From NCBI GenBank assembly GCA_017656425.1, contig JACDNV010000012.1, forward strand, positions 8,552-72,551: 64,000 bases of DNA, in the 5' to 3' direction. The position numbers and the translations under genes are program-made. Positions 1 to 64,000 of this stretch are shown in pieces. The stretch is from Candidatus Neomarinimicrobiota bacterium (lineage in GTDB: Bacteria; Fidelibacterota; UBA2242; B5-G15). Position 1 is the stretch's first letter. Each line of letters starts with the position of its first letter. The notes under the pieces are model-generated. The model was not told where the DNA came from. It saw only the letters and a program-made list of their open reading frames with translations, and ran no database searches.

Positions 1-2001
1 TTTACTTCTACAGGTACTGAAGAGATTGCGGTGAGTGCTATAAAAGAGGGACTTGATGATTATATAGTAAAATCATCGAAGCATTTTAAGCGACTTGCTC
101 CATCTATAATTAATGTATTGAAAAGTAGTGAGGAGAGGAAAAGAGCCAGAGAGCTTGAAAGTTTATATCAGGAGTTATTTGAATTTGTCCCTGTTGGATT
201 ATTTAAAATCTCACTTGATGGAGAATTTATTGATGTGAATCCAGAATTTGTGAGGATTCTTGGATATAAAGATAAAAATGAATTGATAAGTAAAAAAATC
301 AAGGATTTTCACCTTGACATCAATGATTGGCTGGACTGGAAAAGTGAAGTTGAAAAAAAATCGACTTTGGCGGGAGTTCAGGTTAAATTGCTAAAAAAGG
401 TTGGTAAAGAGATTACAGTTTTGTTAAATGCTAGGCTAATTGAAAGCCAGCGAGGTGAATTATATATTGACGGCAGTATTCAGGATATTACCAAAATTAT
501 GGAATACAGCAAAAGATTAGAGAGAAGTGAAAAAAAATACGAAATGTTGTTTAATAATTCTAATGATATAATAATTCTTGTAAAGTATAATGAAGACACA
601 GGAATGCTGGATATTATCGATATTAATGAAGCAGGGAGAAATTTCTTGGGTAATGCTAAAGTATTTAATGACATTGTTGAAGTTCCGTCCCATGTAGATT
701 TGGACTTGGTTATAGATGAAGTATACAAAAATAGGAATGTGATATTTGAAGCAATGCTGAAAGGTACAGGTGACAGAAAAATACCATTTGAAATAAATGC
801 CAGCCTGTGTTTACACGGCTCGGAAGTTTTTGTTTTTATGATCTGTCGTGATATAACCATGCGGGAAATATTAAAACAGGAAACAATTAAGGCTCAGAAA
901 CTGGAATCTCTTGGAATACTTGCAGGTGGGCTTGCTCATGATTTCAATAATATTCTTACTGTCATATTGGGAAATCTCTCACTTATAAAGCTGTTAAATA
1001 AAGATGAGTCTTTTAAGAAATATATTGCGGATATAGAAAAGTCAGTTACTCGTGCTCGGGAGATCACATCAAAACTCCTCACATTTTCACGAGGATATGC
1101 TCCCATAAAAAAGGTAACAACCATTGTCGATATTATAAAAGAATCAGCCGATTTTATCTTAAGTGGATCAAAGTCAAAAGTGGAAATAACATCTAACCAG
1201 AATTTATTTCCTGTAGAAGTGGATGTAGGACAATTTCATCAGGTATTCAACAATTTTTTTCTTAATGCTGATCAGGCTATGCCCGAAGGTGGGATTATAA
1301 GAGTAGATGTAGATAATGTCATTTTGCCTGTCAGTAGTCAAATACCTTTACCACCTGGTAAATACGTAAAAATTGAGATTGAAGATAAGGGTATTGGTAT
1401 CCCTGACAATTTAGTCCAGAGAATATTTGATCCATATTTTACTACGAAAAAGAACGGGAGCGGTCTGGGGTTGACCACAGTTTATTCTATTGTAAAAAGT
1501 CATGGAGGTCATGTAGAAGTGAAATCGGAGGTGGGTAAAGGGACAACTTTCATTATCTATATACCTGCTACCACCCAAGAGGCGGAGGAGAAAGAAGAGG
1601 AGGTTGAGGAAATAGTCAAAGGATCGGGAAGAATCCTTGTTATGGATGATAATATTATGATTAGAAGGGTAGCAGGAGATATTTTGAGGCAACTCGGTTA
1701 CTCGGTTGATTATGCCAGTGATGGTGACGAAGCTATTTTGAAGTATATAAAGGCAAAAGAGATGCGTAATCCCTTTGACCTTGTTATCCTTGATCTGACA
1801 ATTCCCGGTGGCAAGGATGGTATCGAAACATTAAAAAATTTGTTGGATTATGATAAAGATGTTAAGGCAATCTTAGCAACTGGATATGCAGATAAGATTT
1901 CAAGGGAAGAGGCTGAAAATTTAGGTTTTTGTGACATTATTTTTAAACCATACAGTATCGCCAAGTTGAGTAAAGTGATTAAAAAGATACTCATCGATTG
2001 A
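1..2001 (+). CDS. Hybrid sensor histidine kinase, REC-PAS-PAS-HisKA-HATPase-REC (5' end cut by window)
   Basis: The frame is open from base 1, and its first residues (TSTGTEEIAVSAIKEGLDDY, then IVKS) are the tail of a receiver domain. The gene therefore starts left of the window; the GTG at 31 is not a real start. Next come two PAS domains (about 65-170 and 180-290), a HisKA domain with the H-box GGLAHDFNN (His about 313), an HATPase domain (EDKGIGIP, then GSGLGL) and a C-terminal receiver with phospho-Asp in LVILDLTIP (about 598). It has no membrane segment in the visible part, so it is probably a cytoplasmic phosphorelay kinase driven by another kinase through the N-terminal receiver. The signal is unknown. 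It ends 8 bases before the next gene and is probably cotranscribed with it. Confidence 0.9.
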   Translation, partial: FTSTGTEEIAVSAIKEGLDDYIVKSSKHFKRLAPSIINVLKSSEERKRARELESLYQELFEFVPVGLFKISLDGEFIDVNPEFVRILGYKDKNELISKKIKDFHLDINDWLDWKSEVEKKSTLAGVQVKLLKKVGKEITVLLNARLIESQRGELYIDGSIQDITKIMEYSKRLERSEKKYEMLFNNSNDIIILVKYNEDTGMLDIIDINEAGRNFLGNAKVFNDIVEVPSHVDLDLVIDEVYKNRNVIFEAMLKGTGDRKIPFEINASLCLHGSEVFVFMICRDITMREILKQETIKAQKLESLGILAGGLAHDFNNILTVILGNLSLIKLLNKDESFKKYIADIEKSVTRAREITSKLLTFSRGYAPIKKVTTIVDIIKESADFILSGSKSKVEITSNQNLFPVEVDVGQFHQVFNNFFLNADQAMPEGGIIRVDVDNVILPVSSQIPLPPGKYVKIEIEDKGIGIPDNLVQRIFDPYFTTKKNGSGLGLTTVYSIVKSHGGHVEVKSEVGKGTTFIIYIPATTQEAEEKEEEVEEIVKGSGRILVMDDNIMIRRVAGDILRQLGYSVDYASDGDEAILKYIKAKEMRNPFDLVILDLTIPGGKDGIETLKNLLDYDKDVKAILATGYADKISREEAENLGFCDIIFKPYSIAKLSKVIKKILID

Positions 2002-2009
2002 GTTAAAAT

Positions 2010-2687
2010 ATGGGACACATTAGTTCTGAAGGTATTTTGAATATTTTAAATAAAAAATTATCGTTGAAGGATGAGGTAGAATTTTATAACCATTGGAGGA
2101 ATTGTAATATATGTTTAAAACGAATTTCCAGCTATATGGACAAAATGCTTGAAAAAGGGCTGTATCAATCGGGCAGGAAAGCTAAAGTATTCTTACATTG
2201 CTTAGATGTTGATGCTCTGAATATTAAAATTTATATTTATTACAGTGTAGATTTTATATTGGCTATAAGTATAAATAGTAGCTGTTCTTTTTATAAAAGT
2301 GCTGTTGATGTAGGAAAAGAAATGTTTATCACTTGCCATGGGGATTTTCTGGATCAACTAAAATCGTATTTTAATCGGGGAACACCTATAAGATATAGTA
2401 AGTTTTACCTATATTTTGAAAATAGCGTTCTTGCCAGGAAAATATTATACTTTGTTTTTTTAATTCCCCATTCGATGACATCTTCATATCATGAGGTATC
2501 ATGTATGGTTGGTCTGGAAAATGGAGCGAGATTTGTTGGTAGGGTTATGTCCAGAAATAGATTGCCCATTTTAATTCCCTGTCATAGGGTAATAAGGAAA
2601 GATGGGGCACTTGGAGGGTATTCAGCTGGTGTACAAATAAAAGAGAAGTTATTAGAACTGGAGAAAAGACATTTGGAAAGGGAATAG
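2010..2687 (+). CDS. Putative anti-sigma-type zinc finger fused to O6-alkylguanine-DNA alkyltransferase domain
   Basis: The C-terminal half (about 110-225) is an MGMT/Ogt domain: a linker like DQLKSYFNRG, the recognition-helix region NGARFVGRVMSRN, and the active-site PCHRV with alkyl-acceptor Cys191, followed by GALGGYSAG. Such proteins move alkyl groups from guanine O6 to their own cysteine. The first 45 residues instead resemble the zf-HC2 finger of anti-sigma factors, with His28-x3-Cys32-x2-Cys35 (NHWRNCNIC). The middle (55-110) is poorly conserved relative to the family. The finger could be a regulatory or protein-binding module; that is inference. Start ATG 2010 gives the full finger. 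It lies between the kinase and the HEAT lipoprotein on one strand. Confidence 0.75.
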   Translation: MGHISSEGILNILNKKLSLKDEVEFYNHWRNCNICLKRISSYMDKMLEKGLYQSGRKAKVFLHCLDVDALNIKIYIYYSVDFILAISINSSCSFYKSAVDVGKEMFITCHGDFLDQLKSYFNRGTPIRYSKFYLYFENSVLARKILYFVFLIPHSMTSSYHEVSCMVGLENGARFVGRVMSRNRLPILIPCHRVIRKDGALGGYSAGVQIKEKLLELEKRHLERE

Positions 2688-4609
2688 TGGTGAAAATTCT
2701 TAAACAGGGATTGTTTTTTACTTTATTCATTTTTCTTTTTCTGTGTATGTGTGAGCAATCTCAAGATGATCAATTAAAAGAATTATATAAATATTATATA
2801 GAAGGGCGGCTAGAGGATAAATGTAAGAAATTTCTTAGCAGCAAATTCCCTGAAGTTAAAAGCAGACTTGCGTATATATTATCGGCTGAGGCTGATACTT
2901 GTTATTTGAAAATATTAAGTGAGTTCATAAATGATAAGATAGCATCTGTAAGATTGGCATCTGCTTATAGTCTTGGATATGTTAATTCCTTCGAAGCCAG
3001 GAAGATTTTGTTTGAAAGATTTAATACTGAGTGGGATTACGATATAAAAGTGGAAATAATGAAAGCAATTGGTAAAATTGGTACGGAGGCTGATCTGAGA
3101 TATCTGGTTCTAGAAAATTATCCAGAAGATGATTTACTATTTGAGTCACTTTATTACTTTTTCGCTCGTGGTATATACACCGAAGGAAGAATAAACTTTT
3201 TAATAAATACAATTGTAAATGGCTCTTATAATAATAAAAAATTAGCATTGAAGATTCTGTCAGAAGCCAAAATCCCTGGAATAAGTTTTAATCTCAAACC
3301 AATATTTAATGAATTGTTAAAAAATGATTTTATGAAATTTTCTCCTCTTATAATCCCTGTCGCAACAAAATTTAACCAGGTTGATAGTAATATTATAAAT
3401 ACTGTTATCTCTATTAGCAATAAGAATAGTTTACTTAGATTTATGAGGTACGCTAATAGCTACAAAAGGTATAAAAAATTCTGGAATTATTGTCTTGGAT
3501 CTGATGACGAGGTAATAAAATCGAAGGCAATTTACTTTTTATCAAAAAACTGCCGTGATATAGATTTGGAATTAGTAGAACGTATAGAAAATATTTATAA
3601 TAATTGCGGAAATTTAGATGTTAGATTATCATCTATTCAATTTTTAGCTTCGGTTTATCCTGATAGTTTGTTATTTGTCTTGTATAATGAATGTTTGCGA
3701 GAGGATTATTTGCCATATTTTCTTTCTGGACTATCCATCAGAGAGGATAGTCTTGGTTTTTACTTTTTTAAAAAGATATTGAATTCAATCGACAATAGAA
3801 CTAAATACTTATCTTATAATCTTTTAATGAATTATTTAACTAGAGATAGTTGTAATCAGGAAATTATTTCAAAGTATATCTCTTGGGGGTTGGAGAGAGA
3901 AAACCCCATTATCAATCTTATCGCGATTAATTCAATTGGTAAGTGCGGTTACTACAGTAATGAATTAACCCCAATTTTAGTTAATTTAATGAACGAAAAC
4001 CTAAATAGAGGTTCGAGTTTTCTATTTTTCGCTACTTTATCTGATATTAGTAACTATATAAGTGCCTCAGCTATGTTTTCAATTAATAGGAGGCTATTTA
4101 GAGAGAATTTTGGATTATCATATAGAAATATAGAGGAAAAATTTATTGATAAAGATATAGTAAAAAGAATTGTTGATGAAAAAAGTTGTTATTATGTGAA
4201 AGTAAAAGCGGATAAAGGAGAAATAGTAATAAAGTGTGAAAGTGATTTTGCCCCTTTTTCTGTAAAGTTTTTTATAGATTCGATAAAAAAAGGTGTTTAT
4301 AACAATAGTATTATAACCTTAGGCGATGATAATAATACTGTTATTTTCGGGGATACAACTTATGTTGGGTATACTTTCCCTGGAAGGATAATTAAAGTAG
4401 AACATTCCCCTTTAAAATTTAGCCGGAACTCCGTTGGACTATTAAATTATAACGGCGTTTATCAGTCTCATCAATTTTTTGTTACTCTTTCTGATAACGC
4501 CAACCTGGATATGGAATTTACAAGAATTGGAGAAGTAATAGAGGGATTCGAAGTGTTATACAGATTAAATAATTATGAAAAAATAAAAACAGTAGAAATT
4601 ATTGATTAG
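2687..4609 (+). CDS. HEAT-repeat lipoprotein with C-terminal cyclophilin-type peptidyl-prolyl isomerase domain
   Basis: A signal peptide ends in a lipobox-like LFLCMC (Cys about 20-22), so the protein is probably a lipoprotein. Residues 30-480 are helical HEAT-like repeats (for example DKIASVRLASAYSLGYVNS). Residues about 500-640 look like a divergent cyclophilin: KADKGEIVIKCESDFAPFSV, a GDTTYVGYTFPGRI segment where cyclophilins have GDxxxxG, a HQFFVTLSDN strand, and FTRIGEVIEGFEVL. The isomerase residues are only partly kept, so activity is uncertain. Start is GTG at 2687 (sharing one base with the previous stop) or GTG at 2690. A role in folding envelope proteins is inference. It ends two bases from the convergent gene at 4612. 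Confidence 0.75.
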   Translation: MVKILKQGLFFTLFIFLFLCMCEQSQDDQLKELYKYYIEGRLEDKCKKFLSSKFPEVKSRLAYILSAEADTCYLKILSEFINDKIASVRLASAYSLGYVNSFEARKILFERFNTEWDYDIKVEIMKAIGKIGTEADLRYLVLENYPEDDLLFESLYYFFARGIYTEGRINFLINTIVNGSYNNKKLALKILSEAKIPGISFNLKPIFNELLKNDFMKFSPLIIPVATKFNQVDSNIINTVISISNKNSLLRFMRYANSYKRYKKFWNYCLGSDDEVIKSKAIYFLSKNCRDIDLELVERIENIYNNCGNLDVRLSSIQFLASVYPDSLLFVLYNECLREDYLPYFLSGLSIREDSLGFYFFKKILNSIDNRTKYLSYNLLMNYLTRDSCNQEIISKYISWGLERENPIINLIAINSIGKCGYYSNELTPILVNLMNENLNRGSSFLFFATLSDISNYISASAMFSINRRLFRENFGLSYRNIEEKFIDKDIVKRIVDEKSCYYVKVKADKGEIVIKCESDFAPFSVKFFIDSIKKGVYNNSIITLGDDNNTVIFGDTTYVGYTFPGRIIKVEHSPLKFSRNSVGLLNYNGVYQSHQFFVTLSDNANLDMEFTRIGEVIEGFEVLYRLNNYEKIKTVEIID

Positions 4610-4611
4610 TA

Positions 4612-9392
<4,781 letters not shown>

Positions 9393-9404
9393 TTACCACA
9401 GTTA

Positions 9405-10166
9405 TTATTTTTTCCCTTTTAATAAACCATCAATAAAAGGTTTGAATAGTTCTATAGGTATCGGGAAAACAGTAGTAGAATTGTTTTCAGCTGCTATTTC
9501 TCTAAGAGTTTGTAGGTATCTCAGTTGTACCGTAATGGGTTGTTTTTGCATTATTTCTGCTGCTTCCAGCAATTTGGTTGCAGCCTGAAATTCACCCTCG
9601 GCATTTATTATTTTGGCTCTTCTTTCTCTCTCGGCTTCAGCCTGCCTTGCCATAGCTCTCTGCATATCCTGAGGTAAGTCTACGTGCTTTATTTCTACTT
9701 GTGATACTTTAATACCCCATGGGTCAGTATGCTGGTCGAGTATTTGTTGTAAGTTGGTGTTTATTTTTTCTCTTTCTGATAATAATTCATCAAGTTCCGA
9801 CTGTCCAAGGATGCTTCTCAATGTAGTTTGAGCCAGCTGACTGGTGGCGAAGAGATAATCCTCAACTTCCACTACAGCTTTTGCAGGGTCCATAACTCTA
9901 AAATATACTACAGCATTTACCTTAACAGAAACATTATCCTTAGTTATAATATCCTGTGGTGGTACGTCCATAACGACTGTTCTTAAACTTACCTTTACCA
10001 TTTTATCTATTAAAGGGATCAGGAGTATCAAACCGGGTCCTTTTGCGCCGACAAGTCTTCCAAGTCTGAATATAACGCCCCTTTCGTATTCTTTAAGAAT
10101 CCGAATTGCACTGGACAAAAGAAGCAAAAGGAAAATGATTATCGATATTATTGAAATCTGGCTCAT
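9405..10166 (-). CDS. Slipin (stomatin/prohibitin SPFH-family membrane protein)
   Basis: An N-terminal membrane helix ([18 protein letters not shown]) precedes an SPFH domain ([36 protein letters not shown]-like core) and the coiled-coil segment [17 protein letters not shown] typical of bacterial and archaeal slipins. Start: an ATG at 10178 lies upstream, but GGAGG sits between it and the ATG at 10166 with good spacing, so 10166 (253 aa) is preferred. It is directly downstream of an NfeD serine protease, the classic slipin/NfeD pair (as in Pyrococcus PH1511/PH1510), in which the protease cleaves the slipin C-terminus. It probably organises membrane microdomains. Confidence 0.93.
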
Positions 10167-10181
10167 TTTTGCCTCCATTTA

Positions 10182-11510
10182 TTATGTTAATTTTTCCACT
10201 TTTAATACCATTTGGTCTATTCCAATAACTTTTATCTTATCTCCTTTATTTATTTTAATATTGGATTTTGCCTTCCAGTATTCCCCGTGTACGAGCACCA
10301 TTCCTTCCTTATCAATATCGGTAATTGCAGAACCAACTGAACCTATTAATCCTTCACGTCCCGTTGAAACCTTCTTTTTATGTGTTTTTAACGCTAAAGA
10401 AAGTGCTAATATAAAAAGGATTGCTGTAATAACAACAATTGGGATTATTACCTGTAAAGAAACTGAGAACAATTGTTTTGGTGCTTCTTGTGTATTTATT
10501 AGCATCATTGATCCTATTATCATTGAAATTATACCCCCTATTGTTAATAAACCATAGCTTGTTATTTTTACCTCCAAAATAAATAGGATAATACCTATAG
10601 CAATTAGTGCAAGGCCGGCGTAATTTATCGGTAATATCTGAAAAGAGAAAAATGCAAGTATTAGGAATATCGCGCCTAATACACCTGGAAATATTGATCC
10701 AGGATTTGAAAGTTCGAAGAACAGACCATAAAAACCAAGGATTAGAAATAGATAAGCAATGTTAGGATCACTTATTGTATTCAGAATTTTAAAATGCCAT
10801 CCTATAGGTCTTTCAACTATTCTGGCATTAGTTGTTTTTATTATTTTTACACTAGATTTTACTTTTACCTTTTTACCATTAATTCTGGCTATCAGATCTT
10901 CAGTATCGTTTGCTATTATATCTATAACATTTTTTTCGAGAGCTTCGGTTTCAGTTATTGATACGCTTTTACGAACAGCGTCTTCTACCCATTGTTCATT
11001 TCTGCCTCGTTCGTGTGCAATGCTTTTTATGAATGCAACTGCATCGTTTGTTACCTTTTCCATCATTGTTTTAGTGTTTGCTGAGTCGGGTTTTCCTCCA
11101 AAAATACCCCCACCACCAAGATTTACCGGGTGTGCAGCGCCAATATTAGTCCCTGGTGACATTGCGGCTATATGTGCTGCTACTGTTATAAATACCCCGG
11201 CAGATGCTGCTTGTGCACCACGAGGGTAGATGTAAACAACAATTGGGATATCACTATTTAGGAAACCTTTTATTATATCTCTCATTGAGCTCATTAAACC
11301 ACCAGGGGTGTCAAGTTTGATAATCAGGCATTCAACTTTACTTGTATCTGCTTTATTTAGATTGGATAGAACGTATTTTGAAGCTATTGGATTTATAATA
11401 CCATCATATTCCAATATCCATATTTCTTTCCCGGATAAGTTAACACAAATTATTGAAAGCATTATTACTGAAATTTTTATGGTTTTTGTTATCCTTCTCA
11501 TTTTTACCAT
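10182..11510 (-). CDS. nfeD: NfeD-type membrane-bound ClpP-class serine protease
   Basis: 442 residues. A signal/membrane segment is followed by a ClpP-like protease domain (LIIKLDTPGGLMSSMRDI) with the catalytic Ser103 in GAQAASAGVF and the likely Lys193 in EALEKNVIDII, giving the Ser-Lys dyad of the PH1510 family. Four to five membrane helices follow (about 240-375), and then a soluble OB-fold NfeD domain (REGLIGSVGSAITDIDKEG, to VLVHGEYW). It lies 15 bases upstream of the slipin gene, its expected substrate and partner. Confidence 0.95.
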   Translation of the reverse strand: MVKMRRITKTIKISVIMLSIICVNLSGKEIWILEYDGIINPIASKYVLSNLNKADTSKVECLIIKLDTPGGLMSSMRDIIKGFLNSDIPIVVYIYPRGAQAASAGVFITVAAHIAAMSPGTNIGAAHPVNLGGGGIFGGKPDSANTKTMMEKVTNDAVAFIKSIAHERGRNEQWVEDAVRKSVSITETEALEKNVIDIIANDTEDLIARINGKKVKVKSSVKIIKTTNARIVERPIGWHFKILNTISDPNIAYLFLILGFYGLFFELSNPGSIFPGVLGAIFLILAFFSFQILPINYAGLALIAIGIILFILEVKITSYGLLTIGGIISMIIGSMMLINTQEAPKQLFSVSLQVIIPIVVITAILFILALSLALKTHKKKVSTGREGLIGSVGSAITDIDKEGMVLVHGEYWKAKSNIKINKGDKIKVIGIDQMVLKVEKLT

Positions 11511-11581
11511 AGTAAAATATAATTTAATATTATTTCTTACTCAATAAAATAATATGAGCTATTTTATTTGGATATAGACTT

Positions 11582-12898
11582 TTACATATTAAGAACCGTT
11601 GTAATGTTGAATCTGTGTTTTTGTAATCTTTGACTTGTTTGAGTGCCAAAATAATAAATTTCGATTAAATCTTTTGAAGTTATAAATTTATAAGAAGTGA
11701 TTATATCAAGATTTCCTATAGAAAATTTTATACCCATTGATATCTGATTTATATTTCTAAATTCGCTATTAATATCTTTATATGGTTTTGTTCTTAATTG
11801 ATAATTGAAAAGGAAATCGACATTAGTGGTCGCATGAAATATTAATCCGAAATCTATATCGTATGTCTGTTTCAGATTCGATCTTATTTCTCTATTGATT
11901 CTCCTGTCTATTTTTACTGTGTCATTGTTATCATCTATTTCGTAGAGATTACTGAAAAATTTTATATCATTCCAGCTATGAAATGTGGTATTTAATGATA
12001 ATTCGAGAGCGGTTGATTTATAACCAAATGATACAGAATATTCGATAGGATATTTCATTGAATAATCTGTTGTATCGGAATATGAGTTTAACAATAGGAT
12101 GTTTTTATTATCATCTTCTATCACTCTTTCTTCAATTTTGAAATTCTCTGTCGAATTTAATTTTAAAGGTGAGGATATTCTTACACCATAAATAAAAGAT
12201 TTATAAACGTACGTCATACCTGCTGTAATATTTCTCCCTGTATAGGTTGGTTCAATTTTTTCGATATAATTCCAGTAATAGTGAGCGTAAATATCAAGAG
12301 TATCAATCTCGTATCCATTGAAATCATAATTTCTATACCCATCATATTTGTTAAAGGATGCTCCGAGGAACAGATTTTTTCTGAACTCTACCGATGTTCC
12401 AATGCTAAGTACATATAATAAACCATTTTCAGAAATTGTATAGTTATTGTACACATTTTCAGTTCCGTTATTAACAGGATATATTCCTTCTGATTTTAAT
12501 AGCATATCATAGTTTGATACAGAGAAATAGGATACCCCTATTGCAAGGTTCCCCCGATAAACCGGGACATCCCATATCACCCCTACACCTGAGAAATTTG
12601 AATAATCCGATTGTTTGAATGAACTATTTGCTATGCCATAGGGTTCAGCATATTGTTTTACAGTGTTATTTTGAAATGAGAAATATATTTGGCTTTTATT
12701 AATAAGAGCTAAATTTGCAGGATTTGTATAAAGGGATGAAATATCTCTTATGAGTGTTGCATTGCTATTAAAAACTGATGAATAGCCAATTTCGGGAGAA
12801 ATATACTTAAAAGGTCTTAAAGCATCTTCAAAACTCTGACTATATATTAAGTTATATGTAATAACAAGTACACATAATACAATTTTTTTTATTTTCAT
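11582..12898 (-). CDS. FadL/OMPP1-like outer-membrane beta-barrel protein
   Basis: 438 residues with a signal peptide ending near YNLIYSQ. The following SSLYTNPANLALINKSQIYFS is typical of OMPP1/FadL-like and PorV-like proteins of the FCB group, where an N-terminal stretch with a TNPA motif precedes a 14-strand barrel. The rest is repeated amphipathic beta-strands, ending in a strand with a polar terminus. Substrate is unknown; hydrophobic compounds are typical for the family. It starts with ATG overlapping the stop of the tyrosine-rich lipoprotein (ATGA), which implies translational coupling and a shared location at the outer membrane. Confidence 0.7.
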   Translation of the reverse strand: MKIKKIVLCVLVITYNLIYSQSFEDALRPFKYISPEIGYSSVFNSNATLIRDISSLYTNPANLALINKSQIYFSFQNNTVKQYAEPYGIANSSFKQSDYSNFSGVGVIWDVPVYRGNLAIGVSYFSVSNYDMLLKSEGIYPVNNGTENVYNNYTISENGLLYVLSIGTSVEFRKNLFLGASFNKYDGYRNYDFNGYEIDTLDIYAHYYWNYIEKIEPTYTGRNITAGMTYVYKSFIYGVRISSPLKLNSTENFKIEERVIEDDNKNILLLNSYSDTTDYSMKYPIEYSVSFGYKSTALELSLNTTFHSWNDIKFFSNLYEIDDNNDTVKIDRRINREIRSNLKQTYDIDFGLIFHATTNVDFLFNYQLRTKPYKDINSEFRNINQISMGIKFSIGNLDIITSYKFITSKDLIEIYYFGTQTSQRLQKHRFNITTVLNM

Positions 12899-13887
12899 TT
12901 CCTTCGTCTATTTATCTTTCCGGAACTTCTTGATCGATTCCGAGAAGATGATCCACTGGATGAAGAAGTGCTTATGGATGAACTGGGTGATGAAGATGAT
13001 GATGGTCTGCTATATTCGGCTGTAGAAGTTCGGCGTATAGGAGGTGGTGATGGCGGATTGTAAATTCTACTTGGTCTATTATTTGGAGTAGATGGCGGAC
13101 TGATTTTTTTCTGTTTCTCAATTCTTGAGACATTTTTCCGGTAATCCAGGGACCTTGGGGGTTCAATCTCCCCTTTTGGTTTTCTTAAAATACGGCTGGT
13201 TTCCTGATCATTTTCCTCATTTTTAAATGTCACATTACTTGCGGCTGCTTGGGATGTTAATGGTAGATATTTAATTGAAGTGTTTCTATCAACAGTCTGT
13301 TCAGTATAGTTCTTTTTTACCCTTGTAATTTTTCTATCTTCTTCACGTGCAAATTTACGTTTGCTTTTATATTTTTCCTTCCAGTCATATATATACGGAG
13401 GATAGAATGAATTGTAGTACGATGGATATCCGGAGTAATATGGATAATAGTATGGATTATAATAATTGTAGTAATATGAGTAAAAATAAGGATCATAAAA
13501 ATATGGATTATAGAAAATAGGGGAGAATGGGTCGTAATACCAGTTGTAGAAGTATGAGCTTGCCAAATAAGGAGGATAACCCCAATTTAGGAAGCTGAAA
13601 TAAAGATAGTTATAGTATCTGTTATAAGAATACCATGGATTATACCAGTTATGGTAAGCATATGGCGGATAGTAGAAATCATTCCAGTAACCGTATCTCA
13701 GTCCAAAAAAGAAGTTTGGATTGGTAAAGGCGTAATTGCTGTATTCGTTGTGTTCGTATTGTCTTTCCCTTTTTTCTTCCTGAACATATTGACCTTCTTT
13801 TTCTGTAGGTGGAAAAATCTTTGTATAGCAGCCAGTTATCATTATTATAAAAAGCGTTAATGTGAGTAATAAATAAAATCTTTTCAT
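12895..13887 (-). CDS. Tyrosine-rich low-complexity lipoprotein with basic Ser/Arg/Pro-rich tail
   Basis: A lipoprotein signal (LTLFIIMITGCYTK) leads to a segment at about 55-165 in which roughly half the residues are Tyr, Phe, Trp, Asn or Pro (for example SYYYNYYNPYYYPYY). A basic linker follows (165-210), then a disordered tail rich in Ser, Pro and Arg ending SSRNRSRSSGKINRRRK. No known domain is recognised. Composition suggests a surface-bound, sticky or cross-linkable protein; that is inference. It is upstream of and translationally coupled to the FadL-like gene. A ggtgat ribosome-binding site precedes the ATG. Confidence 0.7.
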   Translation of the reverse strand: MKRFYLLLTLTLFIIMITGCYTKIFPPTEKEGQYVQEEKRERQYEHNEYSNYAFTNPNFFFGLRYGYWNDFYYPPYAYHNWYNPWYSYNRYYNYLYFSFLNWGYPPYLASSYFYNWYYDPFSPIFYNPYFYDPYFYSYYYNYYNPYYYPYYSGYPSYYNSFYPPYIYDWKEKYKSKRKFAREEDRKITRVKKNYTEQTVDRNTSIKYLPLTSQAAASNVTFKNEENDQETSRILRKPKGEIEPPRSLDYRKNVSRIEKQKKISPPSTPNNRPSRIYNPPSPPPIRRTSTAEYSRPSSSSSPSSSISTSSSSGSSSRNRSRSSGKINRRRK

Positions 13888-14003
13888 TTTATCACCAAGC
13901 TTTCTAATCTCAATATAATCATTTTTTTAATATATATCAACAAACCTAATTGTTTATACTAAATTACATTTATTTTGTTACATATTATTTAAAATTGGTT
14001 GTC

Positions 14004-14060
14004 ATGGAGGTAAAAAATGATTATATGGATATAAGGAATATGCTTAAATTTATTTTGTGA
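14004..14060 (+). other. Possible 18-codon leader ORF overlapping the lptF/G start
   Basis: ATG at 14004 opens an 18-codon frame whose TGA (14058-14060) overlaps the GTG start of the permease gene (14057). Internal in-frame ATGs exist at 14025 and 14040, and an AAGGA lies ahead of the latter. Such a layout could couple translation to the permease, because the GTG has no well-placed ribosome-binding site of its own. It may equally be chance in AT-rich DNA. Confidence 0.2.
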
Positions 14061-15472
14061 AATATATAGTACTTGTAATTAAAAATATCGGCAAATATAC
14101 CTTTGGTTGGATAGGCAGTAGATATATTTATAAGGAAATACTTTTTCCATTTTTTTATTCTATACTTGTTGTCACTTTTGTTTTACTGGTTAATTTTTTA
14201 GTAAGGACAGTTGATAAGTTGTTAGGAAAGGGTTTACCAATTAGTATTATTTTTGAATTTTTTTACTTAAATCTCGCTTGGATAATAGCGTTATCTGTGC
14301 CTATGGCTGTACTTGTAGCTACTCTGACAACTTATGGGAGGCTGGCTGAAGATAATGAAATGACAGCAATGAGAGCAAGCGGTATTAGTTTCTGGTCTAT
14401 ACTAACACCGGGAATAATTTTTGGAAGCGTTATGTGTCTCTTTATGATATATTTTAATGATAATATTTTACCAGATTTTAATCATAGAGCCAGGATTCTT
14501 GGAAGGGATATTTATAAAAAGCGTCCTGACCTTGATATTGAGCCAGGGTATTTTATAGAAAATATTTCAGGATATTCCATATATGTAAAAAGTAAAGAGG
14601 GTGATAAATTAAATCAGGTGGTGATTTATAGTTCCTCTGAGGGTGAGTATCAGGTCAATATTTATGCAAAATATGGTTTTATAAAAGTTGTGGGTAACTC
14701 TGTTATTTTTGATCTACACGATGGTGAGATACATGAGTTAAATCGCAACAATCTTGAAGATTATCGCATATTGAAATTTGATAAACATCGAATGGTATTG
14801 TCTATAGATAATCTTGTTCTTGAAAGATCTGATGTTGAGAGACGTGGTGATAGAGAAATGACTATAAAAATGATGATAGAGAAGATAGAAAAATATAATA
14901 ATGAAAAGGAAAGGGTGAAAAATAAAATAATCTCAATGGTAAGTGAATACCTGCCTGAGGTTAAACACAAAAGCATGAAAGATTTAATTAAATTGATAAA
15001 GGAAAGGAAGGCTGAAATAAATAAGGGGAATCTGGATGTTCAAACGAGCAGATTTTTAAGTGTAGCTGGAAGGGTTATTGGTGAATTCCAGTTATATATG
15101 GTTTATCAGCGGCAGGTTAATAAATATCTGGTAGAAATACATAAAAAGTTTTCAATTCCCTTTGCATGTATAGTTTTTGTTCTTATTGGTGCACCATTGG
15201 GTGTTATGGTTAAAAAAGGTGGTATTTTTATGGGAGGGACGTTGAGCATAATTTTCTTTATTATTTACTATGTATTTTTGATTGGTGGGGAGGAGCTTGC
15301 CGATATGGCATACATCTCGCCTTTCTGGGCTATGTGGACTCCCAATATTTTACTTTTCATAATTGGATTATACCTTATTCACTATATAAGATGGGAGCAG
15401 AGAACCATTGAATTTAAATTCATTACCAATTTGTTAGCAAAATTAAAAATAGTTGTAAAAGAACAGGAGTGA
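14057..15472 (+). CDS. LptF/LptG family lipopolysaccharide export permease
   Basis: 471 residues of the YjgP/YjgQ family: three N-terminal membrane helices with the conserved IIALSVPMAVLVATLTTYGRLAEDNEMTAMRASGIS region, a periplasmic beta-jellyroll (about 140-260), a charged helical insertion (about 275-345) longer than in enterobacterial members, and three C-terminal helices (FACIVFVLIGAPLGV). LptF and LptG pair in the inner membrane with the ATPase LptB to pull LPS across the periplasm. Only one such gene is here, so F versus G cannot be told. Start GTG 14057; its stop adjoins the next gene, implying an operon. Confidence 0.9.
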   Translation: MKYIVLVIKNIGKYTFGWIGSRYIYKEILFPFFYSILVVTFVLLVNFLVRTVDKLLGKGLPISIIFEFFYLNLAWIIALSVPMAVLVATLTTYGRLAEDNEMTAMRASGISFWSILTPGIIFGSVMCLFMIYFNDNILPDFNHRARILGRDIYKKRPDLDIEPGYFIENISGYSIYVKSKEGDKLNQVVIYSSSEGEYQVNIYAKYGFIKVVGNSVIFDLHDGEIHELNRNNLEDYRILKFDKHRMVLSIDNLVLERSDVERRGDREMTIKMMIEKIEKYNNEKERVKNKIISMVSEYLPEVKHKSMKDLIKLIKERKAEINKGNLDVQTSRFLSVAGRVIGEFQLYMVYQRQVNKYLVEIHKKFSIPFACIVFVLIGAPLGVMVKKGGIFMGGTLSIIFFIIYYVFLIGGEELADMAYISPFWAMWTPNILLFIIGLYLIHYIRWEQRTIEFKFITNLLAKLKIVVKEQE

Positions 15473-15474
15473 AT

Positions 15475-16776
15475 ATGGATCCAGTAGAATTTATTGAAGC
15501 CAAAAAGGAGGGCTTAGAACATAAGCCTGATGAGATAAAAGGATTCATTGCTGGATATGTCAGGGGAGATATTCCTGATTACCAGATGGCTGCCTGGCTG
15601 ATGGCTGTAAATTTTAATGGAATGACCGATGAAGAAGTGCTGGCACTTGTTGAAACAATGATAGAATCAGGTGATAGGCTTGATCTTTCAAATATTGAAG
15701 GTATAAAAGTGGATAAGCACAGCACTGGGGGTGTGGGCGATAAAGTATCGCTTATACTGGCGCCTCTTGCTGCTTCCTGCGGGTGTATTGTGCCAATGAT
15801 TTCTGGAAGAAGCTTAGGACATACGGGAGGTACATTGGATAAATTAGAAAGCATTCCTGGAATGCGAGTAAATCTTACAAAAGAAGAATTTATAAATCAG
15901 ATTGAAAAAATTGGCGTTTCGATGATTGGTCAAACTGAGGAACTTGTCCCTGCTGATAGAAAAATGTATGCACTCCGTGATGTTACTGCTACTGTTAAAT
16001 CAATACCTTTAATATGTGCAAGTATTCTAAGTAAAAAAATAGCTGAGGGAATTGATGCTCTCGTATTGGATGTAAAGACAGGAAGTGGCGCTTTTTTAAA
16101 GGAATATGCATTAAGCAAAAAGCTCGCATATAAGCTAAAAAGTGTAGGAGAGAAGTTTGGGCTGAAGGTTCGTGCTGTCATTACCGACATGAATCAACCG
16201 CTGGGTAGTACGGTAGGGAATTGGTTGGAAGTGGTGGAATCAATTGATGTCTTGAAAGGAAATGGACCACGCGATCTTGTGGAAGTTACAGTTTATTTGA
16301 CCTGTTGGATGCTTATATTATCAAACCTGGCTTCTGATATCAAAACTGCAGAGGAAATTGTGTTGGAAAAATTGAGAAATGGATCAGCCTATGAAAAATT
16401 CCTTGAAATAGTAAGCAGTCAGGGTGGTGACGTAAGTTTCATTGAAAATCCACAGAAATATAAGAAAGCGAAAGTTATTAAGGGTGTTAAATCTACAAAG
16501 TCTGGATATGTTATTTCGATAGATACAGAAAGAATCGGTAAGTGTGTGTTTGAGCTTGGTGGGGGGAGAAAAAAAATTGAGGATAAAATTATGCCGGAGG
16601 TTGGGCTGGAGGTAAAGGCAAAGATTTCTGATTATGTACATAAAGGAGATGTTTTGTGCATAGCGCATGCTAATTCTGAAGAGAAATATCAGAGAGTCAG
16701 TGATATGATTTTATCATCTTTTGAAATTTCACAGCAGAAAACATCTCAGCCGCCTCTTTTTTATGAAACATTATAA
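15475..16776 (+). CDS. Thymidine/pyrimidine-nucleoside phosphorylase
   Basis: 433 residues from the ATG at 15475, which has GGAG five bases upstream; a GTG at 15469 is in frame but overlaps that site. The family signature is intact: KVDKHSTGGVGDKVS, the phosphate loop; SGRSLGHTGGTLDKLESIPG; then the ALRDVTATVKSIPLI helix and the lysine of VLDVKTGSGAF. A C-terminal domain closes the fold. It splits thymidine, uridine or deoxyuridine into base and (deoxy)ribose-1-phosphate for salvage or catabolism. Thymidine-only (DeoA) versus broad (Pdp) specificity is not decidable by eye. Confidence 0.95.
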   Translation: MDPVEFIEAKKEGLEHKPDEIKGFIAGYVRGDIPDYQMAAWLMAVNFNGMTDEEVLALVETMIESGDRLDLSNIEGIKVDKHSTGGVGDKVSLILAPLAASCGCIVPMISGRSLGHTGGTLDKLESIPGMRVNLTKEEFINQIEKIGVSMIGQTEELVPADRKMYALRDVTATVKSIPLICASILSKKIAEGIDALVLDVKTGSGAFLKEYALSKKLAYKLKSVGEKFGLKVRAVITDMNQPLGSTVGNWLEVVESIDVLKGNGPRDLVEVTVYLTCWMLILSNLASDIKTAEEIVLEKLRNGSAYEKFLEIVSSQGGDVSFIENPQKYKKAKVIKGVKSTKSGYVISIDTERIGKCVFELGGGRKKIEDKIMPEVGLEVKAKISDYVHKGDVLCIAHANSEEKYQRVSDMILSSFEISQQKTSQPPLFYETL

Positions 16777-16809
16777 TTTAAAACATTGGTAACCTATAAA
16801 GGCTGTAAT

Positions 16810-17397
16810 TTATCTTACCGGCAGAAACTCGATTTCCCTTTTGAATAGATAGCAAAAAAGTTCAGAATTCTTATAGGCTAATATTAGCTCTTCATCGATG
16901 CTGAAATCGCTTCTTAGGTAAACGGTTATAGTAGTGGTTTTAATGTCACAGGTAAGGTCTCTGATTGAACTTCGATGAGTTTTATCAAGACCATTAGCTA
17001 TTCTAAGGATGGATGCTAGTCTTAGAACAAGGAGTTTATCTTCTGCTGATAGGGATTTAAATTCTATACAGAAATCCGGCGGTACATTTCTTTTATGAAG
17101 ACAGGCAACATAAGCTATTATTGATATTTCCTTTCTTGTGAAACCTGTTATGCCGTTTTTTAAGATAATTGATGCAGTATATAAGTGGTGATTTTTATTA
17201 TTACCTGTGGCATATCCAATATCATGAAGCAATGCAGCAGCAATAAGAAAGTCTTTCGATGAGTCACCAAGATTATGTACAGGTTCCAGATGATTAAAAA
17301 GTTTTATAGAAAGTTTTTTTACCTGCTCGGAATGTGAAGGATCAACATCATATCTATCCCTTAATTGATAAATGAATAGTATTTGCTCTTCCCTCAC
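16810..17397 (-). CDS. Stand-alone HD-domain protein similar to the C-terminal domain of Ppx/GppA
   Basis: 195 residues that match only the HD domain found after the two actin-like domains of exopolyphosphatases: AALLHDIGYATG (metal-binding His-Asp), the HHLYTASIILKNGITGFTRKE segment, ACLHKRNVPPDF, and LRLASILRIANGLDKTH. The actin-like catalytic part is missing, and no coding remnant of it lies upstream (17398-17493), so this is a free domain and not a truncation. It may be a nucleotide phosphohydrolase or a regulator; substrate unknown. It is convergent with the phosphorylase gene and divergent from the IPP isomerase gene. Confidence 0.85.
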   Translation of the reverse strand: MREEQILFIYQLRDRYDVDPSHSEQVKKLSIKLFNHLEPVHNLGDSSKDFLIAAALLHDIGYATGNNKNHHLYTASIILKNGITGFTRKEISIIAYVACLHKRNVPPDFCIEFKSLSAEDKLLVLRLASILRIANGLDKTHRSSIRDLTCDIKTTTITVYLRSDFSIDEELILAYKNSELFCYLFKREIEFLPVR

Positions 17398-17493
17398 AGA
17401 AATAGCCTTATTTCTTAATAGGTAGAATTTAAAAAAATCGTATATTCTTTAAAAAATGTTTTTTTGCAGTCTATTTATTATATTATTGTTGTT

Positions 17494-18537
17494 ATGGGTA
17501 CTAATAAGAAAATTATCCAAAAAAGAAAAATAGAGCATCTTAATATTGTGAAAGAAAAAGATATTACCTATGAATCATCATTTGACGGTTTCGATCGTTT
17601 CAATTTTATAAATAATTCTCTGCCCGAAATTGACTATGATATTGTAGATACAGGTACTGAGTTTCTCGGATACAGGTTGTCTTTTCCTCTAATAATTAGC
17701 GCCATTGGTGGTGGGGAAAAGACTGGAGATGGATTAAATAGAGATATGGCTCATATATGTAATGAATATAAAATTGCTTTCGAGGTAGGAAGTATAAGAC
17801 CATTTATCGATGGTAGGATAGAATTATCATTTTTAAAGGAATTAAGGAAAATTTGTCAAAATAATCCCATAATAGCCAATCTGGGGGCAGTGCAGATTAA
17901 AAAGTATAAAAAAGATTTGCCGTCGATTCTTAATGATCTGGGATATGATTGTTTTTGTGTTCATTTAAATCCGCTACACGAGGCAATTCAGCCTGAAGGC
18001 GAGCCATATTTCTCAGGTGTTTATGAAGCACTTATTGAATTAAAAAGTACGATAGAAATTCCAATAATGGTCAAAGAAGTTGGAACTGGTATATATCCTG
18101 GTGTGGTTGAAAGATTAATGAATATTGGAATTAATTATATAAATATTGCAGGAGCTGGTGGTACATCCTGGGCAAAAGTTGAATCTGAGAGAATAAAGGA
18201 TCCGATAAAGAAGGAGGTTGCAAAGGAATTTTTCTCATGGGGTATTCCTACAGCTGAAATTCTTACTGGATTAAAAGAGGTATCGAATGAAATTGTTATA
18301 ATTGCAACCGGGGGTATAGATTCTGGAATTAAGTTTTCTAAGGCTTTGGCATTGGGAGCATATCTTGCTGGTGGGTCAAGAATATTTTTACAAAAATGGT
18401 TCGAAAATGGGAGAAAATCAGTAGAACAATTGATTAAAATATGGAATGAGGTTTTGAAAATTTCCATGTTCTGCACGGGTTGTAAGAATATTAATGAATT
18501 TCGCGGAAATGATAACATAATATTCAGGAGAGAATAG
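17494..18537 (+). CDS. fni: Type 2 isopentenyl-diphosphate delta-isomerase (FMN-dependent)
   Basis: 347 residues from the ATG at 17494, the normal length for IDI-2; an in-frame TTG at 17464 would add only a hydrophobic decapeptide. Motifs: RKIEHLNI at the N-terminus, FPLIISAIGGGEKTGDGLNRDMA, NLGAVQIKKY, VHLNPLHEAIQPEGE (catalytic Gln), VKEVGTGI, AGAGGTSWAKVE and ATGGIDSG. It interconverts IPP and DMAPP with FMN, NADPH and Mg2+. The next gene starts three bases after the stop. Confidence 0.95.
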   Translation: MGTNKKIIQKRKIEHLNIVKEKDITYESSFDGFDRFNFINNSLPEIDYDIVDTGTEFLGYRLSFPLIISAIGGGEKTGDGLNRDMAHICNEYKIAFEVGSIRPFIDGRIELSFLKELRKICQNNPIIANLGAVQIKKYKKDLPSILNDLGYDCFCVHLNPLHEAIQPEGEPYFSGVYEALIELKSTIEIPIMVKEVGTGIYPGVVERLMNIGINYINIAGAGGTSWAKVESERIKDPIKKEVAKEFFSWGIPTAEILTGLKEVSNEIVIIATGGIDSGIKFSKALALGAYLAGGSRIFLQKWFENGRKSVEQLIKIWNEVLKISMFCTGCKNINEFRGNDNIIFRRE

Positions 18538-18540
18538 AAA

Positions 18541-19632
18541 ATGTTAAAATTCAAAAACGTATTTACTTTTTTCATTATCCTGATAATTTTTTCATTTATT
18601 TACGCAAAAGATTCCTTAGTTAGGATAGCTATTTTGTATACAGGTACCTTATCTGGTGAAATTGAATCATGTCCTACTTGCAGAAGAATTGCAAAAACTG
18701 GCGGTCTTGCCCGTAGATTTACAGCCTTTAAAAAATATGGTAAAAAATATGATTACAAATTAATACTAGATGCTGGAAGTATTTTTTGCGTTGGGGCTGA
18801 TGTTAATAAAAATGTTAATTTGATTCAGAAGAAAGCTAAGCTTATTTGTCAGATTTATGATCTTTTGGAATATGATATTTGTAATTTTGGTGGATATGAT
18901 TTGATATTACCTTCAGATTTTATCAAAACATTAAACGATAGTGTTAATTTTGAGTTTATTTCCTCTAATATCGTAGATAAAAATACTAGCGATCTGGTTT
19001 TTAAACCTTATACTATAAAAACTGTTAGTGGGATACGAATTGGAATCATAGGTGTAAGTTCAAAGTTCGGGTTTGAACCGAAGGATTATATAATTCTTGA
19101 TCCTGTTGAATGTATAAATAATGTATTGAGTGAGGTTAAAAATAAGGTAGATTATATTATTTTACTTGCAGATGTGACAAATGATGATCTTATGAAAATC
19201 GCAAATTTATCAGATATTGATCTTATATTACGAGCTGGTAGTATAATTTATAGAAATTATCTAGAAAAAGTAAAAAATTGTTTTGTTTCCAGTGTTGGGG
19301 ATAGGGGTAAAAAATTTGGTATTATTGAACTTAACATTAAAGATATTAGAGATGAGTTTATAGATGTGTCATGGATGAAATTAAGAATTGATAATATAGA
19401 TAAACAGATTAACAAATATCGTAAAAATCTGGAAAAGGCTAATAGTACAAGGGCTTCTTCAGGTGTTATTGAAAGGTTAAAAGAAGAAAAGAGGGAACTT
19501 GAGGATCAGTTAAAACTAAAAAGAAACTGGTATGAGTTGAAGCTGATTACTCTTGATGATAAATTTAATGAGAGCGAATATATTAAAGAAATGATTAAAA
19601 ATTATAAAAATAGCCTTGATAATGTTCGATAG
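18541..19632 (+). CDS. UshA-like 5'-nucleotidase-fold protein with Cys motif and altered metal-binding residues
   Basis: A signal peptide (FFIILIIFSFIYAK) precedes a calcineurin-phosphoesterase fold. The usual metal motifs are all changed: the DxH strand reads ILYTGTLSGEIESC, the GD strand reads LDAGSIF, GNHE reads FGGYDL, and the SHxG site reads LADVTND. Instead it has SCPTCRRIAKTGGLARR, matching the family of UshA-like proteins with a CGC/CxxC-GGLARR motif often encoded beside multihaem cytochromes; no cytochrome gene is present here. The C-terminus (280-363) is a predicted coiled coil. Periplasmic; enzymatic activity is doubtful. Confidence 0.65.
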   Translation: MLKFKNVFTFFIILIIFSFIYAKDSLVRIAILYTGTLSGEIESCPTCRRIAKTGGLARRFTAFKKYGKKYDYKLILDAGSIFCVGADVNKNVNLIQKKAKLICQIYDLLEYDICNFGGYDLILPSDFIKTLNDSVNFEFISSNIVDKNTSDLVFKPYTIKTVSGIRIGIIGVSSKFGFEPKDYIILDPVECINNVLSEVKNKVDYIILLADVTNDDLMKIANLSDIDLILRAGSIIYRNYLEKVKNCFVSSVGDRGKKFGIIELNIKDIRDEFIDVSWMKLRIDNIDKQINKYRKNLEKANSTRASSGVIERLKEEKRELEDQLKLKRNWYELKLITLDDKFNESEYIKEMIKNYKNSLDNVR

Positions 19633-19674
19633 TTTTTTGAAATTATCTTCGGAACTTATTGAAGGAGGTGAATT

Positions 19675-20343
19675 ATGAAAAAATTATATTTAATGATAAC
19701 GATTATTCTTTTTTCAATGTTAATAATGAACTGTGGTAAACAGGCTGTTAGGGAGGAGCAAGTTTCAGAAAGTCAGGTCGTACAGCAGGGAGAACAACTA
19801 CCTGATACGACAATAAAAGAGGCAGAAACATTACCCACAAAAGTCGAAACAACCATGGTTGAAACTACCGCTGTTGTTCCATCATATCCTACAGAAGCAG
19901 AGACATCAAAGATTCAGGAAAAAGAAGGCAAATTAGAGGAGGTATTGGAAGTAATAACACCTGGCGATAGCATTGATGTTATGTATATGGTGAGACCAAA
20001 CGATTACTTAATAAAAATTGCAAAGAATGAGTACGGCGTGGCATGGATGTGGAGACAAATTTATAAGTGGAATATTGATAAAATAGGAGATAATCCAGAT
20101 TTGATATATCCATTTAATGAATTTTTACTTAAAAAACCCAAAGATAAAGCAAATCCTGTTGAGTATGATTTTTACGACTATGTTGTAAAATCTGGAGAGA
20201 CACTCTGGTCAATCGCAGAGAAGGAATATGGGAATAATTACGCATGGATAGTGATTTTACATGATAATGCTGATAAACTGGATTTTGATCTTCGAAAGTT
20301 GCAGCCAGGAACTGTACTTAAATTAAGAACAAGACTCTGGTAA
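19675..20343 (+). CDS. Lipoprotein with two LysM domains
   Basis: 222 residues with lipobox MLIMNCGK. A Glu/Thr/Val-rich disordered linker (25-100) leads to two LysM-type peptidoglycan-binding modules: YMVRPNDYLIKIAKNEYG at about 103 and YVVKSGETLWSIAEKEYG at about 167. It probably anchors to the outer membrane and binds peptidoglycan. A strong ribosome-binding site (GAAGGAGGTGA) sits just before the ATG, suggesting high expression. A clear rho-independent terminator follows. Confidence 0.9.
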   Translation: MKKLYLMITIILFSMLIMNCGKQAVREEQVSESQVVQQGEQLPDTTIKEAETLPTKVETTMVETTAVVPSYPTEAETSKIQEKEGKLEEVLEVITPGDSIDVMYMVRPNDYLIKIAKNEYGVAWMWRQIYKWNIDKIGDNPDLIYPFNEFLLKKPKDKANPVEYDFYDYVVKSGETLWSIAEKEYGNNYAWIVILHDNADKLDFDLRKLQPGTVLKLRTRLW

Positions 20344-20385
20344 TAGATTAAATAGTGAGATTAATCATTTAACAAATTGCATGTG

Positions 20386-20423
20386 AAAAATCGGGATAGC
20401 TGTTAGGCTATCCCGATTTTTTT
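20386..20423 (+). terminator. Rho-independent terminator after the LysM lipoprotein gene
   Basis: AATCGGGATAGC and GCTATCCCGATT form a perfect 12-bp stem (extendable with A-T pairs to 15) around a 6-base loop (TGTTAG), followed by a T run. It ends the fni-to-LysM transcription unit. Confidence 0.93.
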
Positions 20424-20722
20424 ATTATGGCATAAAATCTTTTAAGATATATTGCGTTGCGTCAGTATTGATATATTTTTATTTTGCAAAACTATTATAA
20501 CAGAATCATCTACTTTTTCAATCTTCGTCAGTTTTTATGTTTTTTGAAACATGAGGAAGTATAAAAATGAAATTCCTCTAAATAGTGTCTGGTTGGGATA
20601 TAGTTTTGTGTCATAAGATAGTTTGCTAAAGAATTAAATATGAAAAAATATTTTTTAATAGCGCTGAGATTTGTATATGTGCATGATGATGGAGTATACT
20701 GTACCTGACCGCTATAAATCCT
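20424..20722. other. Gene-free stretch between terminator and S9 peptidase gene
   Basis: No coding frame with a ribosome-binding site was seen in this AT-rich stretch. A segment at about 20581-20621 (GTGTCTGGTTGG, then GTTTTGTGTCA) resembles the ends of IS256-type elements, but no second end or transposase was found nearby, so it is at most a relic. The S9 stop codon lies at the right end; no terminator for that gene is evident. Confidence 0.4.
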
Positions 20723-22819
20723 TTAGAATTTTATTATTTGATCTATTTTGAAAATTTCATTATAAATTAGCTCTTCCATACTGAAAGGTGCTGGTTTCCC
20801 TCCAAGAAATTTATGAAACCAATAAAGATGAGCATTATAATATAAAGGCATCGATTTCAGATAATCGGGCCAATGGCCGTCATTTTTAAATACTATAAGT
20901 TCAGAGGGGACACCCATCTTTTGCAAAGCAGTGAAGAATTGCAGGCTTTGGGTATACGGTACTCTATAATCCTTTTCACCTGTTATAACTAGGCACGGGG
21001 TTTTAAAGTTTTTTGCATACGATGATGGGCTCCATTTTTTATATATTTCAGGACTTTCCCAGGGTGCTCCGGCAAGTTCCCATTCAGGAAACCAGAGTTC
21101 TTCTGTTGCTCCATACATTGATACAAGATCATAGACTCCCATCATTGCTACAATTGCCTTAAATCTATCTGTATGACCTTCAAGCCACATCATCATATAT
21201 CCACCATATGACCAGCCCATAGCACCTAATTTATCTTCATCAATATATGGTAGATTTGCCAGCGAATCTACCACTTTCATTATATCTTCGCAAACTTTTC
21301 CACCCCAATCTTTTGAAATAGCTTCAACAAATTTTTGTCCATATCCAGGTGAACCATGAGGATTGCAGAATGCCACAGCGTAGCCGTGTCCAGGATAAAT
21401 TTGCCAATCACCTCTAAAACCGTCATACCACATCTGTTGTGGACCGCCATGAACATTTATAATTAGTGGATATTTTTCATTTGGGTCAAATCCATAGGGA
21501 GTTATCAGCCAGGTTTGTATTAGCTTGCCTTCAGCTCCAGGTATCCAAAACTCTTTTGCCTGTCTTAGATCATATTTTTCTTCTATTTCTTTATTAAAAA
21601 AAGTAAGCCTTTTAAAACCTTTGCCATTAGAATTAATTCTATATAATTCATAGGGTTTGTTAATGGTACTTCTTGTGAATATGAAGTATTTTCCGTCAGG
21701 GGTTAAAGATAGGTAACGTAATGTTTTTACATCAAATACTTTTTCTATTTTACCTGACTCTATATTCACTTTATAAACTGGGTAATGGCCCTTTTCCTCG
21801 ACAGTAAAATAAATATGCCTGGAATCGGGTGACCATACATAGTCATCAACCCAGTTATCGATTTTCCCCTCGCTTAAAATTTTACTTTTGCCAGTTTTTA
21901 AGTCGCAAATGGCAAGCCTGAATAAGTCACTTTCATATCCGGGAGTCTTCTGTGTCTTGTATGCTATATATCTTCCGTCTGGTGAAAATAGAGGTTGACC
22001 ATCCCACGCTCGATTGTTTTTTGTTATATTTTCTGCTTTTCCTGTTTCTATATCTACCAACCATAAGTCTCCGTTGGTAGAACAAGCTTGATTTTTATCA
22101 TGATTTGATACGACACAGATTTTCTTGTTATCAGGTGATACATCAAGATGGGTGCCGCTAAGTGCGAACATGGGGGCGTCGAATTTCCATGGGGTCAGGT
22201 TGATTGCTGTATCTTTTTCGATATCATAGATAAATACATTTTCATATTGTCCGTCTCGATATTCATCCCAGTGTCTGTATAGAAGTTCTTTTGTATAGTG
22301 TGCCTGTATAGGACCATTTTCCATTTTTTCTCTTTTCTCTTTACTGCATTTTAAACAGTTACCACATTCGGGGAAAATTTTTGTGGAAAAAATTATTTTT
22401 CTACCATGATCAACTATATGAATGTTTTTAAATCCATTTAATTCAAGATTTGTAATTTGCTGAGGTTCTCCACCATCAATAGCGATTTTCCAGAGTTGAG
22501 TACCATCATTTCTTGTTGAAAGGAAATAAATATGTTCACTATCGTCGGACCAGATTGGACTGTAATCAGAAGCTTCGTTATAAGTTAATCTTTTTAATTC
22601 TTTTCCATCAATTGAGATAATGTATATATCGGCATTTTTCCTAGATTTGTATAAATCATACTCTGTGACTACAAAAGCTATCCATTTCCCATTAGGGGAA
22701 ATTTCCGGACTGCTAATACTTTTTAACTGGTATAATGCATCAATAGAAAAAGGTGCTTTTTCAGCATAAGAAAAGGTAATTAGTAATAAAATGATCACTG
22801 TTAGAAATAATTTTTTCAT
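20723..22819 (-). CDS. Secreted S9-family prolyl oligopeptidase-like peptidase (acylaminoacyl/dipeptidyl peptidase)
   Basis: 698 residues with signal peptide MKKLFLTVIILLLITFSYA. Residues 25-430 form a beta-propeller built from TolB/WD40-like blades (SPNGKWIAFV, SPDGRYIAY, SPDSRHIYF). Residues 440-690 are an alpha/beta hydrolase with Ser537 in GWSYGGY, Asp617 in GEKDYRVP and His649 in NDGHWP, a full triad. A CGNCLKC cluster lies in the propeller, which is unusual. It trims peptides in the periplasm or outside the cell, fitting a peptide-fermenting life. It is monocistronic and divergent from the RNase H gene. Confidence 0.95.
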   Translation of the reverse strand: MKKLFLTVIILLLITFSYAEKAPFSIDALYQLKSISSPEISPNGKWIAFVVTEYDLYKSRKNADIYIISIDGKELKRLTYNEASDYSPIWSDDSEHIYFLSTRNDGTQLWKIAIDGGEPQQITNLELNGFKNIHIVDHGRKIIFSTKIFPECGNCLKCSKEKREKMENGPIQAHYTKELLYRHWDEYRDGQYENVFIYDIEKDTAINLTPWKFDAPMFALSGTHLDVSPDNKKICVVSNHDKNQACSTNGDLWLVDIETGKAENITKNNRAWDGQPLFSPDGRYIAYKTQKTPGYESDLFRLAICDLKTGKSKILSEGKIDNWVDDYVWSPDSRHIYFTVEEKGHYPVYKVNIESGKIEKVFDVKTLRYLSLTPDGKYFIFTRSTINKPYELYRINSNGKGFKRLTFFNKEIEEKYDLRQAKEFWIPGAEGKLIQTWLITPYGFDPNEKYPLIINVHGGPQQMWYDGFRGDWQIYPGHGYAVAFCNPHGSPGYGQKFVEAISKDWGGKVCEDIMKVVDSLANLPYIDEDKLGAMGWSYGGYMMMWLEGHTDRFKAIVAMMGVYDLVSMYGATEELWFPEWELAGAPWESPEIYKKWSPSSYAKNFKTPCLVITGEKDYRVPYTQSLQFFTALQKMGVPSELIVFKNDGHWPDYLKSMPLYYNAHLYWFHKFLGGKPAPFSMEELIYNEIFKIDQIIKF

Positions 22820-23084
22820 GGCTCAACCCTTATTTAAAAAATCAGTTATTGTATAAATAAGATGAGAAAAATTCAAGTTAATTTTTTAATTTGTTAGAAA
22901 ATGAATGTTTATTTCTTAATTATTTATTACTATCATTATATAGTAATATGGGATTATAAACGATAGGTTTGATCTTGTTTAGGATTAATCTGCCATTGTT
23001 GTAAATCAATTATTTGCTATATTTCTTTTATCAGTCTAATTTCAAAAGATATTTAATTTATTATAAAAGTGAAAGTATGAAACC

Positions 23085-24503
23085 ATGGTTAGCCGCACCT
23101 GGAGGAATATTCCTCAAGAAAAAGTAGAAGAAATAAAAGAGTTATTACTATGTAATAGTGGAGAGAAAATAGACATAAAAAGTGATTCCGAGTTATGGCG
23201 AATAAAAATATTAAATGCAATCTATATAATGTATAGATCCCGGACACTTTATAGAACTCCTTCGGAAGAAAAGTTTGTAATTGAATTAGATAAAACGGTA
23301 GATAATATTTTAGGCAATACGGATATTATTGAATATGAATATTTTATTGGTCTGGATGAGACGGGGAAAGGTGAAGTATTTGGAAATATAGTACTTGTCG
23401 GGGTTTTGATACCAGTTGAAATAAAAACTGAATTATATCATGTAATTGGGTCAGCTGATACGAAAAGTAATCATCAATACGAATACTGGCAAAAAATATA
23501 TGATAGGATTATGATGTATGGAAAGGATAAGGTTAAATATTCTGCTTTTGAAATTTATCCTGCGCTTATTGATGAGTATAATTTGAATCAATTGATGGAT
23601 GTTTTTTACACAAAAATAATCATAGACCTTTTAAGGAAAGTTGAAATTAATAAAACAAAAATAATAATTGATGATTATGGTGTCGGTGAATTTTTAAAAG
23701 GCATATTAGCAAAAATTAATTCAAATGTTGTAATAGAAAGACAGTCTGAAGACAAATATATAGAAACAAGACTTGCATCAATTATTGCTAAAACGATTCA
23801 AACAAAGAGAATAAGAAATATTTTTTCCAAAAAAGAATATCATATTGATGAGATAGGTATTCCAAGCGGTAATCTCAGTGATAAAAAAACAATTGAATGG
23901 TTAAGAAAATGGCATGAGAATTATGGTGAATTTCCATGGTTTGTCAGGAAATCATATAAAACAGTGAGAGAGATAGAGAAAATACAGGGAAAATTGATAA
24001 AAAAATCACCTACTCTCTGTTTCGATATGGTATTTAAGCCTGATTTAAAAGAATTTTTAAACAGGCAACAAGGAAATCATCAATTAATCGTAAAATGTTC
24101 ACATTGTGGAGGCACAGTTTCGCTTTTGTTTTTAAAATCAGTAGATGATAAAAAGTTTGAGTATATCTGCGCTCTCAGTGATTGTGGTGGAAAAGTAGAC
24201 TGTTTGGAAATACTTTTATTGTTTTATTTTGATTATGTCTTAATTGATATAGATAGAAAAAAAATTAGCATAATTTCACAATTAATTAGGAATCAGCAAT
24301 TTCCGGCTGGGCTTAAGCTGATAATAAACAATTATGCATACAAAGCTATGAGGGAACTTGAAGAGATTGTAAAGCCAGATTTGATAAAATATGAGATTAT
24401 GAATGACGAGAGATTTAATTACAATAATACTATTCTGTTAACTGATAAACAGGACATAAAAAACATTAAAAATTTTGGTTTCCTTATAATTTTAAGTAAT
24501 TAA
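23085..24503 (+). CDS. RNase HII/HIII-like enzyme with C-terminal zinc ribbon and PIN-like domain
   Basis: Residues 1-75 resemble the substrate-binding N-domain of RNase HIII. Residues 85-310 are a type 2 RNase H core: DETGKGE (Asp91, Glu92), IIIDDYGVGEF, then RLASIIAK. That core removes RNA from RNA-DNA hybrids. The extra C-terminus has a zinc ribbon with Cys338, Cys341, Cys362 and Cys367, then a segment with the PIN-domain pattern: VLIDID (Asp388), RELEE (Glu424) and LLTDKQD (Asp454, Asp457). About 160 residues longer than normal. The PIN assignment is inference. A possible promoter is TTGTTG-16-TATATT at 22996-23023. It ends 3 bases from the convergent serpin. Confidence 0.8.
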   Translation: MVSRTWRNIPQEKVEEIKELLLCNSGEKIDIKSDSELWRIKILNAIYIMYRSRTLYRTPSEEKFVIELDKTVDNILGNTDIIEYEYFIGLDETGKGEVFGNIVLVGVLIPVEIKTELYHVIGSADTKSNHQYEYWQKIYDRIMMYGKDKVKYSAFEIYPALIDEYNLNQLMDVFYTKIIIDLLRKVEINKTKIIIDDYGVGEFLKGILAKINSNVVIERQSEDKYIETRLASIIAKTIQTKRIRNIFSKKEYHIDEIGIPSGNLSDKKTIEWLRKWHENYGEFPWFVRKSYKTVREIEKIQGKLIKKSPTLCFDMVFKPDLKEFLNRQQGNHQLIVKCSHCGGTVSLLFLKSVDDKKFEYICALSDCGGKVDCLEILLLFYFDYVLIDIDRKKISIISQLIRNQQFPAGLKLIINNYAYKAMRELEEIVKPDLIKYEIMNDERFNYNNTILLTDKQDIKNIKNFGFLIILSN

Positions 24504-24506
24504 TTG

Positions 24507-25739
24507 TCAGGTCTCCTCTGGTATTTCAATTACCTTACCTATAAACAGGATAGCTCCTGTTAGCTTTTCGTAAATTGCGAAGATAAAGGGTCTGTCAACA
24601 TTTATGTATATTAATTTCTCTTCACCTAATCTATAAAATTCAACGATTGTAGAGGCACTGGCTTCTGTTCCCTGTTCATTAACCTCAATGAAAGTGTTAT
24701 GAATTACCCTGCTTATCCAATAACCTGTTTTGCCAAATATTTTCGTAAAATCAGCTTTATAAAAGTCAAAACATATACCCATTCCGAGGTTTTTTAATGC
24801 GTCATTAAGGAGGGAATTATATTCCAATTTCATCCTTGGCATTTTTAACAATACCGAATCTTCTGGAATTTCGAGGTTATTAATGATTTCATTCCATTTT
24901 TCAATTGTAAAATTTTCCGAAAAGGTATTGATATCGGTCGAACAATCGGGCAGTATAATAATCATATAAAATTTTTCATCATTATATGGTAAACTTATTG
25001 CTGTGTACTGATCAGTAAGATTGATGGGGAACTTATTTTTTTGTGACATCATTTTACATTTTATAGCTTTATTGTTAATAGAAAAGAAATAACCTGGTTT
25101 AGTGTTTGATTCGTCAAATTCATATTTCCATATCCCTTTGTAATATAATGTATTAATTAAATACAAAACTGCAAGAGGTGGAATTCTGTCAAGGGCGTTC
25201 TTGATTGTGCCATGTGTGTTTTCATATATCCAGTTATTTATTGAATCTAATGAATTTGGATCATTAAAATCTATTTCCCTATACTCAGCGTGATAATATT
25301 CCTGACATAAGTTTACAAATGATTGTAATATTGGAACAGGTATATGCTTCCATATAGAATTAGCAATTTTAATTATAGTTTCGGTATCAAGATTTGAAAA
25401 GTAGTCTAAAAGGTTTTTAAATGCTATGTTAATTTCCTCATCGTTATAATTTTCGAAATCAAGTACCTTTCTCATTGAGTCTTTCGTAGCACCATTGGCT
25501 CCATTATATGCCATAGCTAGTGGGATAGCAACGCTGAGTGGGGAGATAATTACGTTAGAGTCTGGTGAATTTCTGGAAATTTCTCTGAAGAGTTTGAGTC
25601 CAAAAGTGTTAGCATTGTAGGCAATTGATATTTCATTTGTTGTGATTTTTATTGAAGGCTCCCCCGAGTTATCGTTTACTGTCTGACATGAGAAGATTAA
25701 AGATAATACGATACAGCTTATTAAAATTTTTGTTTTCAT
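24507..25739 (-). CDS. Serpin (serine protease inhibitor), lipoprotein
   Basis: 410 residues, a complete serpin. A lipoprotein signal (IVLSLIFSCQ) is followed by ISPLSVAIPLAMAYNGANGATKDSM, the shutter region, YLINTLYYKGIWKYEF, and the hinge of the reactive-centre loop VNEQGTEASAST with small residues as needed for loop insertion (inhibitory type). It closes with the signature VDRPFIFAIYEKLTGAILFIGKV. It probably protects the cell surface from proteases, its own or foreign. It lies immediately downstream of a decayed paralogue in the same orientation. Confidence 0.96.
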   Translation of the reverse strand: MKTKILISCIVLSLIFSCQTVNDNSGEPSIKITTNEISIAYNANTFGLKLFREISRNSPDSNVIISPLSVAIPLAMAYNGANGATKDSMRKVLDFENYNDEEINIAFKNLLDYFSNLDTETIIKIANSIWKHIPVPILQSFVNLCQEYYHAEYREIDFNDPNSLDSINNWIYENTHGTIKNALDRIPPLAVLYLINTLYYKGIWKYEFDESNTKPGYFFSINNKAIKCKMMSQKNKFPINLTDQYTAISLPYNDEKFYMIIILPDCSTDINTFSENFTIEKWNEIINNLEIPEDSVLLKMPRMKLEYNSLLNDALKNLGMGICFDFYKADFTKIFGKTGYWISRVIHNTFIEVNEQGTEASASTIVEFYRLGEEKLIYINVDRPFIFAIYEKLTGAILFIGKVIEIPEET

Positions 25740-25740
25740 T

Positions 25741-26871
25741 TTAATTTCCTCCTCTAATATTATGGCTTTTTTTAAATATTGATGTTCTTCTGGTTATTTC
25801 TACTATCTTTTCTGCAAATAGAATTGTTTTTGGGTTAATATCATAGGTAGCAAAAATAAATGGTCTATTAGTTTTAATGGTGAATATATCTAATCCACCA
25901 GGTAATTTAGCAGTGTGATGAATATATATAGCGATTGCAGTCAAAGCTTTAACACCTCACTTGTTAACATCGATGTAAGGTTTATGTACCTTTTTCAATA
26001 TAAGGCTATCTATCATAGGAAAGTTGGCTTTAAATAAATCGAGGGTAATTTCCATTTCCATCTCCTTTAGGATATTTTCCAAATATTACTATACCCGGTT
26101 TCAAATTTAAATTTCGGGACATAGAATGCTATGTTTTTTTTGTTCAATAGAGTTAAGAAAGCTTATCTGTGAGTCTGTAATCGGGTTATCAATAACTGAG
26201 TCTAATTTTATATCTATTTTATGAAGGATGATAGTCATGTCAAGTTATTCATTACCACAAGGAAGATTGATGGCTTAAATTTTATTGCCTTCATAATATA
26301 GAAATTCATTGTTCTGATACACCATCTCACAAGATTGAGTGATTCCACCAAATTTATGAAATTTATTTATTTTCATGGGTGCATCAGGGGAGGAGAAATC
26401 TAAATCTTCTACTTTAGCATTAAAATACTTTTTGCCTGTATTCTCGAAGTTCTTGAAGACATTAAATCCTATTTTATACCAGACTGAGTTTGCAATCGAA
26501 AGAGACACACTGTTATCCAGGTATATTAAGTAGTACATTAAATTTTTATATGATTGATTGATTTCATCAATTGATAGTTCACTAAATTTCAAAGTGTCCC
26601 TCATTGCTTTTTCTGTTTTATCGTTTGATTCATTATAGGTCATACCAAGAATATAGTAAATGCTTATTGGTGAAATAAAAATATTCTCTGAATTAATGCT
26701 ATTTGATATTTCTTTGAAAAGTTCTAATCTAGATTCGTTGGAATTTTCCGTCAGGTTGATTTCTTGAGGCGAGAGTTCTATGTTTTGATTTACAGGTTCA
26801 TCTGAAGCTTTATAAAATGACAGAGATATTATTAGTAATTGAAATATCACTATTAGGTATATCTTTTTCAT
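25741..26871 (-). pseudogene. Decayed serpin paralogue (deletion, frameshifts and premature stop)
   Basis: The 5' part (26871-26275) encodes a signal peptide and the N-terminal serpin half (FISPISIYYILGMTYNESND). It then jumps from a helix equivalent to INNWI directly to a segment equivalent to KCKMMSQKNKF, losing about 55 residues. Downstream, pieces in shifted frames match the intact neighbour: DMTIILHKIDIKLD, FYVPKFKFETGYSN, and DLFKANFPMI to VHKPYIDVNK. Here a TGA replaces the hinge Gln, and the frame then reads on to TNRPFIFATYD (to 25741). The copy cannot make a working inhibitor. It arose by tandem duplication, given its order and orientation. Confidence 0.9.
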
Positions 26872-27124
26872 GCTTTCATTTATATTTACGATTTAATATA
26901 TATTGTATGTTTCAAAAAATCAATAGGTTAGCGCCAATTTCTACTTTATAAAGATGGGATTATTTCAACAATAACATCTTCTTTCTTTTAATTAATTTGT
27001 TATCAATGGTTATTCTTTAAAATATATTCCGGTAAGAAAAAGTATAATCATTAAAATGAACTATGTAATGATTTGCTTCTTTATATTCGTTGATTAGTTT
27101 GGGCAATTATTCATACAAATATTT

Positions 27125-28642
27125 TTACTTATTGTATAAAACTTTTTTGATGTATATTTGATTGTTAATTTCTAAAGTTATTAAGTAAAGTCCCGAGGGA
27201 GTATTGTGATCTGGATACCATATCGTATTATATTTGCCCTTTGTTCTATATTCTGAAGTTAAAATTTTTATACTTCTTCCCAATATATCGTAAATGATTA
27301 GATTTACTTTTCCTGGCTTTTCCAAAAAATACTCTATGATGGTGGAAAAGTTAAAAGGATTGGGATAGTTATTTAATATTTCTTTATACTTTATATAACC
27401 TTCATTCAGCGCTATTTTTGTTTCATAATTCGTTTCGATAGCTCCAATATCTGGAGCATAACCGTGATATTCAATACCTACATCTACCCCTGCGTCGATT
27501 AAGTCACTTTCTGGTGATGGCTTTAAAAAATCTATGTCAGGTAGGCTTCCGTCTTCTTTTCTTGGTTTTTCAAGATCAGACGTACTGAGACTTGTAAAAT
27601 CATCATCTGATAGGTGGATACCTCCAGTCCAGCTGTTTGCTGATTGGATGGCAAAATTACCCAATTCTACTTTTCCGTTGTAGGATAGGCAGTTCTTGAT
27701 AATAAGTTTGTTACCTGAATCGAGTTCCTCTTTTATTCTATAGTTAGATTTAAGATTGCCATAACTAGAGCAATTATAGAGTGTCATTGAACCTCTATTA
27801 TTATTTTGATCGAATCCTTTGTTTTTATTGTCAGCTGCAATACATCTAATCAGTGTGAAATGATACCTTAACTTATTACCACCCATTTTAAACCCATTGC
27901 CGTCACCGTTTTCTGGATTTGTTCCGTCTTTAAGCCACCCATTCTTAAAACTCCAGCAATTTTCCAATGTAGCAGATACACCAGTCGTACTACGAAGGTA
28001 TCCATCCCATCCGTCGTCGCAATTTCCCCAAGCTCTGCATCCATAGAAGTAATTGCCTGTACCGACATCGAGCTTAGGAGCAAATCCGTCGGCATCTTCA
28101 TAATCTGGTGGGTCGGCATTGTAGTAGGAATCGCAGTTTATGAATTTGTTATATGAAGCTCCATGTCCAAGTTGAACTCCAGAATCATTGTTATCATGGA
28201 AAGAGCAATTTTCAATAATATTGCGAGAACCATCGTCAATGTATAAACCGTTATCCCCTGCACCTTTTACTTCAAGCCCTCTAATATGCCAGTAGCTTCC
28301 TTTCAAAACAATTCCACGTGATCCAAAGCTTTCACCATAAAAATCTAATATTGGTTTTTCATTCTCATAGGCAAAAATATGAAAATATCTTTCCTGAACA
28401 CCACTTTTTTGGATATATAATGTATTACTATAGTAGTAAACTCCATTGCGAAGGTAAATTGTATCGCCAGGGTTAGATATAGATATTGCTTTGGTAATTG
28501 TTTTAAATGGGCTATTAATTATACCTTGGTTATTATCATCGCCAGAGGGAGAGACAAAGACTTCTTTTGCATTGATGCATATTGAAGATAATATAAGTAA
28601 AAAAGCTAATGTGAGTTTTGCCGATTTGAGATTATAATACAT
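27125..28642 (-). CDS. Secreted PL9-type pectate lyase-like beta-helix protein with type IX sorting domain
   Basis: 505 residues from the ATG at 28642, which has AAGGGG upstream and opens directly into a signal peptide (LTLAFLLILSSICINA); a longer in-frame start at 28699 is less likely. The beta-helix carries the PL9 signature ADGFAPKLDVGTGNYFYGC with CDDGWDGY (calcium-binding Asp residues and the candidate catalytic Lys). The last 80 residues are a Por/T9SS C-terminal sorting domain (NYPNPFN, then VNLIIYDILGRSIK, to PSGLYLI). The substrate is probably a polyuronide such as pectate. Nothing else of T9SS is in the window. Confidence 0.88.
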   Translation of the reverse strand: MYYNLKSAKLTLAFLLILSSICINAKEVFVSPSGDDNNQGIINSPFKTITKAISISNPGDTIYLRNGVYYYSNTLYIQKSGVQERYFHIFAYENEKPILDFYGESFGSRGIVLKGSYWHIRGLEVKGAGDNGLYIDDGSRNIIENCSFHDNNDSGVQLGHGASYNKFINCDSYYNADPPDYEDADGFAPKLDVGTGNYFYGCRAWGNCDDGWDGYLRSTTGVSATLENCWSFKNGWLKDGTNPENGDGNGFKMGGNKLRYHFTLIRCIAADNKNKGFDQNNNRGSMTLYNCSSYGNLKSNYRIKEELDSGNKLIIKNCLSYNGKVELGNFAIQSANSWTGGIHLSDDDFTSLSTSDLEKPRKEDGSLPDIDFLKPSPESDLIDAGVDVGIEYHGYAPDIGAIETNYETKIALNEGYIKYKEILNNYPNPFNFSTIIEYFLEKPGKVNLIIYDILGRSIKILTSEYRTKGKYNTIWYPDHNTPSGLYLITLEINNQIYIKKVLYNK

Positions 28643-28837
28643 AATTCCCCTTAGAAAAAATCGAGGTGTAATATCGGTAAAAATGCAGTCTAATTCCAAT
28701 TAAATTTTTTAAAAGGTTTAATTTTTATTTAAATTGATTTACCAAAAGTTATTCATATCTATATTATTTTATCCAATTAATTTTTCTTAAAGTTGAGAAA
28801 TAAATTCTAAAAAAATTATCAGTTTTTAAAAAATATT

Positions 28838-28866
28838 TTGTATTGTAATCTTGAAGAGTATATATT
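28838..28866 (+). promoter_or_regulatory. Candidate sigma-70-type promoter of the hydrogenase operon
   Basis: TTGTAT, a 17-base spacer and TATATT lie 130 bases upstream of the first hydrogenase-operon gene. The -10 is good, the -35 is weak. The background is AT-rich, so chance is a real alternative. Confidence 0.3.
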
Positions 28867-28874
28867 TCGCCGAT

Positions 28875-28890
28875 TGGCATAGGAATTGAA
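28875..28890 (+). promoter_or_regulatory. Candidate sigma-54 (-24/-12) promoter of the hydrogenase operon
   Basis: TTGGCATAGGAATTGAA matches the sigma-54 pattern TGGCA-N6-TTG with the GG and the -12 dinucleotide 10 bases apart. The -12 reads GA instead of GC, a serious mismatch. It would start transcription near 28900, about 95 bases before the first gene. Sigma-54 control of hydrogenase operons is known in enterobacteria. Confidence 0.3.
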
Positions 28891-28995
28891 ACTTCATTAT
28901 TCTGATGATAATAACTGTTTGCGGTAGTAGACTAAATCTAAAATTCATTGATTAAAAAATAAGTCGGATAAGAAGTCTAAGTAATTGGGGGTGGT

Positions 28996-30027
28996 ATGCT
29001 CGTAAAGATTAAAGACTTTTTTGCATTTTTATATCTATGCAAGGAGAAAAATATTCTGGATGTTACAAGTGTATTACTTCCTGCAAATTCGGGAAATGAT
29101 GAATTATTTTTAGATGAGCTTGCAAGCGATGGCGATTATATTATAGATTCATATAGACCTGTTGATCCTATAAAAGTTATCTTTTATCGAATAAGAGAGA
29201 GGATTTATCCTGAGGAGGAAGTAAAAGGCAAGAGGATAATTCTGGGTGTAAAGAATTGTGACCTGAAGGGACTACTATTGCTGGACAAAGCACTTATAAA
29301 TGATGATTTTGTTGATCCAGTTTATAAAGAATGGCGTGATAACACGATTATAATAACGAGCGATTGTTTGCAAATAACCGATACCTGTCATTGTAACCTT
29401 GTCGGGGGTAAGCCTTATTCAGAGGAAGGTTATGATATCAATTTATCGAGAGTAGGAGATAGCTACTTTTTAACTATTGGAAGTGGAATTGGTGAAAAGT
29501 TTGTAAATGAGATGAAAAAAGTGATAAAACCTGTCACATATAGTGATGAGATTTTGAAATTGATTGAAAGTAATAGAAAAAAAGTGATGAGTAAACTTGA
29601 GGAACAGAACAAAGAATTTGAAAGAAAACCTGATTATGATAAACTTGAGAAAGCTGATATAGAGACATGGATAGTAGAGTCTAAGGATTGTGTCGGATGT
29701 GGTGGTTGTAACAATATCTGTCCCACCTGCTATTGTATAATAATTAATGATGAATCTGATGATAAAGATTTCATAAAAGTAAGGTCTTATGACTCCTGTC
29801 AATTGACCGGTTATGCACGAGTTGCAGGAGGTGCAAATCCGAGACCGAAGATATATCAGCGTTTTAGAAATAGATATCTGTGCAAATTTCTTTATATGAA
29901 ATATAATTTTGATCTTTTAGGTTGTACAGGTTGCGGAAGATGTATAGATGTGTGTCCTGGAAATATAGAATTTAGAGGTGTTGTTAAAAGAATTATGGAA
30001 AAAGAATTAAGTACTCAGGAGGTATAG
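28996..30027 (+). CDS. HydB-like iron-sulfur subunit (sulfhydrogenase beta type) of hydrogenase complex
   Basis: 343 residues. The N-terminal half carries a conserved redox domain with GVKNCDLKGLLLLD, where HydB/AsrA proteins bind an Fe-S centre, and ITSDCLQITDTCHCN. The C-terminal half has two ferredoxin-like 4Fe-4S motifs: CVGCGGCNNICPTCYC (about 233) and CTGCGRCIDVCPG (about 315). In soluble sulfhydrogenases this subunit passes electrons between the flavin subunit and the hydrogenase. Here it is the first gene of a membrane hydrogenase operon, two bases before the HydG-like gene. It starts at an ATG after GGGGGTGG. Confidence 0.88.
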   Translation: MLVKIKDFFAFLYLCKEKNILDVTSVLLPANSGNDELFLDELASDGDYIIDSYRPVDPIKVIFYRIRERIYPEEEVKGKRIILGVKNCDLKGLLLLDKALINDDFVDPVYKEWRDNTIIITSDCLQITDTCHCNLVGGKPYSEEGYDINLSRVGDSYFLTIGSGIGEKFVNEMKKVIKPVTYSDEILKLIESNRKKVMSKLEEQNKEFERKPDYDKLEKADIETWIVESKDCVGCGGCNNICPTCYCIIINDESDDKDFIKVRSYDSCQLTGYARVAGGANPRPKIYQRFRNRYLCKFLYMKYNFDLLGCTGCGRCIDVCPGNIEFRGVVKRIMEKELSTQEV

Positions 30028-30029
30028 AT

Positions 30030-30857
30030 ATGCAGGCTAATAATCCATACAAAATAACTCGAGCAGAAGTTACAGATATAATAGAAGAATCTCCCACAAT
30101 AAAGACATTTCATCTAAAGCCAGAGGTTCCAATTCCATTCAAGACCGGGCAGTTCATTCAGTTCTCAGTAGCAGGGATAGGGGAAGCTCCATTTACGCCA
30201 TCCTCACCTCATCACATCAGTGAAGAGATGGATGTGACAATAATGAAGGCTGGTTTTGTTACCGAACATATCCACAATTTAAAAAAAGGTGATATAGTTG
30301 GTGTAAGGGGGCCATTTGGTACATGGTATCCTCTGGATAAATTTAAAGGGAAAGATATTTTAATAATGGGTGGTGGTGTAGGGATGGCGCCTACCAGATC
30401 ATTATTTCTTACTTTATTAAATGATTTAGAGAATTATAACAGTATTACATTTTTATGTGGAGCACGGTCTCCTGAAGATATGATTTATAAATATCAGATA
30501 GATGAATGGAGAAAACACAAAAATGTTAGGGTATTGAGAACTGTTGATAGAGTATCTGATGGACAAAGCTGGGATGAAGATGTTGGGCTTGTTACCAAGC
30601 TACTTGAAAAGATTGATATAGATCCAAAGGGCAATCCTGTGGTAGTTTGTGGACCCCCAATAATGATGAAATTTGCCACCATGGACCTTATAAGATACGG
30701 TTATACTCCCGATAATATTTATCTATCTATGGAAAAGAAAATGTATTGTGGTATAGGTCAGTGCAGGCATTGTGTAATGGGAAAATATTTTGTATGTAAA
30801 GATGGACCAGTTTTTACTTATGAAACGATAAAAAATGAGGAGAATATTTGGGAATGA
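30030..30857 (+). CDS. HydG-like FAD/NAD(P)-binding oxidoreductase subunit (sulfhydrogenase gamma type)
   Basis: 275 residues of the ferredoxin-NADP reductase/PyrK fold: a flavin domain (FKTGQFIQFSVAGIGEAPFTPSS), an NAD(P) domain (ILIMGGGVGMAPTRSLF, VVCGPPIMMKF), and a C-terminal four-Cys Fe-S site (CGIGQCRHCVMGKYFVC) as in HydG and PyrK. It should exchange electrons between NAD(P)H and the HydB-like subunit. Its position at the head of the Mbh-like operon argues that this hydrogenase is connected to the NAD(P)H pool. Confidence 0.92.
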   Translation: MQANNPYKITRAEVTDIIEESPTIKTFHLKPEVPIPFKTGQFIQFSVAGIGEAPFTPSSPHHISEEMDVTIMKAGFVTEHIHNLKKGDIVGVRGPFGTWYPLDKFKGKDILIMGGGVGMAPTRSLFLTLLNDLENYNSITFLCGARSPEDMIYKYQIDEWRKHKNVRVLRTVDRVSDGQSWDEDVGLVTKLLEKIDIDPKGNPVVVCGPPIMMKFATMDLIRYGYTPDNIYLSMEKKMYCGIGQCRHCVMGKYFVCKDGPVFTYETIKNEENIWE

Positions 30858-31357
30858 AGAGATTATTAATTGATATACCGAAGTTAATTGAATCAGGTAA
30901 ATCGGTAGAAGATATTAAATGTGAATATTTTTATCACAGAAAAAATCCGGGGCATTTTTCGTTACTCGAGGTGGCAGAATTTGCGGTGTATTGCAGACAG
31001 TGTAAAGAGGCTTTTTGTGTGCTTGCATGTCCAAAGGAGGCTTTAGAAAGAACGGAATATGGTTTGATAAAAAGATACAATATGCGATGTGTGGGTTGTA
31101 AAAGTTGTGTGCTTGCATGTCCTTTTGGAACAATATTCCCCGATGTCATTAATTACATTACTGCTAAGTGTGATTATTGTTTAAAACAGCTGGAAAAAGA
31201 TGCCGAATACCAACCTCTATGCGTAAAAACTTCTCCTGACGGTTCACTTCAGATGGTGGATATTGAGAAGGAAGATCCAGAAAATTACATTTTCTTTTAT
31301 GGAGAACATTTAGCGATCAAAAGCAGAAGTTGGCGACATAAGGAGGAAAAGGTATGA
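30854..31357 (+). CDS. Polyferredoxin-type electron-transfer subunit (HycB/CooF-like)
   Basis: 167 residues from the ATG at 30854 that overlaps the previous stop; a TTG at 30848 with GAGGAG five bases ahead is an alternative start. Cluster motifs: CRQCKEAFCVLACP, CVGCKSCVLACPFG, and a further CDYC with a later Cys (PLCVK), enough for three or perhaps four 4Fe-4S clusters. It probably bridges the HydBG-like pair and the membrane hydrogenase module. It overlaps the next gene by four bases (ATGA). Confidence 0.88.
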   Translation: MKRLLIDIPKLIESGKSVEDIKCEYFYHRKNPGHFSLLEVAEFAVYCRQCKEAFCVLACPKEALERTEYGLIKRYNMRCVGCKSCVLACPFGTIFPDVINYITAKCDYCLKQLEKDAEYQPLCVKTSPDGSLQMVDIEKEDPENYIFFYGEHLAIKSRSWRHKEEKV

Positions 31358-32280
31358 ACTGGTGGTATTTGTTTTATCTTCTTGTTTTCCCGGGTCTGAT
31401 TTTTACGGCGGTTGTAGGACTACTTGTCGGGTGGATTGATAGAAAAGTCTCTGCAAGAGTACAATTTCGTGTTGGACCTCCTTTATTTCAAAACTTTTAT
31501 GATTTTATAAAATTACTCGGAAAAGAAACGATAATAGTTAGGAATAGTTTAAAATCACTGTTTGTACTTTCACCTTTAATAGCGTTTGCAACGTTTGTTC
31601 TTGTTTCCACGATCGTAGGAGTACCATTATTCTTCGGTGAAAGTTTTTATGGTGATATATTTGTTGTTATGTATTTATTAATGATTTACTCTGTAATGGT
31701 AATACTCGGTGGAGCATCGACAGGGAATGTTTACTCAAGCCTTGGTGCTGGCAGAGAAATAAAGTTACTGCTAGCAGATGAGCTTTCATTCATTCTGGTA
31801 TGTCTTATCCCAATAATCAAATCGGGATATAAAATAAAATTAGAGGAAATAGTAATTGCACAGTCATCTGTTCCTTTTATTGCTTCTGTATCGGGTGTAA
31901 TTGCATTTATTTTTGGGATTTTGTGTATTCAAGCGAAAATGGTTTTACCTCCCTTTCATATACCAGAAGCTGAGACTGAAATTGTCGAGGGACCATTTAT
32001 AGAATACTCAGGTCCTCTTTTAGGTTTCTGGAAATTGAATCAGTTTATGATGTGGGTATTTTACCCTTTTTTGCTAATCCTATTATTTCTTGGGGGATAT
32101 AATTCTAATGGTTTAGGTCTTTTGTGGTTTATTTTAAAATATATCGGAATAGTGGTATTAATGATATTGATAAAAAATACCAATCCAAGAATTAGAATTG
32201 ATACTGCTATAAAATTTTTCTGGCGGCTTGCTACGCCGATCGTTTTTATTGGTGTTATACTCGCTATATATGGGGTTTAA
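31354..32280 (+). CDS. mbhM: Membrane subunit MbhM/NuoH-like of group 4 [NiFe] hydrogenase
   Basis: 308 residues with about eight membrane helices. It shows the complex I subunit 1 signature: GWIDRKVSARVQFRVGPPLFQ near the N-terminus and the FHIPEAETEIVEGPFIEYSG loop. This subunit links the hydrogenase module to the antiporter-like arm. A strong AAGGAGG precedes the ATG. Confidence 0.93.
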   Translation: MNWWYLFYLLVFPGLIFTAVVGLLVGWIDRKVSARVQFRVGPPLFQNFYDFIKLLGKETIIVRNSLKSLFVLSPLIAFATFVLVSTIVGVPLFFGESFYGDIFVVMYLLMIYSVMVILGGASTGNVYSSLGAGREIKLLLADELSFILVCLIPIIKSGYKIKLEEIVIAQSSVPFIASVSGVIAFIFGILCIQAKMVLPPFHIPEAETEIVEGPFIEYSGPLLGFWKLNQFMMWVFYPFLLILLFLGGYNSNGLGLLWFILKYIGIVVLMILIKNTNPRIRIDTAIKFFWRLATPIVFIGVILAIYGV

Positions 32281-32283
32281 AAA

Positions 32284-32703
32284 ATGAGTTGGTATACAAA
32301 AAAATTAGCAAAATCCATATGGGTGTTTCATGTAAGTGCATCACCCTGTAATAATTGCGATATTGAAATACTTAGTTTGTTGACTCCGAAGTATGATGTT
32401 GAAAGGTTTGGTATAAAATTGGTAGGTTCCGTCAGACATGCCGATGCACTTCTTGTAACGGGTATAATGAATAAAAAAGTCGCTCCAAGAGTTAAGTATA
32501 TTTATGAGCAAGCTCCAAAACCTGTTTTTGTTATTGGAGTTGGAAGCTGTCCAGCGTCAGGTATCATGTTCAGAGACAGTTATAATTTCCCTGCCCAAGA
32601 AATGGAAGAAATTCCTTTTAATGTATATATACCGGGCTGTCCACCAAAACCAGAAGCTATGCTTGAAGGTATTGTAAAACTATTGGAGGCACTTAATGGG
32701 TAA
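32284..32703 (+). CDS. mbhJ: Small subunit MbhJ/NuoB-like of group 4 [NiFe] hydrogenase
   Basis: 139 residues. It contains the proximal-cluster ligands: SPCNNCDIEIL (two Cys), GVGSCPASGIMF and YIPGCPPKPEAMLEGI. Short like other group 4 small subunits, with no extra cluster domain. It passes electrons to or from the NiFe site in MbhL. Confidence 0.95.
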   Translation: MSWYTKKLAKSIWVFHVSASPCNNCDIEILSLLTPKYDVERFGIKLVGSVRHADALLVTGIMNKKVAPRVKYIYEQAPKPVFVIGVGSCPASGIMFRDSYNFPAQEMEEIPFNVYIPGCPPKPEAMLEGIVKLLEALNG

Positions 32704-33130
32704 AGATATTTATGAAGAATTTAAAGCAAAGTTTGGTGATATTATCCATGTAAGAAGAGAGAAAAGTAATCGATTGTACTTCTTTGTCCCTGAAAAGAAT
32801 TTGCGTTCGGTAGTTAAATATATTTTTAATGAAATTGGTTGTAGGCTGTCAACTGCTACAGCTCTTGAACGTCCTGATGGTTTTGAAGTTATTTACCATT
32901 TTTCACATGATAAAACAGGCAAGTACTTTTGTCCAACGGTTTTTATTTCAAATAAAGACCAGCCTTCTATGAATTCCATTACTCCAATTGTAAAAGGTGC
33001 TGAATGGATTGAGAGAGAAATAATGGAAATGTTTGGAATACGGTTTAAAGGACATCCGAGGCCTGAGAAATTGCTTATGCTCAATAATCCTGGTAATTTG
33101 GACAGGCCATTAAGAATAGGAGGAAAGTGA
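32696..33130 (+). CDS. mbhK: MbhK/NuoC-like 30-kDa-type subunit
   Basis: 144 residues with the complex I 30-kDa signature: GAEWIEREIMEMFGIRFKGHP, where complex I has the same ERExxDxFG block. A structural subunit at the interface with MbhL. It overlaps the preceding gene by eight bases and the following one by one to four. Confidence 0.93.
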   Translation: MGKDIYEEFKAKFGDIIHVRREKSNRLYFFVPEKNLRSVVKYIFNEIGCRLSTATALERPDGFEVIYHFSHDKTGKYFCPTVFISNKDQPSMNSITPIVKGAEWIEREIMEMFGIRFKGHPRPEKLLMLNNPGNLDRPLRIGGK

Positions 33131-34305
33131 TGGAACGAGTTATTCCCGTTGGACCTTTTCACCCGTTGCTTGAGGAAGCAGAATTTTTTACTTTGAAGGT
33201 TGATGGAGAGTATGTTGTCGATATAGATATCGAGATAGGTTGGTTGCATCGTGGTCATGAATTTATATCTGAACAAAAGACCTTTACTCAATCAATATAT
33301 CTTGTGGAAAGAATTTGTGGAATTTGCTCCACTTCCCATCCCATTGCGTTTGTGCATGCAGTTGAGGATGTAGCAGATATTGAAGTTCCTGTAAGAGCAA
33401 AAATAATTCGTACCTTAATTGGTGAGCTGGAAAGAATCCACAGTCATCTTCTATGGATAGGGCTTGCTGGTCATTTTATAGGATATGATACTGTATGGAT
33501 GTGGGCGTGGAAATACAGGGAGCCAGTGCTTCAAATGTTTGAAATTATATCAGGAAATAGAAATCACTATGGTATGATGAGGATTGGTGGAGTAGGAAAA
33601 GATGTGGAGCCTGATTCCATTAGTGATCTTGAAAAAATATTAAGTAGTATAGAGAAAAAAATGTATATGTTTGCAAAAGTTGTAAAGGATGATCCTGTAT
33701 TAAAATCAAGGTTAAAAGGTGTGGGTGTATTGAAAAAGGAAGATGCAATAGCATATTGTGCTGTTGGTCCAACGGCTCGTGCCTCAGGAGTTGCGATTGA
33801 TGTTCGAAAAGACGAACCTAGGGATGCTTATGATATGGTAAATTTTAATATTATTGTTTTAGAAAATGGTGATGTGTATGATAAATTTGTCGCAAGAGTA
33901 TTGGAAGTTATTGAATCAGCTAAAATCTGTAAACAATGCCTTAAGCTTTTAAGAAAGGAGAAGGGTCCTGTTTTAAACAATGTCAAAGAGATACCACCTG
34001 GTGAAGGAATTGGAAGATATGAAGCGCCTCGTGGAGAGGTGCTTCACTATGTCCGAACTGACGGTTCAAATAGAGCTGTTAGACACAAAGTTAGAGCACC
34101 GAGTTATGCAAATATCCCTACTTGCAAAGCTAGCTGCATAGGGATTCCTGTGGCTGATGCCTTAATTACCACTGCATCTATAGATCCATGTTATTGTTGC
34201 ACCGAGAGGTCTGTAAAGATTGTGGATGAGAAGAATAGAGAGTTGCATTTGGATTTATTAAAATTATCATGGGAGAAAACAGAGCGAATTCGGAGGGGAT
34301 TATAA
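33130..34305 (+). CDS. mbhL: Catalytic large subunit of group 4 [NiFe] hydrogenase (MbhL-like)
   Basis: 391 residues from the ATG at 33130 (a GTG three bases upstream is in frame). Both nickel-binding CxxC pairs are present: Cys63 and Cys66 in RICGICSTSH, and Cys354 and Cys357 in DPCYCCTER. That makes it a real hydrogenase and not an NuoD or an MbxL-type subunit with missing ligands. A 31-residue tail after TER is the expected peptide removed at maturation, and a fitting protease is encoded at 40723. It makes or oxidises H2 at the cytoplasmic side. Confidence 0.95.
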   Translation: MERVIPVGPFHPLLEEAEFFTLKVDGEYVVDIDIEIGWLHRGHEFISEQKTFTQSIYLVERICGICSTSHPIAFVHAVEDVADIEVPVRAKIIRTLIGELERIHSHLLWIGLAGHFIGYDTVWMWAWKYREPVLQMFEIISGNRNHYGMMRIGGVGKDVEPDSISDLEKILSSIEKKMYMFAKVVKDDPVLKSRLKGVGVLKKEDAIAYCAVGPTARASGVAIDVRKDEPRDAYDMVNFNIIVLENGDVYDKFVARVLEVIESAKICKQCLKLLRKEKGPVLNNVKEIPPGEGIGRYEAPRGEVLHYVRTDGSNRAVRHKVRAPSYANIPTCKASCIGIPVADALITTASIDPCYCCTERSVKIVDEKNRELHLDLLKLSWEKTERIRRGL

Positions 34306-36123
34306 ATGCAATTTAATGAGCTCAGCTTATTAGTATTAATACCATTTTTGATAGGTCTGGTGAATATATTTATACCTGTATTTCTTAGAAAGTTATTAAC
34401 TCTTGCGTGTATGATATATCTAATGGTTTTAACTATTGGAATTTTTGGAAATGAAAATATAACTGTTAGATTGATGAACATTGATTTACTGCGTGTGGAC
34501 AGGCTTGCCTATCTTTCGTTGATATTCATTCAGATACTGGGTTTAATCATTTTAATTTTTAGTCTTACAGGTGTGGAAGGTGTAATAGAAAAGAGATTTT
34601 TTATTTTATTTCCCCTTACTGTATCTTTTTCTAACGGAGCAGTTTTGAGTATAAATGGATTGTCTTTTATAATTTTTTGGGGTCTATCCGGGGTAGTACT
34701 TTATCTTTTTGCATTACTTGGTACAAAAAGCGGAGCGCCATCCTCGGCAAAAAAGACGTTTATGATTGTTGGCGCAAGCGATTCAGTTTTGATTCTTGGA
34801 TTTTTGTTGTTATGGTTTTTGGAACCGTCGAGCTGGATGAAGCTATGGGATATTAAAATGGAACTTGCAGGTGAGCTTGCCTATCTCTCATTTCTATGCT
34901 TGATGATTGCCTCATTCACAAAGGCAGGAGGATTTCCCTTTCATACATGGGTACCGGATTATTGTACAGATTCACCGATTGAGAGTTCTGCACTTTTACC
35001 AGCGAGTATTGATAAACTATTGGGTATTTACCTCCTTGCCAGAATGGTGTTGAATTTATTTATAATGAATACAGCTATGTCATTACTTTTGATGACTCTC
35101 GGTGCAATTACTATTATTGTAGCTGTAATGATGGCGATGATTCAGCATGATGGGAGAAGACTGCTAAGTTATCATGCAGTGAGTCAGGTAGGATATATGA
35201 TACTTGGTGTAGGTAGTGGTAGTATATTGGGTTTTGTAGGGGGCTTATTCCATACAATTAATAACTCTTTATATAAATCTGGATTATTTCTCTCATTGGG
35301 AGCAGTTGAAAAAAGAACTGGGACGAGTGATCTGGACAAGCTCGGAGGCATCGGGAGAAATATGCCGATAATATTTATTTCAGCACTTTTTTGCTCTTTT
35401 GCAATCTCAGGTATACCACCTTTCAATGGGTTCTTTTCAAAATGGATGATTTATCAGGGAATTATTGAGATGAGCTCAATATCTGTGTCTGGTTATCAGA
35501 TATGGTTACTAATTTTGCTTATTATGGCAGTATTCGGTAGTGCTTTGACACTGGCAAGCTTTATGAAATTTCTACATTCAGTATTCCTAGGTGTCCGACC
35601 AAAGGCATATGAAAAGATTAGAGAAGCTAGTTTAAATCAATGGATAGCTACCCTTACAATCGCACTTATATGTTTAGCTTTTGGTATATTTGCTAATCAA
35701 CTGCCCATTAGATATTTATTTCTACCTATTCTTGAGAAAACAGGTATTCGATCGCCGAATTATATTGGCCTATATAATCCCATTTTTCTTACGATATTGT
35801 TTTTAATTCCATTTTTGATTGGTTTTATAATATTTTTAGTTGTGAAAAATGTACGGCTGGATGATGTATATCTTGGCGGTATGAAACCATCTGAAAAGTT
35901 CAGAATAATTGGTACTGAATTTTACAATGAAATAAGAAGAATGCAGCCTCTTAAGAGTCTGTATGACTGGGCGGAGAGGAAATACTTTGATATATATGAT
36001 CTTGGGAAAAAGATTTCATTTTCTATCACAAAACTATTGAAATCTATTCATTCAGGACAATTACAACTATATAGCTTATGGATTATGATTGGGTTGTTAA
36101 TTCTTTTGTACATTGTTTCTTAA
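34306..36123 (+). CDS. First antiporter-like membrane subunit (NuoL/MrpD/MbxH'-like)
   Basis: 605 residues, about 15 membrane helices. Core motifs of the proton/sodium-conducting family: FTKAGGFPFHTWVPDYCTDSP and ALLPASIDKLLGIY, with the conserved Lys residues, and LLSYHAVSQVGYM. It is about 110 residues longer than the second antiporter subunit at 37471; the extra C-terminus has a long amphipathic stretch ending in a membrane helix, as in NuoL-type lateral arms. It starts right after the mbhL stop, an unusual place compared with archaeal mbh operons. Confidence 0.92.
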   Translation: MQFNELSLLVLIPFLIGLVNIFIPVFLRKLLTLACMIYLMVLTIGIFGNENITVRLMNIDLLRVDRLAYLSLIFIQILGLIILIFSLTGVEGVIEKRFFILFPLTVSFSNGAVLSINGLSFIIFWGLSGVVLYLFALLGTKSGAPSSAKKTFMIVGASDSVLILGFLLLWFLEPSSWMKLWDIKMELAGELAYLSFLCLMIASFTKAGGFPFHTWVPDYCTDSPIESSALLPASIDKLLGIYLLARMVLNLFIMNTAMSLLLMTLGAITIIVAVMMAMIQHDGRRLLSYHAVSQVGYMILGVGSGSILGFVGGLFHTINNSLYKSGLFLSLGAVEKRTGTSDLDKLGGIGRNMPIIFISALFCSFAISGIPPFNGFFSKWMIYQGIIEMSSISVSGYQIWLLILLIMAVFGSALTLASFMKFLHSVFLGVRPKAYEKIREASLNQWIATLTIALICLAFGIFANQLPIRYLFLPILEKTGIRSPNYIGLYNPIFLTILFLIPFLIGFIIFLVVKNVRLDDVYLGGMKPSEKFRIIGTEFYNEIRRMQPLKSLYDWAERKYFDIYDLGKKISFSITKLLKSIHSGQLQLYSLWIMIGLLILLYIVS

Positions 36124-36139
36124 AATTTTGGGGGTGTAA

Positions 36140-36688
36140 ATGCCTGTAGAAACTTGGCTATTATTCTTATTATCCTATATGATAATTGGATCGATTGTAG
36201 CTCTGGAGCTAAAGAATATTCTTGCTTCTATTGTTTCAATCGGAATAGTTGGTCTTGGTGTATCGGTGGCATTTCTAATGCTTCAGGCTCCTGATCTTGC
36301 TATTGTTCAGTTTTTATTTGAGATATTCGCACTTATTATTCTGGTAAGAGCTTTTTCGAAAAAGGAATACCATGAAGAAAGAGCTCAAAGAGTAACAGGA
36401 GTGATGTTGGCTTTTACAATTATAGTTTTACTGGCAGTTCTGGCTTCAAGTGTTCCAATTTTTAAAGCACTTCCACCATTTGGTGAGCCTATAATGGGGA
36501 TTGCGAAATACTATATAGAAAATGGTGCGGCACAGACTGGTTCAGCCAATGTTGTAACATCCATAATTCTTGATTATAGAGCCTATGACACACTGGGTGA
36601 GGTAACAGTGTTATTTACAGCAATACTTGGCGCATTAACCATTTTGAAGGTTCGTTCGAAGAAAGAAGAAGAGGAAGAAAATGAATAA
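36140..36688 (+). CDS. Fused MbhD-MbhE-like Mrp antiporter subunit
   Basis: 182 residues. The first half matches MbhD (DUF4040, the C-terminal part of MrpA): ALELKNILASIVSIGIVGLG and LQAPDLAIVQFLFE. The second half matches MbhE: YRAYDTLGEVTVLFTAILGALTIL. In archaeal Mbh these are separate genes. About five membrane helices and an acidic C-terminus (KKEEEEENE). Overlaps mbhF by eight bases. Confidence 0.85.
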   Translation: MPVETWLLFLLSYMIIGSIVALELKNILASIVSIGIVGLGVSVAFLMLQAPDLAIVQFLFEIFALIILVRAFSKKEYHEERAQRVTGVMLAFTIIVLLAVLASSVPIFKALPPFGEPIMGIAKYYIENGAAQTGSANVVTSIILDYRAYDTLGEVTVLFTAILGALTILKVRSKKEEEEENE

Positions 36689-37130
36689 TAAAGAGGGAAT
36701 GACCTTAATTGTTAAAACTGTGGCAAGAATAAGTGTATGGCTTATTATTCTATATGGAATATATATTGTTTTACATGGTCATCTAACTCCGGGAGGTGGA
36801 TTTGCAGGTGGTGTGATAATATCTCTGGCGTTTTTAAATTTCATGCTGGCTTATGGAAGGAATAATACATCAAAATGGCTTAATATAAGTCTTTTAAGTG
36901 ATATTGAAGCTTCCAGCGCTTCGCTTATACTGGCACTTGGAATTATGGGGATGGCCTTCGGAGGTGGATTTTTAGCAAATTTCATCACAAAGGGGAAGCT
37001 ATTCCATCTTTTAAGCGCAGGTACAATTCCAATTTATAATATATTAATTGGTGCTAAAGTTGGAATGGCACTGTTTGTTGTTGTATGGACACTTGCAATT
37101 ACAAGAATTGGTGAGGAGGTAGAGGGATGA
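36681..37130 (+). CDS. mbhF: Mrp antiporter subunit MrpB/MbhF
   Basis: 149 residues, four membrane helices. MnhB-domain signature YIVLHGHLTPGGGFAGGVIISLAFL. Part of the sodium/proton-translocating module. Overlaps both neighbours by a few bases. Confidence 0.93.
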   Translation: MNNKEGMTLIVKTVARISVWLIILYGIYIVLHGHLTPGGGFAGGVIISLAFLNFMLAYGRNNTSKWLNISLLSDIEASSASLILALGIMGMAFGGGFLANFITKGKLFHLLSAGTIPIYNILIGAKVGMALFVVVWTLAITRIGEEVEG

Positions 37131-37474
37131 TTTCCTATTTAATATATGTTCTTTGTTTTGCTCTATTTCTTGTCGGAGTGTATGGAATTTTAACGAAAAG
37201 AGATCTTATAAAAATTATATTAGCTACTGGTATAATGGGTTATTCAGCAAATCTATTTCTTATTCTGTTTGCATATAAGAAGGGTGCTCTTTATCCTATA
37301 TTGTCAAAAGGAGAGGAAGTCAAGGCAATGGTTGATCCTTTACCTCAGGCACTTGTTCTAACATCAATAGTTATAGAGCTTGGTATCACAGCGATGCTTG
37401 TAGCTCTTGCTATTAAATTATATGAGAGGTATAAGACATTTGATATTACTAAAATTAGGAGGCTTTCAGGATGA
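37127..37474 (+). CDS. mbhG: Mrp antiporter subunit MrpC/MbhG (NuoK-like)
   Basis: 115 residues, three membrane helices, with GVYGILTKRDLIKIILATGIMGYSANLFLI and the conserved PLPQALVLTSIVIELG block in which a membrane glutamate is kept. Small NuoK-type subunit next to the antiporter subunit. Confidence 0.93.
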   Translation: MISYLIYVLCFALFLVGVYGILTKRDLIKIILATGIMGYSANLFLILFAYKKGALYPILSKGEEVKAMVDPLPQALVLTSIVIELGITAMLVALAIKLYERYKTFDITKIRRLSG

Positions 37475-38952
37475 TCCTCCCGTTTTTCATCATTATTCCG
37501 TTGTTAGCAGCGTTTCTAATAACGCTAGTCTCTGGTAAGAAAGATAACTGGGCTATAATATTATCCATACTTGCTGAGCTTTCTGTACTGGTGCTGGCAG
37601 TTTTTTGCTATGTATATCAGATCGATGATATATTTGTTTATAATATGAGTGGCTGGAAGATTCCCTTTACTATTTGCCTTGTTCAGGATGCCCTCTCGTG
37701 TTTTATGATTATGGTCGTAAGTATAATAGCGCTTACCAGCCTAATATATTCGGTTACCTATATAAGGCATCTGGTTTCTTCCTGGAGGTATTATGCACTG
37801 TTTATGCTTCTTGTTACTGGAATGAATGGTGTAATATTGACTGGTGATTTATTCAATCTCTTTGTATTTATGGAAATCGCTCTATTCTCTGCTTATGCAC
37901 TTGTTTCCTATGGCAGAAAAGCGGAGGAATTTGAAGCAGCTTTTAAATATGCTATAATGGGTTCTATATCATCATCACTTATCCTTATTGGTATAGCGAT
38001 AACGTATAGTTACACATCTTCGTTAACCATGGCAACAATTGCTGAAAGCTTAAAGAATAAACCAGCAGGGGTGACCTTCTGGCTGGGTAGTCTATTCTTA
38101 GCGGGGTTTGGACTTAAGTCAGCAATGGTGCCTTTTCATGCATGGCTCCCCGATGCCCATTCATCAGCGCCCGCTCCAATCTCGTCAATGCTGTCCGGTG
38201 TATTGATAAAGTCACTTGGTATTTATACAATTATAAGAATATTTTATAATGTTTTTGGTGCCCCTGAGCTTTTTAAAACTCTATTTTTAGTTTTTGGAAT
38301 ATTATCCATAGTTATTGCCTCTTTTCTAGCAATTGGTCAATGGGATATCAAGAGATTGCTAGCATATAGTAGTATAAGCCAGATTGGTTTTATACTTGTC
38401 GGATTGGGAGTTGGAAATTTTTATGGTATACTCGGTGCTATATTTCATCTTTTAAGCCATGCTATATTTAAGTCATTGTTGTTTTACAATACAGGTGCAA
38501 TAGAGATGGCAATTGGAACAAGAGATATGAGAGATATGGGGGATTTAAGGAAAGCTCTACCAGTTACATCGTTCACGTCTATGGTTGGTAGTCTTGCAAT
38601 AATGGGAATGCCCCCTTTTAATGGATTTTTCAGTAAGTTTTTCATAATAATGGGATTATTGCAAGCAAAGATGTATATAGTGGCATTATTAGTTGTGCTC
38701 GGCAGTATCTTAACTATTGCCTATTTTGTCAAATTTCAGAGATATGGATTCAGGGGAAAAAATGTGATAGAGAAAGAGATGGTTGCAGAACCTATTGGTT
38801 CGGGAATGAAATTTTCAATGGCATTCCTTGCTTTACTATGTCTTGTAACTAGCTTGATGTTAATACCAGGGCTAAGAGAGACAACATTAGATCCAGTTAT
38901 AAATGTTATTCTTGATAAAACGGGTTATATTAAATCTGTACTTGGGAGGTAA
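37471..38952 (+). CDS. mbhH: Second antiporter-like membrane subunit MrpD/MbhH
   Basis: 493 residues, about 14 membrane helices. It keeps the key antiporter residues: FVFMEIALFSAYALVSYG (Glu in helix 5), GFGLKSAMVPFHAWLPDAHSSAP (Lys), and LLAYSSISQIGFI. In sequence it lies between MbhG and MbhA, the same place as mbhH in archaeal operons, so it is the orthologue; the 605-residue subunit at 34306 is the extra copy. Confidence 0.93.
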   Translation: MILPFFIIIPLLAAFLITLVSGKKDNWAIILSILAELSVLVLAVFCYVYQIDDIFVYNMSGWKIPFTICLVQDALSCFMIMVVSIIALTSLIYSVTYIRHLVSSWRYYALFMLLVTGMNGVILTGDLFNLFVFMEIALFSAYALVSYGRKAEEFEAAFKYAIMGSISSSLILIGIAITYSYTSSLTMATIAESLKNKPAGVTFWLGSLFLAGFGLKSAMVPFHAWLPDAHSSAPAPISSMLSGVLIKSLGIYTIIRIFYNVFGAPELFKTLFLVFGILSIVIASFLAIGQWDIKRLLAYSSISQIGFILVGLGVGNFYGILGAIFHLLSHAIFKSLLFYNTGAIEMAIGTRDMRDMGDLRKALPVTSFTSMVGSLAIMGMPPFNGFFSKFFIIMGLLQAKMYIVALLVVLGSILTIAYFVKFQRYGFRGKNVIEKEMVAEPIGSGMKFSMAFLALLCLVTSLMLIPGLRETTLDPVINVILDKTGYIKSVLGR

Positions 38953-38955
38953 AAG

Positions 38956-39462
38956 ATGAGCATAAAGTTAAAAAGTAGGATAGTTGTATTTATACTCTCG
39001 TTTTTAGTCTGGGTTGCTCTTACAAGTATAAGAGATTTACAGGAGGTAGTAGCGGGAATATTTATAGCTTTAATAGTGAGCTTACTCGCTGGTGGATTCT
39101 TTATTCAGGAGAAAAGTAGAGGACGTCTTTTAAAAAGAATTTTTTATGGAGTAATATATATATTCAAATTTCTATGGGAAATGTTCAAAGCAAATTTACA
39201 TGTTGCGTATATTGTAATTAATCCGAAACTACCAATAAAACCAGGTATTGTTAAAATAAAATCTAAGCTTTCAAAAGATACAGGACTTACAGCGCTTTCG
39301 AATTCGATTACATTGACTCCGGGTACGCTAACGGTTGATATTAATAAAGAAAAGGGGGAGCTATATATTCACTGGATTGATGTTGCTTCTCCAGATGTGG
39401 ATGAAGCAACAAAAGAAATAGGTGGTAGATTTGAAAAAATACTGCTGGAGGTGTTTGAATGA
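38956..39462 (+). CDS. mbhA: Mrp antiporter subunit MrpE/MbhA
   Basis: 168 residues, MNHE domain: two or three membrane helices, then VIYIFKFLWEMFKANLHVAYIV and TALSNSITLTPGTLTVDINKE, the hallmark of MrpE. Ends with a cytoplasmic domain. Confidence 0.93.
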   Translation: MSIKLKSRIVVFILSFLVWVALTSIRDLQEVVAGIFIALIVSLLAGGFFIQEKSRGRLLKRIFYGVIYIFKFLWEMFKANLHVAYIVINPKLPIKPGIVKIKSKLSKDTGLTALSNSITLTPGTLTVDINKEKGELYIHWIDVASPDVDEATKEIGGRFEKILLEVFE

Positions 39463-39797
39463 AATATCTTAGATGGTTTTTGGGACTTATTTTTATAGCT
39501 ACATTTTTATATTTTAATTTCTTTATATATCAGGCTGATATAATACCGAAATTGATAAATGTGATTTTATTCAGTGCCCTTTTTGTGCTCTTCAGAGTTA
39601 TTTTCGGGCCTTCGCCAGCAGATAGAATAGTTGCCGTTGATATCCTTGGGATTCTAATCATAGGCATGCTTGCACTATTTGGCTTATTTTATGAAAAATC
39701 ATTCTTTATGGATATTGGTTTAATCTGGGCACTTTTAAGTTTTATAGCTTCTCTGGCTTTTGCAAAGATACTTGAGGGGAGGCAGCTTGATGATTAG
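39459..39797 (+). CDS. mbhB: Mrp antiporter subunit MrpF/MbhB
   Basis: 112 residues, three membrane helices, with the MrpF signature FRVIFGPSPADRIVAVDILG followed by a membrane segment containing acidic residues. Overlaps MrpE by four bases. Confidence 0.93.
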   Translation: MKYLRWFLGLIFIATFLYFNFFIYQADIIPKLINVILFSALFVLFRVIFGPSPADRIVAVDILGILIIGMLALFGLFYEKSFFMDIGLIWALLSFIASLAFAKILEGRQLDD

Positions 39798-40131
39798 AGA
39801 GATAATTGGGCTAATTTTTATAATCATAGGTGTAACATTTGATTTTCTCGGTGTATTAGGGCTTGTAAGATTACCTGACGTGTATAATCGATTACAGGCA
39901 GCGACTAAATGTGTCACTTTTGGTTCAGCAGGTGTTTTATTTGGAGTATTTATATTACAGGGATTTAATAGCTTTGGTTTTAAGGCTCTTATAGGAATTA
40001 TATTTATATTTCTAACATCACCTGTAGCCGCACATGCAATTTCCAGAGCATCTCACAGGAGTGGAATTCCATTAACCAAAGAAACAGTTGTAGATAAATA
40101 TCAGGAAGATCACGAGTTGAGGGAAGAGTAA
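39790..40131 (+). CDS. mbhC: Mrp antiporter subunit MrpG/MbhC
   Basis: 113 residues from the ATG at 39790, which overlaps the mrpF stop and has GGGGAGG upstream; an in-frame TTG at 39760 is less likely. MrpG signature: GLVRLPDVYNRLQAATKCVTFG and a third helix ending TSPVAAHAISRASHRSG. Completes the Mrp set. Confidence 0.92.
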   Translation: MIREIIGLIFIIIGVTFDFLGVLGLVRLPDVYNRLQAATKCVTFGSAGVLFGVFILQGFNSFGFKALIGIIFIFLTSPVAAHAISRASHRSGIPLTKETVVDKYQEDHELREE

Positions 40132-40733
40132 TGTATGCACCAAAATTAAGAGAATTAGTGGAAGCTCTGAGGTCTTTATTTTCAAGACCATATACGACGC
40201 GTTTCCCGAAGGGAAAATATGAACCTGTGAAGGAATATAGAGGTTTCCCCCAATTTTTTGAGGAAGATTGTGTAGGCTGTGGTACCTGCTATCAGGTTTG
40301 TCCTGCTGGAGCAATAGAGATGAACGATGACATTAAAAAAGGAGTTAGGGTTTTAAAAATTGATTATAGTTCCTGTATCCAGTGTGGTCAATGTGAAGAA
40401 CACTGTATTACAGAGAGGGGGATTAGAATTACCACAAAATATTCTGTCCCAATTTTTAGTCTATCAGAAGATAATTATTTTAATGTCATAGAGAAAAAAC
40501 TTGTTAAGTGTGAAATTTGTGGAAAGAGTTTTGCCTGTGAAGACCATTTGCATTTTATAAGAAAAAGATTGGGAGCAAAATCATATGCTCATCCAAATCT
40601 TTTGATTGGATTACAGAAAAAATTGGGAAGTATCCCTGAAGCAAAATATAAGGGGAGAATCAGAAGAGAAGACTACATAAAAGAGGTATGCCCTATCTGT
40701 CGTCACAAGATTGTTGTAGAGGATGAATTTTAA
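40131..40733 (+). CDS. mbhN: MbhN/NuoI-like 2x[4Fe-4S] subunit with extra C-terminal Cys pairs
   Basis: 200 residues. Two cluster motifs, CVGCGTCYQVCPAGA (about 46) and CIQCGQCEEHCITE (about 82), connect the electron-input side to the MbhJ small subunit. The C-terminal 80 residues hold CEICGKSFAC and CPICRHKI, a possible zinc- or iron-binding knuckle that is longer than in ordinary MbhN. Starts one base inside the mrpG stop codon. Confidence 0.9.
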   Translation: MYAPKLRELVEALRSLFSRPYTTRFPKGKYEPVKEYRGFPQFFEEDCVGCGTCYQVCPAGAIEMNDDIKKGVRVLKIDYSSCIQCGQCEEHCITERGIRITTKYSVPIFSLSEDNYFNVIEKKLVKCEICGKSFACEDHLHFIRKRLGAKSYAHPNLLIGLQKKLGSIPEAKYKGRIRREDYIKEVCPICRHKIVVEDEF

Positions 40734-41184
40734 AGAATTATTCAGTATAATTGAAAATGGTGGATACAAAAAGATATTGATAATTGGAATTGGGAATGAA
40801 CTTAGGGGAGACGACAGAGCAGGACTGATATTAGCTGAAAAGGTTTTTGAGAACCTAAGCATTTTTATCCCAACAATAAAAAAGATAATTGCAGGTACAA
40901 ATCCAGAAAACTATATTGAGAAAATGATAAAATTCTCACCTGAATTGATAATAATTTTCGATTCATCCGATTTCGGTGCTGAGCCAGGGACGGTTCAATT
41001 ATTTAGAAGAGAAGATATAAGTAATAACTCAATAAGCACTCATGCTTATAGCATAGGTATAATTGAAGATTATATAAAAAGGTCTATAAATTCTGATGTG
41101 TTTTATGTTTTAATACAGAAGAAAAATACTGAATTTGGCAGGAAAATATCACGAGAAGTTCTAAAAGGCATTGAGGAATTCTAA
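40723..41184 (+). CDS. Hydrogenase maturation endopeptidase (HycI/HyaD family, peptidase A31)
   Basis: 153 residues. GIGNELRGDDRAGLILAEKV near the N-terminus carries the Asp that reads the nickel, and AGTNPENYIEKM and IIIFDSSDFGAEPG follow as in HycI. It cuts the C-terminal tail of the large subunit once nickel is in place. Its presence in the operon supports an active NiFe centre in the product of 33130-34305. Overlaps mbhN by 11 bases. Confidence 0.93.
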   Translation: MNFKELFSIIENGGYKKILIIGIGNELRGDDRAGLILAEKVFENLSIFIPTIKKIIAGTNPENYIEKMIKFSPELIIIFDSSDFGAEPGTVQLFRREDISNNSISTHAYSIGIIEDYIKRSINSDVFYVLIQKKNTEFGRKISREVLKGIEEF

Positions 41185-41186
41185 AA

Positions 41187-42512
41187 TTGGAAAATTCGAA
41201 TTCACTTTTTCCCTTCTATACAGTTAAGTCTTTAAGACACAGGATAGGCTGGATTATTAATCTTCGCTGGTTAGCGGTTTTTGCAATAATGACCGCCATT
41301 CCAATTGCCAGATATCTCTTTCGATTTGAAATTGATTATGAGAATATATATTTTATTTCCACCTTACTATTGGTTTTAAATATAATATACTTTTTCTTCT
41401 ATAGATACTATCCTTTTACATCTTTTAGTCAGGAGGTTGTCTTTACAGAAATACAAATACTGCTGGATTTTGTAATTATTTCCTTTTTAATTCATTTTTC
41501 TGGCGGAATAGAAAATCCATTCTATTTTCTATATATAGTGAACATAATTTTGTCCGGTATACTTTTAAAGGGGATATTGCCATTTATCAATACTATATTT
41601 GCCTCTTTACTTTTAACTATGTGGACAATTCTCGAATATCTTGAAAAGGTCGATGTATACAACCTCTGGGAAAATGAACCAGATTTATCATATGTTATAG
41701 TATCCCTTGTGGCTTTTTATTTCCTTGCCTTTGCTTCAACATTACTTATTGTCGATTTTATGAAAAGGTACAGAAAACTTAAATCGATCATTGATGATAA
41801 ATCGAGTCAACTAGAAGAAACAATAAATGAAAGAGACAAAATTTTCAGGTTTACTGCCCATGAATTGAAATCCCCCATTACTACTCTGAAAAGTACGCTA
41901 TCTGTATTAAATAAAGTTTATTCAGAAAAAATTGATAAGGAGGCGAGAGATCTTCTTGATCGAGCTGAAAATCGAGTTGATCAGATACTGGATATGGTAA
42001 AGGATATGATTGAGATAACAAGGTACAAAAGACCAGAAGAAGAGGTTGTAAAACTTGAAGAGGTGGATTTTTGCAACTGGATTAATTCAATTCTTGAATC
42101 TCAAAAGATAGACGCAAAAAATAAAGGTATTGAGCTTAAAATTGGTCCAATCTCATGTGCAAGGATAGTTATAGATACTAATAGTTTAAGTAAAATCGCA
42201 ATTAATCTTGTAAACAACTCAATTAGATATACCAACCCAGGCGGTAAAGTAACTGTAACGCCTTTTGTTAATAATAAAGAATATGGTGTCATAGTTGAAG
42301 ATACTGGTATCGGAATACCTGAAAATGAGATCGATAAGATTTTCAATGAATTTTACAGAGGTAAAAACGCAAAAGAAATGGAACGATTGGGAACTGGACT
42401 GGGATTGTCTCTTGTAAAGCAAATTGTTGATAGATTGGGTGGGAATATTAGGGTAGAAAGCAAAGTAGGAGTTGGTAGTAAATTCATTGTTACATTACCT
42501 TTTGCTGAATAG
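41187..42512 (+). CDS. RegB/PrrB-like membrane sensor histidine kinase with GGxxNPF quinone motif
   Basis: 441 residues from a TTG start with GAGGAA eight bases upstream. Six membrane helices (20-190) include GGIENPF at 106-112, matching the GGxxNPF ubiquinone-binding heptapeptide of RegB. The cytoplasmic part has HisKA (His225 in FTAHELKSP) and HATPase (VEDTGIGIPENEIDKIF, GTGLGLSLV). It starts two bases after the protease gene, so it belongs to the hydrogenase operon. No response regulator lies next to it. A redox- or quinone-sensing role in hydrogenase control is inference from motif and place. Confidence 0.88.
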   Translation: MENSNSLFPFYTVKSLRHRIGWIINLRWLAVFAIMTAIPIARYLFRFEIDYENIYFISTLLLVLNIIYFFFYRYYPFTSFSQEVVFTEIQILLDFVIISFLIHFSGGIENPFYFLYIVNIILSGILLKGILPFINTIFASLLLTMWTILEYLEKVDVYNLWENEPDLSYVIVSLVAFYFLAFASTLLIVDFMKRYRKLKSIIDDKSSQLEETINERDKIFRFTAHELKSPITTLKSTLSVLNKVYSEKIDKEARDLLDRAENRVDQILDMVKDMIEITRYKRPEEEVVKLEEVDFCNWINSILESQKIDAKNKGIELKIGPISCARIVIDTNSLSKIAINLVNNSIRYTNPGGKVTVTPFVNNKEYGVIVEDTGIGIPENEIDKIFNEFYRGKNAKEMERLGTGLGLSLVKQIVDRLGGNIRVESKVGVGSKFIVTLPFAE

Positions 42513-42685
42513 TCCAATGGTTTCCCATAACTGAGAATAAATATTTGCAAATTTTCAAATTTAATCTTAAATACATAAAAACCCATACGTGGAGAATGTG
42601 GCATTATTTTTGTCGAAACTGGATATAGATGGTAGTTAAGTATTACAAAAAAAGATTGAATAAGTATTAGCAATAAAAGGCATAA

Positions 42686-43867
42686 ATGATGTTATCCTCA
42701 CAGGTAAAAGGTTTCTTAGAAAATGCTTCCTGGATAAGGAGAATGTTTGAAATTGGACATGAGTTAAAAAAGAAATATGGTTATCAAAATGTGTTTGATT
42801 TTACCCTTGGTAATCCTGATTTACCTCCACCGGCTGACTTTAAAAAACATTTAATTGAAGAAGCTAGTAAGGATGAACCATTTATACATGGCTATATGTC
42901 TAATGCGGGATATGAAGATACTAGGGAGGCAATTGCGAAAAATCTCTCCAATGAACTCGACATGGATTTTAATAAGAAAAACATTATTATGACATGCGGA
43001 GCAGCTGGAGGTATGAATGTTATACTGCGAGCAATTTTGAATCCTGGTGATAAGGTTGTTATTTTGTCCCCATATTTTGTTGAGTATAAATTCTATATTT
43101 TAAATCACCAAGGGCAGGTTGTTATTTCTGAGACCGATGAGACTTTTTTACCTAATATAGAAGATCTTGATAAAAAAATTGATGATAGGACGAAAGCAAT
43201 TATAATAAATACTCCGAACAATCCCACTGGTAGAGTATATGAAGATATGATTCTTATAGATTTGGGTGATCTATTGTTAAAGAAATCAAAGGAGTTTGGT
43301 AAGCCTATATATTTATTATCAGATGAGCCATATAAAAGGATTGTTTACTCAGATCATAAATTTTATCCACCAATCAAATACTATAGGAATACAATGATTG
43401 TAAATTCCTTCTCAAAGGATTTATCAATCCCTGGTGAAAGGATTGGTTATATAGCAATGCCTCCTGATTTGGATGGGGTGAGAGAAATTATAGAGGCGTG
43501 TGTGTTGTGCAATAGGATTCTTGGTTTCATAAATGCACCGGCAATAATGCAGAGAGTTATTAAGAATCTTTTAAATTCTTTGGTGGATGTAAATTTATAT
43601 ATGAAAAGAAGGGATATTTTCTATAATTCCCTTATAGAGATGGGATATAAAGTTATTAAACCAGGTGGAACATTTTATATGTTTCCAGAATCACCGATTA
43701 AAGATGATATTGAATTTTCCAAGATTTTAATGAATGAGCAGGTTCTGGTCACCCCGGGTTCTGGATTTGGAAGAAAGGGTTATTTTAGAATTTCATATTG
43801 CCAAGATGAAAAAATAATTTTAAAATCCCTTGAAAGATTTTACAGTGCGATAAAGAAAGTAGAATAG
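42686..43867 (+). CDS. Pyridoxal-phosphate class I/II aminotransferase
   Basis: 393 residues. GNPDLPPP at the N-terminus, [43 protein letters not shown], and the PLP-lysine block [18 protein letters not shown]. Fold type I, aspartate-aminotransferase-like; amino-acid specificity unknown. It is followed 11 bases later by a 2-oxoacid:ferredoxin oxidoreductase, so it probably supplies the 2-oxoacid from an amino acid. The start is one of two adjacent ATG codons (42686 or 42689). Confidence 0.93.
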
Positions 43868-43878
43868 GAGTTATTTCT

Positions 43879-44217
43879 ATGGTTGAAAAGAAAATCGGAG
43901 GATATGTTGTTATTGATATAGAGGAATGCAAAGGATGTGGGTATTGTGTGGATGCATGTCCGGTGAAGGTGTTAATGCAGTCGGACAGATTCAATAGATA
44001 TGGATATCATTACGCAGAATACATTGGAGAAGGTTGTACAGGTTGTGGTATATGTTTCTATAATTGCCCAGAGCCGGGTGCTATAACAGTCTTTAAAAAT
44101 TGGTCAGATATTAAAGAGAAAGCATTTTGTAAAAACTGCAATCAGGAACAATTGGTGTTTAAGAAAAATGAGAAAAGTGATATATTATATTGTACTAAAT
44201 GTTTAAAGCCTATATAA
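43879..44217 (+). CDS. 2-oxoacid:ferredoxin oxidoreductase delta (ferredoxin) subunit with C-terminal zinc-knuckle-like motif
   Basis: 112 residues. Two 4Fe-4S motifs, [16 protein letters not shown] and [16 protein letters not shown], as in KorD/VorD. The last 35 residues add CKNC and CTKC ([18 protein letters not shown]), a small ribbon not usual in this subunit. It leads the order delta, alpha, beta-gamma seen in Kor/Vor operons. Confidence 0.9.
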
Positions 44218-44233
44218 ACGATTGGGAGTATTA

Positions 44234-45286
44234 ATGACGATTCAATTTTTAAAGGGGAATGAGGCTGTTGTAAAAGGAGCGATACTGGCAGGTTGCAGGG
44301 CTTTTTTCGGATATCCAATCACCCCTGCCAGTGAAATAGCCCATGCGGCAGCTTATTATATGCCCCTTGTAGGGGGTACATTTTTACAGGCTGAAAGCGA
44401 AATAGCTGCAATAAACATGGTTTATGGCGCAGCATCTACTGGTATCAGGGTTATGACTGCATCGTCAGGTCCTGGTATTAGCCTAAAGCAGGAAGGTATT
44501 TCATATCTTGCTGGAGCAGAATTGCCATGTGTTATTGTCGATATAATGAGGGGTGGACCAGGCCTTGGCAATATTGCTCCTGACCAAAGTGATTACAATC
44601 AGGTGGTGAAGGGAGGAGGACATGGACCTTATAAGAATATAGTTCTGGCTCCCAATTCTGTCCAGGAAATGTTTGATTTTGGAATTTTAGCATTCGAACT
44701 TGCAGACAGATATAGAAATCCTGTTTTTATACTCGCTGATGGATTTATCGGCCAGATGATGGAGTCAGTTAGTGTATATGCCCCTGAAGTCAATGAGCCT
44801 GAGAAAAACTGGGCGGTAAAGGGAACTAAAGAAACAATGGATAACCTGATTACATCTATAGAACTGGATCCGGAGATGCTTGAGAAACATGTTTCGAAGC
44901 TACAGCAAAAATATAAGATAATTGAGGAGCAGGAAGTTAGATATGAAGACTACTTTATTGAGGATGCACGGATATTGATTGTTGCCTTTGGAATAGTGTC
45001 AAGAATAGTACAAACTGTCGTTGATGAATTGAGAGACGGTGGAGAAAGAGTTGGAATGTTCCGACCTATTACTTTATTTCCTTTTCCTTATGAAAAAATT
45101 GGAGAGTTGGCAGATAAAGTTGATGCTTTTCTTGTAGTTGAGATGAGTAATGGACAGATGCTTGATGATGTCAGGCTTGCAGTAAATGGGAAAAAGCCTG
45201 TTTTCTTATATAACAGGATGGGAGGAGTCGTACCAACTACAAGGGAGATAAATAATAAAGTTATGGAGATACTGAGGGGATTATGA
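44234..45286 (+). CDS. 2-oxoacid:ferredoxin oxidoreductase alpha subunit (KorA/VorB-like)
   Basis: 350 residues from the ATG at 44234 with GGGAG upstream; a TTG at 44222 is also in frame. [20 protein letters not shown], then [32 protein letters not shown], and [15 protein letters not shown] are typical of the alpha chain that contacts TPP and CoA. Branched-chain 2-oxoacids or 2-oxoglutarate are the likely substrates; not decidable by eye. Confidence 0.94.
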
Positions 45287-46722
45287 ATATAAATGTTTTA
45301 ACAAAATCAGAATCTTTTTATAATGTATACGAAAGAAAGCCAGGGGCAGATAAACATGTCACTCACTACTGCCCAGGATGTGGGCATGGTATAATTCATA
45401 AGATAATTGCAGAAGCCCTGGATGATCTTGGAGTTAGAGACAAAACGATATTCATTAGTCCGGTGGGTTGCAGTGTATTTGCTTATTACTATTTTCACAC
45501 AGGGAATATACAAGTCGCCCATGGGAGAGCACCTGCAGTGGCTACGGGGATAAAAAGAGCACTCCCTGATTCAGTAGTAATTAGCTATCAGGGAGATGGG
45601 GATCTGGCGGCAATTGGAGGGCTGGAGATCCTTCATGCTGCAAATAGGGGTGAAGGTTTTACTGTGATATTTATAAATAATGCAATTTATGGTATGACTG
45701 GGGGGCAAATGGCTCCAACGACTTTAATTGGTCAGACTACTGCAACCACACCTCGAGGTAGGGACCCTCAGAATGACGGTTATCCAATCAGGATGAGTGA
45801 AATTATTGCTACCCTTGAGGCACCTGTATATGTGGAGAGAGTAATGTTATCTGATTCAAAAAATATTATGAGAGCAAGAAATGCTATCAGGAAAGCTCTT
45901 AAAATACAGGTTGAAAAAAATGGGTTTTCTTTCATTGAAGTTCTTTCTCCCTGCCCATCTGGCTGGAAAATGTCACCGCTGCAGGCGAAAAAGTGGGTTG
46001 GTGAAGTGCTAAGTTCCTATTTCCCTGTAGGTGTGATGAAGGATATTTCATCAGAATTTAAAGGAAGAAATAAAGTAAAGAAGGAATTATCAAGAGATGA
46101 AATACTTGATGTACTCGGTGTTAATGTGACTGAAAAAATAAGACCGGAGATAAAAGAATATTCTAAAAGAGAGGTATCTAAAGAAATCAAAATTGCTGGT
46201 TTTGGCGGACAGGGCGTATTGAGCCTTGGAATAGTGCTGGCATATATGGGTGTGAAACATGGCTATAAAGTAAGTTGGCTACCTTCCTATGGACCTGAAA
46301 TGAGGGGTGGAACGGCAAATTGCCATGTGAAGATTTCCAATAAAAAAATTGGTTCTCCTGTAGTTTCATATCCAACTGTTTTAATTGCCATGAACAGACC
46401 TTCTCTTGACAAATTCGAGAATGATGTAATATCTGGTGGTGTTATATTTTATGATAGCTCATTGATTGATAGTGCGCCATCGAGGGAGGATGTAACTATC
46501 ATTCCAATACCTGCTACTAGGATTGCTGATGAGATTGGCAGTACTAAGATGGCAAATATGGTAATGATAGGAGCTTTTGTAAAGTATTTTGATCTAATGG
46601 ATATCGATTACATAGTTATTTCGCTTGATGAGGTTATGAAATCAAAAAAATTGGTTGATATGAATAAACTGGCAATCAGAAAGGGTGTAGAATATTTATT
46701 CGATAACATTTTAAAAAGTTAA
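45283..46722 (+). CDS. Fused beta-gamma subunit of 2-oxoacid:ferredoxin oxidoreductase
   Basis: 479 residues. Residues 1-260 are the TPP-binding beta chain: [26 protein letters not shown] and [14 protein letters not shown]. Residues 295-479 are the gamma chain: [36 protein letters not shown] and [13 protein letters not shown]. In most organisms these are two genes. The complex cleaves 2-oxoacids to acyl-CoA, CO2 and reduced ferredoxin. Overlaps the alpha gene by four bases. Confidence 0.94.
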
Positions 46723-46821
46723 AGATTAAAGCTTAAAGATCTCGATAATTCACAATGTTTTACAAATAAATCTTGTGAGTCTTTTTATTTGTTTAGAAAT
46801 TAAAAAGAAAATCAGGGGGAT

Positions 46822-47208
46822 ATGATGTCACGAGAGATTCATCCAAATCAATCTTATAAGGATAAGTTACTAAAATTAATACCCAGCGAGATTGTTGGTG
46901 CTTACATGGTTATACAGGGTATTTTGAGTGGACAAAATATATTAATCGGGGACAAGGATATTACGGCCAGCTTCAATTGGGCAATATTTATAATTATTTT
47001 CCTCTTGACACCACTATTTTTGCTTAGAGTTCACAATGTAAGAAAAACGAGCCAATTAATAATAACAAGTATATCTTTTATTATATGGGGATATTCTCTC
47101 GGTGGTCCCTTTGCTGTATCGGGTCTCTACCAACCTCAAATTGCATCGATTTTACTTGTCCTGTGGACACTGATTATTCCACTTGCTATAAAGACGAAAA
47201 CGAGTTGA
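46822..47208 (+). CDS. Small membrane protein of unknown function
   Basis: 128 residues with four predicted membrane helices. The cytoplasmic N-terminus has KDKLLKLIPSEIVGAYMVIQG, a motif seen in conserved membrane proteins of unknown role. A good GGGGG ribosome-binding site precedes tandem ATG codons (46822, 46825). It stands alone between the oxidoreductase operon and the tRNA gene. Confidence 0.7.
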   Translation: MMSREIHPNQSYKDKLLKLIPSEIVGAYMVIQGILSGQNILIGDKDITASFNWAIFIIIFLLTPLFLLRVHNVRKTSQLIITSISFIIWGYSLGGPFAVSGLYQPQIASILLVLWTLIIPLAIKTKTS

Positions 47209-47304
47209 TTGATATATCAAAATATTTTCAAACTTAAATCTTTTTTCATTCGTTTTACATCAAAATTTTATACTTCAGTGAATTAGCGAGAAGAATAATA
47301 CCTG

Positions 47305-47333
47305 TTGATTTAGAATATTCTTATCAGTAAATT
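47305..47333 (+). promoter_or_regulatory. Probable promoter of tRNA-Val
   Basis: TTGATT, 17 bases, TAAATT; the predicted transcription start near 47340 is about 19 bases before the tRNA. Confidence 0.45.
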
Positions 47334-47358
47334 TTTTTGCTTTATTTAAAGATGAAAC

Positions 47359-47432
47359 GGGCGATTAGCTCAGCTGGTTAGAGCGTCCCGTTCACATCGG
47401 GAAGGTCATCCGTTCGAGTCGGATATCGCCCA
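47359..47432 (+). tRNA. tRNA-Val (anticodon CAC)
   Basis: 74 bases with a full cloverleaf: acceptor GGGCGAT/ATCGCCC, D-arm (GCTCAGCTGGTTAGAGC), anticodon stem TCCCG/CGGGA with loop TTCACAT giving CAC, T-arm ATCCG-TTCGAGT-CGGAT, discriminator A. The 3' CCA is not encoded. It reads GUG valine codons. Confidence 0.97.
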
Positions 47433-47490
47433 CGTTATGTGTGGTAAACTAAAATTGATTGAATATAATTTTTTAAACATACCGATAGAG

Positions 47491-47517
47491 ATTGCACCTT
47501 CGTGGTGCAATTTTTTT
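47491..47517 (+). terminator. Rho-independent terminator after tRNA-Val
   Basis: ATTGCACC and GGTGCAAT form an 8-bp stem with a TTCGT loop, followed by a run of T. It lies just upstream of the ribosome-binding site of the next gene. Confidence 0.85.
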
Positions 47518-47538
47518 ATATAAAGATAGGGAGGTGAG

Positions 47539-48351
47539 ATGCTTAAAGAACTTGAAGACTTAGTTAAATTGCAGAGAATTGATAATCAGTTAATGAGAAT
47601 AACTGGGTTAAAAGGTGATTTACCTCAGCTTGTAGATGCCTTAAGTTCGGAACTAGGAGAACTTGAAAAATCTCTGGATGCTGATAAGGAGAGAATGGAA
47701 GAGGTAAAGAAGATGATGAAGCAACTTGGGAGTAAAATTGAAGAAGATAAGGTCAAACTGGAGAAATATCAGGACCAGTTGTATCTTGTAACTTCCAATA
47801 AAGAATACGATGCAATAACTGCTGAAATTGATTATATGAAACAAGAAATAAGCAAAGCAGAATATGAGATACTTGAATTGAGTGAAGAGTTAGAAAAGTT
47901 AAATGAATCAATAAAAAACAAAGAAATCGCTATGACTGAGAAGAAAAAGGAATTAGAAGAGAAAAAAGCAGAATTAAAGAATACCGATGAGAAAACAAAG
48001 GAAGAGGAATCCAAGCTGAGAAAAGATAGAGAGGTACTGGTAGAAAGAATTCCTATAAGGTATTTAAGAGAATATGAACGTGTAGCAAAAGCTCGAAATG
48101 GAGTAGCGGTAGTCCCAATAAATCAGGTTTATGAGGTTATAAGAGACAAAAATGGGAACATTATAGACCAGATTGAAATGGAAGTATCATGTGGTGGATG
48201 TCATAAGATAGTTCCACCACAGAAGTTTATTGAAATTAAAGCTGGAGATAAAATATTTCGTTGTGAATCCTGTGGTAGATTGCTTTACTGGGATGAAAAA
48301 GAGAGTGTTATTCTAAAAGATGATTTACATGAGGATGAAGAATTTATCTGA
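47539..48351 (+). CDS. CdsZ-like coiled-coil protein with C4 zinc ribbon
   Basis: 270 residues. A long charged coiled coil (about 5-185, with a break at LYLVTSNKEYDAITAEIDYM, a hallmark of the family) ends in a zinc ribbon: CGGCHKIVPPQ and CESCGRLLYW. Family DUF164/C4-type zinc ribbon; members are widespread and of poorly known role. A strong GGGAGGTGAG precedes the ATG. The stop codon overlaps the 5' strand of RNase P RNA helix P1. Confidence 0.9.
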   Translation: MLKELEDLVKLQRIDNQLMRITGLKGDLPQLVDALSSELGELEKSLDADKERMEEVKKMMKQLGSKIEEDKVKLEKYQDQLYLVTSNKEYDAITAEIDYMKQEISKAEYEILELSEELEKLNESIKNKEIAMTEKKKELEEKKAELKNTDEKTKEEESKLRKDREVLVERIPIRYLREYERVAKARNGVAVVPINQVYEVIRDKNGNIIDQIEMEVSCGGCHKIVPPQKFIEIKAGDKIFRCESCGRLLYWDEKESVILKDDLHEDEEFI

Positions 48352-48754
48352 AGCTGGTCGGGTAGCCGCTCCAGCACGCTCTTTGAGCTGGGGAGGAAAG
48401 TCCGAACTCCGCAGGGCAGGGTGCTCCGTAATACGGAGTCGCCGTGAGGCGGGGAAAGTGCCACAGAAACAATACCGCCCCTATTAGGGGGTAAGGGTGA
48501 AATGGTGCGTCCTGCAATTAAGCGGGATATCCCACAAAAAGTGGGAGAGTAAGAGCGCACCGTCCCAACTGCGAAGTTGGGAGCAGGGCAAACCCCACCC
48601 GGAGCAAGACCAAGTAGGGAAGAGGGATTGCCCGTCCCGTTTGATTCCCGGGTAGGTCGCTTAATCCCGGCCGAAAGGTCGAGGGTAGATAAATGGCTAC
48701 CATCCCGACAGCATATTGTCGGGATACAGAATTCGGCTTATAGACCAGCTTCAG
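48348..48754 (+). ncRNA. rnpB: RNase P RNA (bacterial type A)
   Basis: Helix P1 is formed by CTGAAGCTGGTC (48348-48359) and GACCAGCTTCAG (48743-48754). Conserved segments are present: GAGGAAAGTCCGAACTCC (about 48393), ACAGAAACAATACCGCC (about 48463), GGCAAACCCC (about 48588), and the 3' TTCGGCTTATAGACC. It is the catalytic RNA that trims tRNA 5' leaders. A T run right after P1 (48758-48765) may let P1 act as the terminator. The RNA begins inside the final codons of the zinc-ribbon gene and ends 17 bases before recJ. Confidence 0.97.
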
Positions 48755-48771
48755 ATAATTTTTTTGATATT

Positions 48772-50487
48772 ATGACATTAAAATATAGATGGAAAATTAA
48801 AGAACCAGATTATAGTAAATATAGAATTTTGGTTGAAAAACATGGGTTTCATCCTGTTATTGCAAGATTATTATCCTTAAGAGGTCTGTATGAACCAGAT
48901 AAAATAGAAGTTTTTTTGAATCCTTTACCAAAATTTTTATATAATCCTTTCCTGATGCAGGATATGGAAAAAGCGGTAAACCGCCTTATCAAGGCTTTTT
49001 ATAATAAGGAAAAAATACTAATCTATGGTGATTATGATGTAGATGGGATCACTGGAACGAGCTTGCTCTTAAGATTTTTTAGAAAGCTTCAATTACCAGC
49101 TTCTTTCTATATTCCTGATAGAGAGACTGAAGGGTATGGTCTTTCAATCAGTGGTGTTGAATATGCTATAGAAAATAATTTTGATTTAATAATAACCTGT
49201 GATTGTGGTATTAATGCTTTTGATGAGATAGATTATGCAAATAAAAATGGCATTGATGTAATCGTTACAGACCACCACGAGCCATCTGATGAACTACCAG
49301 ATGCCTATGCAGTGTTAGATCCCAAGCGCTCTGATGATAGTTATACCTTTACTGATTTGTGTGGTGTTGGAGTGGCTTATAAATTATTGCACGGATTCTG
49401 TATAAGGAAGGGCATCCCATCTGAGGTAATTAATGAAGACCTTGATCTGGTTGCTATTGGTATAGCAGCTGATTTAGTGCCCGTTATTGATGAAAATAGG
49501 ATTTTACTATCGGTAGGACTTAAAAAAATAAAAGAAACTTGTAAGCCAGGGATCAAAGCATTGATTGATGTTTCAGGATTTGGAAATTCTGATATTGATG
49601 TTTCGACAATAGTATTTGGATTGGCTCCGAGACTGAATGCAGCGGGTAGGATTAGTCATGCCTCGAAGTCTGTGGAACTTTTGATTACTGATAATTATCA
49701 AAGAGCTGTAAGAATTGCCAGAGAACTTCAACGGGAAAATAGGGAAAGGCAAAGAATAGAAAAAGAAACAATAGATGATGCGATAAGACGATTAAATCAT
49801 ATTCATAATATGGAGAAGGACAAAATTATTATTCTGTCAAGTAATGATTGGCATCAGGGTGTAATTGGAATTGTTGCTTCTAAAATAAAAGAGCAGTATA
49901 ATAAACCTGTAGTTCTGGTTTCTTTTCATGAAGGGATCGGGAAAGGATCAGCGAGGAGTATAGATGGATTTGATATTTATAAAGCTTTTGCGGCTTGCTC
50001 AGAATACCTGGATAGTTTTGGAGGGCATAAGATGGCTGCTGGTCTGGTAGTCAGGTATGAGAATTTTGGAGGCTTTTATAAAAAAATTAACGAAATAGCG
50101 AAAGAAATGATAGAAGATGAAATGCTTCTTCCGGTGCTGGAAGTAGATGCTGAAATAAAATTACTTGATTTGGACAGGAATATTATTGAATTTCTGAATA
50201 AATTAGCTCCTTTTGGTCCCGGTAATATGAAACCTTTATTTCTTGCAAAGAATTTAAAGATATCAGGTATCCCCAGAACTATCAATGAGATGCACGTTAG
50301 GTTTAAGGTTTGTCAGGATAAATTTGTAATAAGTGCAATAGGCTGGCGGATGATTGATAGGTATGAATATCTAATAAGCAATATGCCACTAAGTATGATT
50401 TTTTCTGTTGAAGAAAATACTTATAATGGTTTGGCAGAAATGCAATTAAATGTAAAAGATGTAAGATATTACGATGGAATTGAATAA
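48772..50487 (+). CDS. recJ: Single-stranded-DNA exonuclease RecJ
   Basis: 571 residues from ATG 48772; the frame is open further upstream, but that part is RNase P RNA. DHH-family motifs: IYGDYDVDGITGTSLL, CDCGINAF, VTDHHEP, and DHHA1-type GIVASKIKEQYNKPVVLVS and GGHKMAAGL. It degrades single-stranded DNA 5' to 3' in repair and recombination. No clear ribosome-binding site is present because the T run after rnpB takes its place. It ends 15 bases before fabH. Confidence 0.95.
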   Translation: MTLKYRWKIKEPDYSKYRILVEKHGFHPVIARLLSLRGLYEPDKIEVFLNPLPKFLYNPFLMQDMEKAVNRLIKAFYNKEKILIYGDYDVDGITGTSLLLRFFRKLQLPASFYIPDRETEGYGLSISGVEYAIENNFDLIITCDCGINAFDEIDYANKNGIDVIVTDHHEPSDELPDAYAVLDPKRSDDSYTFTDLCGVGVAYKLLHGFCIRKGIPSEVINEDLDLVAIGIAADLVPVIDENRILLSVGLKKIKETCKPGIKALIDVSGFGNSDIDVSTIVFGLAPRLNAAGRISHASKSVELLITDNYQRAVRIARELQRENRERQRIEKETIDDAIRRLNHIHNMEKDKIIILSSNDWHQGVIGIVASKIKEQYNKPVVLVSFHEGIGKGSARSIDGFDIYKAFAACSEYLDSFGGHKMAAGLVVRYENFGGFYKKINEIAKEMIEDEMLLPVLEVDAEIKLLDLDRNIIEFLNKLAPFGPGNMKPLFLAKNLKISGIPRTINEMHVRFKVCQDKFVISAIGWRMIDRYEYLISNMPLSMIFSVEENTYNGLAEMQLNVKDVRYYDGIE

Positions 50488-50502
50488 AATAAGGGGCAGG
50501 TT

Positions 50503-51495
50503 ATGTATTATAGTAAAATTGCAGGTATAGGAGCTTACGTCCCGGAAAAAGTTGTCACAAATCATGATCTGGAGAAGATGATGGATACCAGTGATGAGTG
50601 GATTGTAGAAAGAACTGGTATTCGTGAGCGTCGTTGGGTGGATAAACCCATGGGAGCTAGTGACCTTGCAGTACCAGCAAGTGTGGAAGCAATTGAAATG
50701 GCAGGTTTGAAAAAAGAAGATATAGATATGATTATATTTGCCACACTAAATCCGGATTACTCAATGCCTGGATCCAGCAGTTTGCTTCAGGCAAAGTTGG
50801 GACTGGCAGGAGTTCCAACACTTGATATAAGGGTTCAATGTTCTGGCTTTGTATATGGTCTTGCAATAGCAGACTCTTTTATAAAATCTGGATTTTATAA
50901 AAACATTTTACTTGTAGGTTCGGAAGTTCAATCTGTGGGTTTGAATCTTACAACAGAAGGGAGGGATGTAGCCGTTCTTTTTGGTGATGGTGCAGGAGCG
51001 GCAGTAGTTACACGGTCAGAAGATGATAGCCGTATTTTGTTTTATCATCTGGGTGGAGATGGGAAATATGCAAAAGAGTTATGGTGTGAAGCCCCAGTGG
51101 GATTTCAAATCCCGAGAATCAGCAAGAAAATGATAGATGAGGGGAGACATTTCCCAAAGATGAATGGAAGGCAAGTATTTAAACGTGCCGTTACAATATT
51201 CCCCAGAATAGTTAAAATAGCAATGGAATCGCAGGGGTGGAATATTGAGGATGTTGATTTAATTATTCCACATCAGGCAAATCTTAGAATAACAGAGGCT
51301 CTGGCTAGAAGTCTTGGGGTTGGATTAGATAAAGTGTATTCTAATATTCATAAATATGGAAATACCACAGCAGCGTCCATACCATTGGCTATTTGTGATG
51401 CACTTAAGGAGGGTAAAATAAAAAAGGGAAGTAATCTTATCTTAGCTGCATTCGGTTCTGGTTTTACTTGGGGGTCGGTTGCTACAAGGTGGTAA
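50503..51495 (+). CDS. fabH: 3-oxoacyl-ACP synthase III (FabH)
   Basis: 330 residues. Catalytic triad: Cys113 (DIRVQCSGFVYGL), His in IIPHQANLRI (about 256), Asn in HKYGNTTAASIPLA (about 286). TSDEWIVERTGIRERRW near the N-terminus is the family signature. It starts fatty-acid synthesis by joining acetyl-CoA (or a branched acyl-CoA) to malonyl-ACP. A branched-chain VOR at 43879-46722 could supply branched primers; that is inference. Confidence 0.96.
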   Translation: MYYSKIAGIGAYVPEKVVTNHDLEKMMDTSDEWIVERTGIRERRWVDKPMGASDLAVPASVEAIEMAGLKKEDIDMIIFATLNPDYSMPGSSSLLQAKLGLAGVPTLDIRVQCSGFVYGLAIADSFIKSGFYKNILLVGSEVQSVGLNLTTEGRDVAVLFGDGAGAAVVTRSEDDSRILFYHLGGDGKYAKELWCEAPVGFQIPRISKKMIDEGRHFPKMNGRQVFKRAVTIFPRIVKIAMESQGWNIEDVDLIIPHQANLRITEALARSLGVGLDKVYSNIHKYGNTTAASIPLAICDALKEGKIKKGSNLILAAFGSGFTWGSVATRW

Positions 51496-51496
51496 T

Positions 51497-53839
51497 ATGT
51501 CATTGAAGATACAATTTATTGATGAACTGAAAGAATTTGATTTCTCACCTTTTAAAAAAGGCAATCTTAAAGTTACTCTGACAATTGTTCTTACTATATT
51601 GATTATATCTATTTTCTATCCCAAAGAGAATTATACTTTATACGATTATAAAATTAATGATATAACAAAAGAGACAATAATAGCTCCTTTTGATTTCCCG
51701 ATACTTAAAACGGAAGAGGAACTCAAGAGAGACAGAACTCAGGCTCTGGAAAAAGTTAATTTTGTATTTAAAATTGACAGAAGTGTACGTGCATCATCAA
51801 TAAATGATTTTGATACTTTGATGAATACAATATATGAGATAGTTAAAGCTCTTGACAAGTTAAGTAAGTCAAAGGAGTTGCTTGCAAAGTCAAGGTTTTC
51901 TAAAAATCTGGAAGAAATAAAAAGTATTGTTTACAGAGATTCCATTAAAGCTTCAGAATTAGTTGATTATCTCAAAGTCAAATTTGCTATAGATACATCT
52001 ACGTCATACATTAAATATTTAATGAAAATTAATAAGGAAGCACCCAATTATTTTGAATATATCCGGAATAAATGCAGAGAAATCTTAGGTGAAATTTATA
52101 CTCTTTATATTATCGATATTGATAAGTCCGATGTAATTTCGACCGGAATATCAATAATAGAAGATGGAGAGGAATCAGAAATAAAAAAGGAGAATGTATT
52201 TTCACTGAGTGAAATATGGGCAAAGTTAAAAATAAGAATTCAGGAAGTATTCCTTGAACAGAGTACAGAAGTTATTAACTATATTTATGATGTACTCGTG
52301 AAATTTATTAGGCCAAATCTTACTTATTCAAAGGAAATAACAGAGAAAAGACAGCAAGAATCTATAAGTAAAGTCCCTATAAGTAAAGGCATAATTTTAA
52401 AAGATGAGAAAATAGTTGATGCTAATGTAAGAATTACTCCTGACATATATAGAAAACTTGAATCCTTAGCGATTGAGCGGGCACGTCGATCCAATTTGAA
52501 GGGTGGTATAAGAAAAGAGTTACCTTTAATTGGTGACCCAGTTAATTATTTTCTCCAAGTTTTATTAATCACTATTTCATACTTAATATTTATAGCTTTT
52601 ATTTTGATATATAGACCTGAGATTATAAAGTCTTTCAAGTATCAATTTTTGATATGTTTGATATTTGTAGTAACTGTTATAATTGCTTATATATTCAGTT
52701 TGAGGCTGAAAATTTCCTATTATGCGATACCTGTGACACTTTCTGCTTTACTATTTACTATTTTATTTGACGGAAAGATTGCCTTTGCCGGACTGGTTTC
52801 TCTTGTTTTCATATTGACATTCCAGAATGAATCTGATGCTTCATATATGATTACTTCTATTTTTGCCGGGATAATGGCAATTTATTCGGTAAGAAGATTG
52901 AGAAGTAGGGGGCAGGTTTTTCAATCGATTATATTTATCTGGTTGGCATATTTAATCGGAATTTCTATAACCTTCTGGTTAAAAAATAACAATGGGCATA
53001 AACTTTTGAACCATTTATTATATGGATCTTTAAATAGCGTAATAACACCTTTTTTGGCATATGGAATTATTGGTTTGATAGAGGTAGCTTTCGGAATTAC
53101 GACGGCTCTTACTCTTCTTGAATATGCTAATTTCGATAACCCTGTCTTGAAGTTATTATCAAAGCATGCCCCTGGTACTTTCACGCACAGTATTATTGTT
53201 GGAAATCTTGCGGAAGCCGCAGCTGATGCTATAGGTGCAAACTCACTTCTTGCAAGAGTTGGTGCCTACTATCACGATATCGGAAAGATAACAAAACCTG
53301 AATACTTTGTTGAGAATACAAAACCAGGTGAAAATAAACACGAGAAATTATCGCCAAAAATGAGCGCTATGATTATCAGAAATCATGTTAAGGAAGGTGC
53401 AAGGCTGGCGGAAGAATACGGGCTACCTGATGAAATAAAACAGTTTATAGTTACACATCATGGAAATATGAGAATTGAATTCTTCCTTAGAAAAGCTCTT
53501 GATATAGCAGGAGATGGAAAGGACATAAATGAAGATGATTTTAGATATCAAGGTGAATTACCTACCACAAAGGAAACTGGGATAGTAATGATTTGTGATT
53601 CCATCGAGGCTGCTATTAGATCTTTAAAAAATCCGACCATACAATCTATGGAAAAGATGGTAGATCAAATAATAAAAGAGAGAATTGATCAGGGTCAGCT
53701 CGATAATTGTCCGCTGACTCTCAATGATTTAAATAAAATTAAAGGCGATATTAAGAAAAACACTGGTATTATGCCACTTCTTGTCAGCATTCACCATGTG
53801 CGGGTTGAATACCCTGAAAAAGAAAAATTACTGGAATAA
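51497..53839 (+). CDS. pgpH: 7TM-HD phosphodiesterase PgpH (c-di-AMP hydrolase)
   Basis: 780 residues from the ATG at 51497 with AAGGTGG upstream. One helix, an extracytoplasmic 7TMR-HDED domain (about 60-340), seven membrane helices (350-560), then an HD domain: THSIIVGNLAEAAADAIG, YYHDIGKITKPEYF, NHVKEGARLAEEYGLP and THHGNMRIEFF. The family hydrolyses cyclic di-AMP. No c-di-AMP synthase is in the window. Adjacent to ybeY, a widely conserved order. Confidence 0.95.
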   Translation: MSLKIQFIDELKEFDFSPFKKGNLKVTLTIVLTILIISIFYPKENYTLYDYKINDITKETIIAPFDFPILKTEEELKRDRTQALEKVNFVFKIDRSVRASSINDFDTLMNTIYEIVKALDKLSKSKELLAKSRFSKNLEEIKSIVYRDSIKASELVDYLKVKFAIDTSTSYIKYLMKINKEAPNYFEYIRNKCREILGEIYTLYIIDIDKSDVISTGISIIEDGEESEIKKENVFSLSEIWAKLKIRIQEVFLEQSTEVINYIYDVLVKFIRPNLTYSKEITEKRQQESISKVPISKGIILKDEKIVDANVRITPDIYRKLESLAIERARRSNLKGGIRKELPLIGDPVNYFLQVLLITISYLIFIAFILIYRPEIIKSFKYQFLICLIFVVTVIIAYIFSLRLKISYYAIPVTLSALLFTILFDGKIAFAGLVSLVFILTFQNESDASYMITSIFAGIMAIYSVRRLRSRGQVFQSIIFIWLAYLIGISITFWLKNNNGHKLLNHLLYGSLNSVITPFLAYGIIGLIEVAFGITTALTLLEYANFDNPVLKLLSKHAPGTFTHSIIVGNLAEAAADAIGANSLLARVGAYYHDIGKITKPEYFVENTKPGENKHEKLSPKMSAMIIRNHVKEGARLAEEYGLPDEIKQFIVTHHGNMRIEFFLRKALDIAGDGKDINEDDFRYQGELPTTKETGIVMICDSIEAAIRSLKNPTIQSMEKMVDQIIKERIDQGQLDNCPLTLNDLNKIKGDIKKNTGIMPLLVSIHHVRVEYPEKEKLLE

Positions 53840-53842
53840 ATT

Positions 53843-54328
53843 ATGCCATACGTTGAAATAATTAATATTTATCCAGAATTATTTTTGTTAAGACCTCCTG
53901 TTGAAAATTTAGTGAATTTTTTGGCAAGTAAAGAGACCAAAAGAGTGAAAAAGATTACAATTATAGTAACTGAGGATGAAGTATTAAACGATTTGAAGAA
54001 ACAGTATTTTGGCGAGGATTACTTGACCGATACTATAAGTTTTAATTTTAATAAGGAAAATGAGCCAGTCGAGGGTGAAATCTACTTGAGTATTGATAGA
54101 ATAAAAGAGAACGCAAAAGAGTATAATGAAACGTTTGAGAGGGAACTTGTAAGAGTTTTGATACACAGTTTATTACATCTATTTGGATACAATGATCAAA
54201 CAGATGTCGACAGGAAGCAAATGGAAGCATTACAAAATTTTTACTTGCTCCAACAAAATGTGAAAGGTTTTTATAGAAAAAGGCATAAAGATTCTAGTGG
54301 AGAGGATGAGCGAGGCAGAATTAGCTGA
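53843..54328 (+). CDS. ybeY: Endoribonuclease YbeY (rRNA maturation), third metal ligand altered
   Basis: 161 residues. DYLTDTISFNF and the zinc motif RVLIHSLLHLFGYND are present. The first two ligands, His108 and His112, are normal, but the third position (usually His in GYDH) is Asp118. Asp can bind zinc, so activity may remain. It matures 16S rRNA and checks ribosomes. Lies between pgpH and mazG in one operon. Confidence 0.93.
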   Translation: MPYVEIINIYPELFLLRPPVENLVNFLASKETKRVKKITIIVTEDEVLNDLKKQYFGEDYLTDTISFNFNKENEPVEGEIYLSIDRIKENAKEYNETFERELVRVLIHSLLHLFGYNDQTDVDRKQMEALQNFYLLQQNVKGFYRKRHKDSSGEDERGRIS

Positions 54329-55100
54329 AAAGTTTATAGAGCTTGTCAAGGTTGTAAAAAAGTTGCGCAGTCCAGAAGGATGCCAATGGGATAGAGCACA
54401 AACCCATCAATCTCTAATTCCATATATGACTGAAGAACTCTATGAAGTAATTGAAGCAATTGAAGAAAATAATGACGAGATGCTTAAAGAAGAGCTCGGT
54501 GATCTATTACTGCATATAATTTTTCAGGCTGATTTATCTGAGGAAGAGAGAAAATTCACACTTGCCGATTCGATAGATTTGATCAGAGAAAAATTAATCC
54601 GACGGCATCCCCATGTATTTGCTGGACTCAAAGTTAATTCTGTTAGTGAGATAAAAAAGAACTGGGAGAAAATAAAGTTAAAGGAAGGTAGAGGAAGTTT
54701 GCTTGATGGTATCCCGATGAATCTACCAGCGCTTCTTCTTGCTAAAAGAGTACAACAAAGGGCATCGGAGGTACGGTTTGACTGGGATAAAATAGATGAT
54801 GTAATTAGTAAAGTAAGGGAAGAATTAAATGAGCTTGAAGAGGCTATAAAGAAAAAAGACCATAAGATGATTAAAGAAGAACTTGGTGACCTATTATTTA
54901 GTATCGTAAATCTTTCAAGATTTTTGAAACAGAATCCAGAAGAAGCTTTGAGATTAACAATAAAAAAATTTGTTTCAAGATTCAAAATCATTGAAAAGAA
55001 GTTAAGAGAGAAAGGCAAAAAGCTTGAAGAGGCAACTCTTTCCGAAATGGATAAAATCTGGAATGAGTTAAAAGAAAAGGAAAAAGATAAAATAAATTAG
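54306..55100 (+). CDS. mazG: Nucleoside triphosphate pyrophosphohydrolase MazG
   Basis: 264 residues from the ATG at 54306, preceded by GGAGAGG; it overlaps the ybeY end by 23 bases. Two tandem MazG domains, each with the EExxE-type metal motif: LRSPEGCQWDRAQTHQSL, TEELYEVIEAIEENN, EELGDLLLHIIF, and again REELNELEEAIKKKD with EELGDLLFSIVNL. It cleans aberrant NTPs. Confidence 0.95.
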   Translation: MSEAELAEKFIELVKVVKKLRSPEGCQWDRAQTHQSLIPYMTEELYEVIEAIEENNDEMLKEELGDLLLHIIFQADLSEEERKFTLADSIDLIREKLIRRHPHVFAGLKVNSVSEIKKNWEKIKLKEGRGSLLDGIPMNLPALLLAKRVQQRASEVRFDWDKIDDVISKVREELNELEEAIKKKDHKMIKEELGDLLFSIVNLSRFLKQNPEEALRLTIKKFVSRFKIIEKKLREKGKKLEEATLSEMDKIWNELKEKEKDKIN

Positions 55101-55122
55101 GTATAGCCAGGGGATCTGAAAT

Positions 55123-56163
55123 ATGCAAGATAATCAGTTGATTGATTACCAGAAATTATATGAGGCTTATGATAAGCATAAATTTTATTCGATTCAACTG
55201 GAAGTAGGGGATCTGTGTTATCAAGGGTGTATATACTGCTATATGAATGCACTTGAAAATCCCAAAAATACCCTTACCGATGAAGAAATAAATAACATAC
55301 TGGATGATTGCAAAAGACTTGGTGTTGTTGCTGTAGAGTGGCTAGGTGGAGAGCCGTTATTAAGAGAGAATATTTTTGAGTTTATGGCGAGAGCTTATGA
55401 TTATGGTATGAGAAATAATGTATGGACAGGCGGTTTGCCACTTGGAGATAAAATGATTATAGAAAGCCTAAGCAAATACGCCAGAAATGGTTTAATTGCT
55501 TTTCATCTTTCTACAATAAATCCTGAAATTTATATAAAGCTACATCCGAAGAGAACTCCTGAAGATATAGATATAATTACAAATGGGGTAAGAAAACTTC
55601 TTGATCTTGGATATCCAAATGAAAAACTTCTCAATTCTGTAACTTATACAGGTGTACAGCCTGCCGAAGATATGATCGAGACTATTAAGTATTTTTATGA
55701 AAATTTTGGCATTAAAACCACTGTAAATGTATACCATACTTATCTAAGACCTGGTACTTCACCTGGTGACCTTGTGAAATTTATTCCAGATAAGAGAGAA
55801 GTCGCTAAGGTGTATAGATATTATGCAAAAATCTGGGATATGAAACAGTTCCCTATGAATTGTGTGAATAAACAATATTGTGCTACCACATTTGCAGTTC
55901 TATGTGACGGTAATGTGACGCCATGTGCCACAATTCGTGAGAAAGAAGCTCCAAATATTCATACAGAACGTCTTTATGAAATTGTGAATAAATATCATGA
56001 TTGGTTGGCGATAGAAAAATTCAGACAAAAGGATAACTTGCCGGAACAGTGCAGAGATTGCTTTATGTCGGATGAGTGTTTTGGGTGCAGGTCAAGGTCA
56101 TACGCTGAGGGGAAAGGGCTTTATGGCCCTGATCCAAGGTGTTTCAGAATGAAAAATCAATAA
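55123..56163 (+). CDS. Radical SAM/SPASM domain protein of unknown function
   Basis: 346 residues. The radical SAM cluster motif is CYQGCIYCY (Cys-x3-Cys-x2-Cys, about 31-38), followed by VEWLGGEPLLRENI. The C-terminus has a SPASM-type Cys set: CDGNVTPCATIREK, then CRDCFMSDECFGCR and a last Cys near the end, probably one or two extra 4Fe-4S clusters. Such enzymes often modify peptides or maturate proteins. No precursor peptide gene was seen nearby, so the substrate is unknown. Confidence 0.88.
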   Translation: MQDNQLIDYQKLYEAYDKHKFYSIQLEVGDLCYQGCIYCYMNALENPKNTLTDEEINNILDDCKRLGVVAVEWLGGEPLLRENIFEFMARAYDYGMRNNVWTGGLPLGDKMIIESLSKYARNGLIAFHLSTINPEIYIKLHPKRTPEDIDIITNGVRKLLDLGYPNEKLLNSVTYTGVQPAEDMIETIKYFYENFGIKTTVNVYHTYLRPGTSPGDLVKFIPDKREVAKVYRYYAKIWDMKQFPMNCVNKQYCATTFAVLCDGNVTPCATIREKEAPNIHTERLYEIVNKYHDWLAIEKFRQKDNLPEQCRDCFMSDECFGCRSRSYAEGKGLYGPDPRCFRMKNQ

Positions 56164-56187
56164 CCTCAACAATGGAGAAAGTTCAAA

Positions 56188-57975
56188 ATGAAGAAATTTT
56201 TTATAACAATTTTCCTATTATACATAACTTTTCTTAATAATTCATATGGAGAAGAACTCATTCAAAATATTCTCTATAGGAACAAAATATCCCTAAATGG
56301 TCAATGGGAAATATTAGTGGATTTGTATGATATTGGTGAGCATTATGAGGGAGGCTTTTATAAAATAAGAGAGATCGGAGAACGGTGGGAAAGACGTGAA
56401 TATGATTTTGATAAAAGTGATTATTTGCTAGTGCCAGGTGATTGGAATACTCAGAGGGAAAAACTTTTTCTGTATGAGGGTTCGATTTGGTATCACAAAG
56501 ATTTTTTGTATAGGAAAAAGAATAAGAAGAGAACTTTTATTTATTTTGGTGGAGCAAATTATAAAACTGATGTCTGGGTTAATGGGGAAAAAGTTGGTAC
56601 TCATGTAGGCGGATTTTCCCCATTTAACTTTGAAGTAACTGATTTATTAAAAAATGGTAAAAATGACATAGTGGTAAGGGTTAATAATGGTAGGAGGAAA
56701 GATGGAGTACCTGCTCTTGTTACTGATTGGTTTAATTATGGCGGGATAACCCGCGATGTATATCTTGTAGAATTACCAGAAACATTTATTCAGGATTACT
56801 ATTTACAATTAAAGAAGGGCAAAAGAGATGTAATAGAGGGATGGGTAAAGTTAGATGGAAGTAATTGTTCTAATAGTAAAGTAAGAATTAAAATAGGTGA
56901 ATTGAAAATAGATAAATCTTTTATAACCAATAGGAATGGATTTGTGAAGTTTGAATTAAAAGCCAAACCTGAAATGTGGTCACCTCAAAATCCGAAATTG
57001 TATAAGGTTGTTATTGAATCAAATGATGATAGGATTTTCGATTATATCGGGTTTAGAACAATTGAGGTTAGTGGGTATGATATTTTACTAAACGGGAAAT
57101 CAATTTTCTTGAGAGGGATTTGTATTCATGAGGAGGCGCCTTATAACAGGGGCAGGGCTTTTTCGAAAGAAGATGCTAAAGTTCTACTTGAGTGGGCAAA
57201 GGAATTGAATTGTAATTTTGTAAGGCTTGCTCATTATCCTCATAATGAAAATATGGTTAGAACAGCGGAAGAGATGGGAATATTAGTCTGGGAAGAGATA
57301 CCTGTATACTGGGATATAGATTTCGGTAATTTGAACACTCTTGAGAATGCTATAAGTCAGTTAAAGGAGATTATGTCGAGGGACAAAAATAGGGCAAATG
57401 TTATTCTCTGGTCTGTAGCAAATGAAACACCTATTACGAAAGAAAGAATGAAATTTTTAACCGAATTGATAAAAGTGATAAAATCAAATGACGATATACG
57501 CCTTGTTACGGCTGCTTTACATCGATTTTATAATGGGAATCTTATGAAGATTGAGGATCCCCTTGCAGAGCATCTTGATGTAATCGGTGTTAATGAGTAT
57601 TTAGGGTGGTATGTTGGATTGCCTTCAAAGTGTGATTCTGTAATGTGGGAATCACCTTATAACAAACCTGTAATCATAAGTGAATTCGGAGCTGGAGCAT
57701 TGTATGGTTATCATGGTGATGAGTTAACACGATGGTCAGAGGAATATCAGGAAAGTGTTTATAAACATAATCTAGAAATGTTGTCTAAAGTGGATTTTAT
57801 CAGAGGGATATCTCCATGGATACTGAAGGATTTTCGTTCACCACGAAGAATGTTACATGGCATACAGGATTTTTATAATAGGAAAGGGATTATATCCGAA
57901 AATGGACAGAAAAAGAAGGCATTTTATATACTAAAACGGTTTTATGATGAAATTGAAAAGGAATGGACTGATTAG
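56188..57975 (+). CDS. Secreted glycoside hydrolase family 2 (beta-glucuronidase-like)
   Basis: 595 residues with a signal peptide (FITIFLLYITFLNNSYG). Sugar-binding jellyroll (SLNGQWEILVDLY, YFGGANYKTDVWVNGEKVG), an immunoglobulin-like domain, and the TIM barrel with RLAHYPHNENM, acid/base Glu in WSVANETP and nucleophile Glu in VIISEFGAGALYG. Length and layout fit beta-glucuronidase better than the longer beta-galactosidases. It could work with the PL9-type lyase on uronic-acid-containing polysaccharides. Its stop lies 13 bases from the convergent thiC stop. Confidence 0.92.
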   Translation: MKKFFITIFLLYITFLNNSYGEELIQNILYRNKISLNGQWEILVDLYDIGEHYEGGFYKIREIGERWERREYDFDKSDYLLVPGDWNTQREKLFLYEGSIWYHKDFLYRKKNKKRTFIYFGGANYKTDVWVNGEKVGTHVGGFSPFNFEVTDLLKNGKNDIVVRVNNGRRKDGVPALVTDWFNYGGITRDVYLVELPETFIQDYYLQLKKGKRDVIEGWVKLDGSNCSNSKVRIKIGELKIDKSFITNRNGFVKFELKAKPEMWSPQNPKLYKVVIESNDDRIFDYIGFRTIEVSGYDILLNGKSIFLRGICIHEEAPYNRGRAFSKEDAKVLLEWAKELNCNFVRLAHYPHNENMVRTAEEMGILVWEEIPVYWDIDFGNLNTLENAISQLKEIMSRDKNRANVILWSVANETPITKERMKFLTELIKVIKSNDDIRLVTAALHRFYNGNLMKIEDPLAEHLDVIGVNEYLGWYVGLPSKCDSVMWESPYNKPVIISEFGAGALYGYHGDELTRWSEEYQESVYKHNLEMLSKVDFIRGISPWILKDFRSPRRMLHGIQDFYNRKGIISENGQKKKAFYILKRFYDEIEKEWTD

Positions 57976-57988
57976 TTTTATGGCTAAT

Positions 57989-59269
57989 TTAAAGTCTTGC
58001 GTTCTTGATTGTTTTTATTGCACAGAATTCCCCACACATAGTACAGATTTCTTTTTCGCCAATTTTGCTTGATTCTCTCAATTCCTTTGCTCTTTTTGGA
58101 TTAATAGACATTTTAATCTGTGTTTCCCAATCAAGATTTTTTCTGGCTTTTGACATTTTATTATCAATTTCAAAAGCATGCTTTTTCCCTTCTGCTAAAT
58201 CAGCTGCGTGCGCGGCAATTTTGAAGGCTATTATGCCTTCTATCAAGTGTTCAGGAGCTGGCAATCTTAAATGTTCTGCTGGTGTAACACAACATAGAAA
58301 GTCTGCGCCATAATATGCTGCCAAAGCGGAACCAATTGCTCCAGCAATATGATCATAACCTGCAGCTATATCGGTTACTAATGGACCTAATACGAAGAAA
58401 GGTGCATTTTTAGTTAATATTTTCTGAAGCTTTATGTTTTCTTCTATCATATTTATTGGTATATGTCCCGGTCCCTCAATAATAACCTGTACCCCTTTTT
58501 CTCTTGCTCTTGATGCCATTTCACCTAATGTTACAAGTTCCATTATTTGAGCTTTATCAGTTGCATCGGCAACTGCACCGGGTCTCATTCCATCACCCAA
58601 AGATATAGTTACATCATATTCAGCAAGTATATTTAAAATTTCATCGAAATAAGCATAGAGGGGAGATTCCTTTTTATTCTTCCTCATCCATGTGATTATA
58701 AGAGAGCCACCTCTGCTTACTACATCCAAGACTCTATTGCTTCGGTCAAGAGCACGGAGTGTATTTAAGTTTATTCCTGCATGAATTGTCATGAAATCGA
58801 TCCCTTCCTTTGCTTGACTTTCCACAGTTTTTAAAAAATCCTTGATGGTCATATCTGTTATAGATTTCCCTTTTGCTGAGAGTTCAAATGCTGTCTGATA
58901 AATAGGAACAGTACCCACCGGTATAGTAGAAATTTCTACAACTTTTTTTCTAATTTCATTCATCTTGCTCCCAATAGAAAGATCCATTATTGAATCAGCG
59001 CCATATTCCATGGATAATTTTGCTTTCTCAATTTCTTCTTTTGTATTCATATGAAATGGGGATGAACCAATATTAACGTTTATTTTCGTTCGCAAGCCTT
59101 TTCCTATACCTTTTATATTTTCAATGTTTCTTAATTTATTTTTAGGAATTACTATACTGCCTTCTTCTACACCTTTCCTGATAAATTCGGGATCAACATC
59201 CTCAAATTCCGCTACTTTTTTCATCTCTTCGGTTATTATCCCTTTTTTAGCTTTTTCCAAAATAGTCAT
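57989..59269 (-). CDS. thiC: Phosphomethylpyrimidine synthase ThiC
   Basis: 426 residues, the short anaerobe/archaeal form lacking the N-terminal extension of proteobacterial ThiC. VNIGSSPFHMNTKEEIEKAKLSM-like start of the barrel, ADSIMDLSIG, FMTIHAGIN, SLGDGMRPGAVADATD, EGPGHIPIN, and C-terminal CTMCGEFC that binds the radical SAM cluster. It makes HMP-P from AIR. Last gene of the TPP-riboswitch operon; overlaps thiDE by 23 bases. Confidence 0.96.
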   Translation of the reverse strand: MTILEKAKKGIITEEMKKVAEFEDVDPEFIRKGVEEGSIVIPKNKLRNIENIKGIGKGLRTKINVNIGSSPFHMNTKEEIEKAKLSMEYGADSIMDLSIGSKMNEIRKKVVEISTIPVGTVPIYQTAFELSAKGKSITDMTIKDFLKTVESQAKEGIDFMTIHAGINLNTLRALDRSNRVLDVVSRGGSLIITWMRKNKKESPLYAYFDEILNILAEYDVTISLGDGMRPGAVADATDKAQIMELVTLGEMASRAREKGVQVIIEGPGHIPINMIEENIKLQKILTKNAPFFVLGPLVTDIAAGYDHIAGAIGSALAAYYGADFLCCVTPAEHLRLPAPEHLIEGIIAFKIAAHAADLAEGKKHAFEIDNKMSKARKNLDWETQIKMSINPKRAKELRESSKIGEKEICTMCGEFCAIKTIKNARL

Positions 59270-60305
59270 TTTTTAACACCTTTGTTGTGAATATATTTTT
59301 TAGTTCAAATAGTTCTTTGTAAGGGTCTTTTGAATCTCTGATAGCACTAATGACTGCTACGTTATTACATTTTTTAAAGTATGAATAATTAAGATTAAGC
59401 CTTTCTTTGCTAACCCTACCAATTGCCACTACGGGTAACGGAGATATATCAGTACAAATTTTCAACTTTTCTAAACCAACAGTATTTTCCTCTTTCCCCT
59501 TTGTTTTAGTTTCCCAGATAGGTCCGAAGCCAATATAGTCTATGTTAAGCTTAATAGCTTCATGTGCTTGCTCTAGAGAGTGAGTTGATAGGCCTATCAG
59601 AGTTTTTTGCCCGACCATTTCTCTCACACATTGTGGTGGAAGATCATCCTTTCCGAGATGTACACCATCGGCTTCTATTATCACCGCTATATCTGGTCTA
59701 TCATTTATTATTACCAATGTATCAGTGTTTTGAGTTAATTCCCTGATTTTTTCAGCCATTTTCAGGAATTCAGAATCAGTTTTATTTTTACATCTTAATT
59801 GAATGGCGGGCAAATTCAGTTCTATCGCGTATTTTACTATGTCAATATAATTTACATTAATGTAATTGGATATAATAAGATATATTCCCTTTTTTAGAAT
59901 TGGTCTATTGGTGGTTGTTATAATTTCTTTCTCGATAGCATAAACTTTATATCGAAGTTTTTTTAGTTCAGCGGCCATTTTAGGCGATTCAATTTTAAAG
60001 ATTTCTTCTAAAACTCTTAAGCCTTCCTTTGATCTATTTAGGTTAGATAGTATTAAGTCTTTAACATTTTGTCTATCATTCTCAGTAATACTTTCTGTTT
60101 TAAAACCTACATCGTTTGATATATCTCTGGAGCAAATTAGAAGGGATTGGTTAAAAGTTTTTCTTATCTGGTGTCTTAGTGATTTTAATTGAGTTTGGTG
60201 ATTTTCATTGTTGTAATAAAATCTTATTATATCTTCAACTACTCTTAGTCCCTCAGCTACTCGATTTATATTAGCGTCTATGATTCTTGATAATTTCGAT
60301 TCCAC
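59247..60305 (-). CDS. ThiD2-ThiE fusion: HMP-P kinase and thiamine-phosphate synthase
   Basis: 352 residues, GTG start with AGGTG upstream. Residues 1-130 are the ThiD2 domain ([20 protein letters not shown] and a repeat-like [17 protein letters not shown]), a monofunctional HMP-P kinase known from fusions to ThiE. Residues 140-352 are Thi[49 protein letters not shown] and [13 protein letters not shown]. It phosphorylates HMP-P and joins it to thiazole phosphate. Overlaps both neighbours. Confidence 0.93.
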
Positions 60306-61086
60306 AATTCACCTGTTTTAGTTTTTCAAGAATTTGTTCTGCTACTTTTTTCCCTGATAGAAACATTCCGCCGAAAATTGGACCCATTCTATATCCTCCC
60401 AAAACAGCGTTCGCTGCCATACCTGAAACGAATAATCCTGGATATACTTCCTTAGTATTTTCAACAGTTTGAGTTTCTCCTTGTGTAGCATCCATTGATT
60501 TTTCTCCAATTATTTGTCCGGTTTCGGTATTTAACTTAACGCCCATTTTTCTTGATAGTATCGTAACAATTTCAGCTGCATGTCCAGTTGCATCAATTAC
60601 GTATTTAGAATAAAAACTCAGTGGATCAATGTGTAGATTGGCCATATTAACAGGAGACCAATTGATTACAATCCCTGCTACTCGATTTTTTTTGAATATT
60701 AAATCTTCTACGTTAATCAAGTTGAAGATATTTAATCCAGCAGAGATTGCCTTTTTAATTAATGTAGCTACAACATCTATTGAATTTGCTACATAATATC
60801 CTTTTTTGTATTCTTGAACTTTGAGTTCAAACTCTTCAATAATTGGTAAAATAGAATCCTGGAGAACAATTTCATTAAACATCATACCCCCACCCCATAA
60901 ACCGCCACCAATAGAGAGCTTTTTTTCAAATAGAGCAGCCTTTTTACCCGCTTTTGATATATAATATCCTGCAACGAGTCCTGAAGGACCTCCCCCAATT
61001 ATCGCAACATCAAGGTCAGTGGCATTTCTTAGTTTTTCAAAATATCTATCTATAATTGCATTTGTAATGATTGTTTCATTAAGCAC
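60271..61086 (-). CDS. thi4: Thi4-family thiamine thiazole synthase, predicted sulfide-dependent
   Basis: 271 residues from the GTG at 61086, which has GGAGGT four bases upstream; an ATG at 61098 is in frame but has no ribosome-binding site. FAD/NAD motif [21 protein letters not shown], and C-terminal [19 protein letters not shown]. At the position of the sacrificial Cys of yeast Thi4 it has His152 in NLHIDPL, as in Methanocaldococcus, so it should use free sulfide and turn over many times. It makes the thiazole in place of ThiG/ThiS/ThiF. Confidence 0.93.
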
Positions 61087-61115
61087 AGTTACCTCCATTA
61101 TGTGTTTAAAGTGTT

Positions 61116-63446
61116 TTATAATTTAAATGTTATAGACCCAAAAATATTACGAGTTGCTCCTGGCCAGTAGAAAGCGTAGTAGGTACCATTCCATTCATAG
61201 CCATATCCAAATGTTTCATAGAGGGTATCAAATAGATTATTTATTTTAAGATTTATATCAAAATTTTTTAATCTAATATTCAGTCCTACATCTGCTACAA
61301 AATATGGATCAATCTTACCGAGGTTATTACTGTCTATAAATTGCTTACCTACATACTTTGCGTTTCCGTAAAAGGAAAAAAAGTCCGAAAGTCTATATTT
61401 TAAAAGGACATTGGTAAGAATGGCAGGAGTGTAGGGGAGTTTATTGTTTTTATGAGAGCCAGAATTGTATTTATGATTACTGTATGTAAAATTAAGATGT
61501 AGATCTATATTATCAGTTGGTTTCATTGCAAAATCGAACTCTAACCCTGCATGAAGTGTTCTATCTGCTGAATAATAATCGTACTCACCTTCTTGCTCTA
61601 CATCTATGTTTTTTAATTGTTCGTTGAAATATTTTATGTAATAGTAATTCAGTGACATGGAGAAGAGGTTAGAAATATAATCTATACCTAATTCATAGTC
61701 GTCAATAACTTCTGCTGCTGCCATTACGGGTTTGCTCCAGACATCGTCGGCATCAATAATTTGGTCATCAGCTGGTTCTTTGTGAGCCTTACCGTAATTG
61801 GCAAATGCTGAAAGATTATCAGTAAAATTGTAAATTATTCCAATCCTTGGATTGAAAAATGGCCATGTTGCAGTGAGCTTGTGTCCAGCAGCATGTCCAA
61901 TTTTTTTTTGGTCTAACTTCCAGTTTATATATTGATATTGCAGATCCCCAACGAGTGTTAGTTTGCTATAGATATTGTATGCAATATGTATGAAAAATGA
62001 ATAGGGAGTTTTCATACCGTAATACTGATAATATTTGTACCATTTATTTCCATAAGCCTCGGTTATTTTTTTATTTAAGGTGGAATCGGAGAAGTCTTTT
62101 ATCTCACCAAAATGATCCCCTTTATAGTATCTTAGCTCACCACCGATATCTAATCTATAATTTTTTGCTTTGTAAGTAATTGTTGGTACTATTCCATAGT
62201 AAGTATTCACTATCCAGCGTCTTCTCCAGAAACTTGATTCAAGTTTTAGCTCGACGCTGTCAGGGTATTCGTTATATATATCCAGGCTGTATTCATAGTA
62301 GTTTTTGTCAGTTACATAGTTTTTATAGTATCCTGCGCCTTTCACAAGATAAGCTACATTGGATAAAAAGAGTTTTTCATTTATTTCCCACTTTGTATTC
62401 AGTGAATATATTTGCTGAAGAAAATCGTCGGTGTATGCTTTATAACTTTTTCTTCTCAGCTTTCTATTTTTTATAAATTCAGCCGGGACACCATCCCAAA
62501 CTAAATTTGTATTCTCATATCCTATTAATGCTCGAAATTGATTGATCAGGTTATTGGTACGATGTTCTATCCCAAGAAATCCTGCCCGCTGGAAGCTGCC
62601 GTGGTATTCCCTATATCCATCTGATGTAGTCTGGGTTATTCGGGCATTGATTGTAAAGTTTTTACTTAACAGGTCTCGTGTTGAGAATTTTGTTCTAATT
62701 TTGTTTGTATTGAATGAACCTTTACCCAATGTTAAGCTTGCGTAGGGGATATCCTGACTTATTTCAGTCAAAATGTTTATTGAGCCTCCAAAGGCAGCCG
62801 AACCGTATAAACTATTTCCAATACCTCTCTGTATCTGTACATTCTGAGCGTCGCTTAAAATATCGGTATGATCAACCCAGTATACTTGATGACTTTCATT
62901 GTCATTAAGAGGTACATTATCGATCATGACAGCAATTTTTGACTGATCAAATCCTCTTATTGAGACATACGAATAACCAGTACCATTCCCACTTTCGCTA
63001 TAAGCATAGATACCTGGCTCATATGTGAGAACCATCGGCACATCTTCAACTGTGTAAATTTGTACAATTTTTTCTTTTGTCAGGTTTGAAAATGCTATGG
63101 GAGTTTTCCCTTTCTCTGCCCGTATTGCAGAAACGAAAATCTTTTCAAGTTCCAGTACTCTTTCTTTTAAAATAATTGTAAGGAACTCTTGATCGACTAC
63201 TTTTACTTTTTTCTCTTCATATGAGATATGAGAGAATGTTAATACTGCTGGAAGTTGAGTGACATATAGGGAAAAGTTACCTTCCTCGTCTGTAGTTGTG
63301 CCAAATTGAGTATTTTCTACTATTACGTTGACGAAAGGGATTGGATTACCTAAGTAATTTAGTACCTTACCTTTAATGTTGATTTGTTGAGCAGTGATAA
63401 TTTGAAATGAAATAAGGAGAATGAATAAAAAGAGTGTACGTTTCAT
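61116..63446 (-). CDS. TonB-dependent outer-membrane receptor, probably for thiamine or a precursor
   Basis: 776 residues. Signal peptide ([16 protein letters not shown]), a carboxypeptidase-regulatory-like domain ([21 protein letters not shown]), the plug ([39 protein letters not shown]) and a 22-strand barrel with the last strand ending [10 protein letters not shown]. The TPP riboswitch directly before the ATG predicts uptake of thiamine or its moieties, as for THI-regulated receptors of Bacteroidetes. First gene of the thi operon. Confidence 0.93.
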
Positions 63447-63535
63447 TTTGCCCTCCCTACGCTGGTATTACCCAGATCAGGTTCAAGGGGTATTATCTCA
63501 GCCTCCCATGTTCAATGGGAAGCACCCCCGGCAAA
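63447..63535 (-). promoter_or_regulatory. TPP riboswitch overlapping the ribosome-binding site
   Basis: On the minus strand the THI element is complete: GGGGGTGCTT, GGCTGAGATAATACCC, TTGAACCTGATCTGGGTAA and TACCAGCGTAGGGAGGGC. Helix P1 pairs TTTGCC (63535-63530) with GGCAAA (63452-63447). The ATG (63446-63444) follows at once, and the Shine-Dalgarno GGGAGG lies partly in P1. TPP binding would therefore close the start region directly, without a separate expression platform. Confidence 0.96.
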
Positions 63536-63653
63536 TTATTAAATACAATAACGTATTTAATAATAAGCCAAATAACAAAACTAAGATAGAGACTTTTTTT
63601 TAAATTGTCAATTAAAATAAAAAAAATGGCAATGCAATAGAATTCTATTGAAA

Positions 63654-64000
63654 TTAGCAAACATAGATAAAGGTACCCCTGTTTAGTTCTGTTTTATGGT
63701 ATGGTTTTGCAAAAACTTCTCTATATGCATTCATTCCCTTAAGGAATAGAAGCAAGATTTTATCCACCTGTTTTTCATCTATCCAAGCTGGATATCGCCT
63801 TAGAAATTCACGTAAATGTCTGAAAAACCCTTTCCCGAAAGGGACTCTACGAGCCGCCATATTAACAGTTCTTAACCTGTGTCGATACTCGAAAGGGAAA
63901 TCATAGTAATGGAAGAGATTTTCTTCGTGTAAAGCGAATGTTTTGCTTATGGATGGTCTAATTCTTCCCCATTTCTTCAAGAACTCGAGATATCTATCAT
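63654..64000 (-). CDS. IS256/Mutator-type transposase, C-terminal part (cut by window edge)
   Basis: The frame stays open to base 64000 (it reads DRYLEF before LKKWGR), so the gene continues to the right. FHYYDFPFEYRHRLRTVNMAARR matches the FPxxxRxxxRTTN block of Mutator transposases near their C-terminus, though the usual TTNxxER is changed to TVNMAAR. No inverted repeat was recognised in 63536-63653, so whether the element is intact cannot be told. Confidence 0.7.
   Translation of the reverse strand, partial: DRYLEFLKKWGRIRPSISKTFALHEENLFHYYDFPFEYRHRLRTVNMAARRVPFGKGFFRHLREFLRRYPAWIDEKQVDKILLLFLKGMNAYREVFAKPYHKTELNRGTFIYVC

Follow-up and report, generated by a model that had tools for sequence, protein, structure and literature searches.

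In 2019, Matheus Carnevali et al. called a group 4 [NiFe] hydrogenase of Saganbacteria RX5A "enigmatic", proposed an oxidoreductase module and an Mbh-like function for it, and pointed to relatives in Zixibacteria and Omnitrophica; as far as the paper's main text goes, the RX5A region unites hydrogenase and Mrp-like subunits with cooF, asrA and asrB, adds a molybdopterin oxidoreductase, and comes without an analysis of conservation, wiring or HycF (PMC6349859). In HydDB, group 4g is loosely clustered, of unknown function and labelled "ferredoxin-coupled (putative)", with the HydBG module outside the group's definition (PMC5037454). The Ca. Saelkia genome (L098), from a study of Ace Lake Cloacimonadota and Omnitrophota, was reported to have a single identifiable hydrogenase, of group 4g (PMC8542988). 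In E. coli formate hydrogenlyase, the C-terminal extension of HycF contacts HycB (PMC9474812), and in the CODH-CooF-Mbh-Mrp system of T. onnurineus a swap of modules has been proven on a core of the kind described below (PMC4731540).

The window, a stretch of 64,000 nucleotides from a Candidatus Neomarinimicrobiota bacterium, carries at 28996-41184 on the + strand 17 co-directional genes, nearly all of which touch or overlap in its ORF list. These genes and the one directly downstream are as follows, assigned by family search except where indicated.

28996..30027, +, HydB/AsrA-like iron-sulfur subunit, 343 aa
30030..30857, +, HydG/AsrB-like FAD, NAD(P)H-binding, [2Fe-2S] subunit, 275 aa
30848..31357, +, Fd, HycB/DmsB/CooF-like ferredoxin, 169 aa (family/profile search)
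31354..32280, +, MbhM, NuoH-like membrane anchor
32284..32703, +, MbhJ, NuoB-like small subunit
32696..33130, +, MbhK, NuoC-like
33127..34305, +, MbhL, catalytic [NiFe] large subunit
34306..36123, +, Hx, second antiporter-like subunit, 605 aa, in the position of MrpA-N (full-length match to MbsH', 6u8y_X)
36140..36688, +, MbhDE fusion, MrpA C-terminal part (matches MbhD plus MbhE)
36681..37130, +, MbhF (MrpB)
37127..37474, +, MbhG (MrpC)
37471..38952, +, MbhH (MrpD) antiporter subunit
38956..39462, +, MbhA (MrpE)
39459..39797, +, MbhB (MrpF)
39790..40131, +, MbhC (MrpG)
40131..40733, +, N subunit, NuoI-like two-[4Fe-4S] ferredoxin with HycF-type C-terminal extension (sequence and structure-model matches)
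40723..41184, +, HycI/HyaD-type hydrogenase maturation protease
41187..42512, +, sensor histidine kinase, directly downstream of the operon

Family searches concur with every assignment, and together with the ORF list they bear out the positions and overlaps that the sequence-only reading had given for the genes it named, all on the + strand. All of those genes stand, and its roster is corrected to 17 genes, with an N subunit that is HycF-like rather than MbhN-like. Because the same cassette recurs in the same order in dozens of genomes, a chance arrangement is excluded. The operon has no gene for the molybdopterin oxidoreductase found in the RX5A region. Scans for promoters and terminators gave signals at or near the chance level. 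The histidine kinase gene starts 2 bp past the maturation protease gene; of the 36 loci that could be tested, 15 have it next to the cassette, and these all lie in the window's part of the tree. The kinase is associated with the operon, possibly in a regulatory role. A 2-oxoacid:ferredoxin oxidoreductase also lies downstream.

The nearest solved relative of the large subunit is P. furiosus MbhL (6cfw_L, E 2e-81). All four NiFe-ligand cysteines are kept (CGIC and DPCYCC), both CxxC motifs are intact, and MbhJ has four invariant cysteines for a proximal [4Fe-4S] cluster. A NuoD-like large subunit with four NiFe cysteines, NuoB/C/H/I-like partners and a membrane anchor place the enzyme in group 4, the energy-converting hydrogenases. 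In the MbhL tree, the large subunit of the window falls in one clade (98/99) with published group 4g enzymes; the 4g placement rests on the sharing of this clade with L098 (Ca. Saelkia, MAG 3300035698_749) and L064 (Ca. Celaenobacter, MAG 3300025698_8), MAGs reported as 4g, as distinct from HydDB's own classification. The sequence-only reading had named, as a result that would speak against it, MbhL falling in a known clade that always carries HydBG-like genes with a proven function. The first half was found, in that MbhL lies in a clade whose members nearly always carry HydBG; the second was not, as this clade has no proven function.

Several familiar enzyme types can be set aside. The locus shares the catalytic NiFe core, an MbhH-type antiporter and Mrp-type subunits with P. 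furiosus MBH (6cfw, group 4d), but PfuMbhL falls outside the 84-row MbhL clade, on a long branch of unsure exact place, and MBH has one antiporter-like subunit, a short MbhN, a different gene order and no HydBG-Fd arm, as compared to two antiporter-like subunits and an N with a HycF-type extension here. The non-hydrogenase MBS/Ehr type is rejected by the intact NiFe cysteine motifs. P. furiosus sulfhydrogenase 1 (9nez, group 3b) has homologous HydB and HydG, but it is a soluble enzyme that has no ion pump and whose large and small subunits differ; the core here is of the Mbh type, and a true, soluble group 3b HydBGDA set lies elsewhere in the same genome. Formate hydrogenlyase proper is rejected as well, as no formate dehydrogenase subunit gene occurs in the operon or among the window ORFs read.

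In the membrane arm, Hx-DE-F-G-H-A-B-C reproduces the canonical bacterial mrpABCDEFG order with MrpA split, which accounts for the departure from the archaeal mbh order observed earlier. The two antiporter-like subunits expected from sequence were found as Hx and MbhH. As in P. furiosus MBS (6u8y), there are two, and Hx matches MbsH' over its whole length, but MBS has no NiFe site, and the glutamate E128 of MbsH' has no counterpart in Hx. This TM5 Glu, conserved in antiporters, is replaced by Gly in 60 of 67 Hx sequences, while E135, K216, K247 and K389 of MbhH are invariant. Hx is predicted to be the degenerate member of the pair.

The three genes upstream of mbhM encode the putative input module. 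The nearest solved relatives of HydB and HydG are the beta (E 7e-40) and gamma (E 2e-56) subunits of P. furiosus sulfhydrogenase 1. In HydB, 15 cysteines are invariant in 61 orthologs, joined by C296 in 50 of the 61, which would leave room for 3-4 [4Fe-4S] clusters. In HydG, the GGGxGxAP motif, C240/C245/C248/C256 and D173 are invariant in 66 orthologs. The Asp at position 173 is Thr in the NADPH-dependent P. furiosus sulfhydrogenase 1; it is only a weak sign of NADH preference, since Asp is likewise found in HydG of this genome's own soluble group 3b set. Fd has exactly 12 invariant cysteines in 68 orthologs, fitting three [4Fe-4S] clusters. Profile searches assign it to the HycB/DmsB/CooF type; its structure model is poor (pLDDT 68), and the HycB fold was not confirmed from it. 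Overall, the cluster ligands are invariant in 52-77 orthologs.

The N subunit links this module to a known architecture. Over the C-terminal extension its best sequence match is HycF, and its structure model aligns with HycF much better than with anything else, at VIA Z 15.9 and 15.4 (Foldseek E 4e-12), against 9.4 for MbhN. The CxxC...CPxC quartet of the extension, a metal site, is conserved in orthologs. By sequence and model, N appears to share the build of HycF from E. coli formate hydrogenlyase (FHL-1, 7z0s), with the same extension on which HycB docks there, and together with Fd it resembles the HycF-HycB pair of such a directly wired enzyme. By this analogy, Fd would cover the side of N that could otherwise face ferredoxin. 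FHL-1 has in common with this locus the HycF-like subunit with its C-terminal metal site, the group 4 NiFe core and, by profile, a HycB-like ferredoxin; it differs in that HydG-HydB here replaces FdhF as the electron source and a Mrp arm is added, and HycB carries four clusters while the 12 cysteines of Fd, of the same family by profile, fit three.

We propose, with a probability of roughly 60%, that the operon encodes one formate-hydrogenlyase-like membrane complex, in which the formate dehydrogenase arm is swapped for an NAD(P)H dehydrogenase arm. It would act as an NAD(P)H:H+ oxidoreductase with direct wiring and a coupling to ion transport. Most likely, the complex exchanges electrons between NAD(P)H and H2 while moving ions across the membrane. 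Electrons from NAD(P)H would enter HydG at its FAD and [2Fe-2S] cluster, cross the [4Fe-4S] clusters of HydB and move on through Fd (three clusters), N (two) and MbhJ (one) to the [NiFe] site of MbhL, where H+ would be reduced to H2 or, in a reversible enzyme, H2 oxidised. MbhM would couple this chain to the full Mrp-type arm with its two antiporter-like subunits, one degenerate. Ion flow may assist the transfer of electrons from NAD(P)H to protons; when H2 reduces NAD(P)+ instead, energy may be harvested.

The conservation of the module supports this reading. The whole HydB-HydG-Fd set is present in 50 of the 52 related loci with enough upstream sequence (at least 5.5 kb), the spacing of the Fd gene to mbhM has a median of -4 bp over 69 loci, an overlap, and the pairwise divergence of HydG correlates with that of MbhL at 0.92 and of N at 0.93. 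The earlier proposal of a hybrid that takes in electrons through an NAD(P)H module is supported. The occurrence of the module in Thermotogota genomes, the invariant ligands, the HycF-like N, the HycB/DmsB/CooF type of Fd, the intact NiFe site and the T. onnurineus module swap also speak for the proposed complex. Against it we count the poor Fd model, the soluble group 3b HydBGDA, which can perform the NAD(P)H/H2 reaction, and two Cloacimonadota loci (L058 and L064) that keep Fd and the hydrogenase without HydBG, so that HydBG is not strictly essential. Moreover, unless H2 is low, the step from NAD(P)H to H2 lies close to equilibrium or above it, so that NAD(P)H as sole donor would give little energy for net pumping of ions.

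Does ferredoxin also deliver electrons to the complex? Confurcation, in which NAD(P)H and ferredoxin electrons are combined, had been offered as a possibility and gained no positive support. The ferredoxin-type subunits are possible docking sites, a 2-oxoacid:ferredoxin oxidoreductase is encoded downstream, and the related P. furiosus Mbh uses ferredoxin; however, the operon holds a single predicted flavin, in HydG, whose fold has one cluster exit, and no second flavin subunit, and the HycF-like extension suggests that Fd covers N. We consider confurcation unlikely. Quite unlikely, in our judgement, is a ferredoxin-driven Mbh with HydBG as a loose side module that exchanges NAD(P)H electrons for redox balance. 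The HydDB label and the two loci without HydBG fit this reading, and the Ace Lake authors made the same assumption (PMC8542988), but the retention of HydBG over very deep divergence, with invariant ligands, is unlike a dispensable add-on. That HydB-HydG serves a second acceptor, as a sulfur (polysulfide) or sulfite reductase-like pair in the manner of sulfhydrogenase or MBS, is highly improbable despite the AsrA/AsrB and sulfhydrogenase likeness and the MBS-like arm, since the operon has no AsrC-type catalytic subunit, the ligands for clusters and nucleotide have the look of a chain for electron transfer, and the NiFe site missing from MBS is intact.

The cassette is not unique to this genome: its loci span about 15-19 phylum-level labels, many of them little-studied bacterial phyla. 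Neither does it substitute for [FeFe] hydrogenases, as 21 of 36 cassette genomes carry both. Rnf/Nqr occurs in 35 of the 36, which is uninformative because 23 of 28 same-phylum genomes, nearly all cassette-free, have it too. The cassette with HydB-HydG-Fd is also found in two complete Thermotogota genomes, probably of cultured Kosmotoga. We found no open-access paper on such a Kosmotoga enzyme, leaving room for a description in a subscription journal, and no assay of the cassette's complex in the open literature.

Group 4g enzymes and the Saganbacteria cluster with the same asrA/asrB/cooF set were already known; what is new is the clade-wide conservation of the HydB-HydG-Fd module, the predicted complete and conserved cofactor wire, and the HycF-like N indicated by sequence and model. 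Metagenome papers infer ferredoxin-driven H2 production from the group 4g label. If the HydBG-Fd arm is integral, such inferences would change: in many candidate phyla, NAD(P)H would be reoxidised without an intermediary by a hydrogenase coupled to ions. With the complete Thermotogota genomes, probably Kosmotoga, this could be examined in culture. A predicted NiFe-active complex that joins an NAD(P)H arm to a pair of antiporter-like subunits is relevant to the assembly of complex I. We tentatively suggest, as a possibility short of an even chance, that NAD(P)H:H+ oxidoreductases which pump ions form a widespread class, the counterpart of complex I among hydrogenases. Their wire would be of the formate-hydrogenlyase type, their NAD(P)H arm would differ in origin from NuoEFG, and their membrane arm would hold two antiporters; such enzymes may drive NAD(P)H-dependent H2 release by an ion gradient or conserve energy from H2.

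The sequence-only reading had placed a hydrogenase-antiporter operon at 28996-41184 on the forward strand, and 17 tightly packed ORFs indeed lie there, with profile matches bearing out the gene names. A search of solved structures returned P. furiosus MbhL (6cfw_L, E 2e-81) as nearest to the window MbhL, which retains both NiFe ligand motifs, RICGIC and DPCYCC, and P. furiosus sulfhydrogenase 1 (9nez) as nearest to HydG and HydB. A divergent gene lies upstream; downstream, a sensor kinase is followed by an aminotransferase and a 2-oxoacid:ferredoxin oxidoreductase.

24507-26871 (-): full-length serpin-like protein (410 aa), after which come shorter serpin-like fragments of 67 and 198 aa that may be a decayed duplicate; recognized by eye
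28996-41184 (+): HydB, HydG, HycB/DmsB/CooF-like ferredoxin (Fd), MbhM-J-K-L, second antiporter-like subunit (Hx), MbhDE-F-G-H-A-B-C, NuoI-like ferredoxin subunit (N), maturation protease
41187-42512: sensor histidine kinase, 2 bp past the protease; almost its entire length matches the ActS/PrrB/RegB redox-sensor model

How widely is this cassette distributed? Scanning one genome per species with the window MbhL, we found at least 80 loci at 58-88% identity; because the window MbhL and its top hits define the sample, it covers their near relatives, and more distant group 4g enzymes lie outside it. Gene order was established using the window proteins as queries. Among the matches listed, HydB, HydG and Fd lie directly 5′ of M-J-K-L in 50 of the 52 loci whose upstream sequence reaches 5.5 kb or more, and Hx-DE-F-G-H-A-B-C-N is found in 47 of the 49 with enough downstream sequence. 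By genome titles, on which the phylum spread rests and which can be wrong for MAGs, the loci belong to Neomarinimicrobiota, Ignavibacteria, KSB1, Aminicenantes, Cloacimonadota, Thermotogota, Aerophobetes, Desantisbacteria, Calescamantes, Caldisericota, Latescibacterota, WOR-3, Omnitrophota, Auribacterota, Elusimicrobiota, Kiritimatiellota, Chitinispirillaceae and bins labelled Clostridia. The closest named relative by MbhL, among the matches listed, is a Guaymas Neomarinimicrobiota MAG (88%). Where its presence could be tested (36 loci), the same sensor kinase lies 3′ of the operon in 15, every one of them belonging to the Neomarinimicrobiota-Ignavibacteria-KSB1 section of the tree. Five of the 101 Thermotogota genomes sampled carry the cassette; two are single contigs (2,302,126 and 2,169,170 bp) with the full cassette, hypF alongside and, in one, hypD. 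These two are probably Kosmotoga olearia and K. pacifica, and the cassette probably has a cultured host in this phylum.

Maximum-likelihood analysis of 93 MbhL-type sequences places the window MbhL inside an 84-row clade (98/99) containing all cassette loci; P. furiosus MbhL, E. coli HycE and Thermus Nqo4, few references on long branches, fall outside it. A 51-row subclade (100/99) unites Thermotogota, Cloacimonadota and the window's Neomarinimicrobiota-Ignavibacteria-KSB1 group. The NiFe cysteines are kept in every cassette MbhL; MbhL relatives of 35% identity, in the same phylum and beside the Celaenobacter locus L064, are without them. Two members of the larger clade, the Saelkia and Celaenobacter MAGs, have been reported as group 4g (PMC8542988). 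The cassette enzyme is most likely a hydrogenase of the group 4g type in which the NAD(P)H arm is an integral part.

The Fd-mbhM overlap has a median of -4 bp over 69 loci, and the HydB-HydG and HydG-Fd junctions are as tight. HydB, HydG and Fd diverge in step with the core (correlation of pairwise distances 0.84-0.93), though host relatedness inflates values of this kind. This is the pattern that co-inherited, co-translated partners would show.

Cysteine conservation, scored over 52-77 orthologs per subunit, outlines the predicted cofactor chain. HydB has invariant C88, C124, C131 and C133, two ferredoxin-type motifs and extra cysteines, giving 3-4 clusters; HydG has C240, C245, C248 and C256 for a [2Fe-2S] cluster, as well as GGGxGxAP. 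HycB-type proteins usually carry four clusters; Fd has exactly 12 invariant cysteines, corresponding to three [4Fe-4S]. Since the N-terminal triplet and the fourth cysteine of the last motif are absent together while C25 stays, this motif logic suggests the loss of exactly one cluster. N keeps eight cluster cysteines together with C127, C130, C187 and C190 (C190 in 50/52), and J has four. With these conserved ligands, the wire from FAD to NiFe is predicted to be complete. The cassette HydG proteins share the motif E[A/G]PFTPS at residues 52-58 (F55 in 66/66, T56 in 65/66), whereas group 3b HydG has PIS there; the motif can serve to recognize this arm.

How do the electrons reach the core? The match of N to HycF spans residues 22-142 (E 2e-15), while that to MbhN is confined to residues 9-93. 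Against HycF, the AlphaFold model of N (pLDDT 84) scores Z 15.9 over 160 residues (rmsd 5.4) and Z 15.4 over 131 residues (rmsd 2.0), compared with 9.6 for the next best structure and 9.4 for MbhN; Foldseek agrees on HycF. In E. coli formate hydrogenlyase, the HycF extension contacts HycB and bears a CxxC...CPxC metal site (PMC9474812), which is conserved in N. The quality of the Fd model was too low to inform the HycF-HycB comparison. Mainly because N has this extension and metal site, we prefer direct wiring of the formate hydrogenlyase kind, with a probability of roughly 0.6, over a freely docking ferredoxin.

In the membrane arm, profile searches match DE-F-G-H-A-B-C to MrpA-C, B, C, D, E, F and G; with Hx at the MrpA-N position, the order is thus the canonical mrpABCDEFG. 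MbhH keeps E135, K216, K247 and K389 in 54/54 orthologs. Hx matches MbsH' over its whole length and conserves K206, K237 and K379 (67/67) and H316 (65/67). At the position of the TM5 glutamate, E128 in MbsH' (PMC7684303), Hx has Gly in 60/67; the nearby D159 is kept in 65 of 67. Of the P. furiosus complexes, MBH pumps H+ through one subunit and MBS through two (PMC7684303); compared with both, the cassette complex combines a two-subunit arm with a live NiFe site, as read from its ligands.

HydBG is absent at L064/L145 (Celaenobacter) and at L058. Just upstream of Fd in L145 there is a second cluster, complex-I-like, with Mrp genes but without NiFe cysteines; its N is joined in one protein to a GltD/NfnB-like flavoprotein (619 aa); L058 has a similar second M-J-K-L-N set. 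The second clusters at L064/L145 and L058 look like a different solution to NAD(P)H coupling. In an Aminicenantes genome (L141, G066:C15:8000-27000), HydB-HydG adjoin another kind of group 4 NiFe hydrogenase, a Hyf-like one with 45% MbhL identity and intact NiFe motifs, near which no full Mrp set was detected. The HydBG arm may therefore have been recruited more than once.

HydDB lists group 4g with unknown function (PMC5037454), and a 2019 paper, in its account of one Saganbacteria genome, describes an enzyme that it terms enigmatic, an Mrp-linked one of group 4 accompanied by asrA, asrB and cooF (PMC6349859). Our literature search found no assay of such an enzyme. The parts and one instance were thus already known; the present analysis adds conservation across the clade, evidence for HycF-type docking and a probably cultured host.

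The host bacterium (2.80 Mb, 99.7% complete) also encodes Rnf and a complete soluble group 3b HydB-HydG-HydD-HydA with hyp genes (G000:C1:78000-97000), whose own HydB and HydG are 27% and 38% identical to those of the cassette; no [FeFe] hydrogenase was found in this genome. Both F-type and V-type ATP synthases are present (G000:C3 and C8; L147, L148); by eye, the c subunit of the V-type enzyme shows Q/E residues resembling those of Na+-binding rings, and that of the F-type enzyme is without them. Elsewhere (L110, G000:C25:3000-17000), NuoE-NuoF and a 678-aa protein, apparently a fusion of a NuoG-type ferredoxin domain with a GltD-like one, lie beside two glutamate dehydrogenases, a set that by eye resembles a Stn-type bifurcating transhydrogenase. 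By standard potentials, H2 formation from NAD(P)H is favourable only while H2 is low. Ion coupling by the cassette complex would widen the H2 range for this reaction, and in the reverse direction energy would be conserved from H2.
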